IMG/VR virus record: IMGVR_UViG_3300037502_001914
Location: 1 to 42,721 of that record
Source of the DNA: a virus
Reading direction: 5' to 3' (one strand)
DNA: 42,721 bases
The notes below the pieces were generated by a model, which did not search any database, was not told the DNA's origin, and saw only the letters and a program-made list of their open reading frames with translations. Each line of letters opens with the position of its first letter. Within the stretch, counting starts at the first letter, position 1. The translations under genes were made by a program, and so were the position numbers. Shown here piece after piece: positions 1-42,721 of the stretch.

Positions 1-598
1 CATGTATTTCTTCCTCCTTTGAGGTAGCCTCAACAACATTTGAAATACCCTTGAATAGATTTTTCTCTTTGTTAAAAGACATCATAATCAAGAACTGGCT
101 AAACAAACTCACATGTTCAATAAACAAGGAAAATAATAATACAGACTTTGTGTACATTTTATTCTCTTTGCTCCTTGTCCCATCTAAATATTTTGTTAAA
201 TAATTGATTCTGTTCTTTATGGCAGGGATTTCAATAACAGTCTGAAACTCATCCTCCAACCCAAGAATTCTTAATAATTGAGCATAAGCATCCTTATGTC
301 TTACTTCACTCTCAGCAAATGTCATACCAACATCACCAATTTCAGTTATAGGCATTCTCTTATATAAGTCAGCCCAGAATGTTTTAACATTCACCTCAAT
401 TTGCGCAATAGCCAACATTGCCCTTTTAATAACTTCCCTCTCCTCATTTGATATTTTTGTCTTATAATCATCAACATCAGTTGTGAAATTGAACTCTGAA
501 TGTATCCAGTATGAGTGTCTTATAGCATCCTTATATGCTAATAAGGATGGATATTCATAAGGTAAAATGTTTATCCTCTTTTCAAAAATATTCTTCAT
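1..598 (-). CDS. nrdB: Ribonucleotide reductase class I small subunit (partial, runs off left edge)
   Basis: The ATG is at 598 and the frame is open to base 1, giving 199 residues with the C-terminus missing. I read the radical-generating beta subunit of class I ribonucleotide reductase, which makes deoxynucleotides for phage replication. The di-metal ligand pattern is visible: E in AQIEVNV, the ExxH of SEVRH, E in FIEHVS, and a second ExxH in EEEIH close to the window edge. The alpha subunit (NrdA) is not in the window and may lie to the left. It is the leftmost gene of a minus-strand replication cluster, about 77 nt after the helicase stop. There is no Shine-Dalgarno sequence before the ATG. 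Family assignment is firm; the subclass (Fe, Mn or mixed) cannot be read from this part. Confidence 0.88.
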   Translation of the reverse strand, partial: MKNIFEKRINILPYEYPSLLAYKDAIRHSYWIHSEFNFTTDVDDYKTKISNEEREVIKRAMLAIAQIEVNVKTFWADLYKRMPITEIGDVGMTFAESEVRHKDAYAQLLRILGLEDEFQTVIEIPAIKNRINYLTKYLDGTRSKENKMYTKSVLLFSLFIEHVSLFSQFLIMMSFNKEKNLFKGISNVVEATSKEEEIH

Positions 599-675
599 AT
601 GCTTTTTTTATTTGGTTAAGATAAATATGAAACCAAGAAATAAAAGTATTCAATTTTGATTATAAAATCAATTTT

Positions 676-2049
676 TTATAAAAAATTATCACTGCTATTT
701 TTCTTAACCAATAATTCCTTAATCCTTTCTTTCTTACGCTCAACTTGTTGTTCTTCAAATCCCAAGAAGGTTGCTGTTGTATCAGTATCTATTTCAAGCA
801 TTTCATTATCAAACTTGCAATTCTCAAACACAATACCATCTTTACCAATCCTTGACTTGGTTATTGCCACAGTTGCCAAATTCATCTCTTTCTGTTGCAA
901 ACTCTTTGCAATACTTATAATGACATGTCCAACCTGGGCTTTCTTGATTGAACCCCCCATCTGATCATTTGTTACAATATTGGATGAAATTGATGCTCTA
1001 TTTCCTTGTGTACCAAGCCATCCAGCAATATTCAACTCATGACACATAGCCTCAAAGTGTCTAATAACTGATCCTTCATTTTTCCAATCATCACTCCCTT
1101 GTCTATCAGGAACAACACAATCAATATAATCCAAAACCACCAAATCAAGTTTAACTCCATCTGCAATCACTTTTCTAATCTGATTTTTTATTTGATTCAT
1201 AGTCAATGTATCAGATGGAAGTTTTTTTAAAATCAATTTATTTGTATGAGTTTCTTTTATCTTATTAACAGTTTCAAAAACAAAATCCTTATTATTTGGT
1301 AACTCATCAGGTGCTATCTTTGTCCAAAGAGTGATGTGTTTCCTCTGAATAATTTTTGGATTATCTTCAAAAAAGATATGTAAAACATTATAATTATTAT
1401 TGAATGCTGTATTTGCAATTAAGGTCAATAGGGTTGATTTGCCAATACCTGGACCAGCAAATACTATTCCTACCTCACCTTTTGCTAAACCCCCTTTTAA
1501 AAGAGAATCTATGCCATTCACACCCATTGGTATGGGGTGTCTATAATCTTCATCCAATACACTAATCAAATCATTAAAAACCTCAAACCCATTTGATTCC
1601 TTAATCCCAACTTGTAAAGCATATCTTATTAACTCCTCAAGTTGATCATAAGATTCAAAATCCCCTTCATTAATAACTTTCTGTGCTTTCTCCAGAACAA
1701 TCTTAACTTCTTCTTGTTTACAGAATTTAAGTGCTTTTTCCTGGACAAGTTCAACACCATCAAGTGGTGCTTCACTAATTTTTGTTATTGTATCAATAAC
1801 AATCTTCAAAGCCAATTCTTGTGATATTTCAGACTTGGCAATCATATTCAAAGTTTCAAAGTTTGGGGCTGAATCATACTTCTTATGATATTCCTTAATC
1901 ATCTGGATTATTAATTTAAAATACTTATTCTCAAAATAAGATATTTTAATAAAGTCTAATATAGCTCTTGCAAACTCTTTATCTAATATAATCTGATTAA
2001 TTAATTGCAATTGAAATGTTTGACCCAAGTAATCAAAATTCTTTGACAT
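676..2049 (-). CDS. 41: Replicative DNA helicase, DnaB/T4 gp41-like
   Basis: A 457-residue RecA-fold hexameric helicase that would unwind DNA at the phage fork. The first ~150 residues look like the helical N-terminal domain. The C-terminal motor has Walker A GPGIGKST at about residues 199-206 and Walker B LDLVVLDYID at 301-310. The preceding MGVNGIDSLLKGGLAKGE is the usual DnaB/RadA-type lead-in to the P-loop. Length matches T4 gp41 (475 aa) and bacterial DnaB. It follows an unknown 152-aa gene by 10 nt and lies with the 5'-nuclease, UvsX and gp32, as expected for a replisome operon. DnaB versus gp41 origin cannot be decided by eye; the T4-like neighbours favour gp41. Confidence 0.9.
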   Translation of the reverse strand: MSKNFDYLGQTFQLQLINQIILDKEFARAILDFIKISYFENKYFKLIIQMIKEYHKKYDSAPNFETLNMIAKSEISQELALKIVIDTITKISEAPLDGVELVQEKALKFCKQEEVKIVLEKAQKVINEGDFESYDQLEELIRYALQVGIKESNGFEVFNDLISVLDEDYRHPIPMGVNGIDSLLKGGLAKGEVGIVFAGPGIGKSTLLTLIANTAFNNNYNVLHIFFEDNPKIIQRKHITLWTKIAPDELPNNKDFVFETVNKIKETHTNKLILKKLPSDTLTMNQIKNQIRKVIADGVKLDLVVLDYIDCVVPDRQGSDDWKNEGSVIRHFEAMCHELNIAGWLGTQGNRASISSNIVTNDQMGGSIKKAQVGHVIISIAKSLQQKEMNLATVAITKSRIGKDGIVFENCKFDNEMLEIDTDTTATFLGFEEQQVERKKERIKELLVKKNSSDNFL

Positions 2050-2059
2050 AAAAAAAAGA

Positions 2060-2518
2060 TTAATTGTTAGATAATAAATTCTTCTCTAGGTATTGGTGTG
2101 TTAGTTTTTCACTTGTTAGAATATTTGTTAAGTCCTTTAATGAATCCTTAATAAAATGGCGGATATCTACAGTATATCTAACCTTTGGTGGATATTGTTT
2201 ACCATCAATTATTCTATGAGATACAATATTATCAGAAATCTTTACATAAATGTTAAACAACTCAGCCTCATCTGTTGATGATGTATCCATAATAGTAGGG
2301 TCATTTAAAATGATATCCTTGTTGTCAATAAGATAGGTAATTGACTTGTTTTTTAAATACTCTGCCAAATCATCAGCAAAATATTTAATAAAATCAGTTA
2401 ATTCAACTGAATTTTTTGCATTTGGATTTATGTTCTTAATGTTTAAAAATCTTTGAACAATAATATTGTTGTTCAATGTTAACAAAAATTCTACTTTTGT
2501 TGCTTCACTCTGTCTCAT
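2060..2518 (-). CDS. Unknown protein in replication operon
   Basis: 152 residues, ATG at 2518 preceded by CAATT and no Shine-Dalgarno sequence. I do not recognise the family. It is predicted soluble, with mixed charge and no membrane segment, signal peptide or cysteine motif. It sits between the 5'-nuclease (18 nt upstream) and the helicase (10 nt downstream), so it is co-transcribed with replication genes. T4 has a helicase loader (gp59) and primase (gp61) in related roles, but this protein is shorter than gp59 (217 aa) and shows no primase motifs, so a loader role is only a positional guess. Confidence 0.75.
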   Translation of the reverse strand: MRQSEATKVEFLLTLNNNIIVQRFLNIKNINPNAKNSVELTDFIKYFADDLAEYLKNKSITYLIDNKDIILNDPTIMDTSSTDEAELFNIYVKISDNIVSHRIIDGKQYPPKVRYTVDIRHFIKDSLKDLTNILTSEKLTHQYLEKNLLSNN

Positions 2519-2536
2519 AATTGTTTGTTTAATTTA

Positions 2537-3526
2537 TTAAATTTTTTTTTCTTTTCTACTTAATTTCATAAATGGTCTAACAAAATCAACCCAGGCTTCA
2601 TCCCTCTTTGGTAAGAACTTAAAGAATCCATCATCTCTCATTAATTTTAACAAATTCTTATAACTCCTATCCGTTGGGTCTAATTTTTCACTATAAATTT
2701 CATACACTAATGTCTTACCTTCATCTGTAATTAATGGGTTTTTTAAGTCAATTATCTTTCCTATTTTTTCAAAAAACTCATCCCCAATCAAACCAGATTT
2801 ACTTACACCAGATATTAAATTGTTTAATGTCTTACTTTTTTTTTGGTCATACAATGATTTTGCCTCACTTAAAATTTCACTTAAAGTATAATCTTTTTTT
2901 TCAAAATTAGGAAATAATGTTTTTAATTTCTTTTCACCAAAATTTGTGATACCATAAATATTATCTGATGTATCACCAATTAATACTTTATAAACATAAA
3001 CATTATTATGCGGAATATCAATATCCTTAAAAGGAATTGAATCTCCCTTTTTATAATAACTCTTTGAGACTGGGGAATATAATGTAACATTATCCCCAAT
3101 CAATTGTGTTAAATCTTTATCTCCTGAAAATATAATTATATTTTCGTCCTTTGCAATTTGTGTATAATTGGCAATTAAATCATCTGCCTCATTCTGATTA
3201 ACTTGGCATTGCCTAACAAATATTTCTTCAAGATAGTCTTTAACTCTTTCCCTTTGATATAAGTATGATTCATACTTATGTTCATCCATAGAAATCCTAC
3301 GGTTTTCCTTGTATTTTGGATATATATTTTTACGTATTAGTGAGTTCTCATTTCCATCCCAGAATACAACAACTTTATCATGGTTGTGTTTTTCAAGAAA
3401 TAATCTTATTGTATTCAAAAAATGGAAAACCCCGCCAATATGTTTTCCTTCAGAATAAAATTCACGGACACCATGAAAACCAATTGTAAATAAATTGTTT
3501 CCATCTATTAGCAGGGTTTTCTTCAT
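2537..3526 (-). CDS. rnh: 5'-3' exonuclease / RNase H (FEN/PIN family, T4 Rnh-like)
   Basis: 329 residues from the ATG at 3526. An in-frame TTG at 3535 gives a slightly longer reading, but the ATG sits one base after the uvsX stop (TAATATG) and is the better start. It would remove RNA primers and flaps during lagging-strand synthesis. FEN-type acidic residues are visible in order: D8 (LLIDGNN), D57 (VVFWDGN), E113/D115/D116 (NEADDLI), D136/D138 (SGDKDL), and D185/D188 in IGDTSDNI before the helix-hairpin region. Length is close to T4 RNase H (305 aa). Coupled to uvsX upstream. Confidence 0.9.
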   Translation of the reverse strand: MKKTLLIDGNNLFTIGFHGVREFYSEGKHIGGVFHFLNTIRLFLEKHNHDKVVVFWDGNENSLIRKNIYPKYKENRRISMDEHKYESYLYQRERVKDYLEEIFVRQCQVNQNEADDLIANYTQIAKDENIIIFSGDKDLTQLIGDNVTLYSPVSKSYYKKGDSIPFKDIDIPHNNVYVYKVLIGDTSDNIYGITNFGEKKLKTLFPNFEKKDYTLSEILSEAKSLYDQKKSKTLNNLISGVSKSGLIGDEFFEKIGKIIDLKNPLITDEGKTLVYEIYSEKLDPTDRSYKNLLKLMRDDGFFKFLPKRDEAWVDFVRPFMKLSRKEKKI

Positions 3527-3527
3527 A

Positions 3528-4532
3528 TTATTCAAAAATTATAGTTTCCTCTTCTTCTTTTTCAGAGAATGTTATATCTCCATCTCCTGATAAAATACCA
3601 TTCCAGTATTGAGAATATTCTTTCTTATATTTTTCAATAGCCTCTTTTGTGTCTGGTAGATAACCTTGTGGGACTGCCAATATCTTACCATCCTTATATG
3701 CTATGCCTGTTACATGATTCTTCAATATGGATACTTTTGTTCTAATAGCATAAGAAACAGTCCTACCATTCTTTGTTGCTGTAATATGGTTAATACCTGC
3801 ATTCTTCTGATTTCCAAATAAAAATATTAATGAAGATGCCAACCATAATGCCTCACCACCTTTTGCCTTAATTGTTGGTTGTCCAAATGGTGAATCTGGT
3901 AACTCAACCCAAGGTTGGTTGATAACAACCATTGTATTATGATAAGGATAATCCTCCTTCTTTGATTTTGATATTCTTGAGTGTAACCCCATCCCAACCT
4001 TGTCTGCAAGAACAGCAGCATTATGCATCTTGCCACCCTTACCATCATAAGTCATCTTACAAGGTATTGATCCTATACTATCAATCAAGAATATAATAGA
4101 ATATGGTAAATCACCTTTTTCTTGTGCATCCAGAATTTCATTAATAAAATCTGTCATTTGTTCAATATAATCAAATGAATCATTGAAGATAAAATCACCA
4201 TCCCATTCACCATCTTCATTGATTTCAGCATCTAACCCTAATTCAACAGCATGAGACCAATTCCATTTCTTTTCTGTAATGATAAGAACTGGAAGATGAC
4301 CTTTTCTTTGTGCATCAGCAGCTGCCAATATCATTGCAGTTGTTTTACTTGTATTTGAATGCCCCAAGAACATATTAATCCCACCCATTACTGGACCAGG
4401 AACACCACAAGCATTATAAAATGCATCACCACATGAATAATAATCTTCTGGTTTATATTTTGTTTTTGTAGAAAACTTATCCTTGATAGCATCAACACTA
4501 GTTTTTGCTGCCTTTTTCTTTATACCTGCCAT
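3528..4532 (-). CDS. uvsX: RecA-like recombinase UvsX
   Basis: 334 residues from the ATG at 4532 (MAGIKKK). A GTG at 4568 extends the frame, but it lies inside a hairpin and has no support. UvsX forms filaments on ssDNA and drives strand exchange and recombination-dependent replication. Walker A is GHSNTSKT at about 57-64 and Walker B SIIFLIDS at about 145-152. VVINQPWVELPDSPFG followed by KAKGGEALWLAS matches the DNA-binding loop region of UvsX/RecA. The C-terminus is acidic. It lies 84 nt after the gp32 gene; the gap is filled by a strong hairpin (4554-4606). The downstream nuclease starts one base after this stop. Confidence 0.9.
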   Translation of the reverse strand: MAGIKKKAAKTSVDAIKDKFSTKTKYKPEDYYSCGDAFYNACGVPGPVMGGINMFLGHSNTSKTTAMILAAADAQRKGHLPVLIITEKKWNWSHAVELGLDAEINEDGEWDGDFIFNDSFDYIEQMTDFINEILDAQEKGDLPYSIIFLIDSIGSIPCKMTYDGKGGKMHNAAVLADKVGMGLHSRISKSKKEDYPYHNTMVVINQPWVELPDSPFGQPTIKAKGGEALWLASSLIFLFGNQKNAGINHITATKNGRTVSYAIRTKVSILKNHVTGIAYKDGKILAVPQGYLPDTKEAIEKYKKEYSQYWNGILSGDGDITFSEKEEEETIIFE

Positions 4533-4553
4533 ATATTTTTTTGATTTAAAAAG

Positions 4554-4606
4554 AGAGATTTTTTGCACAAAGTATTGTTTTATGGTACTTTTTGCAAAAA
4601 ATCTCT
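4554..4606 (-). terminator. Long two-part hairpin between gene 32 and uvsX
   Basis: A perfect 14-bp inverted repeat (4554-4567 with 4593-4606, core AGAGATTTTTTGCA), then one mismatch, then 6 further pairs (4569-4574 with 4586-4591) and an 11-nt loop. On the minus strand the stem is followed by CTTTTTAAAT, so it could terminate or attenuate transcription leaving gene 32. It could instead be an mRNA processing or stability element that lets gp32 accumulate above UvsX. The stem is rather AU-rich for a plain terminator. Confidence 0.6.
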
Positions 4607-4616
4607 TTTAGGTTAA

Positions 4617-5474
4617 TTAAAATGGTAAATCATCATCACTATACTCTTCTTCAAGAATTGGTGTACTTGGCTGAGTAGTTGTGGTTTTTGAATTAGATGC
4701 TCCACCAAATGATGTCTCATCATTAGAACTATTTAGATAAATGTACTTACCTTGAGATTCATCCCATCTTGGGGATTCTCCTCTTGAAATTGCTTCAAGA
4801 TATTCTAATGGTTTTCTACTGTAAACATCTCTCCATGTGGATTCATCATTAACCCATTTTTTTGCAAGTTCTAAATCTTGGGATAAAGGTGTTGGGTCAT
4901 CATACATAATGGTTGAAACACTTGTATATTCCTTTCCTTTTGGACTTTTTGATTTAGTTAAATCAATAATCAAATCCCTACCATTGTCAATATCTGTGAT
5001 ATCACCTTTGGTTCTCATTATTGGAATAATCTTATCCAAGATTCCATCTTTCTTGTAGTTGTGTTTGAATCTCCAATACTTAGGACCATCTTGCTCATTG
5101 TCACGGTCAATAACCTTAACAACATAGAATAATTTAGCCTTGTAATCTTTTGCCAATTCATCATCATCTTTTCTCTTTGTAGCTTTCAATGCCATGTAAA
5201 CATCATTAAGTGGTGATGCTTCATTATCATTACCAGCTGGGTCATAGATTTTTTGATAAAATCCCCCAACTTGTAATTCATGAAACCAAGCCTCCTTAAA
5301 TACTGATGTTCCATCTGTTGTAGGTAAAATTCTAATTCTCCTTTGACCAGAACTTTCTTTATCACTCAACAAGAGTGTAAAGTAACGCTTCATTCTGTCT
5401 TCTTGTGACATTTGGGACTTCCCTGTTTTTTGATTTTTTTCATACTGCGCCATTATGGCATCTAAATTTGACAT
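4617..5474 (-). CDS. 32: Single-stranded DNA-binding protein, T4 gp32-like
   Basis: 285 residues; coats ssDNA and recruits replication and recombination proteins. The N-terminal MSNLDAIMAQYEKNQK, the OB-fold region around RRIRILPTTDGTSVFKEAWFH, and the acidic tail are in gp32 order. Length is near T4 gp32 (301 aa). Two differences are visible. There is no cysteine at all, so the T4 zinc finger is absent. The last residues, DDDLPF, resemble the bacterial SSB tip (DDDIPF). The start codon overlaps a TATAAATATG string. It is bounded upstream by an intrinsic terminator (5519-5546) and downstream by a long hairpin, so it is probably its own transcription unit. Confidence 0.85.
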   Translation of the reverse strand: MSNLDAIMAQYEKNQKTGKSQMSQEDRMKRYFTLLLSDKESSGQRRIRILPTTDGTSVFKEAWFHELQVGGFYQKIYDPAGNDNEASPLNDVYMALKATKRKDDDELAKDYKAKLFYVVKVIDRDNEQDGPKYWRFKHNYKKDGILDKIIPIMRTKGDITDIDNGRDLIIDLTKSKSPKGKEYTSVSTIMYDDPTPLSQDLELAKKWVNDESTWRDVYSRKPLEYLEAISRGESPRWDESQGKYIYLNSSNDETSFGGASNSKTTTTQPSTPILEEEYSDDDLPF

Positions 5475-5518
5475 ATTTATATAGTTTTTGTTTACACAAT
5501 AATAGATAACTAATTATG

Positions 5519-5546
5519 AAAAAAAAAGGGGTAACAACCCCTTTTT
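5519..5546 (-). terminator. Intrinsic terminator upstream of gene 32
   Basis: Stem AAAAAGGGG (5523-5531) pairs with CCCCTTTTT (5538-5546) around a 6-nt loop. On the minus strand it is followed by nine T. It closes the transcript that ends with the gene at 5573. The plus side also has a short T run, so it may work both ways. Confidence 0.85.
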
Positions 5547-5572
5547 ATAAAAAAATATTAAATAATAAATAC

Positions 5573-6298
5573 CTAAAATCTATTGTTATTTTTATTGCCA
5601 ATAAAATAATCCTCATCATCACCCTCATCATCAAATGGGTTAAAGGTATCCTTAATTTCATTTGGGTTGATGTTTGTAACATCATCTGTTGTTAGCACAT
5701 ATTCATTTTTGCCACTTTTCTCCATTTCCACTTGTTTATCATCAAAGAATTGTGATAACTTTTGATTAAAAGGATAAGAATCATATGTTCTTAATTCAAG
5801 TTTTTCTTCAGGTGTTTTTTCCCTATATTTTTCAACTTTTGAATCTATGGCATTTAACTTATCAAAAATACTATCCATAGTTGCTAACTTCTGCTCTAAT
5901 TTATCAATTTGGGCAAATAAATTATTGAAATATTCATTTTGTTTTGACTCTATTGATTGTTGACTATTAACTAAATCTGTAATATCCAACTCTTCAGAAT
6001 CTTCTTCCTTTGATTCCCCCTCATCATCAATTGCTGTAACATCATCATCTGCTTCAACATCTATTGGTTGGGGATTTGCAGCACTTAAAGGATCTTCACC
6101 ACCACCTGGCGGAATTGGTGAAACTTCTCCTGGGGGTGTTGTTGGTGCATTTGGTAATCCACCAGGTGCTGGTGCTGGTGGTAAAGCACCTAAGTCTTCA
6201 GTAGGTGGTGCATCTTGCTCAAGTATATATTTATTTATACTGTGATATCTATTTATTTCATTTAATATTTTCTGATCTATTTTCATTTTATTAACCAT
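5573..6298 (-). CDS. Unknown Pro/acid-rich protein with coiled coil, likely virion-associated
   Basis: 241 residues, function not recognised. Residues ~28-75 are a proline/glycine/alanine-rich low-complexity linker. Residues ~78-105 are very acidic. About 110-160 is heptad-like (IDKLEQKLATMDSIFDKL), consistent with a coiled coil. The C-terminal part (TYDSYPFNQKLSQFFDDK, then an acidic DEGDDEDYF end) looks folded. ATG at 6298 overlaps the stop of the gene upstream; a second ATG at 6286 (MKIDQK) is equally possible. It is last in the tail/baseplate transcript, before the terminator at 5519. Scaffold or assembly-factor roles would fit the composition but are inference. Confidence 0.7.
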   Translation of the reverse strand: MVNKMKIDQKILNEINRYHSINKYILEQDAPPTEDLGALPPAPAPGGLPNAPTTPPGEVSPIPPGGGEDPLSAANPQPIDVEADDDVTAIDDEGESKEEDSEELDITDLVNSQQSIESKQNEYFNNLFAQIDKLEQKLATMDSIFDKLNAIDSKVEKYREKTPEEKLELRTYDSYPFNQKLSQFFDDKQVEMEKSGKNEYVLTTDDVTNINPNEIKDTFNPFDDEGDDEDYFIGNKNNNRF

Positions 6299-6497
6299 TT
6301 AATAATTCTTTTATACCTCCATGAGTTTTAACTTTAACTTGTCTATTAACTGTTTTGGTTTCAGTTCTTTCAATTAAACCATCCTTTTCCTTAACAACAT
6401 AACACTCACCTGTGATTAAATCACAAACTTCTTTTGACCCATCATCAAATGTTTGCTCTTTTGTTGATTTTAAGTAATTATTTAAATTTTCAATCAT
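6291..6497 (-). CDS. Small unknown protein
   Basis: 68 residues, ATG at 6497, overlapping the next gene by 8 nt. No recognised family. It contains a pair of cysteines (CDLITGEC) spaced like a tight turn, then a basic segment (TVNRQVKVKTHGG). It lies between the giant baseplate gene (52 nt upstream) and the Pro-rich protein, in the same direction, so it is probably part of the structural operon. Confidence 0.6.
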   Translation of the reverse strand: MIENLNNYLKSTKEQTFDDGSKEVCDLITGECYVVKEKDGLIERTETKTVNRQVKVKTHGGIKELLNG

Positions 6498-6549
6498 ATA
6501 AATTTATTTTACATATAAATATATCAATAAATACAATTATTAAAATAAT

Positions 6550-9500
6550 TTATTCTATTTTTGGATATAAAATTAGTTTAGTATAATTAACCCACCAATA
6601 ATTAATCCCTAAAATCTGTATTGGTATTTTAGTAATTGGACCTATAACATCATTTTCATTTATGTTTTGATTTCCTTGACTAAAGTTTGGATTTGATTTT
6701 ATTTTATTTTCTATTATTGTACTTGTAAATGTACTTCCAGATTCTGAAATGATTTGAAATCCTACATAAGGATTTTTATTTGGTTCATTGGCTATATCAA
6801 TATTAATAGTTATTGTGTATGTTTGTGCTGAAACAACTTTTAAATCAAAATTTGATACTTTTGGAGGGTATCCAAATGCATATAATTTTATTAAAGTATC
6901 TTCAATCACTTTATTTGTTTGATCCAAAAACAACAATTCTTTTGGATTTGTTGTTTCAAAAGATAACTTTAAATTATATGTTTGATTAATTTCATAAATT
7001 GGTTCTTTTGGTGTTCTTTCTATTTTAATGTTATTATATGTGTATTCACAAGGTTTTGATAACTTTATTAAATCTATTGGATCAATAAGTTCCTGTTTCT
7101 GTTTTTCTGTTAACTCTATATCTTGTTTTAATGCTCTTAATGATTGTTGGGCTTCTACATATTTTTTAATTAATTTATCATAAAACCCATTAGTCTTTAA
7201 CTTATTAATTGTCTCAAATAATCTTGGATCTACATCTGAATATAACCAATTAGCTATATATGCTTCAACAAAATTAATACCTTGTGTACTTGCAATACTT
7301 GAAAATCCAACTATTCCTCTTTCCATATATTTCATATAAGTATCAAAATTACTAAACAAAGCAAAAGGTGTTTTTATGTTTATATTGTAATTGTTTTGTG
7401 CACAAAAATATAATTTTTTATTTTCATTATATTGTATAACATCCCCTCTATCATAGGTTAGCCAAACATTTCCAAAGTTATTATGATTTGCTTTAAACTT
7501 ACCATTTTCAAAACTTGATAAATAAGAAATCAAATATATATTATCTGCAATATTAACATCGCGACCCACCTTAATTGCAGCATAAATTTCTGTTGAAGAA
7601 GAATAAACAATATTTTCAGTTGTTTCTAATTCATAGTCCTTATAGTCTTCAAATAATTGACCATCACAAGTTGTTGAATTAACTTGAGTTGACCCTCCAG
7701 TCTGTGTATTATTTGTTGGTGTTGAACTTTCTGCCACATCATTTTTAATTGATTTGGAATAATTGCTTTCAATTTTTGATAATAAATTCTCATTAATACT
7801 TGTTAAATATGAATCTGTGCTAGGTGGGGAATATATACTTTGTCTAACCCCAGTAAATACAGTTTCAAATGAACCTGGTGCTATATTATGTGAAACTTCT
7901 GTGATAAAATAAGGACCACCAAACATTGGAACATGTTCCAAATTATAATACATTGTTGGTTGTATTATTGCATTACCAAAACAAGTTATGGTTGACTTAT
8001 AACTCAAATTTTTGTATAGGTTAAATAATGATACACTTTGTGTTGCTACAGCCCTATCAGATACTGAATTTCTCATAACCTCTTGTTGTATTAATGATTC
8101 TGCTGTTGCTGTACCATTATTCTGATCCACTTGTATTCCATAAAATATTGCTTGATTTCTAATACCAGCATCAACCAAAAAACTAACACATTTGTTTGAT
8201 TGTGACCAATCTTGTTTATTTGTCTGGTCTTCCAAGAATGGTATTTTTGATGGTTTCAAAATATCAATTGCATCATCACCATATCTATAATCTTTTGGTC
8301 CACTTGGTGTTGTTGAGCCTCTTCCTGCAAAAACACAAACCAATTTTGGCCCAGATTTCCTATAATCAACATCAATATAATTACCCCAAACATCATTTGC
8401 AATATTTGTTGCACTTGCAACAACATCATCAACATCATCTCCTGGAGATAAAGCACCATAGAAATTAACATATGATGGCATAGGAAAAACATTGAAGTTA
8501 TTATTCACCAATATACCTGCAATAAAATTGAATACTGGTGTTTTTAAATTTTTCTTTGCTCCAACAAGTGTCTTTTTTAACTCAAAGATATCTATGTAAT
8601 ATAAGTCTCCAATATTTCTACCACCTCTATCTAAAAATAAAACATCCTCAAATAATGTCCTTGTAGTATAATCACTACTTGATATCCATTTGTCATTTAT
8701 TGATTTAAATGATTCATATAAATCATATTTTGAAAATGTACCATCAACTGTTGATGTTATATTATTAACTTCCACAACATCAATATTATCTATTTCTTTT
8801 TGTAATAATGTTAATGTTTCATCCACATTGCTTTCCAAAAAAGCATCTAATGAATCTTGATTCTTAATTAACAAATCAAGAAAATTTTGTTTTGTAAAGT
8901 TGGGATTCTTTAATTTTTGTGTTGCAAAAATCTTTATTGGTTTTGCCAATTCAATAATATTTGATTCTGAAAATTCAATATTATTTGCTCTAAAAAAATC
9001 TGTTATATATGATCCAGTATCCTTGTATTTTAATTCATTTATTGTTGATAATCCAACATATAAATTTAAAGTTTCCCATTCTTTTGCTTTACTTGTTTGG
9101 GATTGTAGTAATGAAACACCATTTCCTGGTAATGTATTTGCAACATAACTATTATATCTTTTAGGATTTGATATTCTTGATGCCCCACCTAAATGGTTAA
9201 TCAATGAATTATATGTATATCTATTATATTGAGTTGGGTTGCCAAACTTAAATAACACATTATAATTTAAAAAACTTTCTATGAAATTATTTATATTCTG
9301 TGTCTGATATTCTGCTGATTGTTTATAAAAATCATTATTAGTTAAATTAAGATAATTTGATGGTATTTCCATTAGATTCCTAAATAGGAATTGGAAATTT
9401 TTGTATGCTGCAACTGGTTGACCAAATTCCAAATCAATTAAATTAATGTTTTTACCAGAATCATCAATATCATATATTGACTTACTAAACTTTAAAAATT

Positions 9501-12500
9501 CAGTTTCAAATAACTCCAAAGTAGCATAATCAAAAACTGAAAAAATATCTTCTATTGAAGCATAACTTGTATTAGCAGAATATAATAATGAAAATGAATT
9601 AACATCTTTCTTGCTATTAAAATACTCGGTTGGGGATGGTTTTTTCAAATCATCAAATGTAAATGAATTATAAACATCTTGCATTATAACACTTAGAGAA
9701 CCATTGTGTGCAACCTTTATTAAATCATTTGTTGATGCATAATTACTATTATTTGTATTAGAAAATGATTTATTTGTAATTCTATTATTGTTTGTTGATG
9801 GTAAAACATAATGCTTTGATGTTCTATTGAAATCAATATTATCACAATAATTGATAAATGTAACACTATCATATATGTTTTGTGGCACAATTACTGAATA
9901 ACCATTAAAGGTCAATCCACTTTTTGAATAATCTAGTGATTTAATAATCTTTAAACCCCTATTTTCATTAACATTTAATTCTGTATTTGTATATCCTGAA
10001 AACAAATCATACCCATTCAAAAAAGCATTGAAATCATTTAATAACACCGGATAAAACCCTAAATTTATCTCATTACCTTCAACTAGTTTAAATGGTACAT
10101 AGCCATTTATTTGGTATGTAAAATTTGAATCTTGATTGTAATTTGCTTTATAATCAAAATCTTTCCAAACATCATCCAAAAAATCAGTTTTCGTTTTCAC
10201 ATAATTCTTATACCTATGCCAAATGGATCCATATTTTAAAACCCAAGCATATGGTAATTTATGTAATGTACCATACTTTATGAAGGTTGAAAAAACGTGC
10301 CCATTCTTATTATTAGACCCTGTGTTGCTAAAAAAGTCAGTTAGTGGAGATAATGGTAGGGAATTTAAAAAAAGATAAGCAGAAGCAATATATGGATGTT
10401 TATCACCATTTCTCCAATTTGTAACCCCAACTTGAATTGCATTTGCAAAAATTGGACTATTAAGTATTGACATTGATTGATTTATACCATAATTGTCTTG
10501 ATAAACAGATCCATATAAAAATGAATTATTATTTAAAGGTTTGAATGGTCTATTCTCTAAATTTTGATTATAGGCTCTAAAATTTGTTATTATATTTCTA
10601 CTTGAATTAAAAAATATTGTTTTACTTGTATCAAATTTATTTGGAATGCTATTAATTAAATTTTCATTCACCCAAGTTGTATTAGTAAATGGGTATGTAT
10701 AATTTATATTATCTGCATCTTGTATTTTTGTAACAACATTTTGTAATGCTTTTATATCATTGGCATTTAAATTATTTGTAAAATTTTCTGTAAGACCAAC
10801 AAATTCATCAATATCATACAACTTGCTTGGGTTATTCAATTCTGTTGTAATATATTTAGTATTTGAAAACCCATCTAAATATCTATTGTAATTTTCTGAA
10901 ACTCCATTTGAAAAAGAACTTAACTGGATTCCATAATTATCATAATTTAACCCACTTTGAGAAAGCAATATGTTCTTTAATTGTTGTATAAAAATAATTG
11001 AATTGGTTGCAAGTGTGTTTCTTATATTTTTAAACTCATTTTGTTTAATTAAATTACCTATTTCTTTATTCTTTTGATACAATGGTGCTAATCCTGAATA
11101 ATATGAAGATAATATCATTCTATCCCAAAACTCATAAAAGAAACTAACATTTGTTGTTAGTTGATAAGGAACATTCAAAAATGGATACTCTATTGTGTTA
11201 TATGTATATTTGCTTTGTTCAGTAATATCTGGGTTAACAAATTCATTTACTTGGGGTGATTCATTTCTTTTTGCATATCCTTTCATAAACTCTTCAACAA
11301 ACTCTACTTCGGGCCATTTGTCATAAAAATATGCTTTTGTTGTATTAATTATTGTTGGATCACCAGGATATATTAATTCATATTTATTTGCCTCTTTTTT
11401 ATTATTTGTATAATAAACTAAAGGCCAAGGAAACACAGTTTTCTCACTATCATTTTCAGCATTATTATTATCATCTTTTGAAATATTTTGGTCGCCTAGA
11501 ACTGCTTCAATCCTATCCCTATCATTTCTAACATTCCAAGATGATGTATGCACATCCTCCATTAATCTAAGAAACCCTTCTGTTGTTGCCAATATTACTG
11601 CAACAACATTTTTAACTGTTGGTTTAAAACCAATACCATTTTCCTTTTTCTCAATTTTTAAAGCTAATTGTTGTGATAATATTTTTTCAATTCTATTTAA
11701 TTCACTAATGAATTTTGATTCCATTTTATTTCTTTCATCAATGAATTTTGATATTGTAAAAACATTAGTTGTTCTAGTTACACTAGATAATGTATATTCA
11801 AAAAATATATCATTTTCTATTTTATTTCTACAATCATCAATTGTTAAACTATTTATTAAATCTAATGATACTGATTTATTTCTTGATTTATATGTTGCAC
11901 ACCAATCAATGTTTGGGTTTGTTGCAATAAACATATCATAATTAATATTATTAACAATTGTTGCTTCACCATTAATACCAAATGTTGGATTGGCATTTAA
12001 TTCAGTATTGTATTTTAATATTATTTTACTCAAATCACTCTCAACTAATAATATCCTACCATCTGCTGGATTATTAATATATTCCTTTTTTATTCCATAT
12101 ATGACATCATTTGTGTTGTTTAATATAATTGGATTAGGATCCAAATATTTATTAACCCAAGATGTTAAATTTCCTCTAATTTCATTATAATAAGATGTAA
12201 GAATTTTTCTATATAGTTTACCATCAGTTAATTTCTGAACATCAACTTTGTTTAGTGAATTTAAAACATTTTGTTCAAACATTTCTAATTTATAAATCAA
12301 TTCACTAAATGATAATTCAGGTAAATCTGCATCAATTAAACCTTTTTCCTTGTATTCTTTATATACTTCTAGTATTTTTTGATAACCAAGTTGGGTATTT
12401 ACTTCAAATACTGTTTTGTTCCCAGTTGAACTTTGTGTTTTACCTTGTGTTTGATTACTTATGTTTCCAATCTGTGATGGTGTTAGATTGTTTGCCCCAT

Positions 12501-13263
12501 TTTGAGTTATTTCATATTTTTTAGAATACATATTTGGACAAGCAATTAAATGCCCCACATTAAGATCAGTTAACACATTATATTTATAACCCAAAAAATC
12601 CAAAGTGATGTTATAATCACCACTATTTGTATTATACGATGCATTAAATTTGTTCAAAACTAACTCATATCTTACAGCTTTACCATAATATCCTTTTATT
12701 GTTAAAAAAAATGTTGGATATGGTAAATTAAAAAAAGCAGAATATGGCGATTCATTGCCCAAACTAAACAATGCTCTTCCTTGGATGTCCTCCATAATAA
12801 TAGTTACAGTTGGTATAAATGATGAATTTGTTCTTATTGCTATACTCTTTATACCAAGTAAGGTGTTATCTTGAATATTTTGTGCAGTATTTAATATATA
12901 TGGATTGCCATTATTATCATCAACTTCTATTATTTTTTGATTAACCCCTGCATTACTTAATGTATTCTTACCAGTTATCTCATCATAATATGTGGATGTG
13001 TAATAATTATCTTTTGTGTTTGGTTTTAAAAAATTTAGAGTTCCTAATAATATTGTTCTACTAGAATTATTTGGTGTACCCCCAACTAAAAGTTTTGTTC
13101 TAGGTATTAATTTAGCCTCCAAATTAGCATACATAACAAAGTTTTCAGGCATAACTGCTCTTTCAATAACTTCACCAGTATTTGTTATAACCTTATTTGG
13201 ATCAATATATATGACATTTGATTCATCATATATAACCCTAATATTACCTTGATCATTTACCAT
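6550..13263 (-). CDS. Giant baseplate protein with hub-like (gp27 / late-control D type) region
   Basis: 2237 residues, Asn-, Tyr- and Ser-rich. The first ~230 residues contain a baseplate-type beta domain ending in FFLTIKGYYGKAVRYELVLNKF-like sequence. A hub-like region near residues 1680-1806 runs STITCFGNAIIQPTMYYNLE, then MFGGPYFITEVSHNI, then PGSFETVFTGVRQSIYS. This matches the 'tests a pipe, gives VSH' pattern of phage hub and late-control D proteins that trimerise below the tail tube. About 430 residues of unrecognised C-terminal sequence follow. The start overlaps the stop of the LysM-like gene by 11 nt. Far larger than T4 gp27 (391 aa), so several functions may be fused. No enzymatic motif seen. 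The assignment as a baseplate protein is firm; the exact T4 equivalent is not. Confidence 0.75.
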   Translation of the reverse strand: MVNDQGNIRVIYDESNVIYIDPNKVITNTGEVIERAVMPENFVMYANLEAKLIPRTKLLVGGTPNNSSRTILLGTLNFLKPNTKDNYYTSTYYDEITGKNTLSNAGVNQKIIEVDDNNGNPYILNTAQNIQDNTLLGIKSIAIRTNSSFIPTVTIIMEDIQGRALFSLGNESPYSAFFNLPYPTFFLTIKGYYGKAVRYELVLNKFNASYNTNSGDYNITLDFLGYKYNVLTDLNVGHLIACPNMYSKKYEITQNGANNLTPSQIGNISNQTQGKTQSSTGNKTVFEVNTQLGYQKILEVYKEYKEKGLIDADLPELSFSELIYKLEMFEQNVLNSLNKVDVQKLTDGKLYRKILTSYYNEIRGNLTSWVNKYLDPNPIILNNTNDVIYGIKKEYINNPADGRILLVESDLSKIILKYNTELNANPTFGINGEATIVNNINYDMFIATNPNIDWCATYKSRNKSVSLDLINSLTIDDCRNKIENDIFFEYTLSSVTRTTNVFTISKFIDERNKMESKFISELNRIEKILSQQLALKIEKKENGIGFKPTVKNVVAVILATTEGFLRLMEDVHTSSWNVRNDRDRIEAVLGDQNISKDDNNNAENDSEKTVFPWPLVYYTNNKKEANKYELIYPGDPTIINTTKAYFYDKWPEVEFVEEFMKGYAKRNESPQVNEFVNPDITEQSKYTYNTIEYPFLNVPYQLTTNVSFFYEFWDRMILSSYYSGLAPLYQKNKEIGNLIKQNEFKNIRNTLATNSIIFIQQLKNILLSQSGLNYDNYGIQLSSFSNGVSENYNRYLDGFSNTKYITTELNNPSKLYDIDEFVGLTENFTNNLNANDIKALQNVVTKIQDADNINYTYPFTNTTWVNENLINSIPNKFDTSKTIFFNSSRNIITNFRAYNQNLENRPFKPLNNNSFLYGSVYQDNYGINQSMSILNSPIFANAIQVGVTNWRNGDKHPYIASAYLFLNSLPLSPLTDFFSNTGSNNKNGHVFSTFIKYGTLHKLPYAWVLKYGSIWHRYKNYVKTKTDFLDDVWKDFDYKANYNQDSNFTYQINGYVPFKLVEGNEINLGFYPVLLNDFNAFLNGYDLFSGYTNTELNVNENRGLKIIKSLDYSKSGLTFNGYSVIVPQNIYDSVTFINYCDNIDFNRTSKHYVLPSTNNNRITNKSFSNTNNSNYASTNDLIKVAHNGSLSVIMQDVYNSFTFDDLKKPSPTEYFNSKKDVNSFSLLYSANTSYASIEDIFSVFDYATLELFETEFLKFSKSIYDIDDSGKNINLIDLEFGQPVAAYKNFQFLFRNLMEIPSNYLNLTNNDFYKQSAEYQTQNINNFIESFLNYNVLFKFGNPTQYNRYTYNSLINHLGGASRISNPKRYNSYVANTLPGNGVSLLQSQTSKAKEWETLNLYVGLSTINELKYKDTGSYITDFFRANNIEFSESNIIELAKPIKIFATQKLKNPNFTKQNFLDLLIKNQDSLDAFLESNVDETLTLLQKEIDNIDVVEVNNITSTVDGTFSKYDLYESFKSINDKWISSSDYTTRTLFEDVLFLDRGGRNIGDLYYIDIFELKKTLVGAKKNLKTPVFNFIAGILVNNNFNVFPMPSYVNFYGALSPGDDVDDVVASATNIANDVWGNYIDVDYRKSGPKLVCVFAGRGSTTPSGPKDYRYGDDAIDILKPSKIPFLEDQTNKQDWSQSNKCVSFLVDAGIRNQAIFYGIQVDQNNGTATAESLIQQEVMRNSVSDRAVATQSVSLFNLYKNLSYKSTITCFGNAIIQPTMYYNLEHVPMFGGPYFITEVSHNIAPGSFETVFTGVRQSIYSPPSTDSYLTSINENLLSKIESNYSKSIKNDVAESSTPTNNTQTGGSTQVNSTTCDGQLFEDYKDYELETTENIVYSSSTEIYAAIKVGRDVNIADNIYLISYLSSFENGKFKANHNNFGNVWLTYDRGDVIQYNENKKLYFCAQNNYNINIKTPFALFSNFDTYMKYMERGIVGFSSIASTQGINFVEAYIANWLYSDVDPRLFETINKLKTNGFYDKLIKKYVEAQQSLRALKQDIELTEKQKQELIDPIDLIKLSKPCEYTYNNIKIERTPKEPIYEINQTYNLKLSFETTNPKELLFLDQTNKVIEDTLIKLYAFGYPPKVSNFDLKVVSAQTYTITINIDIANEPNKNPYVGFQIISESGSTFTSTIIENKIKSNPNFSQGNQNINENDVIGPITKIPIQILGINYWWVNYTKLILYPKIE

Positions 13264-13576
13264 AATAAAAGAAATGTGTTTCTAATGCATTTTTATAATC
13301 TAATAAAGAAGTTTCTAATGGATATGGTATTTTTAACATAGCCCCATCATATATATTATTTTCCAACCCACCAAACTCTGGATTTGCAGCCAATATAAGC
13401 CAATTAAAAAATGGTGTTTGATAATATTGTTGTGAAACTTTATCTAATCTACTAACATTTTTTTTATAAAAAAAAACATTGTCTGTACTTTTTGGGGGTA
13501 ATTTTATAAATGGGACAACTTTTTGCTCACCATTAATAACAAATTGTGAATATCTATTATAATATTTTAAATTCAT
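13253..13576 (-). CDS. LysM-like / gp53-type baseplate wedge protein
   Basis: 107 residues. The segment RLDKVSQQYYQTPFFNWLIL, then ANPEFGGLENNIYDGAMLKIPYP, has the shape of LysM-like tail proteins and T4 gp53: a helix with xxYYxxPxxxWLIxxAN, a loop, then a short strand with xxLxIP. T4 gp53 clamps the wedge to the hub. It overlaps the 1565-residue gene by 4 nt and the giant gene by 11 nt, so all three are translationally coupled. Shorter than T4 gp53 (196 aa), so only the LysM-like core is present. Confidence 0.6.
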   Translation of the reverse strand: MNLKYYNRYSQFVINGEQKVVPFIKLPPKSTDNVFFYKKNVSRLDKVSQQYYQTPFFNWLILAANPEFGGLENNIYDGAMLKIPYPLETSLLDYKNALETHFFYYGK

Positions 13577-16500
13577 AATTTTAATTTATTTCTAGTTAGA
13601 ATAAAATTATCTGTATTTATACTCCAAGTTGTATCTTCTTTATCAAAAATATCAATGTTATTTTTATTCAAAGTTATAAAAACAGTTTTTATTTTAAAAT
13701 CTGGATTTGTATTTTCTGTGTAAACAACTTTGAAATTATCTTTATTTAATGTGATGTCTGTCTTTAATGAATTTATTGCTTTTTTTGAATTTTTATCAAA
13801 ATCATCTAATTTTTCAGAATATTCTTTATTTTTATCTTTAAACCTATTTCTAACATCTTCAATATACTCATCAAATATTTTAGATACAACATCATTACTT
13901 TGTGTTATAGTTGGTTTATAAGATAAATTAGAAACAATTTTAATACCATTCTTGAAAGTTTCTTTTGCATTATCATTCATAATTGCATTATATAATAATA
14001 AATACATAAAACTATATTGCTCATCTCCACTTAAAATATTTTTTGGATTTTTTATTTCATTAGAAGAATAGTATAAAATATTATTTTTTATAGCATCACT
14101 AACACCTTTTAAAACATTCTCAATTAATGTTTGATATGAATTTAACTCATATGCTGTAACATTACCTGTTTTATCAACAAATCCATCATAACCTTCTTTT
14201 AAATTATATTTTGATAAAACAACCAAAACCTTTGATAAAACTTTTTGAAAAGTTGATTGTATCTTAACAAAATCATTTAACATAATATCAATACTATTTA
14301 TAAGTTCTAATATTATTTTATTTGTTTGTTTTTTATAATTCAATTTAAATTGTTCATCTTCTTTTGTTTTTGATTTTTTAAACTCATCATTTACTTTTTT
14401 GATAAAATCATCTTTATCATCTAAAATATTTTTTTGATATTCATTAATATATTCAAATAATTTATCCTTATATTTTAATGATGGAATTCCAAATAATTTA
14501 AATTCAGAGTTAGCATTTATTGAATACACTCCATCTATGTAATTAAGATAATCAAACAAGAAAAATAATGCTGCACTACCATTCTTCTGTGAAAAATTTT
14601 GTATTTTATTATTTAATGAATTAACATAATCATTTGCAGAGTTAATTAACTCAACCATTAAATTATAATAATCTAATGTTTTATTTGTTGTATCAATAAC
14701 ACCAATTGTATTAAAACTATTTGTTACAATATCATTTGTGGTTTTATTATCATCCTCAACCTTTTCCTTCTCCCTAATAAAATCTTCTATTTTTTTGTCC
14801 ATATCATCTAAACTAAAATCTGTTTTTTCAGCTCTTGGATCATAAACTTCAGTATTTGCATAATAATTAAATGACAAAGCATTCTGTAATTTATCAACAG
14901 CATTGCTTAAACCACTAGCACCAACAAATTTAAATGACAATTGAATTTTTGCAATCATTGGTTGAAATCCAATTCCTTCTGGGTTTATATCCCAATGTAG
15001 TGGATCATAACTAATTTGTAAATTTTCTGGTATAATCTTTGTATGAAAAAAATCTCCAACCCTTAATATCAAAACTGGGGGAATACCAAATGCTGTATTT
15101 TTTGCATCCCTAACCTCACCAACACCATCTTTCCTTATTGTTGGTATTGTATCACCAGGTCTAACACATTGTTGTAAAAATGTTAATCTACTATTTAAAC
15201 CTTCAGGTGTTGTTGAATGGAAAATTGGATTAAAATATTTTATTTTTTCTTTTAAATTATTATAAATAAAAGGACTTGTTTCTTTTATTGTTTCAAAATA
15301 ATCACATTCATTTAGCAGTTTTTGTAGTATTTTTTTTGAAATATTCTTTATAACTTTTTCTTGTGTTTCCACAAGTTTAACATTAGTTATTTGTTTAATT
15401 ACTTTAATTTCAGCTTCAGTTGTTGGATTAGGTGGTGTAATTGGTATTGTTGGATTTGTAGTTTTAGTAGCTTTGATATTTGTTATTGCAGTTCTTCTAC
15501 AAGCCATAGCATATTGACTTGTTACATCAAATGTATTAGTGCATTTAGATACAGAAAAATCGCTATACCTACTTGATTTTGCAACAACACCTACATCTTC
15601 ACCTTGATTATTAAATTTTGTTATTGTAAATTTTTCTGATTTTATATTATCTTTTAAATATTTTTCAATAGTCTTGCTACGCCTTTTGCTTAACTCTATA
15701 TTATAAGAATTAGTTCCAGGGTTTGATGCTGTTGAAGTCAATTCTATGCTAATAGTACTCCCATCATTGTTTTTTAAAAAATTATTACATTCAGTTATAA
15801 ATTGGTTTAATTCTTTAAAATTATCTTGAATATAATCTGTCATAAAAGTAGTAGTATCATAAAGTGTGTTACTTGTATATGATTTAAATGTATCTAAATA
15901 TTTTGCATCACTTGATTTAGGTATATCATTATCAAAATAGAAAGCATAACCACTATATTTATTAAAATCTGAAACTGTTTCAACTATAGGTTTAGTTGTG
16001 TCCTTTATGCTAATTGGATCTGATCCTGTGATAACTGTTCTCTTAATATATGATACTTGGTCAACTATTGTTTTATCCTCTTTCACCATTTTTTGTATTT
16101 CTTCAAGTTCAGATAGTTTCATTGTATTATATATCTTTGCTAAATCATATATATCATAAGTCAAACATCCAGCAAAAAAAGATGACAAAATACCATTTAT
16201 ATTTTCAGAGTTGCTTTCATTTGCTAAAACTTTATTTGAAATAACATTTAAAATAGATGGATGATCAACAACAATAGTAAAATCAATTGACCCAGACCTT
16301 GCTGTATTTTTATAAGTATATACAGGTTCTGGTCTTCCTAAAAATTCATTAGGATTCCAGTTTGCAGTTGATGAATCAGTAACTTTTAAATCATAAGGTG
16401 GAAACCACATAATTCTACCACCATTTGGACCTTTCTCACATTCAGGCAAATCTAAATACATATCACTTGTTCTCCATGCCAAATTTTCAATAGAAAGCAT

Positions 16501-18270
16501 ATATTTTTTTGCATCATTTCCAGCTCTTGGAGTTATACTCAAATCATATGTATTATTAATTACTGAACTTTTCATTCTCCTACCGCTTGTTGTAATACCA
16601 TTCACTTTCTGCAATCTTTCATAAGTCATATAAGGTGAATCTTTTGTGAATAATCTACAATACTCTTCAAATGACCCATTTGTTAATGTTTCAGCATTCT
16701 GATATTTGTATTTTTTAACTTTTGAACCTTTTGTAATCTCTTTATATCCATCATTGAAAACTTTACTAACTTGGTCAATAGCATTCCCCACATGCTTTAA
16801 TCTATTTGCTCCATTTGGTTGAGAGTTAATTAATTTTTGAGTATCATCCAAAATAGACCCTGGTTTGAATTTATAATTTGTTGACTCTGTTAAATCATAT
16901 GTTGTTTGTTTTGTGTTATTATCACCAAATACTTTTCCACTTTGTCCAATATTTTTACCAGAATTTTCTTTATATTTTTCTGAAACCCAAGTCAATCCAC
17001 CTTCAATACCACCACCATCATTGTAATTAACACCATTTAATCCTGTAGGTGGATTAAAATCTTCACCTTCATAAACTTTTGAAATTTCAGTTGGGCCATA
17101 CACAATAGCTTTGAATGGTCTATCAAATTGATCCACTGGCAAATCTGTTGGTGGTGATGAAATATCACTAACATCTAAATTTTCATTTCCAACATAATAA
17201 TTACTTTTATTTTTTGTGAAAAGATCCAAAAAAGAACCAAGAAAATCAGACCTATCATAATTTGGTTTATATAAATTCTCACTAATATTCTTATAATATA
17301 CCAATCTTTGCCCAGAACCCATATTATCATAAAATAACTGAGACCCTGTTTTTTTCTGTTGGAATTTAGTACCAAGGAATCCCCTAGGTTCTTTGCCATT
17401 TAACTTAATTGATTCATCAAAATAACTACCTAATATTGTTGGGAATGGTAATTCACCCCCTACTGCACCAATAAACAATTGTGCACCTCCAATAAGTAAA
17501 TTATTTGGTTTTGTTATACTCCAATTAGGCTCAATTATTGGTGTTCTGCCTATAATCAAATTATAAACATCTAATGGGTCATTTATATTTTCTATGGTCT
17601 GTTCAAATTTTTGAACAGTATCTATTTTGCTTATAAAAGCATTTGCTCTATCCTCAAGAATTTCATTTAATTTTTGAGCACTTAATCTTGCAATATATGA
17701 ATCTTCTGCCAAATTAGCCTTTGTTTCAGCAGTATCCATTAAAATGCCATATGGTGTATATGTTGATGGTACAAAACTACCACCACCTTCACCCCAATAA
17801 TACAATATACCTTCTTTTGGCAAATTTGGGTCAAACCAATATGTATCTTTTTCTATATAATATTTAGCATCACTATAAACATTAAATTTAACATTAACAC
17901 CTAAATAGAAATTTTTTGTTATATTTTCATTTAAAGTTGGTAAACTTGATTTTAATAAGAAAACTTTACTACTACCATACTCACCATAATTTGTTTTGCT
18001 ATTAGTTAATCTATTAGGATCAATAACTTGTGAATAACTACCACCATTTTTTCCATATTGATTTCTAGTATATAATTCATTTGCAAATTTGGGTGTATCA
18101 ATTAAATTATCAGGTGTGTCTTTAACACTTAAAATATTATCAAAAGGAGTTGCTTCATAATAAAATGGGGGTGTATTTTGAAAAGGTGATTTTTTATATG
18201 GGGGTAAATTTTTAATTACTAAATCTTTCCTAAATCTATCACTATTACCAAAATCTAAAGGGCTTCTCAT
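13573..18270 (-). CDS. Large baseplate protein with embedded OmpA-like domain
   Basis: 1565 residues. ATG at 18270, preceded by a perfect TATAAATA 9 nt upstream. A central region around residues 600-740 (MWFPPYDLKVTDSS, then SGSIDFTIVVDHPS) and the stretch IGFQPMIAKIQLSFKFVGAS, LQNALSFNYYANTEVYDPRA (around 1100-1150) look like structural baseplate/tube-contact segments shared by large contractile phages. Residues ~805-930 resemble an OmpA C-terminal domain: SYNIELSKRRSKTIEKYL fits NxxLSxxRAxxVxxyL, with a closing CRRTAI. The usual peptidoglycan-binding Asp is replaced (TSTASN). The C-terminal ~350 residues are Lys/Asp/Asn-rich and helical. Likely a wedge or periplasm-facing baseplate part; exact T4 equivalent unclear. 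Confidence 0.7.
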   Translation of the reverse strand: MRSPLDFGNSDRFRKDLVIKNLPPYKKSPFQNTPPFYYEATPFDNILSVKDTPDNLIDTPKFANELYTRNQYGKNGGSYSQVIDPNRLTNSKTNYGEYGSSKVFLLKSSLPTLNENITKNFYLGVNVKFNVYSDAKYYIEKDTYWFDPNLPKEGILYYWGEGGGSFVPSTYTPYGILMDTAETKANLAEDSYIARLSAQKLNEILEDRANAFISKIDTVQKFEQTIENINDPLDVYNLIIGRTPIIEPNWSITKPNNLLIGGAQLFIGAVGGELPFPTILGSYFDESIKLNGKEPRGFLGTKFQQKKTGSQLFYDNMGSGQRLVYYKNISENLYKPNYDRSDFLGSFLDLFTKNKSNYYVGNENLDVSDISSPPTDLPVDQFDRPFKAIVYGPTEISKVYEGEDFNPPTGLNGVNYNDGGGIEGGLTWVSEKYKENSGKNIGQSGKVFGDNNTKQTTYDLTESTNYKFKPGSILDDTQKLINSQPNGANRLKHVGNAIDQVSKVFNDGYKEITKGSKVKKYKYQNAETLTNGSFEEYCRLFTKDSPYMTYERLQKVNGITTSGRRMKSSVINNTYDLSITPRAGNDAKKYMLSIENLAWRTSDMYLDLPECEKGPNGGRIMWFPPYDLKVTDSSTANWNPNEFLGRPEPVYTYKNTARSGSIDFTIVVDHPSILNVISNKVLANESNSENINGILSSFFAGCLTYDIYDLAKIYNTMKLSELEEIQKMVKEDKTIVDQVSYIKRTVITGSDPISIKDTTKPIVETVSDFNKYSGYAFYFDNDIPKSSDAKYLDTFKSYTSNTLYDTTTFMTDYIQDNFKELNQFITECNNFLKNNDGSTISIELTSTASNPGTNSYNIELSKRRSKTIEKYLKDNIKSEKFTITKFNNQGEDVGVVAKSSRYSDFSVSKCTNTFDVTSQYAMACRRTAITNIKATKTTNPTIPITPPNPTTEAEIKVIKQITNVKLVETQEKVIKNISKKILQKLLNECDYFETIKETSPFIYNNLKEKIKYFNPIFHSTTPEGLNSRLTFLQQCVRPGDTIPTIRKDGVGEVRDAKNTAFGIPPVLILRVGDFFHTKIIPENLQISYDPLHWDINPEGIGFQPMIAKIQLSFKFVGASGLSNAVDKLQNALSFNYYANTEVYDPRAEKTDFSLDDMDKKIEDFIREKEKVEDDNKTTNDIVTNSFNTIGVIDTTNKTLDYYNLMVELINSANDYVNSLNNKIQNFSQKNGSAALFFLFDYLNYIDGVYSINANSEFKLFGIPSLKYKDKLFEYINEYQKNILDDKDDFIKKVNDEFKKSKTKEDEQFKLNYKKQTNKIILELINSIDIMLNDFVKIQSTFQKVLSKVLVVLSKYNLKEGYDGFVDKTGNVTAYELNSYQTLIENVLKGVSDAIKNNILYYSSNEIKNPKNILSGDEQYSFMYLLLYNAIMNDNAKETFKNGIKIVSNLSYKPTITQSNDVVSKIFDEYIEDVRNRFKDKNKEYSEKLDDFDKNSKKAINSLKTDITLNKDNFKVVYTENTNPDFKIKTVFITLNKNNIDIFDKEDTTWSINTDNFILTRNKLKL

Positions 18271-18279
18271 TATTTAATT

Positions 18280-18287
18280 TATTTATA
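18280..18287 (-). promoter_or_regulatory. T4-late-type promoter box
   Basis: TATAAATA on the minus strand, 9 nt before the ATG at 18270. It matches the T4 gp55-dependent late promoter -10 element and lies after the tape-measure stop. If used as in T4, the transcript would start only a few bases before the ATG. Confidence 0.6.
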
Positions 18288-18332
18288 AATATTTTAATGT
18301 ATGTTTTCTATATTAGTTAACCAAGATAGGTG

Positions 18333-20183
18333 CTATGTAAGAGTTCCAGTATCTTTTTCAGGAATCATAATACTTTTGTAATTTTTTTGACTATTATAAA
18401 AATAACTAGCTTCATCTATTTTATTTCTTTTTTTTGTCCTGCCTGATGAATCCAAAACTTTCTGAATAAACTCAAATGTGAATTTTGGATTTGAAGAATT
18501 AAGTGATGCAAGTCTATTATAATCATTTATTGGGTCTAAATTAAGTGGAGTTATTCTACTTCCTCTACCCATTGGGCTAAATGGTGTTACACTTCTATTA
18601 AAAAGAGATGTGAGCCTAGGTTCTAATAAACTACCATCAGTAGTAGAATTTCTTCTTATCTCGCTATCTAAAAGTTCATTATACTCACTAACATTAGGTA
18701 CAAGAGACTCAAGTACAGTTGATAGTTCTGAAAAATTATTTATAATATTTCTAACAGATTCTAATTCTGCTATTTTGCTCATTGCATCCAAAGGGTTTTT
18801 TGGGTCTAATTGTGGTGCTATTGTTTCAAGATCTGTTCTAAGTTTTATTAAATCTTCTTGACTAAATAAATTATCAATTGATTCTAACAATGTTGTTTTA
18901 ACAAATTCTCTATTTTTTTCTTGATAGTCTAAAAGAGTAGGAGTAGCTGCACCACCAAACAATAATCTATATTTTATTGCAATTAAATTATTTAATATTA
19001 AATTACCTGTTGACATTGATTCTTTTGTTAATTCTATTAATGTTTCTGGTTCTTTTTCTGAAATTTCTTTTAATTTATTTATTTGTGGTTCAGTCAATTC
19101 TGATACTTTTTTTGCTACCATTTCACCAGTTTTCTCATCTTTAATAGTAACAACATAGTCACCTTTTTCATTTAGATATGCCAAATTTGCAATTAACATT
19201 TCTTGCTCTTCTGATAAATTAAATTTAAAATCTATTTGAGATGCCCTTTCATTAAACTCTCTCATATTAATTGCAATTTTCTTTAATTTCTCATCATCAT
19301 AACCTAATTGAGTTCCTAATTCTTTAAACATTCCTATAGCAGATGGATTTATTGAAATTTTACCTGTTTCAATATCTAATGTTGTGAATTGTTCTACTGC
19401 TCTTCCAATACTCTTTATAAGTCCTTCTGGGTCATTTAAAGATTTATTCATCAATGTAAATGGATCAGCCAAATCACCCATAAAAATACCCAATCTTTGA
19501 AGAGCTGATGCTGTCTCAATTGCACCTTCAACATTAAAAACTTTATCAGCAAATGATTTAATATCACTCATATCTGCTTTTAATATAGCTGCTGTTGCTG
19601 CCATTTTTGAAAAACCTAAAACACCTTCTTTAAAATTAAATCTATTCAATAAGTCTGCATTATTAAGAACATCAGTCATTACAGACTTGGCATCCATACC
19701 TATACTCTTAACATATTTTATAGAATTCTGAACATCTTTTGTTACATTTGCTATAGATATGCCTACATTTGAAAAATTTGTTACAATTGTTTTAGTATCA
19801 GTATCTAATAGTTGAGTTAATGTGAATATATCAGTATATACATCTTTATCAAAAACAACAACTCTATTTAGTGCTGCACTTGACTCTTTTATCATATTAA
19901 CAACATTTTCTACATCACCTCCTAGTTGTCTAACAATTGGTGAAACTGTTGCAATTGTTGATTTAAATTCAAGCACTCTTGATCTACCCAAAATAAAATT
20001 CTCATTTATTTCAGATGATAACTTTTCCAAAGCATTTATTGCACCTGGAAGATTTGCAAAATCTTTAAATACACTTTGTAATGTTGCTAAATCTATTCCA
20101 AACATACTTCCAGTAATACCACCAGTTGCACTACTAGCAGTACCAGCTATTGAAGTAAGATAATCCCTAAAACTACCAGCCAT
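18333..20183 (-). CDS. Tail tape-measure protein (candidate)
   Basis: 616 residues, mostly helical, with long stretches of alternating small and hydrophobic residues and no cysteine. It lies directly after the tail chaperone/frameshift ORF and before the baseplate genes, the standard position for the tape measure. Segments such as SALQRLGIFMGDLADPFTLM, followed by IKSIGRAVEQF, resemble tape-measure proteins of related large myophages. A length of 616 aa would predict a tail of roughly 90 nm by the usual 1.5 Å per residue rule. The upstream gap holds a perfect 13-bp hairpin and a near-late box (TATAAATT, 20191-20198, 7 nt before the ATG). T4 gp29 is of similar length (590 aa). Confidence 0.75.
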   Translation of the reverse strand: MAGSFRDYLTSIAGTASSATGGITGSMFGIDLATLQSVFKDFANLPGAINALEKLSSEINENFILGRSRVLEFKSTIATVSPIVRQLGGDVENVVNMIKESSAALNRVVVFDKDVYTDIFTLTQLLDTDTKTIVTNFSNVGISIANVTKDVQNSIKYVKSIGMDAKSVMTDVLNNADLLNRFNFKEGVLGFSKMAATAAILKADMSDIKSFADKVFNVEGAIETASALQRLGIFMGDLADPFTLMNKSLNDPEGLIKSIGRAVEQFTTLDIETGKISINPSAIGMFKELGTQLGYDDEKLKKIAINMREFNERASQIDFKFNLSEEQEMLIANLAYLNEKGDYVVTIKDEKTGEMVAKKVSELTEPQINKLKEISEKEPETLIELTKESMSTGNLILNNLIAIKYRLLFGGAATPTLLDYQEKNREFVKTTLLESIDNLFSQEDLIKLRTDLETIAPQLDPKNPLDAMSKIAELESVRNIINNFSELSTVLESLVPNVSEYNELLDSEIRRNSTTDGSLLEPRLTSLFNRSVTPFSPMGRGSRITPLNLDPINDYNRLASLNSSNPKFTFEFIQKVLDSSGRTKKRNKIDEASYFYNSQKNYKSIMIPEKDTGTLT

Positions 20184-20190
20184 TTTTTAT

Positions 20191-20198
20191 AATTTATA
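20191..20198 (-). promoter_or_regulatory. Near-match to late promoter box before tape-measure gene
   Basis: TATAAATT on the minus strand, 7 nt before the ATG at 20183. One mismatch to TATAAATA, with the same spacing as the perfect boxes elsewhere. Confidence 0.4.
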
Positions 20199-20207
20199 TA
20201 TAAATAG

Positions 20208-20240
20208 AACAAGGGATGATTTTTTTTATCATCCCTTGTT
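20208..20240. terminator. Perfect 13-bp hairpin at end of the tail-chaperone unit
   Basis: AACAAGGGATGAT (20208-20220) pairs perfectly with 20228-20240 around a 7-nt T/A loop. The T run lies on the plus side (TTGTTTTTTTC), so as an intrinsic terminator it would best stop plus-strand (antisense) transcripts. On the minus strand there is no U tract, and the stop codon of the frameshift ORF sits within the stem. It may instead protect or process mRNA ends between the chaperone and the tape measure. Confidence 0.6.
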
Positions 20241-20414
20241 TTTTTCAATATCTTCTATCCATTTATCTAATATAAATTTCCTTAAAAATATTGGCATAAT
20301 TAAAAATTCACTATAAGATACATTTAAGTGTTTTTTTAAATAATAAAATTCAGTTAATTGTGCTGTTCTATATTCCGAAGAAAGGACGAAAAAAGTCAAC
20401 CCCAAACCCAGCAT
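20229..20414 (-). CDS. Overlapping +1-frame tail chaperone extension
   Basis: Open in the +1 frame relative to the 249-aa chaperone gene it overlaps. Its sequence from SSEYRTAQL through FYYLKKHLNVSYSEFLIMP to FLRKFILDKWIED looks like the second (T-type) domain of tail assembly chaperones: a helix, 'sysEf..mP', then R-fl. An ATG at 20414 would give 61 residues. Alternatively, ribosomes could slip +1 on TTTTTTC (minus strand 20394 to 20388), changing Phe TTT to TTC, and make a 295-residue fusion (243 + 52). The second option matches how most tailed phages couple their two chaperone domains, although the common shift is -1. The stop lies in a strong hairpin. Confidence 0.6.
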   Translation of the reverse strand: MLGLGLTFFVLSSEYRTAQLTEFYYLKKHLNVSYSEFLIMPIFLRKFILDKWIEDIEKNKG

Positions 20415-21117
20415 TAACTGTGGTCATATCTCCTGATGGGGTCTTTACATTTTTTTTCATATCAAGTTTAGGTTCATTCTCATTTAAAAATTTTCTAATA
20501 AATTTAGAATCAATAATTGGCATATTCTCAACATACTTTGCAATATCTCCTTTATTTGTATTACCATTTATTTCAACTATTTCTTTTGATAATCTCATTG
20601 TTACTCTTGGTGGAACTATGTTTTTTGGATAATTTTCAATTGCCTCACTTATTGAGTTAATTTCACCAAATGTTAATGGTTTTAATTTTAAAGTATCACC
20701 ACTTTTTGGTAATTTAATTGTAAATGTACCATCTTCATTTGGTGTTTTACCTTTTATTATATTTAATTCTGATAAATCAATACTTACATTAAATAGTTTA
20801 CCAGTTTTAGGATCAGTTGTATTTATTTCTATTTCTGGACCAAAAGATGTATTTCTTAAAAAGATTAAAACTGCTTCAATGTCACCTTCAAGCATATCTT
20901 CTGGTTTTAAATCATATTCATATATTTTATTCCTTAATAGTTGCATTAAAAAGTTTGCCCCTTTACCAAGCAACAAATTTTCATCTGCTGCTGTTAAATA
21001 ACCAACTTTTACTGATTTCTTTTTATTTTTGTAAAATATTCCACCAGATGGTAATGGAACAATATCATGAGGCAAGTTAAAATTTGCCTGACCATATTCT
21101 TTAATATTTTCTTCCAT
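20368..21117 (-). CDS. T4 gp26/gp51-type baseplate hub/tail assembly chaperone
   Basis: 249 residues. The opening DIVPLPSGGIFYKNKKKSV, followed by GYLTAADENLLL, is the LPSxGxfY...v....mTa.dE.lL pattern of the T4 baseplate gp26/gp51 family. FLRNTSFGPEIEI matches the later 'lR..SyG' segment. In T4 these proteins help assemble the hub around the tape measure, and the gene here lies upstream of the tape-measure gene. The final codons GAC TTT TTT CGT form a candidate +1 slip site leading into the overlapping 20229-20414 frame. The 3' end lies before a perfect hairpin. The 5' side follows the tube-gene terminator. Confidence 0.75.
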   Translation of the reverse strand: MEENIKEYGQANFNLPHDIVPLPSGGIFYKNKKKSVKVGYLTAADENLLLGKGANFLMQLLRNKIYEYDLKPEDMLEGDIEAVLIFLRNTSFGPEIEINTTDPKTGKLFNVSIDLSELNIIKGKTPNEDGTFTIKLPKSGDTLKLKPLTFGEINSISEAIENYPKNIVPPRVTMRLSKEIVEINGNTNKGDIAKYVENMPIIDSKFIRKFLNENEPKLDMKKNVKTPSGDMTTVNAGFGVDFFRPFFGI

Positions 21118-21184
21118 ATTATTTTTATTAAAAAAATAAACTTATTTAAAAAAAAGAAAATATAGAATATGGATTAAAATAAAA

Positions 21185-21226
21185 AAACCCATATATCTAT
21201 ATTTGATTATATAAATACATGGGTTT
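21185..21226 (-). terminator. Intrinsic terminator after tail tube gene
   Basis: AAACCCAT (21185-21192) pairs with ATGGGTTT (21219-21226) across a 26-nt AT-rich loop. It is followed on the minus strand by a run of T. It separates the tube transcript from the chaperone gene, which would allow the tube protein to be made at a higher level. Confidence 0.7.
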
Positions 21227-21243
21227 AATTTTTTATTATTAAA

Positions 21244-21732
21244 TTAATAAACTAATATGCACCTATCTGGTTGAATTGTTGCTGATATATCAACTAGCGC
21301 ATCTTGACCATAACCTAAACTTCCAAAATCAACAGATGTTAATATGCAACCCTGCAAAATCCATTTTTCAATAACAACACCAGTTGGATCAAGTAATTCT
21401 AAATCAATATCTTGTTTATATCCAGCAGCATAACCCATTCTACCAGTAACCGATTCAGCATGTAATCTAACCCATTCCATAAGGGCTTGTGCAGCTGATG
21501 GTCCAATTGGGTCTCTAAATTTAACTGTTATTGAATTCCATTTGAATTGCCCAGCAACAAATGTTGATGTGTTTAAAAATTTTATTTCAGTTGGGGTTAT
21601 ATCTATCTTTGGTCTTGCAGCACTTTCAACAAACCATTCATTTATACCCATTGCATCTTTGAACCTTAAAATAAACCTATTTTGCCTTTTTGGTTCATAC
21701 GGTAAAGGCATTTTCATTAGCAAGTCTGCCAT
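21244..21732 (-). CDS. 19: Tail tube protein gp19
   Basis: 162 residues, same length class as T4 gp19 (163 aa). It forms the hexameric rings of the inner tail tube. The order MPLPYEPKRQNRFILRF, then DIxxTExxFLN, WNSITVKFRDPIGPSAAQAL, and the C-terminal GCILTSVDFGSLGYGQDALV with the DISATIQPDRCILVY end is typical of gp19. A perfect late box (TATAAATA, 21740-21747) is 7 nt before the ATG, and a terminator follows the gene. It therefore looks like a single-gene, strongly expressed late unit. Confidence 0.93.
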   Translation of the reverse strand: MADLLMKMPLPYEPKRQNRFILRFKDAMGINEWFVESAARPKIDITPTEIKFLNTSTFVAGQFKWNSITVKFRDPIGPSAAQALMEWVRLHAESVTGRMGYAAGYKQDIDLELLDPTGVVIEKWILQGCILTSVDFGSLGYGQDALVDISATIQPDRCILVY

Positions 21733-21739
21733 ATTTTTT

Positions 21740-21747
21740 TATTTATA
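21740..21747 (-). promoter_or_regulatory. T4-late-type promoter box of tail tube gene
   Basis: TATAAATA on the minus strand, 7 nt before the ATG at 21732, in a clear ~106-nt intergenic space. This is the most convincing late promoter of the structural cluster because it sits in front of a highly expressed monocistronic gene. Confidence 0.65.
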
Positions 21748-21838
21748 AATATCTAATGTTTTATTTTTTTATTATATAATTGAATTTTTTTCTATTTACT
21801 TTTTTATTATAGGGTATAAATTTGTATTATATAATATA

Positions 21839-22648
21839 TTAATTAACTTTTTCTTTATCTCCTTTATTAGTTGAATATATTGTTAAATTACTCTTATTAA
21901 CTTTATCTTTAATAGTTTCAATATTTTTAGGATCATCATCAGAAAAACCTACTGAAAATTTCATTAAACCTCCAGTTTCACCTTTTAAATCATTTTTAAA
22001 CAAAAATGCTTCTTTAACTTTATCTGCCATATTTTCACAATAAATATAGAATTCATTTAATGCTTTAACTTTCTCTATTTCTGGATTTGCTGCACTACCA
22101 GATGAAAAAGTAACTGGATAAAATTTACACATATTAAGATAATCATCAACAATGTCTTCATTATCATCACTAGGTATTAAATCTCTATATTTTTCAAGAT
22201 TATAAATTAATTTATTCTCATCAATACCAAAAACCCCTTTTTTAATATATTTTTTAACACCTTCTTTTAAGGTATTGGGATTATGACCTCTTGCTGTAAT
22301 AATTGAAAAAATTGAACCATTATTTATTGCTTCTTTAAAATCATTAAATGCTGGACCTCTTTTTGCAATCATAATATCATTAAGAAAATTTTCATCACCT
22401 TCTTCTCTAAATTGTCTAAAAGGTTTTTGAGCATATCCAACTATATTTGTTCCTCTATATTTAAATGTATTTTTACCAATTTCAGACCTATATTTTGCAA
22501 AATCATGTGTTGACATTCCAACCTCATCATCAAAATTATCTAATAAAATTATTTCTGTTGGCATATATACAATATTATCATCCCAATCAAAAGCATAATA
22601 CTTCATATTAGGTGTCCACTTTTCATTAGAATCTTCAATTATCAACAT
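21839..22648 (-). CDS. HAD-superfamily phosphatase/hydrolase
   Basis: 269 residues from the ATG at 22648 (preceded by ATAATT). A TTG at 22696 extends the frame but overlaps the upstream gene and is less likely. HAD motifs are all visible: DWDDN at ~21-25 (nucleophile D21 and general acid D23), the Thr of IITARGHN near 118, and SDDDPKN near 236-242 for Mg binding. The segment between motif I and motif II (~40-95) would be a cap. Substrate unknown; phage HAD proteins act on nucleotides, polynucleotide 3'-phosphates or sugar phosphates. Its position between the lysin and the tail tube gives no hint. Catalytic residues appear intact. Confidence 0.8.
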   Translation of the reverse strand: MLIIEDSNEKWTPNMKYYAFDWDDNIVYMPTEIILLDNFDDEVGMSTHDFAKYRSEIGKNTFKYRGTNIVGYAQKPFRQFREEGDENFLNDIMIAKRGPAFNDFKEAINNGSIFSIITARGHNPNTLKEGVKKYIKKGVFGIDENKLIYNLEKYRDLIPSDDNEDIVDDYLNMCKFYPVTFSSGSAANPEIEKVKALNEFYIYCENMADKVKEAFLFKNDLKGETGGLMKFSVGFSDDDPKNIETIKDKVNKSNLTIYSTNKGDKEKVN

Positions 22649-22682
22649 AATTATATTATTTTTATAATAAATATATTGATAT

Positions 22683-23606
22683 TTAGAATTCTTCAATTGT
22701 AATGACTGGGAAGTTATTTGTTTTAAATTTCCAAAACTCCGCCATAAATTGAGCTCTTAATTTATATTTAGGGTCTGTATGATATCCTGACTCATATACA
22801 CATTTGCATATACTCTCATATAGTTCTTTTTTTGGTAAACCATAATTTGCTTTTTTACAAGCATAATACCTTCCAGAATTTAATACTTTTGCCCAGGCTT
22901 CAATACCTTCCTTTGTTGACCTTGCCTTTAGAAATTTTGCTCTTATATTTTTTCTCTTACCTTTTATAACTTCATCTGTGTTATAAGTAACAGATTGATA
23001 ACCTTTGAATGATTTCATACCCCCAGGATTACCATGTAATCTCCATAATTCACTTTCAACACCATTATTAGTGGCTTCAATGATGAAAAATGAATACAAC
23101 ATAGACAATGGAAATTCAGTCATTAAATGCAAATTCATTAGCATTCCTTCATATTGATATCCCATCCACATTCTTCTCATTTCAAATAATGAGGAATTAT
23201 TCAAATTCCTAAAACCATTTATTTTTAAAAATTCCCTTAATTCAGATTTGCTTTTATTCCTTATATTATAACCATATCCTCTACCACCATAGAAATCATC
23301 ATTTATAATAGTCATACCTTCAAGTTCATCTTCTATCTGTTTGGGTTCTACAATAGGTGTTGAAGTCTTTGTAGGTTGATTGGATTCAACTACAATATTG
23401 GTATCCTTTTTAATTGATATGGGCATTATCACTTTTTCCACATAAATTGTTTCAGTTAGTATAGTTGGAGTAAAAGATTTTTTTAGGTTATTTAAATTGT
23501 TTGGAGAATTAATCATACCTAAGAAAAAAGCAAAGAATAATCCAAATAAAATATATAATGGTATATTTGTTTTTTCAGTTGTTTGTTTTTTTGCTACTTG
23601 TTTCAT
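22683..23606 (-). CDS. Membrane-anchored glucosaminidase (GH73-like lysin)
   Basis: 307 residues. One N-terminal membrane segment (~15-32, IPLYILFGLFFAFFLGMI) sits behind a Lys-rich start, then a ~70-residue low-complexity stretch, then a folded domain from ~115. The domain has the glucosaminidase outline: FFIIEATNNGVES (E177 as candidate acid), GNPGGMK (counterpart of N-x-F/GG-IK), and SGYHTDPKYKLRA near the end (family 'GYaTDpnYa'). It would cut the glycan chains of host peptidoglycan. The anchor suggests a signal-anchor type endolysin or a protein held at the inner membrane. It lies between the sheath and HAD genes. No separate holin recognised in the window. Confidence 0.75.
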   Translation of the reverse strand: MKQVAKKQTTEKTNIPLYILFGLFFAFFLGMINSPNNLNNLKKSFTPTILTETIYVEKVIMPISIKKDTNIVVESNQPTKTSTPIVEPKQIEDELEGMTIINDDFYGGRGYGYNIRNKSKSELREFLKINGFRNLNNSSLFEMRRMWMGYQYEGMLMNLHLMTEFPLSMLYSFFIIEATNNGVESELWRLHGNPGGMKSFKGYQSVTYNTDEVIKGKRKNIRAKFLKARSTKEGIEAWAKVLNSGRYYACKKANYGLPKKELYESICKCVYESGYHTDPKYKLRAQFMAEFWKFKTNNFPVITIEEF

Positions 23607-23675
23607 TTTTTTTAAAAAAAATAAAAATTTAACAAATAAAAGTAAATGAATGTGTTATTGTATTGATACAATAAA

Positions 23676-23707
23676 AAACCCCCACCTCAATGGAGAAGTG
23701 GGGGTTT
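23676..23707 (-). terminator. Intrinsic terminator after tail sheath gene
   Basis: AAACCCCCAC (23676-23685) pairs with GTGGGGGTTT (23698-23707). On the minus strand the stem is followed by a T run. It is GC-strong and lies 59 bases after the sheath stop, so it separates the sheath from the lysin gene. Confidence 0.85.
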
Positions 23708-23765
23708 GTAGTAAAAATCCATCATTATCACCAATTGTGTTATTTAATGATTAAAATATCCAACA

Positions 23766-26700
23766 TTATATATCTTCAAATGAAGCGCCAGTAGGTGTGA
23801 TTACAAATTCAAGTGATATAAATTCTAATGACCTTGTAGGTTTAATATAAATTTTACCACTCATTGTATTTCTATCTATATCCTCTGGGTCAGATGAAAC
23901 TGTAACACGGAAATCAGTAAGACCACGATCTCTTCTAATGCCATCTAGGATTGGATTTACTGTATCCAAAAACTGTTGGCGGACTATCTGGTCATTTTGT
24001 TCAAAAAGTAGCCTCACAGCAACCGCAGAGATTAATTTACGTGCTTGTAATAACAATCTACGAACATTAATTCTATTCAATGCTGATTCTCTAACTTGTA
24101 ATGTTTTATTTCCCCAAATTACAGTATTCACATCAGAGAATGTTGCAATTGGGTTTATCCTTCCTTGGTATAAAGTATCTCTATCATCTTGTGTTAACTT
24201 TAATCTTGCTTTAACTGAATTAACCAATCCTCTATTATAACCTGCTGATGCAAACCAAGGGAATGCAATATTATCAGTCAAAGCCAAGTTTCTGCAAACT
24301 TCTGCTGTTGGTGGAATATAAACTTGTGTATTATTAACTTGGTCTCTAACTAAAATCCAAGGGTAATAAGTTGCTGTATAATTTGAATCTATATTTGTTT
24401 CTTCTAAGGATACAATTGATTCTTGTGGGTATATTACATTATTCACATCTGTTGTTAATAAGTTTGCATCAGGGGTTGTAACAATGTAAATAGCATCTGC
24501 TCTATCAGATTCAACCATATCAATAGCATTTTCAACCAAGTTACTATTATTCACATAATCTATGCCTGGGGTAACAAACACATTTATATTTGTTGATTCT
24601 GGGTTCTGGAATGTTAAAATTCCTTTAAGATATGCATAATAGTCTGTTGTTGCAAACTCAACAGTTCCATCACCTTCAACAATTTGTTTAAAAGTTCCTT
24701 GTCCTGTTGCTGAAGAATATTTTCCAGGAGCACCTGACAATGCACCTCTCATATAATCAACACCACCAATTTGGTATGTATCACCATTTGTTCTTCTTTC
24801 AGAATAAACATCCCATCCATCAAAACCACCTTCAAACAATAATGTAAACTTTCTTGAATATAAGTAATAGTATGGATTTGTTGCATCTTCTGGTTCTGCT
24901 ATGAAACTTCCAGCACCAACTTCAAATGCTGTTTGTCCACTTGTTGTATATAAATTAGCAATAGTTACAACTGTTGCACCTGAATCCATATGGAAACCTT
25001 TTGTAATCACATTCCATTCTGTACCATCAGAAATTATACTAGCTGGGTTTTGTTTGCCTTTGTATGCTAAAAATGAATTATCATAACCATATGATGTTGA
25101 AAACCCAAGATATGTTCTTTTTACATTATCTGCTGGAACAGTATTTGATGCAGCAAAAGGCTCATTATTAACAACCTCATTGTTGTAGTAATATTTTGTC
25201 TTATATAAAAGGTTTGGTGTTAATTTTGATGAATATTCTCTATGAGGATAACCCACAAAACCACAAGGTATTGCATCATATGGAAATTCATCACCCATCT
25301 CAAGCATAATGTATTTTGAAATCAAATTATACTTTCCATCACTAGTACCAATTTTCTTTCCAATGAAAGAATTTTGTGTTTCATCTAATGTACAATTTGT
25401 ATATTTCTCTAATACAACTGGTGCTGTATCTGAATCATAAAAACTTCTAACCAATACATCAAATGTTCTATTTTTGAATGACATATTGATGATTGAAACT
25501 TTTACCTCTGTATTTGCATTATTACCATCAGAAATTGAAATGAATTTAAATAAATTATAAACCTTATTTCCTCTTAGTTCAGAAACAACAAATGGTGTTT
25601 TTGGTGATTGATATTTCTCAAGATACCATCCAATTGAGTCACTATCACCACTTCTTGCAGAATCCAAAAATTGTAAATTGGTTTTCAATCCTCTAATATA
25701 GCCAAGTTTATATGCTTGGGTTAATAAGGTTGGGTAATGCTCCTCAACAAATATTGGAACATCATTTCTATCTTTGCCAAAATTATCAGTTCCCAACACA
25801 TTTGTTATATAATTTGAATTTGTTGGTTTTAATGAAACATTGAATGTGAAATTTGAATTACTAGTTGTGTTTCCACTTAATACAAAATTTGCAAATGGGC
25901 TGCTACTTATTGCTAAACTATTTGCTCCATCAATTGTTAAAGTATCAGCAGTCAATGAATAAATTTGCCCATGATTTGTGGATGAATAACTTGTTATACC
26001 TCTTGACCTAATAGTTGCAACAACCATATCACTATAACCTGTATAGGCTGTTCCAGAGAATACATAAGTATTTCCTGTAACTGTTCCTGTAAATGAACCA
26101 CCAACTTGATTCCAAGCAGATGTTCTATAATAGAAAGAAAATCCAGTATATTCATTGTTATTTGTATTTGTGAATGTGGCATAATTCCAAACATCATTTT
26201 CATCAACTGGTTTACCATCTGAACTTAATGAAACAGTTGTTCCAAAATAATTATAAGTTGTTAATCCTGATTGTGTTGAACCTGTAATTGAATTATATTC
26301 AGACACTGGAACTGATCCATAAGTTGATGTTTGAGCAGTTATGGCATTTGAATTTGCAACATTATTTGCAAAAGTTTTCAAATCAGTGTAGAAATATGAT
26401 GGTGTTCCTGCACTTGTTGTGTATGTGTAAGATGAAAATGCTGCAAGATCCATTCCATTTGGATAAGTTCCTCCTGTTATTGCAAATGTTCCAGTTGTCC
26501 CAGTTGTTCCTGTAAATGTAATTGAAAATGATGTAGGTGAACCACTTAAACCAATGGTTGAATTATTTACATTTGCAATAGTTGTTATTGACCATGATGG
26601 ACCAGCATCATAGCCAGATAATCCCAAAATTCTTGTAACATACATTTGATTTGATTGTTGCAAATATGATTTTGCAATATATGCAGATTCATATTTTGGA

Positions 26701-26912
26701 ATTTGTGTGTTGATATACTTTTCAGGTGATGTGCCACCAAAAAAAGTTTGAAATTCATCATAACTTGTGATAAAGATAGGCTCAAAGGCTGGTCCTTTGA
26801 TAGTCTCACCTACCATACCTAGTGTAGTTACACCAATACTTTGTGAAACAAAACTTAAATCTGTTTCAGAAGTATATACACCAGGTGATACGAATACTTT
26901 TTGATTTGCCAT
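23766..26912 (-). CDS. 18: Contractile tail sheath protein gp18, enlarged
   Basis: 1048 residues. The N-terminal FVSPGVYTSETDLSFVSQSI is the sheath signature. The C-terminal part, QFLDTVNPILDGIRRDRGLT followed by GKIYIKPTRSLEFISLEFVI, is the conserved core that joins neighbouring subunits. T4 gp18 has 659 residues. Much of the excess is a Gly/Ser/Thr-rich insertion at about residues 107-380 that should sit on the outer face of the sheath. A near-match late box (AATAAATA at 26923-26930) lies 10 nt before the ATG. A strong terminator follows. Confidence 0.92.
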   Translation of the reverse strand: MANQKVFVSPGVYTSETDLSFVSQSIGVTTLGMVGETIKGPAFEPIFITSYDEFQTFFGGTSPEKYINTQIPKYESAYIAKSYLQQSNQMYVTRILGLSGYDAGPSWSITTIANVNNSTIGLSGSPTSFSITFTGTTGTTGTFAITGGTYPNGMDLAAFSSYTYTTSAGTPSYFYTDLKTFANNVANSNAITAQTSTYGSVPVSEYNSITGSTQSGLTTYNYFGTTVSLSSDGKPVDENDVWNYATFTNTNNNEYTGFSFYYRTSAWNQVGGSFTGTVTGNTYVFSGTAYTGYSDMVVATIRSRGITSYSSTNHGQIYSLTADTLTIDGANSLAISSSPFANFVLSGNTTSNSNFTFNVSLKPTNSNYITNVLGTDNFGKDRNDVPIFVEEHYPTLLTQAYKLGYIRGLKTNLQFLDSARSGDSDSIGWYLEKYQSPKTPFVVSELRGNKVYNLFKFISISDGNNANTEVKVSIINMSFKNRTFDVLVRSFYDSDTAPVVLEKYTNCTLDETQNSFIGKKIGTSDGKYNLISKYIMLEMGDEFPYDAIPCGFVGYPHREYSSKLTPNLLYKTKYYYNNEVVNNEPFAASNTVPADNVKRTYLGFSTSYGYDNSFLAYKGKQNPASIISDGTEWNVITKGFHMDSGATVVTIANLYTTSGQTAFEVGAGSFIAEPEDATNPYYYLYSRKFTLLFEGGFDGWDVYSERRTNGDTYQIGGVDYMRGALSGAPGKYSSATGQGTFKQIVEGDGTVEFATTDYYAYLKGILTFQNPESTNINVFVTPGIDYVNNSNLVENAIDMVESDRADAIYIVTTPDANLLTTDVNNVIYPQESIVSLEETNIDSNYTATYYPWILVRDQVNNTQVYIPPTAEVCRNLALTDNIAFPWFASAGYNRGLVNSVKARLKLTQDDRDTLYQGRINPIATFSDVNTVIWGNKTLQVRESALNRINVRRLLLQARKLISAVAVRLLFEQNDQIVRQQFLDTVNPILDGIRRDRGLTDFRVTVSSDPEDIDRNTMSGKIYIKPTRSLEFISLEFVITPTGASFEDI

Positions 26913-26978
26913 TATTTTTTATTATTTATTTACATAAATATCTAAAAAACAATCAAAAACTATTATATATAATATATT

Positions 26979-27752
26979 TTAAAATTTTCTATTTATAAAT
27001 TTTTTATTATCTGTTTCAAAAACTTGACTAATTCTATTTATTGCTGGTTTAATTTCAAACTCTTCTTCATCAATTAAAAAACCAAGCATTGTTAAATCAT
27101 AGGATTGGATATAAAACTTTCTTGAATCTGTATTAATTTGAGATTCATCTTGAATGTTGGTTAATATTATTGGTATATAATGTCCATTTATGGTTGTGTA
27201 TGACTGTCTGGATGAGAACTTTTGCAATATTTTTGTATTGAACTTATTTAAATCTCTTATCCTATTTGTGATTATTTTAATGCTAAAATTTATATCAACT
27301 GGAACTGGTTGTGGAATTGAATAAATATCCATCCCATTTCTTTGACCATCCCATGTTGGAACACTTGCAAAATAAAATGGTTTTCTATTTGGTATTGTAT
27401 AAAGTGTTGCTGGGTTTGATCCATATTTTGTATCATTCATCCTAACTAATGTGATAAATGGTGGTAGTGGATTATTATCCTCATCAATGAATGTCCATGT
27501 TTCTGTATATTGTGACCAATTTTGTGTGCTAACTATTCTATCTAATGTTTGTATTATTTTTCCTTGTGATGTTATCTGCAAATCATTTTTAACAAAATCA
27601 AGCATTCCCCTATCCAAATCATCATGCAATAGTGATTTGGGTAAATAAGTTCCATTTTCAGTTATCTTATCTAATAACTCCTCTCTTCTTTCAAGGAGGG
27701 TTTTATCATAAGTAATATCTAAATTTGTTTTTATCTTTTTAGGTAATGGCAT
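26979..27752 (-). CDS. 15: Tail terminator / sheath stabiliser gp15-like
   Basis: 257 residues (T4 gp15: 272). The order PQPVPVDINFSIKIITNRI, 'DLNKFNTKILQKF', 'IPIILTNIQDESQINTDSRK', then 'YDLTMLGFLID' follows the T4 gp15 pattern of a beta sheet with 'ifTry.dd..qi.eqilp.F' and 'R.eW.ltf.v.gwm'. gp15 forms the hexameric ring that ends the tail and holds the head connector. The ATG begins 1 nt after the Zn-ribbon gene stop. It is downstream of the gp14-like gene and upstream of the sheath gene, which suits a neck/tail-terminator protein. Confidence 0.7.
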   Translation of the reverse strand: MPLPKKIKTNLDITYDKTLLERREELLDKITENGTYLPKSLLHDDLDRGMLDFVKNDLQITSQGKIIQTLDRIVSTQNWSQYTETWTFIDEDNNPLPPFITLVRMNDTKYGSNPATLYTIPNRKPFYFASVPTWDGQRNGMDIYSIPQPVPVDINFSIKIITNRIRDLNKFNTKILQKFSSRQSYTTINGHYIPIILTNIQDESQINTDSRKFYIQSYDLTMLGFLIDEEEFEIKPAINRISQVFETDNKKFINRKF

Positions 27753-27753
27753 A

Positions 27754-27927
27754 TTATTTTTTTAAATCAACTTCATTATTATGCCAACATTTGTGGCATA
27801 TATAAGGGTCATCACCACCTTCTGATAGTTTCCAAGACCAACCACAATTGTCACAAATAACTTCTTTTTTTGTTACAATTTCAATAATTCTATTCAATTG
27901 TGATTCTGTTATATGCAATTTTTTCAT
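27754..27927 (-). CDS. Small zinc-ribbon protein
   Basis: 57 residues, ATG at 27927, stop TAA at 27754-27756. I translated it from the sequence: N-terminal MKKLHITESQLNRIIEIV (amphipathic helix), then CDNCGWSWKLSEGGDDPYIC, followed by HKC and W. The two CxxC pairs ~17 residues apart form a standard zinc ribbon. The ATG overlaps the upstream stop (ATGA), and only one base separates its stop from gp15, so it is fully coupled to the neck genes. Role unknown; it could be a DNA- or protein-binding accessory. Confidence 0.8.
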   Translation of the reverse strand: MKKLHITESQLNRIIEIVTKKEVICDNCGWSWKLSEGGDDPYICHKCWHNNEVDLKK

Positions 27928-28442
27928 AACCCTCTAAATTCATCTTTATTTACAAATGTTGCAACAACTGTTCTATAGAATGGTTTATACCCTGCATAGG
28001 TGTGTTTATTATCCATATTAACAATTCCATCATCAATCACAGAATAATATCTAACTTTATCTTCTGTTACATAATATCCTAAATAATCACCTTTTAATAA
28101 TTCAACTTTCAAATCATCAAGTTGTTTTTGATAAAATGAGAATTTCATATTCCCAGGCTCTTTCTGTTCAACTTTGGAATTTCCAAGTTGTTTTAAACTT
28201 GATTCTGCAATTTGAACAATTCCTTTAACCTCAATAGGAGGCATAAAAACAATTCCATCTTTTGGGGCTTCTCCATAAATGTCATCTTTTTTTGTCTTTT
28301 TCCTATCTATTCTATATAAGACAACACTCATATTCAAGTCATCACCCAAATATTCCATTCCCATTTCAATATCTAAATTAAAATCATCCTCACCAAAAAA
28401 TTTACCAATTCTTGATATTGGGACTAATTTTGCCATAAGCAT
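27924..28442 (-). CDS. Neck protein, possibly gp14-like
   Basis: 172 residues; ATG at 28442, or at 28436 (MAKLVP). Beta-rich, without membrane segments. FFGEDDFNLDIEMGMEYLGDD followed by a long strand (MSVVLYRID), and 'VELLKGDYLGYYVTEDKVRYYSV', resemble the 'FF..FGmqv.devtlsI' and 'p.eGDliyfp.dn.lfeI' parts of T4 gp14. Gene order (this gene, Zn ribbon, gp15, sheath) supports a head-tail connector. The likeness is weak, so treat it as a candidate. It is first in the minus-strand tail block, with an 86-nt divergent gap to the SNF2 gene. Confidence 0.5.
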   Translation of the reverse strand: MLMAKLVPISRIGKFFGEDDFNLDIEMGMEYLGDDLNMSVVLYRIDRKKTKKDDIYGEAPKDGIVFMPPIEVKGIVQIAESSLKQLGNSKVEQKEPGNMKFSFYQKQLDDLKVELLKGDYLGYYVTEDKVRYYSVIDDGIVNMDNKHTYAGYKPFYRTVVATFVNKDEFRGL

Positions 28443-28528
28443 AATTTATTATACTAATAAATATATAAGACTTAATAAATTGATAATTTGTTTTATTTTT
28501 ATTATAATTAAATTATGTAAATTATATT

Positions 28529-30286
28529 ATGGCTAAAAAGAAAGTAACAAAAGATGATGCATTAGAAATATTAAAAAATTATAATGGTAATAATGATTAT
28601 TTAGTTAACATACATAATCTTTATTATAGTAACCCTAACTTTTATTTGACAGATAGTCAGATTGAATATATAACATTATTTAGTGAAATAAAACCAAAGA
28701 TTGCAAGAAAATGGGTTGATTTGGATCAGTATTATGCAAATATGATTGCTGATGATAAGTTATTGATTGAAATTCCTAAAAAATTATGGGTTGAAAAATT
28801 GCTTGTTGAAAAAGAAAAATCATACCACATTCTTGGTAAATTTTTTGAAAATGATAAATTAAATCTCCTTTGGATTCCAAAAGATGCTATTATTGTTGAT
28901 AAGACAAATAAGAATATTGAAGTTGATTTTGAAAAATATTCACATAGGATGCCTTTTCAGCATCAAAAGGAAGCAATTATAAAGCTGCTTGAAAATGATA
29001 AATTTATATTAGCAGATGATATGGGTTTGGGCAAAACAAGTTCAGCAATTGTTGCTTCAATTGAAGCAAAACCAAATAAAACATTGATAATATGTCCGGC
29101 AAGTTTAAAACAGAATTGGAAGAGGGAAATTCAAAATTATACAGATAAAGCAATTTATATTTGTGAAAGCAAAAATTATGATGATTCTGCTGATTATATA
29201 ATTATAAATTATGATATTCTAAAGAATTTTCATTCATTGAAACCAAAAGAAGAAAGTATAATTCAAAAATCCAAATTTGATTTGGTTATATTGGATGAGT
29301 GTCATTATATAAAAAATCCACAAGCATCCAGAACCAAAATAATAAATGACATTTGCAAAGATATAAACAAAATTTGGTTATTAACTGGTACACCATTAAC
29401 ATCAAGACCAATTGATTATTTTAATTTATTGTCATTGGTTGATAGTCCTGTTTCAAGGAATTGGATGACCTATGTTAGAAGATATTGTGCTGCATATCAA
29501 TTTAATGTTGGAATGAATAAAGTATGGAATGTAAACGGTGCATCAAATTTGGATGAATTAAGGGAAAGAACTGCTCCAATATTATTGAGGAGGTTAAAAG
29601 AAAATATATTAGACTTACCAGAAAAGATAATAACACCAATTTATTTAAAATTAAAATCAAAAGAATATGAGAATGTAATGGGTGAATATTTTGATTGGGT
29701 TAAAAACAACCCAAAAGAATCAAAATCATTAAGTGTTCAATTCACAAAACTTATGAAAGTTAGACAAATTATTGCTGATGAAAAAGTTAAGAACACCATA
29801 GAATTGATTGAAAATACACTAGAACAAGAAAGAAAGGTTATTGTGTTCTCAAACTTTACAGATTCATTAAACAAGATATATGAACATTTTAAAAAGAATG
29901 CAGTTAAATTAGATGGAAGTTCCACTATGAAACAACGTCAAGATAGTGTGGATAAGTTTCAGAATGAAGATAAAATTAAAGTCTTTGTTGGAAATATAAA
30001 AGCTGCTGGTGTTGGTATCACCTTAACAAGTGGTGATGTTGTTATATTTAATGATTTATCTTTTGTTCCAGCTGATCATAGTCAAGCTGAAGATAGAGCA
30101 TATAGAATTGGCCAAAAAAATTCTGTATCTGTGCTTTATCCAATATTTGAAAACACCATTGAGGGAATTATATATGATATGTTGGATAGAAAGAAAAAAA
30201 TAATATCCACAGTATTGGGTGATAACTTAATTGAAACAGATACAACTGAAGATATTTTAACACAAATATTAAATTTTGCAAAATAA
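28529..30286 (+). CDS. SNF2-family (SMARCAL1/UvsW-like) DNA helicase/translocase
   Basis: 585 residues. An N-terminal ~140-residue domain precedes a two-lobed superfamily 2 motor. Motifs in order: MPFQHQKEAI (Q-like), ADDMGLGKT near 162-170, IICPASLKQNW, LDECHYIKN near 255-263, LLTGTPLTS near 284-292, VFVGNIKAAGVGITLT, and SQAEDRAYRIGQ near 518-529. This set is typical of SNF2 ATPases that remodel or anneal forked DNA. T4 UvsW does fork regression with a related motor. It could act in recombination-dependent replication, or against host chromatin-like defences. First gene on the plus strand of the accessory island. No clear promoter in the 86-nt gap. Confidence 0.88.
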   Translation: MAKKKVTKDDALEILKNYNGNNDYLVNIHNLYYSNPNFYLTDSQIEYITLFSEIKPKIARKWVDLDQYYANMIADDKLLIEIPKKLWVEKLLVEKEKSYHILGKFFENDKLNLLWIPKDAIIVDKTNKNIEVDFEKYSHRMPFQHQKEAIIKLLENDKFILADDMGLGKTSSAIVASIEAKPNKTLIICPASLKQNWKREIQNYTDKAIYICESKNYDDSADYIIINYDILKNFHSLKPKEESIIQKSKFDLVILDECHYIKNPQASRTKIINDICKDINKIWLLTGTPLTSRPIDYFNLLSLVDSPVSRNWMTYVRRYCAAYQFNVGMNKVWNVNGASNLDELRERTAPILLRRLKENILDLPEKIITPIYLKLKSKEYENVMGEYFDWVKNNPKESKSLSVQFTKLMKVRQIIADEKVKNTIELIENTLEQERKVIVFSNFTDSLNKIYEHFKKNAVKLDGSSTMKQRQDSVDKFQNEDKIKVFVGNIKAAGVGITLTSGDVVIFNDLSFVPADHSQAEDRAYRIGQKNSVSVLYPIFENTIEGIIYDMLDRKKKIISTVLGDNLIETDTTEDILTQILNFAK

Positions 30287-30288
30287 TA

Positions 30289-30319
30289 TTTGTTTTTTTG
30301 GATTTATATTCTATCTTTG
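30289..30319 (+). promoter_or_regulatory. Bacteroidota-type host promoter
   Basis: TTTG (30289-30292), 19 nt, then TATCTTTG (30312-30319). This is an exact fit to the -33/-7 Bacteroidota consensus (TTTG and TAnnTTTG). It overlaps the end of the SNF2 region and drives the small gene at 30350. It implies recognition by the host sigma factor, so probably early transcription. Confidence 0.75.
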
Positions 30320-30349
30320 CAAAATATTTATAATAAAAACCAAAGCAAA

Positions 30350-30583
30350 ATGAAACAAAGTATTATTAAGACATCTGATTTATTTAATTGGATTTATGAA
30401 AAGGAACAACTTATAAATGCTGAAATGGTTGAGTTTGAAAAAACAGATGCCATTATGGTTCAGAAAATTACATCTTTGCAAAAAGAGTTGGAGTTATTGA
30501 GAGAATTGAATGCTTTTATTGACCACAATTACCAAGAAGAAACATTCATATTTGAAAATGAACTCTTTGAAGTTAATGCCTAA
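30350..30583 (+). CDS. Small unknown protein under host-type promoter
   Basis: 77 residues from the ATG at 30350 (MKQSIIKTSDLFNW). An in-frame TTG at 30290 lies upstream of and within the promoter and is rejected. Mostly helical, Glu-rich, with a likely coiled-coil stretch (QKITSLQKELELLRELNAF). No known family. It sits alone between the Bacteroidota-type promoter (30289-30319) and a bidirectional terminator (30587-30617), so it is a stand-alone, probably early-expressed unit. Small isolated early phage proteins often modify host machinery, but that is inference. Confidence 0.75.
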   Translation: MKQSIIKTSDLFNWIYEKEQLINAEMVEFEKTDAIMVQKITSLQKELELLRELNAFIDHNYQEETFIFENELFEVNA

Positions 30584-30586
30584 CTT

Positions 30587-30618
30587 AAAAACCCCAATCT
30601 TTATGGTTGGGGTTTTTT
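30587..30618. terminator. Bidirectional terminator between small gene and LRR operon
   Basis: AAAAACCCCAA (30587-30597) pairs with TTGGGGTTTTT (30607-30617). There are T runs on both strands. It ends the plus-strand small gene and the minus-strand LRR operon. Confidence 0.88.
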
Positions 30619-30620
30619 CA

Positions 30621-31205
30621 TTATCTTTTTATTACTCCATTTATATACCCTCCTGGTTTTACCATATTTCTAATCTCCCATGCTTTATAATTTTTTAATG
30701 GTTCAGACAAGTATAGATTACGACCAACTTTCAATCCTTCTGGTAATAATTCTATTCTTGAAAATGATAAATCTAAATAACCAACAACTTGCAAACCTTC
30801 TGGCAATGAGGTTAGGGTTGAAAATTCTAAATGCAAATTACCACCAACTTTCAAACCTTCTGGTAATGATTCCATAGATGAATATTGTAAATGCAAATTA
30901 CCTCTAACTATCAAATCTTTTGGCAATGATTCAATTGCTGATTTATATAATAGCAAATCACCACCAACCTCCAATCCTTCTGGTAGTGAGGTTATTTTTG
31001 AACCTCTTAAAGATAAATCACCCCCAACTTTCAATCCTTCTGGTAATGAGGTTATACTTGAAAATCTTAAATCCAAATCACCTTTAACATTTAATTCTTC
31101 TTTTGTTAATGGTATATTATTAATTAATTTCCATTTAACTGGTGCTCTATGCTCTCCCTTCTCTTCAAGGAAATCAAATATTCTTTTTAGTGCTTCTTTT
31201 TCCAT
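30621..31205 (-). CDS. LRR-repeat protein, cistron 11 (last)
   Basis: 194 residues, six full 20-residue repeats plus a terminal cap. The N-terminal cap MEKEALKRIFDFLEEKGEH is typical of the array. Its end, LKNYKAWEIRNMVKPGGYINGVIKR in substance, is the most divergent C-terminal cap. Repeat 6 has VVGYLDLSFSRIELLPEGL, with variant positions near the conserved G. It is the only cistron separated from its upstream neighbour by a gap (3 nt) instead of an overlap, and it is directly followed by the bidirectional terminator. Confidence 0.85.
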   Translation of the reverse strand: MEKEALKRIFDFLEEKGEHRAPVKWKLINNIPLTKEELNVKGDLDLRFSSITSLPEGLKVGGDLSLRGSKITSLPEGLEVGGDLLLYKSAIESLPKDLIVRGNLHLQYSSMESLPEGLKVGGNLHLEFSTLTSLPEGLQVVGYLDLSFSRIELLPEGLKVGRNLYLSEPLKNYKAWEIRNMVKPGGYINGVIKR

Positions 31206-31208
31206 TAT

Positions 31209-31610
31209 CTAATATATATTTCCATTTATATAACCAGGTTTTATCATTTCTCTTAATTCATCATCTGAAAGTTTTTCTAATTTTGATCCTCTAGTAAATA
31301 AATCACCCTCTAATTTCAAACCTTTTGGCAATAATGTTATTGATGTGTATCTTAAATACAAATCGCCACCAATTTTCAATCCTTCTGGTAATGAGGTTAT
31401 TGCTGATCCAAATAATAACAAATTTCCCATAACTTTTAACCCTTCTGGTAGTGAAGTTATATTTGAATTATGTAAATCTAAATCACCTTCAATATTTAAA
31501 TCATCTTCTCTTAATGGTATATCATGCCTCAATTTCCATAATAATGGTGGATTACAATTTTCATTCTCTTCAAGAAAATCAAATATTCTTTTTAGTTGTT
31601 CTTTTTTCAT
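31209..31610 (-). CDS. LRR-repeat protein, cistron 10
   Basis: 133 residues, the shortest of the array, with three full repeats. N-terminal cap MKKEQLKRIFDFLEENENC. The last repeat is degenerate (KLEGDLFTRGSKLEKLSDDE) and runs straight into the C-terminal cap ELREMIKPGYINGNIY. ATG overlaps the stop of cistron 9 by one base. The 5' end and junction lie in a 93-bp stretch identical to the cistron 3/4 junction, so this gene boundary was duplicated. Confidence 0.85.
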   Translation of the reverse strand: MKKEQLKRIFDFLEENENCNPPLLWKLRHDIPLREDDLNIEGDLDLHNSNITSLPEGLKVMGNLLLFGSAITSLPEGLKIGGDLYLRYTSITLLPKGLKLEGDLFTRGSKLEKLSDDELREMIKPGYINGNIY

Positions 31611-31668
31611 TATATTAATATTTCTCCATGTATAAATCCAGGATAAACCATTTCTCTTAATTCATCCT
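31576..31668 (-). repeat. 93-bp gene-junction block identical to 34570-34662
   Basis: Covers the N-terminus of cistron 10, the one-base overlap, and the C-terminal cap of cistron 9. Identical to the cistron 4/cistron 3 junction. Confidence 0.9.
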
Positions 31669-32092
31669 CATAATCATCATTATAATCATAGTCATCAGCT
31701 AATGGAGTTCCAATTAAGTCCAAATCACCGCCAACTTCCAATCCTTTTGGTAATGATTTTATATCTGTATATACTATATTCAAATCACCGCCAACTTCTA
31801 ATCCTTCTGGTAGTGATGTTATTTTTGTATTAGCCAAAGACAAATCACCCCCAACTTTCAACCCTTTTGGTAATAACATTATCTTTGAAATGGATAAATC
31901 TAAATCACCTTCAACTTTCAACCCTTCTGGCAATGAAGTTATATTTGATTGAAACAAATTCAAATTGCCTTTAACATTTAAATCTTCTTCTATTAATGGT
32001 TCATTATTTTTAAATTTCCATAAAAATGGTGCTCTATGCTCTCCCTTCTCTTCAAGAAACTCAAATATTCTTTTTAGTGCTTCTTTTTTCAT
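31610..32092 (-). CDS. LRR-repeat protein, cistron 9
   Basis: 160 residues, four full repeats. The C-terminal cap is a variant shared only with cistron 3: an acidic loop (ADDYDYNDDYEDEL) followed by REMVYPGFIHGEILI. Its 3' end is part of the 93-bp duplicated junction (31576-31668). Start overlaps the cistron 8 stop by 4 nt (ATGA). Confidence 0.85.
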   Translation of the reverse strand: MKKEALKRIFEFLEEKGEHRAPFLWKFKNNEPLIEEDLNVKGNLNLFQSNITSLPEGLKVEGDLDLSISKIMLLPKGLKVGGDLSLANTKITSLPEGLEVGGDLNIVYTDIKSLPKGLEVGGDLDLIGTPLADDYDYNDDYEDELREMVYPGFIHGEILI

Positions 32093-32676
32093 GTCCTATA
32101 TATCTTTCCTTTTATAACTCCAGGTTTTATCATTTCTCTTAATTGTTTATTTGTGTATTTTTTTAATGGTGTGTTATATATATGTAAATTACCACCAACT
32201 TTCAAGTCTTCTGGTAATGAGGTTATATTTGAATATGCTAAATTCAAATAACCACCAACTTTCAAACCTTTTGGTAATGAGGTTATATTTGAATATGATA
32301 AATACAAATTACCTCTAACTATTAACCCTTCTGGTAATGATTTTATTTTTGAATAATGTAAATACAAATCATCACCAACTTCCAATCCTTCTGGTAATGA
32401 TATTATTTCTGAATATGATAAATCCAAATAACCAAAAACTTTCAAGCCTTCTGGTAATGAGGTTATGTTTGAATCATTTAAATTTAAATTCCCCTCAACC
32501 TCTAATCCTTCTGGCAATGAGGTTAGAATTGTTCTTCTTAAATCCAAAGTACCACTAACTTTCAAATCTTCTTTTGTTAATGGTATATTATTAATTAATT
32601 TCCATTTAACTGGTGCATTTTGCTCTCCTTTCTCTTCAAGGAAATCAAATATTCTTTTTAGTGCTTCTTTTTTCAT
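32089..32676 (-). CDS. LRR-repeat protein, cistron 8
   Basis: 195 residues, six full repeats. It shares a 128-bp identical block with cistron 5 (32213-32340) and a 76-bp identical block with cistron 6 (32333-32408), so it is a mosaic of two relatives. One repeat has GDD in place of GGD (EVGDDLYLHYSKIKSLPEGL), a variant also found in cistron 6. Start overlaps the cistron 7 stop by 4 nt. Confidence 0.87.
   Translation of the reverse strand: MKKEALKRIFDFLEEKGEQNAPVKWKLINNIPLTKEDLKVSGTLDLRRTILTSLPEGLEVEGNLNLNDSNITSLPEGLKVFGYLDLSYSEIISLPEGLEVGDDLYLHYSKIKSLPEGLIVRGNLYLSYSNITSLPKGLKVGGYLNLAYSNITSLPEDLKVGGNLHIYNTPLKKYTNKQLREMIKPGVIKGKIYRT
32213..32340 (-). repeat. 128-bp block identical to 33845-33972
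   Basis: Base-by-base identical in cistron 8 and cistron 5, beginning and ending at GGTAATGA. Flanks differ, so this is an internal segment copy and not a whole-gene duplication. Confidence 0.9.
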
Positions 32677-33080
32677 CTCCTATATATCTTTCCTTTTATA
32701 ACTCCAGGTTTTATCATTTCTATTAATTGTTTATTTGTGTATTTTTTTAATGGTGTGTTATTTATATGTAAATTCCCACCAACTTTCAATCCTTCTGGTA
32801 GTGAGGTTATTTTTGAACCCATTAAAAATAAAGCACCTTCAACTGTTAAATCATTTGGTAATGAGGTTATGTCTGTTAAATATAAATTCAAATAACCACC
32901 AACTTTCAATCCTCTTGGTAATGAGGTTATTTTTGAGTAATGTAAATTCAAATCACCTTTAACATTTAAATCTTCTTCTATTAATGGTTCATTATTTTTA
33001 AATTTCCATAAAAATGGTGCTCTATGCTCTTCCTTCTCTTCAAGGAAATCAAATATTCTTTTTAGTGCTTGTTTTTCCAT
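32673..33080 (-). CDS. LRR-repeat protein, cistron 7
   Basis: 135 residues, three full repeats, one with a shifted consensus (TVEGALFLMGSKITSLPEGL). The C-terminal cap (TPLKKYTNKQLIEMIKPGVI) is nearly the same as that of cistron 8, and the DNA of the two 3' ends is almost identical, pointing to recent copying. ATG overlaps the cistron 6 stop by one base. Confidence 0.85.
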   Translation of the reverse strand: MEKQALKRIFDFLEEKEEHRAPFLWKFKNNEPLIEEDLNVKGDLNLHYSKITSLPRGLKVGGYLNLYLTDITSLPNDLTVEGALFLMGSKITSLPEGLKVGGNLHINNTPLKKYTNKQLIEMIKPGVIKGKIYRR

Positions 33081-33664
33081 TATCTAACTATATCATATTT
33101 TATAAATCCAGGTTTAATCATTTCTCTTAATTCATTATCTAAATATTGTTCTAATTCTGTATATCTTATATATAAATTCTCACCAACTTCTAAGCCTTCT
33201 GGTAATGAAGTTATTTTTGTTCCACTTATATTCAACTCACCCCCAACTTTCAACCCTTTTGGTAATGAGGTAATTTCTAATCCTTCTAAATTTAAATACC
33301 CTTTAACATTTAATCCTTCCGGTATTGATGTTATTTTTGATTGAAAAAGGGTTAAACTATTCCCAACTTTTAAGCCTTGTGGTAATGATTTTATTTTTGA
33401 ATAATGTAAATACAAATCATCACCAACTTCCAATCCTTCTGGTAATGATATTATTTTTGAATATGATAAATCTAAAGTACCACTAACTTTTAATCCTTTT
33501 GGTAATGATTTTATTTTTGAATCAAATAAATCCAAATCACCTTTAACATTTAAATCTTTTTCTGTTAATTGAATTTTACTCTTCACTTTCCACAAGAATG
33601 GGGGGTTACAATTTTCCTTTTCTTCAAGGAATTTAAATATTCTTTTTAGTGCTTCTTTTTTCAT
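33080..33664 (-). CDS. LRR-repeat protein, cistron 6
   Basis: 194 residues, six full repeats. The variants in repeats 4 and 5 (KVGNSLTLFQSKITSIPEGL and NVKGYLNLEGLEITSLPKGL) are the least regular in the array. It shares 76 identical bases with cistron 8 (33381-33456). C-terminal cap ends KYDIVR rather than KGKIYR. Start overlaps the cistron 5 stop by 4 nt. Confidence 0.85.
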   Translation of the reverse strand: MKKEALKRIFKFLEEKENCNPPFLWKVKSKIQLTEKDLNVKGDLDLFDSKIKSLPKGLKVSGTLDLSYSKIISLPEGLEVGDDLYLHYSKIKSLPQGLKVGNSLTLFQSKITSIPEGLNVKGYLNLEGLEITSLPKGLKVGGELNISGTKITSLPEGLEVGENLYIRYTELEQYLDNELREMIKPGFIKYDIVR

Positions 33665-34188
33665 GTCCTATATATCTTTCCTTTTATAAATCCAGATTTT
33701 ATTATTCCTCTTAATTCTTTATTTGTGTATTTTTTTAATGGTGTGTTATCTATATGTAAATTACCACCAACTTTCAAGTCTTCTGGTAATGAAGTTATTT
33801 TTGAATAAAATAAATTCAAATCACCACCAACTTCCAATCCTTTTGGTAATGAGGTTATATTTGAATATGCTAAATTCAAATAACCACCAACTTTCAAACC
33901 TTTTGGTAATGAGGTTATATTTGAATATGATAAATACAAATTACCTCTAACTATTAACCCTTCTGGTAATGAGGTTATATTTGAATAGGTTAAATACAAA
34001 TTACCTCTAACTATTAACCCTTCTGGTAATGAGGTTATATTTGTATGAGTAAAAGACAAATCACCCTTAACATTTAAATCTTTGTCTGTTAATGGAATTT
34101 TATTCTTCAATTTCCACAAAAGGGGTCCAAGATGCTCTCCCTTTTCTTCAAGAAATTCAAATATTCTTTTTAGTGCTTCTTTTTCCAT
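33661..34188 (-). CDS. LRR-repeat protein, cistron 5
   Basis: 175 residues, five full repeats. Two neighbouring 60-bp DNA units (33905-33964 and 33965-34024) differ at only two bases, so one repeat was recently duplicated in place. A 128-bp block (33845-33972) is identical to cistron 8. The C-terminal cap has IIKSGF where others have MIKPGF. ATG overlaps the cistron 4 stop by one base. Confidence 0.87.
   Translation of the reverse strand: MEKEALKRIFEFLEEKGEHLGPLLWKLKNKIPLTDKDLNVKGDLSFTHTNITSLPEGLIVRGNLYLTYSNITSLPEGLIVRGNLYLSYSNITSLPKGLKVGGYLNLAYSNITSLPKGLEVGGDLNLFYSKITSLPEDLKVGGNLHIDNTPLKKYTNKELRGIIKSGFIKGKIYRT
33845..33972 (-). repeat. 128-bp block identical to 32213-32340
   Basis: Second copy, in cistron 5; codes for the repeats with LAYSNITSLPKGL and LSYSNITSLP. 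Confidence 0.9.
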
Positions 34189-34604
34189 TAGTTATATATT
34201 TCTCCTTTTATAAAACCTGGCTTTATCATTTCCCTTAATTCTTCATCTGAATATTTTACCAATGGTGTATGAGTTATATCTAAATTGCCACCAACTTTTA
34301 ATCCTTTTGGTAATGATGTTAGTTCTGTATCTGTTAAATCTAAAGTACCACTAACTTCCAAGTCTTCTGGTAATGATTTTATTTCTGAATATGACAAATC
34401 CAAATAACCAAAAACTTTCAATCCTTTTGGTAATGATGTTATTTTTGTTGATATTAAATTCAAATCTCCTTTAACATTTAATTCTTCTTTTGTTAGGGAT
34501 TCATTAAATTTTAATTTCCAAATAAACTTATCTCTATCTTTATGTTTTTTGTTTTCTTTTTCTTCAAGGAAATCAAATATTCTTTTTAGTTGTTCTTTTT
34601 TCAT
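34188..34604 (-). CDS. LRR-repeat protein, cistron 4
   Basis: 138 residues, three full repeats. The segment between N-terminal cap and first repeat is longer and basic (ENKKHKDRDKFIWKLKFNE), like cistrons 1 and 3. Its 5' end lies in the 93-bp block (34570-34662) identical to the cistron 9/10 junction. ATG overlaps the cistron 3 stop by one base. Confidence 0.85.
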   Translation of the reverse strand: MKKEQLKRIFDFLEEKENKKHKDRDKFIWKLKFNESLTKEELNVKGDLNLISTKITSLPKGLKVFGYLDLSYSEIKSLPEDLEVSGTLDLTDTELTSLPKGLKVGGNLDITHTPLVKYSDEELREMIKPGFIKGEIYN

Positions 34605-34662
34605 TATATTAATATTTCTCCATGTATAAATCCAGGATAAACCATTTCTCTTAATTCATCCT
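34570..34662 (-). repeat. 93-bp gene-junction block identical to 31576-31668
   Basis: Second copy of the junction block, between cistrons 3 and 4. It shows that the array grew partly by copying segments that span gene boundaries. Confidence 0.9.
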
Positions 34663-35080
34663 GATTATAATCATCAGCTAATGGAGTTCCAGTTAAGTCC
34701 AAATCGCCATTGACTTCCAACCCTTTTGGTAATGATGTGATTTTAGAAAATGATAAATCCAAACTACTCACAACTTCCAACCCTTCAGGTAATGAAGTTA
34801 TGTTTGTTTCTGCTAACCACAAATGACCCCCAACTTTCAAACCTTTTGGTAAAGAAGTTAAGTGTTTACAATGGGATAAATCCAAATTTCCTTCAACTTT
34901 TAACCCTTCTGGCAATGAAGTTATATTTGATTTATACAAATTCAAATTACCTTTAACATTTAAATCTTCTTTTGTTAATGGTTCATTGAAAATTAATTTC
35001 CATTTTAATGTGTCTTTATATTTTTTACCCTCCTTCTTTTCAAGGAAATAAAATATTCTTTTTAGTGCTTGTTTTTCCAT
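34604..35080 (-). CDS. LRR-repeat protein, cistron 3
   Basis: 158 residues, four full repeats, one of 21 residues (with SHCKHLTSLPKGL). Linker basic (EGKKYKDTLKWK). C-terminal cap of the rare acidic-loop type (ADDYNQDELREMVYPGF), shared with cistron 9. ATG overlaps the cistron 2 stop by one base. Confidence 0.85.
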   Translation of the reverse strand: MEKQALKRIFYFLEKKEGKKYKDTLKWKLIFNEPLTKEDLNVKGNLNLYKSNITSLPEGLKVEGNLDLSHCKHLTSLPKGLKVGGHLWLAETNITSLPEGLEVVSSLDLSFSKITSLPKGLEVNGDLDLTGTPLADDYNQDELREMVYPGFIHGEILI

Positions 35081-35859
35081 TATCTAATTATTTTTCCTTT
35101 TATAAATCCAGGTTTAATCATTTCTCTTAATTCTTTATTTGTGTATTTTTTTAATGGTGTGAAATTTATATTCAAACTCCCACCAACTTTCAAATCTTTT
35201 GGTAATAAGGTTATAGATGAAAATGCTAAATCAAGATTACCACCAACTTCCAATCCTTCTGGCAATGAGGTTATGTTTGAACTTATTAAATTCAAACCAC
35301 CTCTAACTTTTAATCCTTTTGGTAATGAGGTTAGAATTGTTTTTCTTAAATCCAAAGTGCCACCAACTTTCAAATCTTCTGGCAATGAGGTAATATTTGT
35401 ATTACCTAATCGCAAATTTCCACCAACTTCCAATCCTTTTGGTAATGATGTTATTTTTAAATTAAAAGTACTTGAATATGTTAAATCCAAATCACCACCA
35501 ACTTTCAACCCTTCTGGTAATGAGGTTATTCTTAACCCTCTTATATCCAAATTACCACCAACTTCCAATCCTTCTGGTAAGGAACTAATAGTTGAATAGA
35601 GTAAAGTCAAATTACCCCCAACTTTTAAGCCTTTTGGTAATGATTTTATATTTACATATGTTAAATCCAAATCACCACCAACTTTCAACCCTTCTGGTAA
35701 TGATGTTATTTTTGAATCCCGTAAGTCCAAGTCACCACCAACTTCCAAATCTTCTTCTATTAATGGTATTCCATTTTTCCATTTCCATAAAAATGGAGGG
35801 TTACAATTTTCCTTTTCTTCAAGGAAATCAAATATTATTTTTAGTGCTTCTTTTTCCAT
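35080..35859 (-). CDS. LRR-repeat protein, cistron 2 (longest)
   Basis: 259 residues, nine full repeats. One repeat is 25 residues because of a five-residue insertion around STFNL, which would bulge from the solenoid. N-terminal cap reads MEKEALKIIFDFLEEKENC (Arg to Ile compared with the others). ATG overlaps the cistron 1 stop by one base. The run of near-identical repeats makes it the best candidate for gain or loss of units by recombination. Confidence 0.87.
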   Translation of the reverse strand: MEKEALKIIFDFLEEKENCNPPFLWKWKNGIPLIEEDLEVGGDLDLRDSKITSLPEGLKVGGDLDLTYVNIKSLPKGLKVGGNLTLLYSTISSLPEGLEVGGNLDIRGLRITSLPEGLKVGGDLDLTYSSTFNLKITSLPKGLEVGGNLRLGNTNITSLPEDLKVGGTLDLRKTILTSLPKGLKVRGGLNLISSNITSLPEGLEVGGNLDLAFSSITLLPKDLKVGGSLNINFTPLKKYTNKELREMIKPGFIKGKIIR

Positions 35860-36341
35860 TATCTAATTATTTCTCCTTTTATAAATCCAGGTTTAATCAT
35901 TTCCCTTACTTCTTCATCTGAATATTTTGTTAATGGTGTGTACTTTATATACAAAATCTTACCAACCTCCAATCCTTTTGGTAATGAGGTTATGGCATCA
36001 CAACCAATTATGTTTAATTCACCACCAACTTTTAAATCATCTGGCAATGATGTTATTTTTTTTTGACCTCTTAAATCCAAACTACCCCCAACTTCTAATC
36101 CTTCTGGTAATGATGTTATTTTTGTTTCATATAAACTCAAAAAACCACTAATTTTCAATCCTTTTGGTAATGATTTTATTTTTGATTTATACAGAATCAA
36201 ATTACCTTTGAAATTTAAATCTTCTTCTGTTAATGGGTAATTAAGCATAATTTTCCATGTTAGAGTTCTTTTATATTTTGGTATTTTATTTTCCTTCTCT
36301 TCAAGAAAATCAAATATTCTTTTTAGTTTGGTAATATCCAT
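35859..36341 (-). CDS. LRR-repeat protein, cistron 1 (first of eleven)
   Basis: 160 residues from the ATG at 36341 (MDITKLKRIF). A TTG at 36398 extends the frame but lies beyond the promoter box and inside the SOD gene, so it is rejected. The shared plan is an amphipathic N-terminal helix (LKRIFDFLEEKE), a WK..N.PLTEEDL linker, 20-residue repeats of type KVGGDLxLxxSxITSLPEGL, and a C-terminal cap (LxxYxxEEVREMIKPGFIKGE). It has four full repeats, two of them 21 residues long. The pattern is a leucine-rich solenoid, with the LP of each repeat recalling YopM/IpaH-type LRRs. No signal peptide, membrane segment or catalytic motif. A late box (36350-36357) is 8 nt upstream. Function unknown. Confidence 0.85.
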   Translation of the reverse strand: MDITKLKRIFDFLEEKENKIPKYKRTLTWKIMLNYPLTEEDLNFKGNLILYKSKIKSLPKGLKISGFLSLYETKITSLPEGLEVGGSLDLRGQKKITSLPDDLKVGGELNIIGCDAITSLPKGLEVGKILYIKYTPLTKYSDEEVREMIKPGFIKGEIIR

Positions 36342-36349
36342 TATCTTAA

Positions 36350-36366
36350 TATTTATATTATAAATA
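36350..36366. promoter_or_regulatory. Back-to-back late promoter boxes between LRR operon and SOD
   Basis: TATTTATATTATAAATA is a perfect palindrome around one central T. It gives TATAAATA on the minus strand (36350-36357, 8 nt before the LRR ATG at 36341) and TATAAATA on the plus strand (36359-36366, 9 nt before the SOD ATG at 36376). With only 34 nt between the two start codons, both genes would be switched on together as late genes. Confidence 0.65.
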
Positions 36367-36375
36367 TAATCTTTT

Positions 36376-37065
36376 ATGAAAATACTAGAAACAATCAAAG
36401 AAGAAATAATATCAAGAATACATAAAGATAATGTTGATTTCTTAATTCAAGAAATGAAAAAAGTTGGCATTGAAAAACTTCCTTATTCATATGCTTCATT
36501 AAAACCTTTTGTTGATGAAAAGACAATGAATATTCATTATAACAAACATTATATTGGTTATGTGGATAAATTGAATAAAGCATTAAAGAAAACAAAATCA
36601 AATGGTGATTTAAAGCAAATCATATCAAATATAAGCAAATATGATGATAAGATTAGGAATAATGCTGGTGGCGCATTTAATCATGCTTTATTCTGGAATA
36701 TGTTAACCCCCACCAAAAAGGATGTTCCAAGTGAATTAAAAACAAAAATAAATGCAAGTTTTGGAACATTTAATGCTTTCAAGAAAAAGTTTGAGGAAGT
36801 TGCAAAAGACCATTTTGGATCTGGATGGGTCTGGCTTGTTGCAACCAAAAATAATAGATTAAAAGTGATAAGCACACCAAACCAGGATAACCCCCTTATG
36901 AATGTGATTAAGGATGGGGGTTTTCCAATATTGGGATTGGATTTATGGGAACATGCTTATTATCTAAAATATCAAAACAAAAGGGATGAATATATTCATA
37001 ACTTTTGGGATTATGTAAATTGGGGTTTTGTTCTTGAATTATATCAAAATGCAAATGATAAGTAG
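36376..37065 (+). CDS. sod: Fe/Mn superoxide dismutase with N-terminal extension
   Basis: 229 residues. It would convert superoxide to H2O2 and O2. All four metal ligands are present: H54 (MNIHYNKH), H103 (GGAFNHALFWNML), D189 and H193 (LDLWEHAYYLKY). H58 and the GSGWVWLV segment are also conserved. About 30 residues precede the usual SOD start (IEKLPYSY.SL.PFVDEKT); they are not hydrophobic enough for a signal peptide, so the enzyme is probably cytoplasmic or carried in the virion. Fe versus Mn preference cannot be read by eye. It faces the LRR operon across a shared promoter region and is followed 39 nt later by gp13. Confidence 0.92.
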   Translation: MKILETIKEEIISRIHKDNVDFLIQEMKKVGIEKLPYSYASLKPFVDEKTMNIHYNKHYIGYVDKLNKALKKTKSNGDLKQIISNISKYDDKIRNNAGGAFNHALFWNMLTPTKKDVPSELKTKINASFGTFNAFKKKFEEVAKDHFGSGWVWLVATKNNRLKVISTPNQDNPLMNVIKDGGFPILGLDLWEHAYYLKYQNKRDEYIHNFWDYVNWGFVLELYQNANDK

Positions 37066-37104
37066 CCAAAAGAATAGTTTCTTATATTTATATATAAAAG
37101 AAAT

Positions 37105-38232
37105 ATGTCAGTAATAGCCGAGCCGGAAAGAACACAAATTTATACAAGAGTTCGTCATTTACTTGGTGCTCCATTAAGGGGTGTTGAGATAACTGATGAA
37201 ATGATGGATTCATTAATGGAACTTTCTGTTCAAGATTATGAACAGTATGTTCTTAATTGGCTTATAGATAGCCAATGGGTAAATCTTGTAAACTTAAATA
37301 TGTCTGAGAAATCTGTTGCAAATGCTTTAATCACTAAAACAATGGATTTTCAAAAACAATATGAATATTCATATTCAAAGATTGTTGGATTGCAATCTGG
37401 TGGTCCTTGGGTCTTACAGAAAGATTATTTTACATTAGAGCCAAACAAACAAATATATGAAATTCCAGCTGGAAGAGAAGTGAATGAATTGCTTTGGTTT
37501 AGCAATCAACCTTGGACTGCATTTGGTTTAGGAGGTGTTGGCGGATTTGGATTTGGTGGAATTGGTCTTGGTGCAACAGAGGCGGGTTATGCACAATTGG
37601 GTTATCAAGGTTCTTACTTTATGATGTCAGGATTTGATTATCTTGTTAGAATGCAAGAAGCAAATATATTAAATAGAATTCTAGGAGGTTCATTAACATA
37701 TAGAATAACAGGATTACCTGATGGAAAAAAAGCCATCCAATTGTATAACACACCTGGTGGTAGATTTAATTGGAGCAATTTCTCATTATATGTTGGAAAA
37801 CAAGTATGGTATTGGTATTATGAGGTAGATGGTGATAGCCGTGGAAAATGTTTGGAAGATAATCCAGATATTATAAGATTACCATCTGATGTTCCATTAA
37901 CAGATTTAACTTGGGATAAATTAAACCAACCATCAAAACATTGGGTTAGAAGGTGGTTTACAGCCTATGTAAAGGAGAGTTTAGGTAGAGTTAGGGGAAA
38001 ATATAGCGGAGCAATAAAAGTCCCAGATTCAGACCTAAAAATGGATTATGAATCATTGATTACTGAAGGTAAAGATGAAAAACAAAAATTGCTTGAGGAA
38101 CTAATTGGTGAAAATGGTACATTATCAAGGCTAAGACCTGAAAAACAAATGGAAAAAGAAGCAAATATTGCTGAAAACTTAAACAAACAATTAAAGTTTG
38201 TTGCAATGCCAAGACAAATTTATGTAATTTAA
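37105..38232 (+). CDS. 13: Neck protein gp13-like
   Basis: 375 residues (T4 gp13: 309). The N-terminal VRHLLGAPLRGVEITDEMMD, then SVQDYEQYVLNW, follows the T4 gp13 plan 'ilrrLGaPiinVElT.dqi...i..Al..Y'. The C-terminal YVKESLGRVRGKYSGAIKVP, with a later 'LITEGKDEKQKLLEEL', is the conserved end of this family. A Gly-rich insertion (GLGGVGGFGFGGIGLG) near residues 141-156 accounts for the extra length. gp13 joins the portal vertex to the tail with gp14. A TATATAAA string lies 7 nt before the ATG. Separated from gp14/gp15-like genes by the 8.5-kb accessory island. Confidence 0.75.
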   Translation: MSVIAEPERTQIYTRVRHLLGAPLRGVEITDEMMDSLMELSVQDYEQYVLNWLIDSQWVNLVNLNMSEKSVANALITKTMDFQKQYEYSYSKIVGLQSGGPWVLQKDYFTLEPNKQIYEIPAGREVNELLWFSNQPWTAFGLGGVGGFGFGGIGLGATEAGYAQLGYQGSYFMMSGFDYLVRMQEANILNRILGGSLTYRITGLPDGKKAIQLYNTPGGRFNWSNFSLYVGKQVWYWYYEVDGDSRGKCLEDNPDIIRLPSDVPLTDLTWDKLNQPSKHWVRRWFTAYVKESLGRVRGKYSGAIKVPDSDLKMDYESLITEGKDEKQKLLEELIGENGTLSRLRPEKQMEKEANIAENLNKQLKFVAMPRQIYVI

Positions 38233-38233
38233 T

Positions 38234-38264
38234 TTTGATTATTAAAAAATTTACTTTATATTTG
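38234..38264 (+). promoter_or_regulatory. Bacteroidota-type host promoter
   Basis: TTTG (38234-38237), 19 nt, TATATTTG (38257-38264); same geometry as the promoter at 30289. It would start transcription about 5-7 nt before the ATG at 38276. Confidence 0.7.
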
Positions 38265-38275
38265 AAATAAAAACT

Positions 38276-38608
38276 ATGGCAATAATAAAAACAATCCCAA
38301 TCCAAAAGGTCATAAATGGTGCATTTGTTAATACATCAGATATGGCAATTGTTTCAGAAACAGAGTATTCCACAACAGGTGAAAGTTTTATTATTGTTAG
38401 AGCAATACCTGAATGTAGATTGTTTTTACAATCAAAGAATACAGATAATGTTACAATAAAGGCAATGACAAATGTTATTGTTGTACCTGACAATAATAAG
38501 ATAGATGAAGAGTATGATGAAATAACATTAGAGAAAGGGGCATGTGTTGAATTCAAACATTGTTCTGGAACTTGGTATATTGTAAGTTCTGATGGATTAA
38601 AAAATTAA
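38276..38608 (+). CDS. Unknown beta-rich protein, perhaps structural
   Basis: 110 residues. Alternating hydrophobic strands and an end of the form 'ITLEKGACVEFKHCSGTWYIVSSDG', a pattern frequent in phage fibre and head-decoration domains (v.L...g..W.i.ssdG). Not identifiable further. It follows the neck protein and has its own Bacteroidota-type promoter (38234-38264), so it could be made both early and late. Confidence 0.65.
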   Translation: MAIIKTIPIQKVINGAFVNTSDMAIVSETEYSTTGESFIIVRAIPECRLFLQSKNTDNVTIKAMTNVIVVPDNNKIDEEYDEITLEKGACVEFKHCSGTWYIVSSDGLKN

Positions 38609-38636
38609 TTTATTCACAATTTATAAAACAAACAAA

Positions 38637-38939
38637 ATGAAGACAGCTATTAAATTTTTAAAAAATGGATTTATTAAGTTGTTTAGACGTAAGGGAAACA
38701 CTAAACTTACTTTTAACTCTAATGGACCTTTTATGCTAAATCCAATAACTAGGACTTGGTATGATGCTAATGACAGAGAGGTCAATGAACCAAAACATTA
38801 CACAGATGAAAGAACATTTGGTATTAATGATTATGAAGAATTTATGAAGTATTTGGGTAATACTAAAACAAACTGGAATCTAAAAAGTAAAGGTTTCTAT
38901 GATTTATATGCCAAATATGGTCTTAAAATGAGAAAGTAA
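38637..38939 (+). CDS. Unknown small basic protein
   Basis: 100 residues; Lys/Arg-rich N-terminus (KFLKNGFIKLFRRKG), then a Trp- and Tyr-rich body (RTWYDANDRE, TNWNLKSKGFYDLYAKYG). No family recognised, no membrane segment. It starts 28 nt after the previous stop and ends at a strong bidirectional terminator, so it shares a transcript with the 110-aa gene. Confidence 0.65.
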   Translation: MKTAIKFLKNGFIKLFRRKGNTKLTFNSNGPFMLNPITRTWYDANDREVNEPKHYTDERTFGINDYEEFMKYLGNTKTNWNLKSKGFYDLYAKYGLKMRK

Positions 38940-38942
38940 AAG

Positions 38943-38977
38943 AAAACCCCCAACCTTAATTAGATTGGGGGTTTTTT
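38943..38977. terminator. Bidirectional terminator between small gene and DNA polymerase
   Basis: AAAACCCCCAA (38943-38953) pairs with TTGGGGGTTTT (38965-38975), with T runs on both strands. It separates the converging units 38637-38939 (+) and 38980-41658 (-). Confidence 0.88.
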
Positions 38978-38979
38978 AT

Positions 38980-41658
38980 TTATGCATTGTCATATATTAG
39001 ATTTGGGTCAACATTTATCTTTTCCCAAAACTTTATTTCATCTTCTGATATATTCATTACCTCATTTAAATCATCTTGATTCTTCTCCTCATAAGGAATA
39101 CCATTTATCAATTTACATTCTTCTGTTGTAAAGAATTGTCTATCTGCTGGGTCTTTTATTAAAATTCTATCCCTAATCTCTGGGCTAAAAGCAACCAATA
39201 ATGGAGTTATCCTTTTATTAAAAGTTACAACAGCCCGTGGTACATTATAGTCACCAGTTAAGTCAGGGGTTTTTTCAAACACATTCTGATCAATATAATA
39301 GCAATTTAATTTAATACCATCCTTTGTCTTTGACACATCACCATGTGATTGTTTTGTCCCATTATTTACATAGTAAATTATATCCCCAAGATTAACATGT
39401 AGTTTCTCCTTTATGATTAATTCCATATGCGCCATCTTACTTGTAGTACTCCCAGCCTTATTTAAAGTTTTTGATTTCTTTATATAATCTTGAACACTTT
39501 GCCTAACCTTTGCTTTGTTTGCAATTTCAATTAGGGGGATTTCTTTATTATAAATCTTTTCAAGATAATTATAATATTCCTCAATAAATTCTTTTCCTTT
39601 CCCTTCCAATAGTAGTCTAACCCCAACATCAATAAACCTTTCAATGTATTGTGGAAGTTTCTTTGATTTGATTGAATTTCCTGTCAACTTTATTTTGCCA
39701 TCATTTTTCATAATAGCATAGTTTTTTCTTGCAAAATTTACACAAGATGCCCAATGACCATCTAAATCTAAGGCCATCTCTTTTTTCATATATAAATCAT
39801 TGTATTCAGCAACATCAGCATATATACCTTTGTAAATCTTACCAACTTTAACCTTCCAGTTATTTCCTTTACCAACATATTCCCTATTTTCAAAATCATC
39901 TGGTGCTGAAAAGTTAACACCATCTGTATCACAAACTAAAGGAACATAACCCCTATTCATAAAGAATTTAATCATATGCCTTAGATATAACCTACCTGTG
40001 CAAGTTATTTCTTCACCTTTATCCATTTCAGCCCAGTTAAATACTAATGGTGCAGATAATGAACCAAACATTGAGTTTATGAAAATCTTTATGGGTAATT
40101 GCTTATTATCATATGTTGCTGCAATTTTCTTGTCTTTTTCCTTCCACTCTTCTGCCAAATTCTTGTAATGAATCCTTGTGTCTCTAAAGTACTTTAACAT
40201 ACCTTTTAAAACCCCTGTTATATCACAAGATGGAAATACATCATGAGCCAATTGTATGGATGGGTATAGGGATGAGAAGTCAAGTTTTATGATATTCTTT
40301 GAATATCCCACCTTAACTAACCTAGATAACCCCCCAACAAAGTTCCTCTTGCCCTCGCTTTGGGGTATGGCCAATTTATTATTATATGACCAAGCCAACA
40401 TCAATACTTTCCATAGTCCAGCTGTACCCATTGTGTATATTCTTTCAAAAGATAATGGTACCATCTTTGCCAATAAGAAAGATGCTTGACTAAATTCTGA
40501 ATCAACTCTCATTGTTTCTTCCAAGTCATCATCAAGATATGCTTCAACAAGTTTATCTCCTGTAATTTTCTTATATACTTTTGGAAATCTAATGTCAAGG
40601 TCAGGATATTCTGATGCTAATTTATATTTTCCATTTTTAACATTAAGGAAATATTCTTCTTTATCTTGATACATTTTACCAATCTTTGTATGCTCAATAT
40701 AAACACGATCAGCATCTTCTGCATCAATAAATTTTGTAATGTATTTAAGACCAGCAGATTTAATATCACTATTGATTGCTTGTGCTCTTCTAACAGAATG
40801 TAGAACATCAATCACATTATACCCCCAAATAGAGGTCTGAATATAATTCTCAACATCACCACCCAATTTCAATAAAGAATCCTTTCTTGTGAAAGATTTT
40901 GTTGGATTCAAAGATTTACAAGCTGTTTGAGCATGTATCTTTAATATCTCACATCTTTTGAAAATCCACTCCCAGTCAAATGTTGATGAATTATAGCCTG
41001 ATATGATTGTTGGTTTAATTTCATCAATAATCTTAAAGAATTCCAAAATACCATTTGCTTCATCTTCTGGGTTAATACATTCTATAATCTTGGAATAACC
41101 TTTATTGGTTTTTATACCAATCATAAATATTCTACCATCAGTAGGCTCTAATGCTGTGGTTTCTAAGTCAAATACAAGTCTTGTTATATCATCATAAGAA
41201 TCAAAACCTTTAAATAATCTTTTACCTTTGGATATGAGATATTGGTCAACTGGGGATAATATAAGTATTTTCTCTCTACCAATTTCACTTTTTGGGTCTA
41301 TACCACCATCTTTAAAGAATGCAGTTAAACTCCTATACCCCTTCAAGGACTGAACTAAAAATTTCATTCCATTTTCCAATCTTGGGTGGCCATCTGTTCT
41401 TAATTTTGTTATAATAATCCCATATTTGGTCATTGCTTCTTTTTGCAAAGACTTTGATTTTTTGTAGAAATTTAATGAATTTAAATTTCCAACCCAACAA
41501 AAGGCAGTAAAAGTATCCTTTAAAATTTGTTTTCCTTTATTTGGAACTTCTTTTATCTTATATATGTCATTTGTCATATAATCAAATTCCAAAGCAACAA
41601 TGTGTTCTTCAGGATCTGTTCCATTAAGAAACTCCTCAATCTCTTGGGATGTTAACAT
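38980..41658 (-). CDS. 43: DNA polymerase, family B (T4 gp43-like)
   Basis: 892 residues (T4 gp43: 898). Exonuclease motifs: LVFDLETTALEP near 160 (Exo I) and IISGYNSSTFDWEW near 215 (Exo II). Polymerase motifs: KLDFSSLYPS near 459 (A), KIFINSMFGSLSAP near 524 (B), and LVCDTDGVNF near 575 (C). Motif C has DTDG where most family B enzymes have DTDS; the two catalytic Asp are kept. Both proofreading and polymerising sites look intact. ATG preceded by CATAATT, no Shine-Dalgarno sequence. Only 32 nt separate it from the next gene upstream. Confidence 0.95.
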   Translation of the reverse strand: MLTSQEIEEFLNGTDPEEHIVALEFDYMTNDIYKIKEVPNKGKQILKDTFTAFCWVGNLNSLNFYKKSKSLQKEAMTKYGIIITKLRTDGHPRLENGMKFLVQSLKGYRSLTAFFKDGGIDPKSEIGREKILILSPVDQYLISKGKRLFKGFDSYDDITRLVFDLETTALEPTDGRIFMIGIKTNKGYSKIIECINPEDEANGILEFFKIIDEIKPTIISGYNSSTFDWEWIFKRCEILKIHAQTACKSLNPTKSFTRKDSLLKLGGDVENYIQTSIWGYNVIDVLHSVRRAQAINSDIKSAGLKYITKFIDAEDADRVYIEHTKIGKMYQDKEEYFLNVKNGKYKLASEYPDLDIRFPKVYKKITGDKLVEAYLDDDLEETMRVDSEFSQASFLLAKMVPLSFERIYTMGTAGLWKVLMLAWSYNNKLAIPQSEGKRNFVGGLSRLVKVGYSKNIIKLDFSSLYPSIQLAHDVFPSCDITGVLKGMLKYFRDTRIHYKNLAEEWKEKDKKIAATYDNKQLPIKIFINSMFGSLSAPLVFNWAEMDKGEEITCTGRLYLRHMIKFFMNRGYVPLVCDTDGVNFSAPDDFENREYVGKGNNWKVKVGKIYKGIYADVAEYNDLYMKKEMALDLDGHWASCVNFARKNYAIMKNDGKIKLTGNSIKSKKLPQYIERFIDVGVRLLLEGKGKEFIEEYYNYLEKIYNKEIPLIEIANKAKVRQSVQDYIKKSKTLNKAGSTTSKMAHMELIIKEKLHVNLGDIIYYVNNGTKQSHGDVSKTKDGIKLNCYYIDQNVFEKTPDLTGDYNVPRAVVTFNKRITPLLVAFSPEIRDRILIKDPADRQFFTTEECKLINGIPYEEKNQDDLNEVMNISEDEIKFWEKINVDPNLIYDNA

Positions 41659-41690
41659 AATTATGAAATTTAAGGGTAAATATAAAATTA

Positions 41691-42065
41691 TTAATTGAAC
41701 TTTTTGATAAATGAGTCCAAGATAATAATAGTCAATTCCTCCCTTAAAGGCAATATGAGGTCTCCATTTTCATTTCTAATCAAGAATTCACCTTTATATA
41801 TGCCTGGTGTATTGGTCTCTCTTTTCTTGAATTGATAATATATATAATATTCTACAGTTGGTGTTGGCTCTAATGTTTCCTTTGCCACTAAATACGCTTC
41901 ACTATTTGCAATCTTATAAATACCAGTTTTTGAATCAACCATTGAAAATAATATGGTAGATGATTCCAAATCTTCCATAAATTTCTTATAGTCAGACCTA
42001 CCATCCTTTATTGGTTCAACTTTTAATATAGGTAAATCTGCTCCTTTCTTTATGTAAAAATTCAT
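41691..42065 (-). CDS. Unknown beta-rich protein, probably virion-related
   Basis: 124 residues. Sequence elements such as STILFSMVDSKTGIYKIAN, VEYYIYYQFKKRET, 'PGIYKGEFLI' and the closing 'LPLREELTIIILDSF' suggest an Ig-like or fibre-type beta domain known from several tail-associated phage proteins. No firm family. The gene lies just before the polymerase in the same direction. TTATAAAG stands 8-15 nt before its ATG but is a poor late box. Confidence 0.6.
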   Translation of the reverse strand: MNFYIKKGADLPILKVEPIKDGRSDYKKFMEDLESSTILFSMVDSKTGIYKIANSEAYLVAKETLEPTPTVEYYIYYQFKKRETNTPGIYKGEFLIRNENGDLILPLREELTIIILDSFIKKFN

Positions 42066-42195
42066 ATTATCTTTATAAATAAATATACAAAAAATATAAA
42101 TTCAAAAAAAACTTGCCTAAAATATTTTCTTTGGTTATACTTGTAAAGTCTTATTTAAAATAAATCAATTTTTTTTTTCACAAAACAATTTTATT

Positions 42196-42721
42196 ATGAA
42201 AAACATTTTTAAAACGTTGCTATTATCATTAGTAACGTTAACAATTGGTTATGGTCAAGTAACAACTTCGGCTATATCAGGTACAGTTAAAGATGCAAGT
42301 AATGAAGTGCTTATTGGTGCAACCATTGAGGCAGTTCATTTACCATCTGGAACAAGTTATGGCACATCCACAGATGTAGATGGTGCATATAGAATTTCAG
42401 GTATGCGTATTGGTGGACCTTATAGCATTACAGTTAGTTATGTGGGCTATGCTACAAAAACCCAATCAAATGTTATTTTGAACTTGGGTTCAACAGCAAC
42501 CTTAAATTATTCACTTGATGTGGTTGAGTATGGGTTGACTGAAGTTACCATTAATGCAAACAAAAGTGGTATTTTCTCCTCTACTAGAACAGGTGCATCC
42601 ACACAGTTTAACTCAACTGTAATCAATAGTTTACCAACAATTGGTAGAACAATTGATGACATCACAAAATATAATGCTTATGGAAATGGGCGTTCATTTG
42701 GTGGTCAAGACAGTCGTTTTA
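42196..42721 (+). CDS. TonB-dependent-receptor-like outer membrane protein (5' part)
   Basis: 175 residues visible, open at the window edge. The N-terminus MKNIFKTLLLSLVTLTIGYG is a Sec signal peptide, probably cut before Gln. Next comes a carboxypeptidase-regulatory-like beta domain (SGTVKDASNEVLIGATIEA, then 'GTSTDVDGAYRISGMRIGGP', 'SYVGYATK'). Last is the start of the receptor plug (LTEVTINANK, then 'LPTIGRTIDDITKYNAYGNG', 'SFGGQDSRF'). This order is typical of ~1000-residue TonB-linked receptors of Bacteroidota. It looks less AT-rich than the phage genes. A CTTG-N20-TATACTTG string (42112-42143) could be a degenerate host promoter. Either a phage-acquired host gene or an assembly joint. 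Confidence 0.85.
   Translation, partial: MKNIFKTLLLSLVTLTIGYGQVTTSAISGTVKDASNEVLIGATIEAVHLPSGTSYGTSTDVDGAYRISGMRIGGPYSITVSYVGYATKTQSNVILNLGSTATLNYSLDVVEYGLTEVTINANKSGIFSSTRTGASTQFNSTVINSLPTIGRTIDDITKYNAYGNGRSFGGQDSRF

What the first reader, a model, noticed from the sequence alone, without database searches (positions are those of the whole stretch)
30621..36341. Operon of eleven paralogous leucine-rich-repeat genes in a T4-like phage
Eleven consecutive cistrons share one plan: N-terminal helix (LKRIFDFLEE), WK..PLT.EDL linker, 3-9 repeats of ~20 residues, and a C-terminal cap (ELREMIKPGFIKGE). I count 53 full repeats. Ten junctions: six 1-nt overlaps, three 4-nt overlaps, one 3-nt gap, so the set is made as a unit. 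No signal peptide or enzyme motif. Variable residues in the solenoid face with constant caps suggest a set of binding proteins with different targets, for example inhibitors of host defence proteins, or virion surface adapters. The function is inference; the structure is directly seen.
Basis: partly seen in the sequence, partly recalled or inferred. Interest (0 to 1): 0.92.

Follow-up and report, generated by a model that had tools for sequence, protein, structure and literature searches.

The report
Shuffled phage family of LRR binding proteins
This virus of bacteria carries a row of eleven related leucine-rich-repeat proteins, and its relatives carry up to about forty each; they look like a swappable toolkit of binding proteins made late in infection, probably loaded into new virus particles so that they can act on the next host cell, although no target is known.

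Summary
Confirmed: eleven abutting leucine-rich-repeat (LRR) genes on the minus strand, 53 repeats, junctions exactly as reported. The window is a metagenomic fragment of a T4-like phage, probably of Bacteroidota. The family is larger than the window shows: 58 viral contigs, 267 distinct genes, about 40 copies in eight clusters in a 270-kb relative. None turned up in a cap-based scan of 84,980 bacterial and archaeal genomes or in 50,697 phage records.

The genes behave as exchangeable cassettes. Between phages whose core genes have dS of 0.4-0.65, some LRR genes are identical at DNA level, others are missing, and the order is scrambled. Within genes, 5' and 3' ends have separate histories. Variation concentrates on the concave face of a confidently predicted solenoid.

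New here: LRR operons carry the AT-rich promoter motif of head and tail genes, not of replication genes, and three LRR genes sit between prohead protease and scaffold in two lineages. The N-terminal helix is separable from the solenoid. Best reading: a set of late, probably head-packaged and injected binding proteins, working like T4 internal proteins but on one scaffold and at about ten times the number. Packaging and targets are inferred, not shown.

The parts
35859..36341 (-). LRR cistron 1, 160 aa, 4 repeats
   Evidence: 92.5% identical aa to cistron 7 of the G003 cluster
35080..35859 (-). LRR cistron 2, 259 aa, 9 repeats
   Evidence: no close counterpart in G003 (best 62%)
34604..35080 (-). 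LRR cistron 3, 158 aa, 4 repeats
   Evidence: best 68% in G003
34188..34604 (-). LRR cistron 4, 138 aa, 3 repeats
   Evidence: best 63% in G003
33661..34188 (-). LRR cistron 5, 175 aa, 5 repeats (structure predicted)
   Evidence: (mean pLDDT 93.9); shares 129 identical bases with cistron 8
33080..33664 (-). LRR cistron 6, 194 aa, 6 repeats
   Evidence: 93% to G003 cistron 8
32673..33080 (-). LRR cistron 7, 135 aa, 3 repeats
   Evidence: DNA 100% identical to G003 cistron 2
32089..32676 (-). LRR cistron 8, 195 aa, 6 repeats
   Evidence: DNA 100% identical to G003 cistron 3
31610..32092 (-). LRR cistron 9, 160 aa, 4 repeats
   Evidence: 98.8% aa to G003 cistron 5, 96.9% to G001 cistron 2
31209..31610 (-). 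LRR cistron 10, 133 aa, 3 repeats
   Evidence: 98.5% to G003 cistron 6
30621..31205 (-). LRR cistron 11, 194 aa, 6 repeats; 96% identical to the FIRST cistron of G001
36360..36366 (-). TATTTAT promoter-like motif 25 nt before the first LRR ATG, as found before head and tail genes
   Evidence: coordinates from the sequence
36376..37065 (+). Fe/Mn superoxide dismutase; conserved right-hand border of the LRR cluster
   Evidence: Pfam PF02777 1.2e-39, PF00081 3.2e-23; synteny
30290..30583 (+). small ORF; with the UvsW-like helicase (28529-30286 +) the conserved left-hand border of the cluster

Best explanation
The eleven genes are one cluster of a large, cassette-shuffled family of LRR binding proteins in T4-like (partly jumbo) phages that probably infect Bacteroidota. 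Each protein is an independent LRR solenoid whose concave face carries the target specificity. The genes are co-transcribed late, with head and tail genes. Most likely mechanism: the short N-terminal amphipathic helix (MEKEALKRIFDFLEE) works like the capsid targeting sequence of T4 internal proteins, taking the proteins into the prohead; they are ejected with the DNA and bind and block host proteins (defence enzymes being the obvious candidates) at the start of the next infection. Turnover of cassettes by recombination and transfer changes the repertoire. Shown by sequence: family, fold (prediction), cassette turnover, mosaic genes, promoter class, head-operon position, separability of the helix. 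Inferred: packaging, injection, nature of the targets.
For: Fold: AlphaFold2 pLDDT 93.9; entropy highest at the concave positions 10, 12, 14, 15, 17 of the 20-residue unit. Promoter class: TATTTAT lies mostly 19-30 nt before start codons; present at the head of the gene chain for 7 of 8 LRR clusters in G003 and 4 of 4 in G013, and for sheath, neck, terminase, protease and scaffold, but for 0 of 5 replication/recombination genes (DnaB, exonuclease, UvsX, SSB, UvsW); 37 of 40 LRR genes against 109 of 268 others. Head operon: protease - 3 LRR - scaffold - MCP in G003 and G013, the LRR gene starting 1 nt after the protease stop. Helix is a separate module: fused to an unrelated domain in G003 205033-205371; absent in L146:5686-7251, whose LRR part still folds at pLDDT 96-98 behind another N-terminal helix ending in LLNE. 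N-terminal amphipathic helices ending in [LIVM]xE are enriched in non-LRR proteins of these phages, 18 of 284 against 5.6 expected. Turnover. T4 internal proteins: diverse injected inhibitors sharing only a targeting sequence (PMC3012670; PMC12373910).
Against: A strict [LI]xE protease site follows the helix in only 92 of 167 members, so cleavage cannot be general. The helix may be only an LRR cap; its hydrophobic face is constrained (pN/pS 0.27) but the rest is free (1.49). No sequence match to T4 internal proteins in PHROGs. Other LRR clusters lie beside tail, lysis-like and metabolic genes, not heads. 'Late' is inferred from a motif; there are no transcript data, and DNA polymerase also lies downstream of one such motif. 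About 40 cargo proteins of 15-28 kDa is a heavy load for a head.
Confidence: 0.4

Rival explanations
1. The LRR proteins stay in the infected cell and act there, late: they bind host proteins or proteins of competing phages or satellites. The N-terminal helix is an ordinary LRR cap.
For: No signal peptide and no virion domain. Edwardsiella phage Edno5 and EBPR podovirus 1 have a single LRR gene of the same repeat type beside RecT/exonuclease genes, an intracellular early region. Cassette turnover fits any intracellular arms race.
Against: Position inside the head operon in two lineages; structural-gene promoter motif; helix separable from the solenoid.
Confidence: 0.27
2. The LRR proteins are attached to the virion surface (head decoration or baseplate) through the N-terminal module and bind cell-surface or extracellular ligands, widening adsorption.
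For: Structural-gene promoter motif; one cluster directly follows baseplate-region genes in G003 and G013; variable concave faces.
Against: Small soluble-type proteins, no capsid- or tail-binding domain recognised; clusters are scattered, most not beside tail genes; 40 different surface proteins per phage would be unusual.
Confidence: 0.15
3. The LRR proteins are assembly factors of the large head or tail, amplified for dosage or for different partners.
For: Presence in the head operon and the structural promoter class.
Against: Copy number 3-11 at one syntenic site in close relatives and rapid exchange and divergence do not fit a core assembly role.
Confidence: 0.08
4. Neutral expansion: repeats and flanking homology make the genes duplicate and recombine without selected function.
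For: Copy number changes freely and mosaicism is strong; low constraint overall (omega about 0.5).
Against: Frames are intact in nearly all copies, framework positions stay constrained (pN/pS 0.16-0.26), and the start and promoter architecture is kept.
Confidence: 0.06

Closest known systems
T4-type internal proteins IPI/IPII/IPIII (injected inhibitors of GmrSD restriction enzymes; PMC3012670, PMC12373910)
   Same: T4-like phage with a prohead protease of the same family; small proteins of the structural-gene class; shared N-terminal segment with variable rest; cassette-like gain and loss between close relatives
   Different: No sequence similarity found; one LRR scaffold for all members instead of unrelated folds; 30-40 members instead of about three; cleavage site kept in only about half; packaging not shown
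FNIP/FGxxFN LRR families of giant viruses (Cafeteria roenbergensis virus; PMC9525666)
   Same: Large paralogous LRR repertoire in one virus genome, diverse faces, function unknown
   Different: Other repeat motif (no FGxxFN), eukaryotic host, no head-operon link
LRR protein of the Vibrio polar flagellar motor (PDB 8z5u)
   Same: Nearest solved structure by sequence (E 1e-31) and fold (35% identity, TM about 0.5)
   Different: Single cellular protein of a flagellar complex; only the repeat part aligns, not the phage N-terminal module
IpaH/SspH1-type LRR domains of Shigella and Salmonella
   Same: Same short 20-residue bacterial LRR class; LRR part selects targets
   Different: No ligase domain in any window member; phage genes
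LRR proteins reported from double-stranded DNA viruses and phages (Matsushima et al. 2021, seen only as a citation in PMC10945359; Edwardsiella phage Edno5)
   Same: LRRs in tailed phages are known
   Different: Single genes; no comparable expansion found in 50,697 phage records

Membership tests
Bacterial short-unit LRR fold | Tandem units with LxxLxLxxNxL-like core and LP motif, parallel beta solenoid | tested here: met
   53 units in the window, Pfam LRR_3 hits over cut-off in two members, AlphaFold2 pLDDT 93.9, Foldseek to 8z5u and SspH1
T4 internal proteins | N-terminal capsid targeting sequence shared by otherwise diverse members | tested here: inconclusive
   Shared amphipathic N-terminal helix, separable from the solenoid, but its role is untested and it could be a cap
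T4 internal proteins | Cleavage after [LI]xE by the gp21-type prohead protease | tested here: inconclusive
   S77 protease present in all 5 records searched; LxE after the helix in 92 of 167 members, 10 of 11 in the window
T4 internal proteins | Sequence similarity to IP families | tested here: not met
   No such PHROG hit for ten of the eleven members
T4 internal proteins | Presence inside the head and injection into the host | not testable with these tools
   Needs virion proteomics
FNIP/FGxxFN viral LRR proteins | FGxxFN motif in the repeat | tested here: not met
   Consensus is LPEGLKVGGDLDLxxSxITS; Foldseek to the CroV protein is weak (E 4.4)
IpaH/SspH LRR ubiquitin ligases | C-terminal NEL ligase domain | tested here: not met
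   Proteins are 133-259 aa and end in the short C-cap; no Pfam NEL hit in the ten members scanned
Vibrio polar flagellar motor LRR protein | Role in a flagellar motor | not testable with these tools
   Only repeat-level similarity; no flagellar genes seen in the window

The most novel reading that the evidence does not exclude
These phages carry a packaged library of some 40 different LRR binders, diversified on one scaffold by cassette exchange and intragenic recombination, and inject it into each new host as a pre-made, broad counter-defence repertoire: an offensive counterpart to the LRR-based variable receptors of jawless fish, and a tenfold enlargement of the T4 internal-protein strategy.
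Probability: 0.3. Interest if true: 0.92.

Novelty: new variant of a known kind. Interest (0 to 1): 0.74.

Why it matters
If the reading is right, a phage lineage spends 8% of a 270-kb genome (and about 16% of a 113-kb contig) on interchangeable binding proteins. It would make testable how phages keep up with the variety of bacterial defences: not by one inhibitor per system evolved from scratch, but by a single mutable scaffold delivered in bulk. Each member would be a natural binder whose target would point to a host defence or takeover protein, probably in Bacteroidota, where few anti-defence genes are known to me.

Tried and rejected
Named families: Pfam and PHROGs give only generic LRR or weak unknown-function hits. 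A scan of 84,980 bacterial and archaeal genomes with the N-cap patterns found no relative, so a host-derived family with these caps is not supported; members with other caps would be missed. Positive selection as the rule: six closest window/G003 pairs give omega about 1.0 (40 nonsynonymous, 10 synonymous), but 78 independent close pairs give 0.50-0.56 overall, 0.65-0.67 on the concave face and 0.16-0.26 on the framework, so fast but not generally above 1. I first took the 98-100% identical members for purifying selection; identical DNA against dS 0.41-0.65 in UvsW and polymerase shows recent exchange instead. T4 late promoter TATAAATA: not enriched in the window as a whole (23 sites, about what base composition gives), replaced by TATTTAT, which came out of an unbiased k-mer count. 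Diversity-generating retroelement as the source of LRR variation: one related phage has a reverse transcriptase, but its variable-repeat-like gene is not an LRR gene and the window has none. Strict protease cleavage of all members: rejected. A literature search found no paper on such a phage family in the open library. One search failed through a wrong coordinate of mine and was repeated.
Full report
WHAT IS THERE. The finding is accurate. Eleven ORFs lie head to tail on the minus strand between 30621 and 36341. A recount gives 53 repeats and the reported junctions: six 1-nt overlaps, three 4-nt overlaps, one 3-nt gap. The window is the whole of a 42,721-base IMG/VR virus record. Its other genes are DnaB-like helicase, exonuclease, UvsX, SSB, baseplate hub, tail tube, endolysin, a 1,048-aa tail sheath, UvsW-like helicase, a head-tail adaptor and DNA polymerase, so it is a T4-like contractile phage. 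Its relatives have a Gp23-type capsid and an S77 prohead protease.

HOST. The host is probably a member of Bacteroidota: one promoter class in the 270-kb relative contains TATCTTTG, which fits the TAnnTTTG element of that phylum (established knowledge), and relatives carry a TonB-receptor-like outer-membrane barrel with a carboxypeptidase-regulatory domain. This is inference.

THE FAMILY. Three scans of viral contigs gave relatives on 58 contigs (my count) and 267 distinct LRR genes. A 270-kb record (G003, IMGVR_UViG_3300036770_004143) has 40 LRR genes in eight clusters; the first count of 39 covered 21.3 kb, 7.9% of the record. A 113-kb contig (G013) has 33 genuine LRR genes in four clusters, about 16% of its length (three of the 36 ORFs listed there are chance matches). 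Repeats per protein run from 2 to 18. The N-cap patterns found no relative in 84,980 bacterial and archaeal genomes. In 50,697 phage records only repeat-level similarity appears, in Edwardsiella phage Edno5 and EBPR podovirus 1. Similar repeats occur in Vibrio, Salinivibrio, Citrobacter and Sodalis replicons at under 60% identity.

FOLD AND VARIABLE FACE. AlphaFold2 on cistron 5 with 71 relatives gives mean pLDDT 93.9; the solenoid is at 92-98 and the first 20 residues at about 80. The nearest solved protein is an LRR protein of the Vibrio polar flagellar motor (PDB 8z5u), then SspH1 and IpaH LRR domains. Over 463 distinct repeats the consensus is LPEGLKVGGDLDLxxSxITS. Entropy peaks at positions 10, 12, 14, 15 and 17, which are the exposed positions of the LxxLxLxxNxL strand, the concave face; the turn LPxGLxV is nearly fixed.

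CASSETTE TURNOVER. The cluster sits between the UvsW helicase plus a small ORF and superoxide dismutase plus the head-tail adaptor. In seven phages the same site holds 3 to 11 LRR genes: G001 3, G011 7, G003 and G004 8, G013 10, the window 11, and at least 7 in G015. Against G003, UvsW, adaptor and polymerase are 87-93% identical, yet six window cistrons have 92-100% identical counterparts in scrambled order (1 to 7, 6 to 8, 7 to 2, 8 to 3, 9 to 5, 10 to 6) and five have none above 68%. Cistrons 7 and 8 are identical at DNA level while UvsW and polymerase have dS of 0.65 and 0.41, so these cassettes moved between the lineages recently. The last window cistron is 96% identical to the first cistron of G001. 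Within the window, 5' and 3' ends of the genes have independent relationships (correlation -0.11; cistrons 7 and 9 are 95% identical at the 5' end and 57% at the 3' end), and cistrons 5 and 8 share 129 identical bases. The genes are mosaics.

SELECTION. In 78 independent close pairs the framework positions have pN/pS of 0.16-0.26, the concave positions 0.65-0.67 and the whole gene 0.50-0.56. Core genes nearby have dN/dS of 0.08-0.095. The proteins are therefore made and folded, and evolve fast, mainly on the binding face and in the caps. Bulk positive selection is not shown.

WHEN THEY ARE MADE. K-mer enrichment before start codons in G003 gave two motifs: TATTTAT (48 of 131 leaders, 6 expected) and TATCTTTG. 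TATTTAT lies mostly 19-30 nt before the ATG of genes such as sheath, adaptor, terminase, protease, scaffold and the superoxide dismutase. It is absent from DnaB, exonuclease, UvsX, SSB and UvsW. Seven of eight LRR clusters in G003 and all four in G013 start with, or follow closely in the same direction, a gene with this motif; 37 of 40 LRR genes against 109 of 268 others. The window cluster has it 25 nt before the first ATG. That the class is 'late' is inferred from the genes it marks; several structural genes lack a match, and DNA polymerase lies downstream of one.

THE HEAD OPERON. In G003 and G013 the order is terminase, portal, two small genes, prohead protease, three LRR genes, scaffold, major capsid protein. 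The first LRR gene starts 1 nt after the protease stop (protease phrog_207 3.6e-42 and terminase confirmed; portal and scaffold named from position and sequence by eye). Between these two lineages protease, portal, capsid protein and terminase are 88-92% identical, the LRR genes in between only 45-76%.

THE N-TERMINAL HELIX IS A SEPARATE MODULE. One G003 protein (205033-205371) has the helix and linker (E 4.9e-17) fused to an unrelated 70-residue domain. Conversely, L146:5686-7251 has an LRR domain with the C-cap but without the helix, behind another N-terminal helix ending in LLNE and a helical domain; its LRR part is still predicted at pLDDT 96-98. Among 284 other proteins of these phages, N-termini with an amphipathic stretch ending in [LIVM]xE occur 18 times against 5.6 in shuffles, and not at three control positions. 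The capsid protein has INE|A at a plausible propeptide end (sequence; my reading). In the LRR family an LxE follows the helix in 92 of 167 members, 10 of 11 in the window.

HOW IT MOST LIKELY WORKS. T4 packs about a thousand copies of internal proteins in its head and injects them; [quoted passage not shown] The LRR family has the same layout: structural-gene promoter class, head-operon position, shared separable N-terminus, variable rest, rapid exchange. I therefore read it as a functional analogue: late, packaged, injected binders. I put the whole chain at 0.4. It is not a member of the T4 IP family: no sequence match, cleavage site not general, injection untested. The main rival is a set of late intracellular binders with an ordinary LRR cap (0.27).

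NOVELTY. LRR proteins in tailed phages and large LRR families in giant viruses are known (PMC10945359 and its reference 47; PMC9525666). An expansion to about 40 paralogues in a phage, exchanged as cassettes and tied to the head operon, was not found in the records or open papers searched. I rate it a new variant of a known kind.

LIMITS. All sequences are metagenomic; chimeric assembly could produce some scrambled orders, though the pattern repeats in several contigs from different metagenomes. No expression, proteomic or binding data exist here. Counts depend on simple ORF calling. PHROGs and Pfam scans covered ten of the eleven cistrons.

Noticed in passing
window 36376-37065 (+): Full Fe/Mn superoxide dismutase gene in a T4-like phage, 97-99% identical in close relatives and 83-84% in distant ones, always the neighbour of the LRR cluster; it shares the low dS (0.066) of the exchanged block.
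   Followed up: partly
L065:9892-13215 (G003 49892-53215); also G001 30847-34170 and L086:2313-5657: Phage-borne 1,107-1,114-aa outer-membrane barrel with a carboxypeptidase-regulatory domain (OMP_b-brl_4, 1.5e-50), syntenic after the DNA polymerase in three lineages, with a MauE/DoxX-like gene next to it in two; possibly superinfection exclusion or nutrient uptake.
   Followed up: partly
L091:7717-8874 and 7455-7727: Reverse transcriptase (RVT_1, 5.5e-15) next to a short gene with a variable-repeat-like sequence: a likely diversity-generating retroelement in a close relative, absent from the window.
   Followed up: partly
G003 (L063-L076), upstream regions: Two promoter classes: TATTTAT before structural genes and TATCTTTGC (Bacteroidota TAnnTTTG type) before another set; could be used to sort late and early genes in this clade.
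   Followed up: partly
G003, many N-termini (e.g. 204002-205014, 176492, 127523, 142612): Recurrent N-terminal signals (MNLQENINRIK..MG.LNE, MK..LTE..L..LIKR.L.E, MKDLRR.IKTTI.DFLNE) on otherwise unrelated proteins; may mark a large set of head-packaged proteins.
   Followed up: partly
L073:5033-5371 (G003 205033-205371): LRR N-terminal module fused to a 70-residue domain with no relative in Pfam or in the other ORFs.
   Followed up: yes
L086:594-1760: S-adenosylmethionine synthetase-like gene, by eye from the sequence, near the same locus in another relative.
   Followed up: no
L061:3935-4678 (Edno5) and L062:1-780 (EBPR podovirus 1): Single LRR genes with the same repeat type close to RecT and exonuclease genes in two unrelated phages; the EBPR one is not annotated as a gene for most of its length.
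   Followed up: partly

Follow-up and report, generated by a model that had tools for sequence, protein, structure and literature searches.

A palindrome between a phage superoxide dismutase gene and a leucine-rich repeat array, read as two overlapping divergent late-type promoters with a TATTTAT core

It is concluded here that the palindrome lying between the superoxide dismutase (SOD) gene and a divergent array of leucine-rich repeat (LRR) genes in a T4-like phage is most probably made up of two overlapping divergent late-type promoters, each with a TATTTAT core and each with initiation on an A about 11–13 nt downstream of the first T of that core; we give this reading a probability of about 0.8. 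The DNA analysed (the window) is a 42.7-kb IMG/VR fragment that encodes tail sheath, tube, baseplate hub, neck, UvsX, gp32, a DnaB-type helicase, DNA polymerase and an SNF2-type helicase. An initial annotation had proposed a divergent late promoter joining the SOD and LRR units, and the shared, divergent, late-type region stands; the assignment of its two arms has to be reversed. The site and the genes that flank it are as follows.

36349–36367, no strand assigned: 19-bp perfect palindrome (9+1+9) holding the two overlapping promoter cores, read from the sequence.
36350–36356, plus strand: TATTTAT core assigned to the SOD promoter (SOD-distal arm), first T at −26 from the ATG; a sense copy precedes SOD in 29 of 30 non-redundant relatives.
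36360–36366, minus strand: TATTTAT core assigned to the LRR-array promoter (LRR-distal arm), first T at −25 from the ATG, reading ATAAATA on the plus strand; found in LRR-carrying relatives and not in LRR-less ones.
36361–36363, plus strand: predicted SOD transcription start, an A at about 36362 within the LRR core, with a leader of about 14 nt (from AAA at +11 to +13 together with the cliff in spacing at −11).
36353–36355, minus strand: predicted LRR transcription start, an A at about 36354 within the SOD core, with a leader of about 13 nt (from the same two features).
36376–37065, plus strand: Fe/Mn superoxide dismutase of 229 aa, with about 30 aa ahead of the SOD domain (Pfam, alignment).
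30621–36341, minus strand: 11 leucine-rich repeat paralogues with conserved N- and C-termini, the first gene at 35859–36341 (sequence, fold match).

The SOD product matches PF00081 and PF02777 (E 1.2e-39 and 3.2e-23, respectively) and, when aligned with 6gsc, keeps IHY..KH, NH..FW and D.WEH, with the metal ligands His/His/Asp/His in place. The approximately 30 residues that precede the domain (36376–36470) are coiled-coil-like in relatives. The LRR proteins consist of repeated LPxxLxV-type units forming a solenoid; they match PDB 8z5u at E 5e-25, a structural model (pLDDT 88) matches LRR folds, and no Pfam match is obtained at 1e-3. Among solved structures, the nearest to them is an LRR protein belonging to a polar flagellar motor structure. 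The 11 tandem paralogues have in common a helical N-terminal part and a LREMIKPGFIKGKIYR-like C-terminal tail and differ in repeat number, and the copy number of the array varies among relatives. At 42196–42720 the window also carries a CarboxypepD_reg/TonB-receptor-like gene of host-like character, which is present again in several of the clade's viral contigs (1020 aa in G007, locus L222).

Read directly from the window, positions 36350–36366 are TATTTATA-T-TATAAATA, and one extra pair on each side extends this to the 19 bp listed above. TATAAATA lies at 36359–36366 on the plus strand and at 36357–36350 on the minus strand; 9 nt separate the 17-bp palindrome from the SOD ATG (36376) and 8 nt separate it from that of the first LRR gene (36341). 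On these points, a 17-bp palindrome with TATAAATA facing both sides at 8 and 9 nt from the start codons, the initial annotation was accurate. Taken alone, the palindrome and its motif are only mildly improbable, or at most moderately unusual, at 28% GC: TATAAATA occurs 23 times in the window against 13.9 ± 3.9 in shuffled sequence (23 or more in 3 of 100 shuffles), and 26 palindromes whose arms measure 8 bp or more are listed, against a shuffle mean of 10.9. The site is more than chance because its arms are conserved among relatives. Both TATTTAT and ATAAATA are kept in all five distinct LRR-carrying close-relative sequences (L087, which is the window, and L002, L003, L004 and L005), in which the spacing between the two cores varies from 1 to 3 nt.

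The orientation of the core was established across the clade. At least 593 SOD relatives were confirmed, and 80 SOD loci and 80 neck-gene loci were taken from viral contigs among the matches listed. In approximately 150 related viral contigs the element that precedes late genes reads TATTTAT in the direction of transcription, and the conserved element upstream of SOD, read in the same direction, is (T)TATTTAT, the SOD-distal arm. The fraction of genes with sense TATTTAT within 60 nt upstream is 0.99 for SOD, 0.99 for neck, 1.00 for sheath and 1.00 for tube, with 0.83 and 0.87 for families u27924 and u41691, and sense TATAAATA is rare, at 0.18 or less in any larger family. The non-redundant sets give 29/30 (SOD), 27/28 (neck), 13/13 (sheath) and 20/20 (tube), where dinucleotide shuffles lead to an expectation of 0.9–2.7. 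The portal gene is preceded by the motif in seven of nine relatives, and no exact copy was found at portal in two close relatives. Among 421 genes overlapping or directly adjoining the gene upstream, TATTTAT stands before only 4, as against 266 of 455 with longer intergenic gaps; in non-redundant intergenic regions sense TATAAATA is counted 16 times and sense TATTTATA 85 times.

The gene order UvsW–SOD–neck is conserved, with the LRR array inserted between UvsW and SOD, on the opposite strand, in the closest relatives only. LRR-less relatives keep the SOD-distal TATTTAT, and the proximal TATAAATA is missing in all of them; the LRR-carrying sequences have both arms. Other divergent pairs in the clade stand back to back (ATAAATA..TATTTAT) and retain sense TATTTAT despite the reversed order of the cores, which indicates that what is constant is the orientation of the core relative to its gene and not the order of the arms. 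Read on the coding (non-template) strand, the clade core is thus TATTTAT, and the T4 late box TATAAATA is its reverse complement; it follows that each gene at the palindrome uses its distal arm. In the part of the literature covered, we found no report of a TTATTTATA/TATTTAT phage promoter or of this motif in late promoters of Bacteroidota phages.

TATTTAT stands at distances of between 11 and about 46 nt from the ATG. Its first T, in the non-redundant set, lies at −11, −12 or −13 in 19, 13 and 12 cases, respectively, and almost never nearer to the ATG, and where the leader is longer, A occupies +11, +12 and +13 with frequencies of 0.79, 0.73 and 0.78. This cliff, together with the run of A, points to initiation on an A 11–13 nt past the first T, and the most closely spaced late mRNAs are probably leaderless. 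A logo of 107 leadered promoters has a weak A/T preference at about −15/−16 from the core and is A/T-rich past the core; there is no conserved −35 element, and the AT-rich downstream segment is of the T4 type. On this basis, the left arm (36350–36356, plus strand) would serve as the SOD promoter, with a start at about 36362, and the right arm (36366–36360, minus strand) as the LRR promoter, with a start at about 36354, each start being predicted to sit in the AAA of the opposite promoter's core. Since the starts would fall within the opposite cores, polymerase on one promoter should block the other, and the SOD and LRR promoters should be mutually exclusive. The earlier suggestion that the two units are expressed together is accordingly kept as far as the shared late-type site is concerned, with the qualification that a single DNA copy should, given the overlap, fire in one direction at a time. 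Late timing of both SOD and LRR expression is likely.

Several other explanations of the palindrome have been considered. The one implied by the initial annotation is that each proximal TATAAATA acts as a late −10 box, of the T4 type, for the gene that it faces, with leaders of about 2–4 nt. The match to the T4 consensus is exact in both directions, the spacing is plausible, and sense TATAAATA is indeed used by T4 late genes; however, the loss of the SOD-proximal arm in every LRR-less relative with retention of the distal one, and the rarity of sense TATAAATA across the clade, strongly disfavour this assignment, and we regard it as highly improbable. It is also very unlikely that TATTTAT is an element of the leader RNA, such as a translation enhancer or a processing site, with the real promoters further upstream. 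Shine–Dalgarno sites are not used in Bacteroidota (PMC6847099), which would suit such an element, as would the position of TATTTAT just 4–6 nt ahead of the ATG in the neck and u27924 families; the variable distance to the ATG and the absence of the motif before operon-internal genes argue against it, and the cliff at −11 with A at +11 to +13 is consistent with a constraint on the start site.

A third proposal, that the palindrome serves chiefly as the operator of a dimeric SOD regulator and derives from a dyad around the SOD promoter of relatives, is unlikely. A stem of at least 6 pairs around TATTTAT is possible in 17 of 29 non-redundant SOD upstream regions, against 5.7 when these are scrambled, but almost the same number form when right arms are exchanged between relatives (mean 14.5), so that covariation is not supported. 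Moreover, the GC-containing outer arms of the dyad are missing from the window, the length of the centre varies among close relatives, and the arms of the palindrome are promoter cores. The dyads themselves (GGATTAT..ATAATCC or GAGTTAT..ATAACTC) flank TATTTAT in most LRR-less SOD upstream regions, for example in L013, L015 and L056, and the palindrome could for this reason derive in part from an operator. Finally, a chance palindrome in AT-rich DNA, for which the 26 listed palindromes of similar size might be taken to speak, is contradicted by the conservation of both arms in the five distinct close relatives and of the distal arm in almost every SOD relative, and its probability is close to negligible.

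Copies of TATTTAT are also found before genes elsewhere in the window, as follows.

37085–37091, plus strand: TATTTAT before the neck (Ad2-like) gene, 37105–38232.
26934–26940, minus strand: TATTTAT before the tail sheath gene.
21745–21751, minus strand: TATTTAT before the tail tube gene.
20200–20206, minus strand: TATTTAT before gene 18333–20183.
18285–18291, minus strand: TATTTAT before gene 13573–18270.
28457–28463, minus strand: TATTTAT before gene 27924–28442.
42075–42085, minus strand: two overlapping TATTTAT before gene 41691–42065.
6515–6533, minus strand: two TATTTAT before gene 6291–6497.
621–627, minus strand: TATTTAT before the ribonucleotide reductase (RNR) small subunit gene.

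As the last entry indicates, the motif is not confined to virion genes. It precedes the RNR small subunit gene both in the window and in a relative, and gp32 in one relative, and most relatives have TATTTAT at −61 to −77 from the DNA polymerase gene, beyond the 60-nt search range. A reading in which the motif marks late genes only was dropped, given that DNA polymerase lacked it only within 60 nt and has it at 61–77 nt. The occurrence of the element before genes of DNA metabolism means that it does not by itself link the LRR proteins to virion assembly, a link raised in the initial annotation. For the major capsid gene, which closely follows another gene, no copy was found immediately upstream in the cases with a gene start that had been read, and there was no convincing enrichment of host-type promoters (TAnnTTTG) before early genes. 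In the polymerase leaders of relatives, TATTTAT is followed by a conserved, hairpin-like TTTCAC..GTGAAA, which resembles the autogenous operator of T4 gp43.

The core is probably read by a phage gp55-like sigma factor acting on host RNA polymerase. A late sigma of this kind had been anticipated, and the gene is present in relatives; none is found in the contig of the window, which is a fragment. Weak matches to the T4 late sigma family occur in 17 of 22 records, all to one protein, and the gp55-like protein was found in 16 relatives, with a length of about 245–255 aa in the clade and 240 aa in Flavobacterium phage immuto. Its homology to gp55 is weak at the sequence level. Profiles were needed because tblastn of the protein against phage records gave no match: a profile of the gp55-like proteins reaches T4 gene 55 at E 1e-5, with homologues in Mel-JY01 and LR756508, and the best PDB match is T4 gp55 itself (7d7c, E 0.0037). 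A search with PHROG 12791 for a late sigma yielded nothing in relatives or controls, and a fold search was uninformative with the structure model used, which is of low confidence (pLDDT 61.7). The gp55-like protein (L176:1294-2028 and relatives) has about 60–90 additional C-terminal residues by comparison with T4 gp55; this extension ends in a conserved LREMTNLSTKEIRSSIKRFKKLY segment that could, speculatively, be a helix-turn-helix. In LR756508.1 the gp55-like match (100309–100974, L183) contains one in-frame TAG, possibly a recoded stop, and neither TATTTAT nor ATAAATA occurs in the tandem gaps of the structural region read.

Somewhat better than evens, in our judgement, is a broader picture: that in a large T4-like clade, probably of Bacteroidota phages, the late core is the T4 box in reverse complement, that this core is read by a relative of gp55 extended by a long C-terminal part, that many late mRNAs of the clade start on the AUG, and that the SOD and LRR starts each lie inside the other's core. 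This is important because the eight letters of the T4 box stand on the opposite strand in a large clade of environmental phages, one cultured relative of which infects Flavobacterium; an analysis that takes the strand for granted assigns promoters in the wrong direction, as the initial annotation did. How a gp55-family factor picks the DNA strand and the start site can be tested directly in this clade, as can leaderless late mRNAs in hosts where Shine–Dalgarno sites are not used.

Late promoters of T4 have a TATAAATA box and depend on gp55, gp33 and DNA-loaded gp45. With an identical read-out, our T4 control has sense TATAAATA before late genes; the T4 and S-PM2 controls have sense TATAAATA/ATAAATA, and no TATTTAT was seen in the tandem gaps of either. 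The T4 late promoter is described as lacking a −35 element and as consisting of an 8-bp TATA box that lies about one turn ahead of the start, and this box is reported to be common to T4-like phages of Vibrio, Aeromonas and marine cyanobacteria, with the T4 consensus or a close variant in S-PM2, KVP40, 44RR and Aeh1 (PMC2988020). These four resemble the clade in being T4-like phages with gp55 homologues, and S-PM2 differs in the lack of sense TATTTAT in its tandem gaps. Other close counterparts are the Flavobacterium phage immuto and phage Mel-JY01, where sense TATTTAT is found in 16 of 30 and 10 of 28 tandem gaps, respectively. In both it precedes tube, hub and other late genes, and both encode a related gp55-like protein; in immuto it stands before terminase, portal, sheath, tube and tape measure, portal, terminase and sheath being further points of likeness. 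Unlike the window, neither has a crossed SOD/LRR pair in the regions read.

As in T4 late promoters, the predicted start is preceded at about one helical turn by a single AT-rich core, a clear −35 hexamer is missing and the sequence downstream is AT-rich; a position before virion genes and a gp55 homologue (here in relatives, the gene not being in the window fragment) are also shared, and divergent late pairs exist in T4 too (genes 4/53). The genes concerned include SOD, neck, sheath, tube and portal, with RNR, gp32 and DNA polymerase as exceptions. The differences are that the sense core of the clade is not TATAAATA at −10 on the coding strand but its reverse complement TATTTAT, that many clade genes are probably leaderless, and that T4 gp55 has 185 aa, against the greater length of the clade's protein. 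The clade promoter probably works in the manner of the T4 late promoter, and we would file it as a variant of the latter and not as a plain member, the architecture fitting while the strand of the core does not.

Follow-up and report, generated by a model that had tools for sequence, protein, structure and literature searches.

In bacteriophage T4, the prohead protease gp21 cleaves head proteins after the motif L/I-x-E (PMC9026906). The propeptide of T4 gp23 is 65 residues long, and N-terminal propeptides are also present in Alt and in the internal proteins, the latter of which reach the prohead by means of N-terminal targeting peptides of 10-19 residues that are removed by gp21 (PMC9026906). 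Superoxide dismutases (SODs) encoded by phages have so far been listed as auxiliary genes that protect the infected cell. For Fe/Mn SODs in general, a survey of the SodFM family found that a C-terminal Gln combined with Gly or Ala at the position called XD-2 mostly goes along with a preference for Mn (PMC10172142).

We analysed a stretch of 42,721 nucleotides (the window) that comprises positions 1 to 42,721 of IMG/VR virus record IMGVR_UViG_3300037502_001914. Its genes for DNA polymerase B, tail tube, baseplate hub, NrdB and an SNF2 helicase identify it as part of a T4-like phage, whose host, judging from the nearest relatives of its SOD, likely belongs to the Bacteroidota. The features discussed below are collected in the following table.

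Table. Positions of the SOD gene, its residues and predicted processing features, and its conserved neighbours in the window
Feature	Positions	Strand	Basis
Fe/Mn superoxide dismutase gene, SodFM1-like, SOD-only form, 229 aa	36376..37065	+	Pfam Sod_Fe_N/Sod_Fe_C, MnSOD PDB relatives, ligands
N-terminal extension (residues 1-26), an acidic amphipathic helix and predicted capsid-targeting propeptide	36376..36453	+	viral-only conservation, model, pI, dN/dS
I24-Q25-E26, predicted prohead-protease site (L/I-x-E)	36445..36453	+	56/56 conservation; T4 gp21 motif (PMC9026906)
Predicted mature SOD, residues 27-229, pI 9.46, net +10	36454..37062	+	model, charge, Foldseek
Metal ligand His54	36535..36537	+	motif and alignment of viral relatives
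Metal ligand His103	36682..36684	+	motif and alignment of viral relatives
Gln170, C-terminal water-coordinating Gln, SodFM1/Mn type	36883..36885	+	residue class per PMC10172142
Gly187 at XD-2, associated with Mn preference	36934..36936	+	alignment; PMC10172142
Metal ligand Asp189	36940..36942	+	motif and alignment of viral relatives
Metal ligand His193	36952..36954	+	motif and alignment of viral relatives
SNF2-type helicase gene, conserved co-directional upstream neighbour	28529..30286	+	Pfam SNF2-rel_dom, Helicase_C
Head-tail adaptor (neck) gene, downstream neighbour of SOD gene	37105..38232	+	PHROG 211 head-tail adaptor Ad2, 4.8e-10

A preliminary description of this DNA had recognized an Fe/Mn SOD with the metal ligands H54, H103, D189 and H193, and this assignment holds. 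The ORF begins with ATG and is uninterrupted, both Pfam domains score well over their cut-offs (Sod_Fe_N, 3e-23; Sod_Fe_C, 1e-39), and all four ligands lie in the expected motifs. The nearest solved structures are MnSODs, with that of Sphingobacterium sp. (6gsc) as the top match (2.8e-64), and an AF2 model of the protein has the SOD fold when compared with the same structure (Foldseek 3.8e-18, TM 0.70/0.77). Both residues that characterize SodFM1 are present, i.e. the C-terminal Gln (Q170) and Gly at XD-2 (G187), and since this pattern goes with Mn in the SodFM survey (PMC10172142), we infer that the protein is a Mn-type SOD (SodFM1) that uses Mn. As far as can be judged from its sequence, the gene product is very probably an active SOD.

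Relatives of this SOD are encoded on at least 593 IMG/VR stretches, as found in a scan of IMG/VR. The ligands and the Gln are kept in all 149 distinct complete viral ORFs, including five that were flagged by a regular expression and that differ solely in residues beside the ligands, which are themselves present on inspection by eye. The viral SOD is under strong purifying selection (dN/dS 0.03-0.17 for whole-gene SOD pairs). When a phylogeny with Bacteroidota SODs was calculated, as the preliminary description had proposed, the viral copies formed a single clade (support 100/99), apart from 79 bacterial SODs that are mostly from Bacteroidota.

The position of the gene is also conserved. The adaptor gene lies directly downstream of the SOD gene in 75 fetched loci of relatives, and the SNF2 helicase gene is found at position -1 or -2 upstream in most relatives. 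In a reverse check that started from the adaptor gene, the SOD gene was directly upstream in 75 of 76 scored contigs, a total that leaves out four unscorable ones; the exception is L440, which lacks it. Within these two sets, both of which are biased to close kin of the window, the SOD is a near-universal core gene of the lineage. The earlier assertion that SOD genes are uncommon in tailed phages thus fails for this lineage. The conserved synteny and the separate viral clade support the assignment of the gene to the phage, and together they exclude host contamination as its source. We found no cultured phage with this SOD family in the phages collection, where most of the matches of higher identity resemble either MnSODs of hosts, filed under host or phage names, or unrelated jumbo-phage SODs. 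A candidate T4 late promoter, TATAAATA, which precedes the start by 9 bp, was set aside, as it is limited to the window and close relatives and is not conserved elsewhere.

The minus strand at positions 30621-36341 of the window carries about nine paralogous genes arrayed in tandem, whose products have 'ALKRIFDFLEE' and 'LTSLPEGLKVGGDLDLS' repeats at the N-terminus and a common C-terminus, and for which no Pfam match was found. The copy number and order of the array vary between close relatives. Such genes also occur at L190:4405-6159 (+) and L190:11936-12906 (-), and a second array adjoins the prohead protease in the related record G002. At the end of the window (42196-42721, +) is the start of a gene for an outer-membrane receptor-type protein of about 1,070 aa, with CarboxypepD_reg and an OMP_b-brl_4 barrel. 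This gene has the same syntenic place in L002:14070-16687, L003:9716-12919, L434 and L436-L438, and is absent there in L004. A TonB-receptor-like protein is unusual in a phage, and we can only guess that it serves in receptor masking, superinfection exclusion or nutrient uptake.

The non-signal N-terminal extension of about 30 residues that had been remarked on in the preliminary description proved to be a genuine part of the protein. It aligns from residue 1 in the viral relatives, is charged and amphipathic, and has evolved under constraint (dN/dS <0.25). The extension is conserved in viral relatives only; several bacterial relatives have Sec/Tat-like signals (by eye) instead. It is acidic (pI about 5.1), and in the AF2 model it is a helix with pLDDT <50 that is separate from the SOD fold.

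In the window, the extension ends at the boundary I24-Q25-E26|M27. The triplet closing the extension is L/I-x-E in all 56 non-redundant viral SODs, with six different residues at x (1.8 bits), and the P1' residue that follows the Glu is Met in 52 of them and Gly in the other four. Two further L/I-x-E sites (51/55 and 47/54 sequences) flank the linker that joins the SOD to a nuclease-like domain found in most relatives (see below). No other position with a variable P2 residue is L/I-x-E in more than 59% of sequences, and 60% is exceeded elsewhere only in the active-site motif D-x-W-E-H, whose middle residue is fixed. As a control, seven protein families outside the head core, taken from the same contigs, were found to contain five conserved, P2-variable L/I-x-E sites in ~3,580 columns. 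At this rate, ~0.09 sites would be expected in the ~62 columns outside both domains, compared to the three seen, a comparison that is post hoc because the domain borders were examined after the motif had been seen. The extension therefore looks, in its sequence, like a propeptide that a prohead protease would cleave.

The evidence for such a protease comes from related records, and the head genes of the window's own phage lie outside the window. Peptidase_S77, the homologue of gp21, is present in 8 of 27 SOD-bearing records and gp23 in 10 of these 27, many of which are fragments. Among the records with Peptidase_S77 is G002, whose SOD is 84% identical to that of the window. The gp23 proteins of SOD-bearing records have a predicted site, SYLINE|A, at residue 60 (4 non-redundant sequences, with P2 invariant), which is close to where the 65-residue propeptide of T4 gp23 ends. 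Similarly, the protein encoded in the position of gp67/68 has a predicted L-x-E|S site at residue 16 in all seven non-redundant sequences. Between the protease and capsid genes, we also observed a putative scaffold gene (L195:3830-5572 (-); L190:6558-8342 (+)) whose product has long acidic, D/E/M-rich repeats and no Pfam match.

The predicted mature viral SODs are strongly basic, with a median pI of 9.55 and a net charge of +12, as compared to 6.96 and 0 in bacterial relatives. Neighbouring phage proteins are mostly acidic, apart from the SNF2 helicase and the repeat proteins. A basic cargo fits binding to packaged DNA, though this is short of proof.

The window encodes the SOD-only form, as do 10 of the 149 distinct complete ORFs; the other 139 are SOD fusions of ~500-520 aa with an extra C-terminal domain of ~259 aa. 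This domain matched no Pfam or PHROG family, but its structure was modelled with confidence (mean pLDDT 87.4). Almost all of the best structural matches to this model are PD-(D/E)XK nucleases, with moderate Z near 8 (archaeal Hjc, Z 8.3; I-Ssp6803I, Z 7.7; also NhoI, DpnI and SPARDA nucleases), and a Foldseek search of the PDB gave no match at E <0.001. Four residues of the domain, E146, D180, Q193 and K195, do not vary among 22 sequences and fit an E...D...(E/Q)-x-K site. The domain thus likely has the PD-(D/E)XK nuclease fold, and we would expect it to have nuclease activity. The SOD-only copies of L035 and L052 group with the fused copy of L048 in the tree and still end in the linker motif, QILE|S, so these two have probably lost the nuclease domain secondarily. 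In the records of SOD-only relatives, which are fragments, a profile search found no nuclease encoded as a gene of its own, and the nuclease domain was never seen without SOD among 433 ORFs, a set whose query design favours close relatives. A domain of an uncharacterized, 1,113-aa protein of an uncultured marine phage (BFVD A0A8D9CCA0) matches the SOD-fused nuclease-like domain (TM 0.75, 20% identity), and this protein is possibly another processed head precursor.

On balance, we favour the hypothesis that the SOD is a capsid-targeted internal head protein that is both packaged and processed, with a prohead protease carrying out its maturation. Because the extension resembles a propeptide cleaved by this protease, a role in the virion or after injection is likelier than a purely cytoplasmic one. 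According to this hypothesis, T4-like phages that probably infect Bacteroidota would use a Mn-type SOD as an internal head protein. The extension, an acidic helix, would be its capsid-targeting propeptide and would dock the SOD in the prohead core. The phage's gp21-type protease would then cut after Glu26 in the L/I-x-E site and free a basic SOD that would remain associated with the packaged DNA. A second cargo, the PD-(D/E)XK nuclease, would in most relatives lie on the same polypeptide past one or two L/I-x-E sites, and as these sites are located between SOD and nuclease, one precursor could give rise to two packaged proteins. The packaged SOD would then probably be injected with the phage DNA, and the nuclease would be ejected along with it. 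SOD might reduce superoxide in the vicinity of the entering genome and the early enzymes, or might protect the genome inside the virion, while the nuclease might act on host or competing DNA. That the SOD protects the infected cell or the virion from superoxide, as previously suggested, is a fair guess. The more specific proposal of a head polyprotein, in which a targeting peptide, SOD and PD-(D/E)XK nuclease are cut apart by the protease in the capsid and both cargoes are delivered at infection, is one that we put forward only tentatively.

Several observations speak against packaging. The L/I-x-E motif is short and common, and arises easily in Glu/Leu/Lys-rich helices such as those of the linker and extension. 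The P1' residue at the SOD site is Met or Gly, whereas it is Ala or Ser at the other putative sites. Moreover, the SOD gene adjoins a neck gene and is outside the prohead-core cluster. The main rival explanation is cytoplasmic ROS defence, i.e. that the gene is an auxiliary metabolic gene for a cytoplasmic MnSOD that shields the infected cell, and that the extension is incidental or aids dimerization. Freshwater phage SODs have been reported and interpreted in this way in an earlier study (PMC6802176), the full ligand set and the strong purifying selection agree with it, and other phage SODs, e.g. that of PA5oct, have metabolic and chaperone genes around them. However, this explanation does not account for three protease-type sites at domain borders, an invariant E26 next to a variable P2, the fusion to a nuclease-like domain, the high positive charge, or the fact that the gene almost always adjoins a virion gene within one lineage, and we regard it as rather unlikely.

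The location immediately upstream of the head-tail adaptor gene in 75/76 scored loci could alternatively mean that the SOD, with or without the nuclease, has a structural or assembly function at the head-tail junction as a partner of the neck protein, with SOD activity being secondary or fold-constrained. We consider this very unlikely, since the active site is intact in all copies, including the second-sphere Gln, neighbouring T4-like genes are not dependable functional partners, and the nuclease domain has been lost in several sub-clades. Least probable, in our view, is that translation begins at Met27, as the true start or as an alternative one, such that the extension corresponds to 5′ sequence or an isoform and not to a cleaved propeptide. 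Although the frequent Met after E26 and the fact that bacterial SODs begin near this point would agree with such a start, L/I-x-E is kept even where Gly takes the place of this Met, in four sequences, the dN/dS of the extension points to conservation at the protein level, and the two additional L/I-x-E sites are in the linker, where a start is impossible.

If the SOD is indeed packaged and injected, the target of its protection moves to the virion genome or to the first minutes of infection, and the delivery of enzymes by the capsid would become a wider theme that extends beyond T4 Alt, in an abundant lineage of aquatic phages. The polyprotein proposal, if true, would further imply that these phages are under selection from superoxide when their DNA enters the cell. 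In a non-exhaustive search of the open-access literature, we found no papers on packaged or injected phage SODs, and an earlier description of the family is possible. One database entry, UniProt A0A6J5L953 (BFVD; uncultured Caudovirales phage, 501 aa), resembles the SOD with C-terminal domain in length, name and fold match; its title says 'superoxide dismutase' only and names neither a second domain nor processing sites.

In comparison to known systems, the phage SODs share their fold, four ligands, C-terminal Gln and XD-2 Gly with SodFM1 enzymes such as the MnSOD of Sphingobacterium sp. T2 (PDB 6gsc/5a9g). Unlike these, they form a clade of their own, have a non-signal N-terminal extension, are strongly basic and are mostly fused to a nuclease-like domain. 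They resemble the freshwater phage SODs discussed under 'phage-mediated ROS defense' in being phage-encoded SODs of aquatic phages, and in the main text of that study we found no mention of a fusion, propeptide or packaging (PMC6802176). With the SOD-like proteins of jumbo phages (gp223 of Pseudomonas phage PA5oct and relatives; Vibrio phage 2.275.O), they have in common SOD-type metal-ligand motifs (by eye) and GSGW, but the jumbo-phage proteins are only 27% identical, are about 180-190 aa long, lack the nuclease domain and are encoded among metabolic genes. The divergent PA5oct gp223 (L431:2935-3483) starts MNDSIKKYISIAE|A, i.e. with I-x-E before Ala. Its record says that it was detected by ESI-MS/MS, which we do not take as proof of virion localization, because the ribonucleotide reductase, thymidylate synthase and ligase of PA5oct share this note.

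The closest parallels are the T4 internal proteins IPI-III and Alt, which are targeted to the capsid, processed by gp21 and later ejected (PMC9026906), and with which the phage SODs share a putative propeptide ending in L/I-x-E, a gp21-type protease in the group, and a basic cargo. The extension, at 26-30 aa, is longer than the T4 targeting sequences and has no clear sequence match to them. The cargo, whose packaging is predicted here, is also different, as it would consist of SOD, in most cases with a nuclease, instead of an ADP-ribosyltransferase or internal proteins. For the packaging of an enzyme as such, T4 Alt provides a precedent (PMC9026906).
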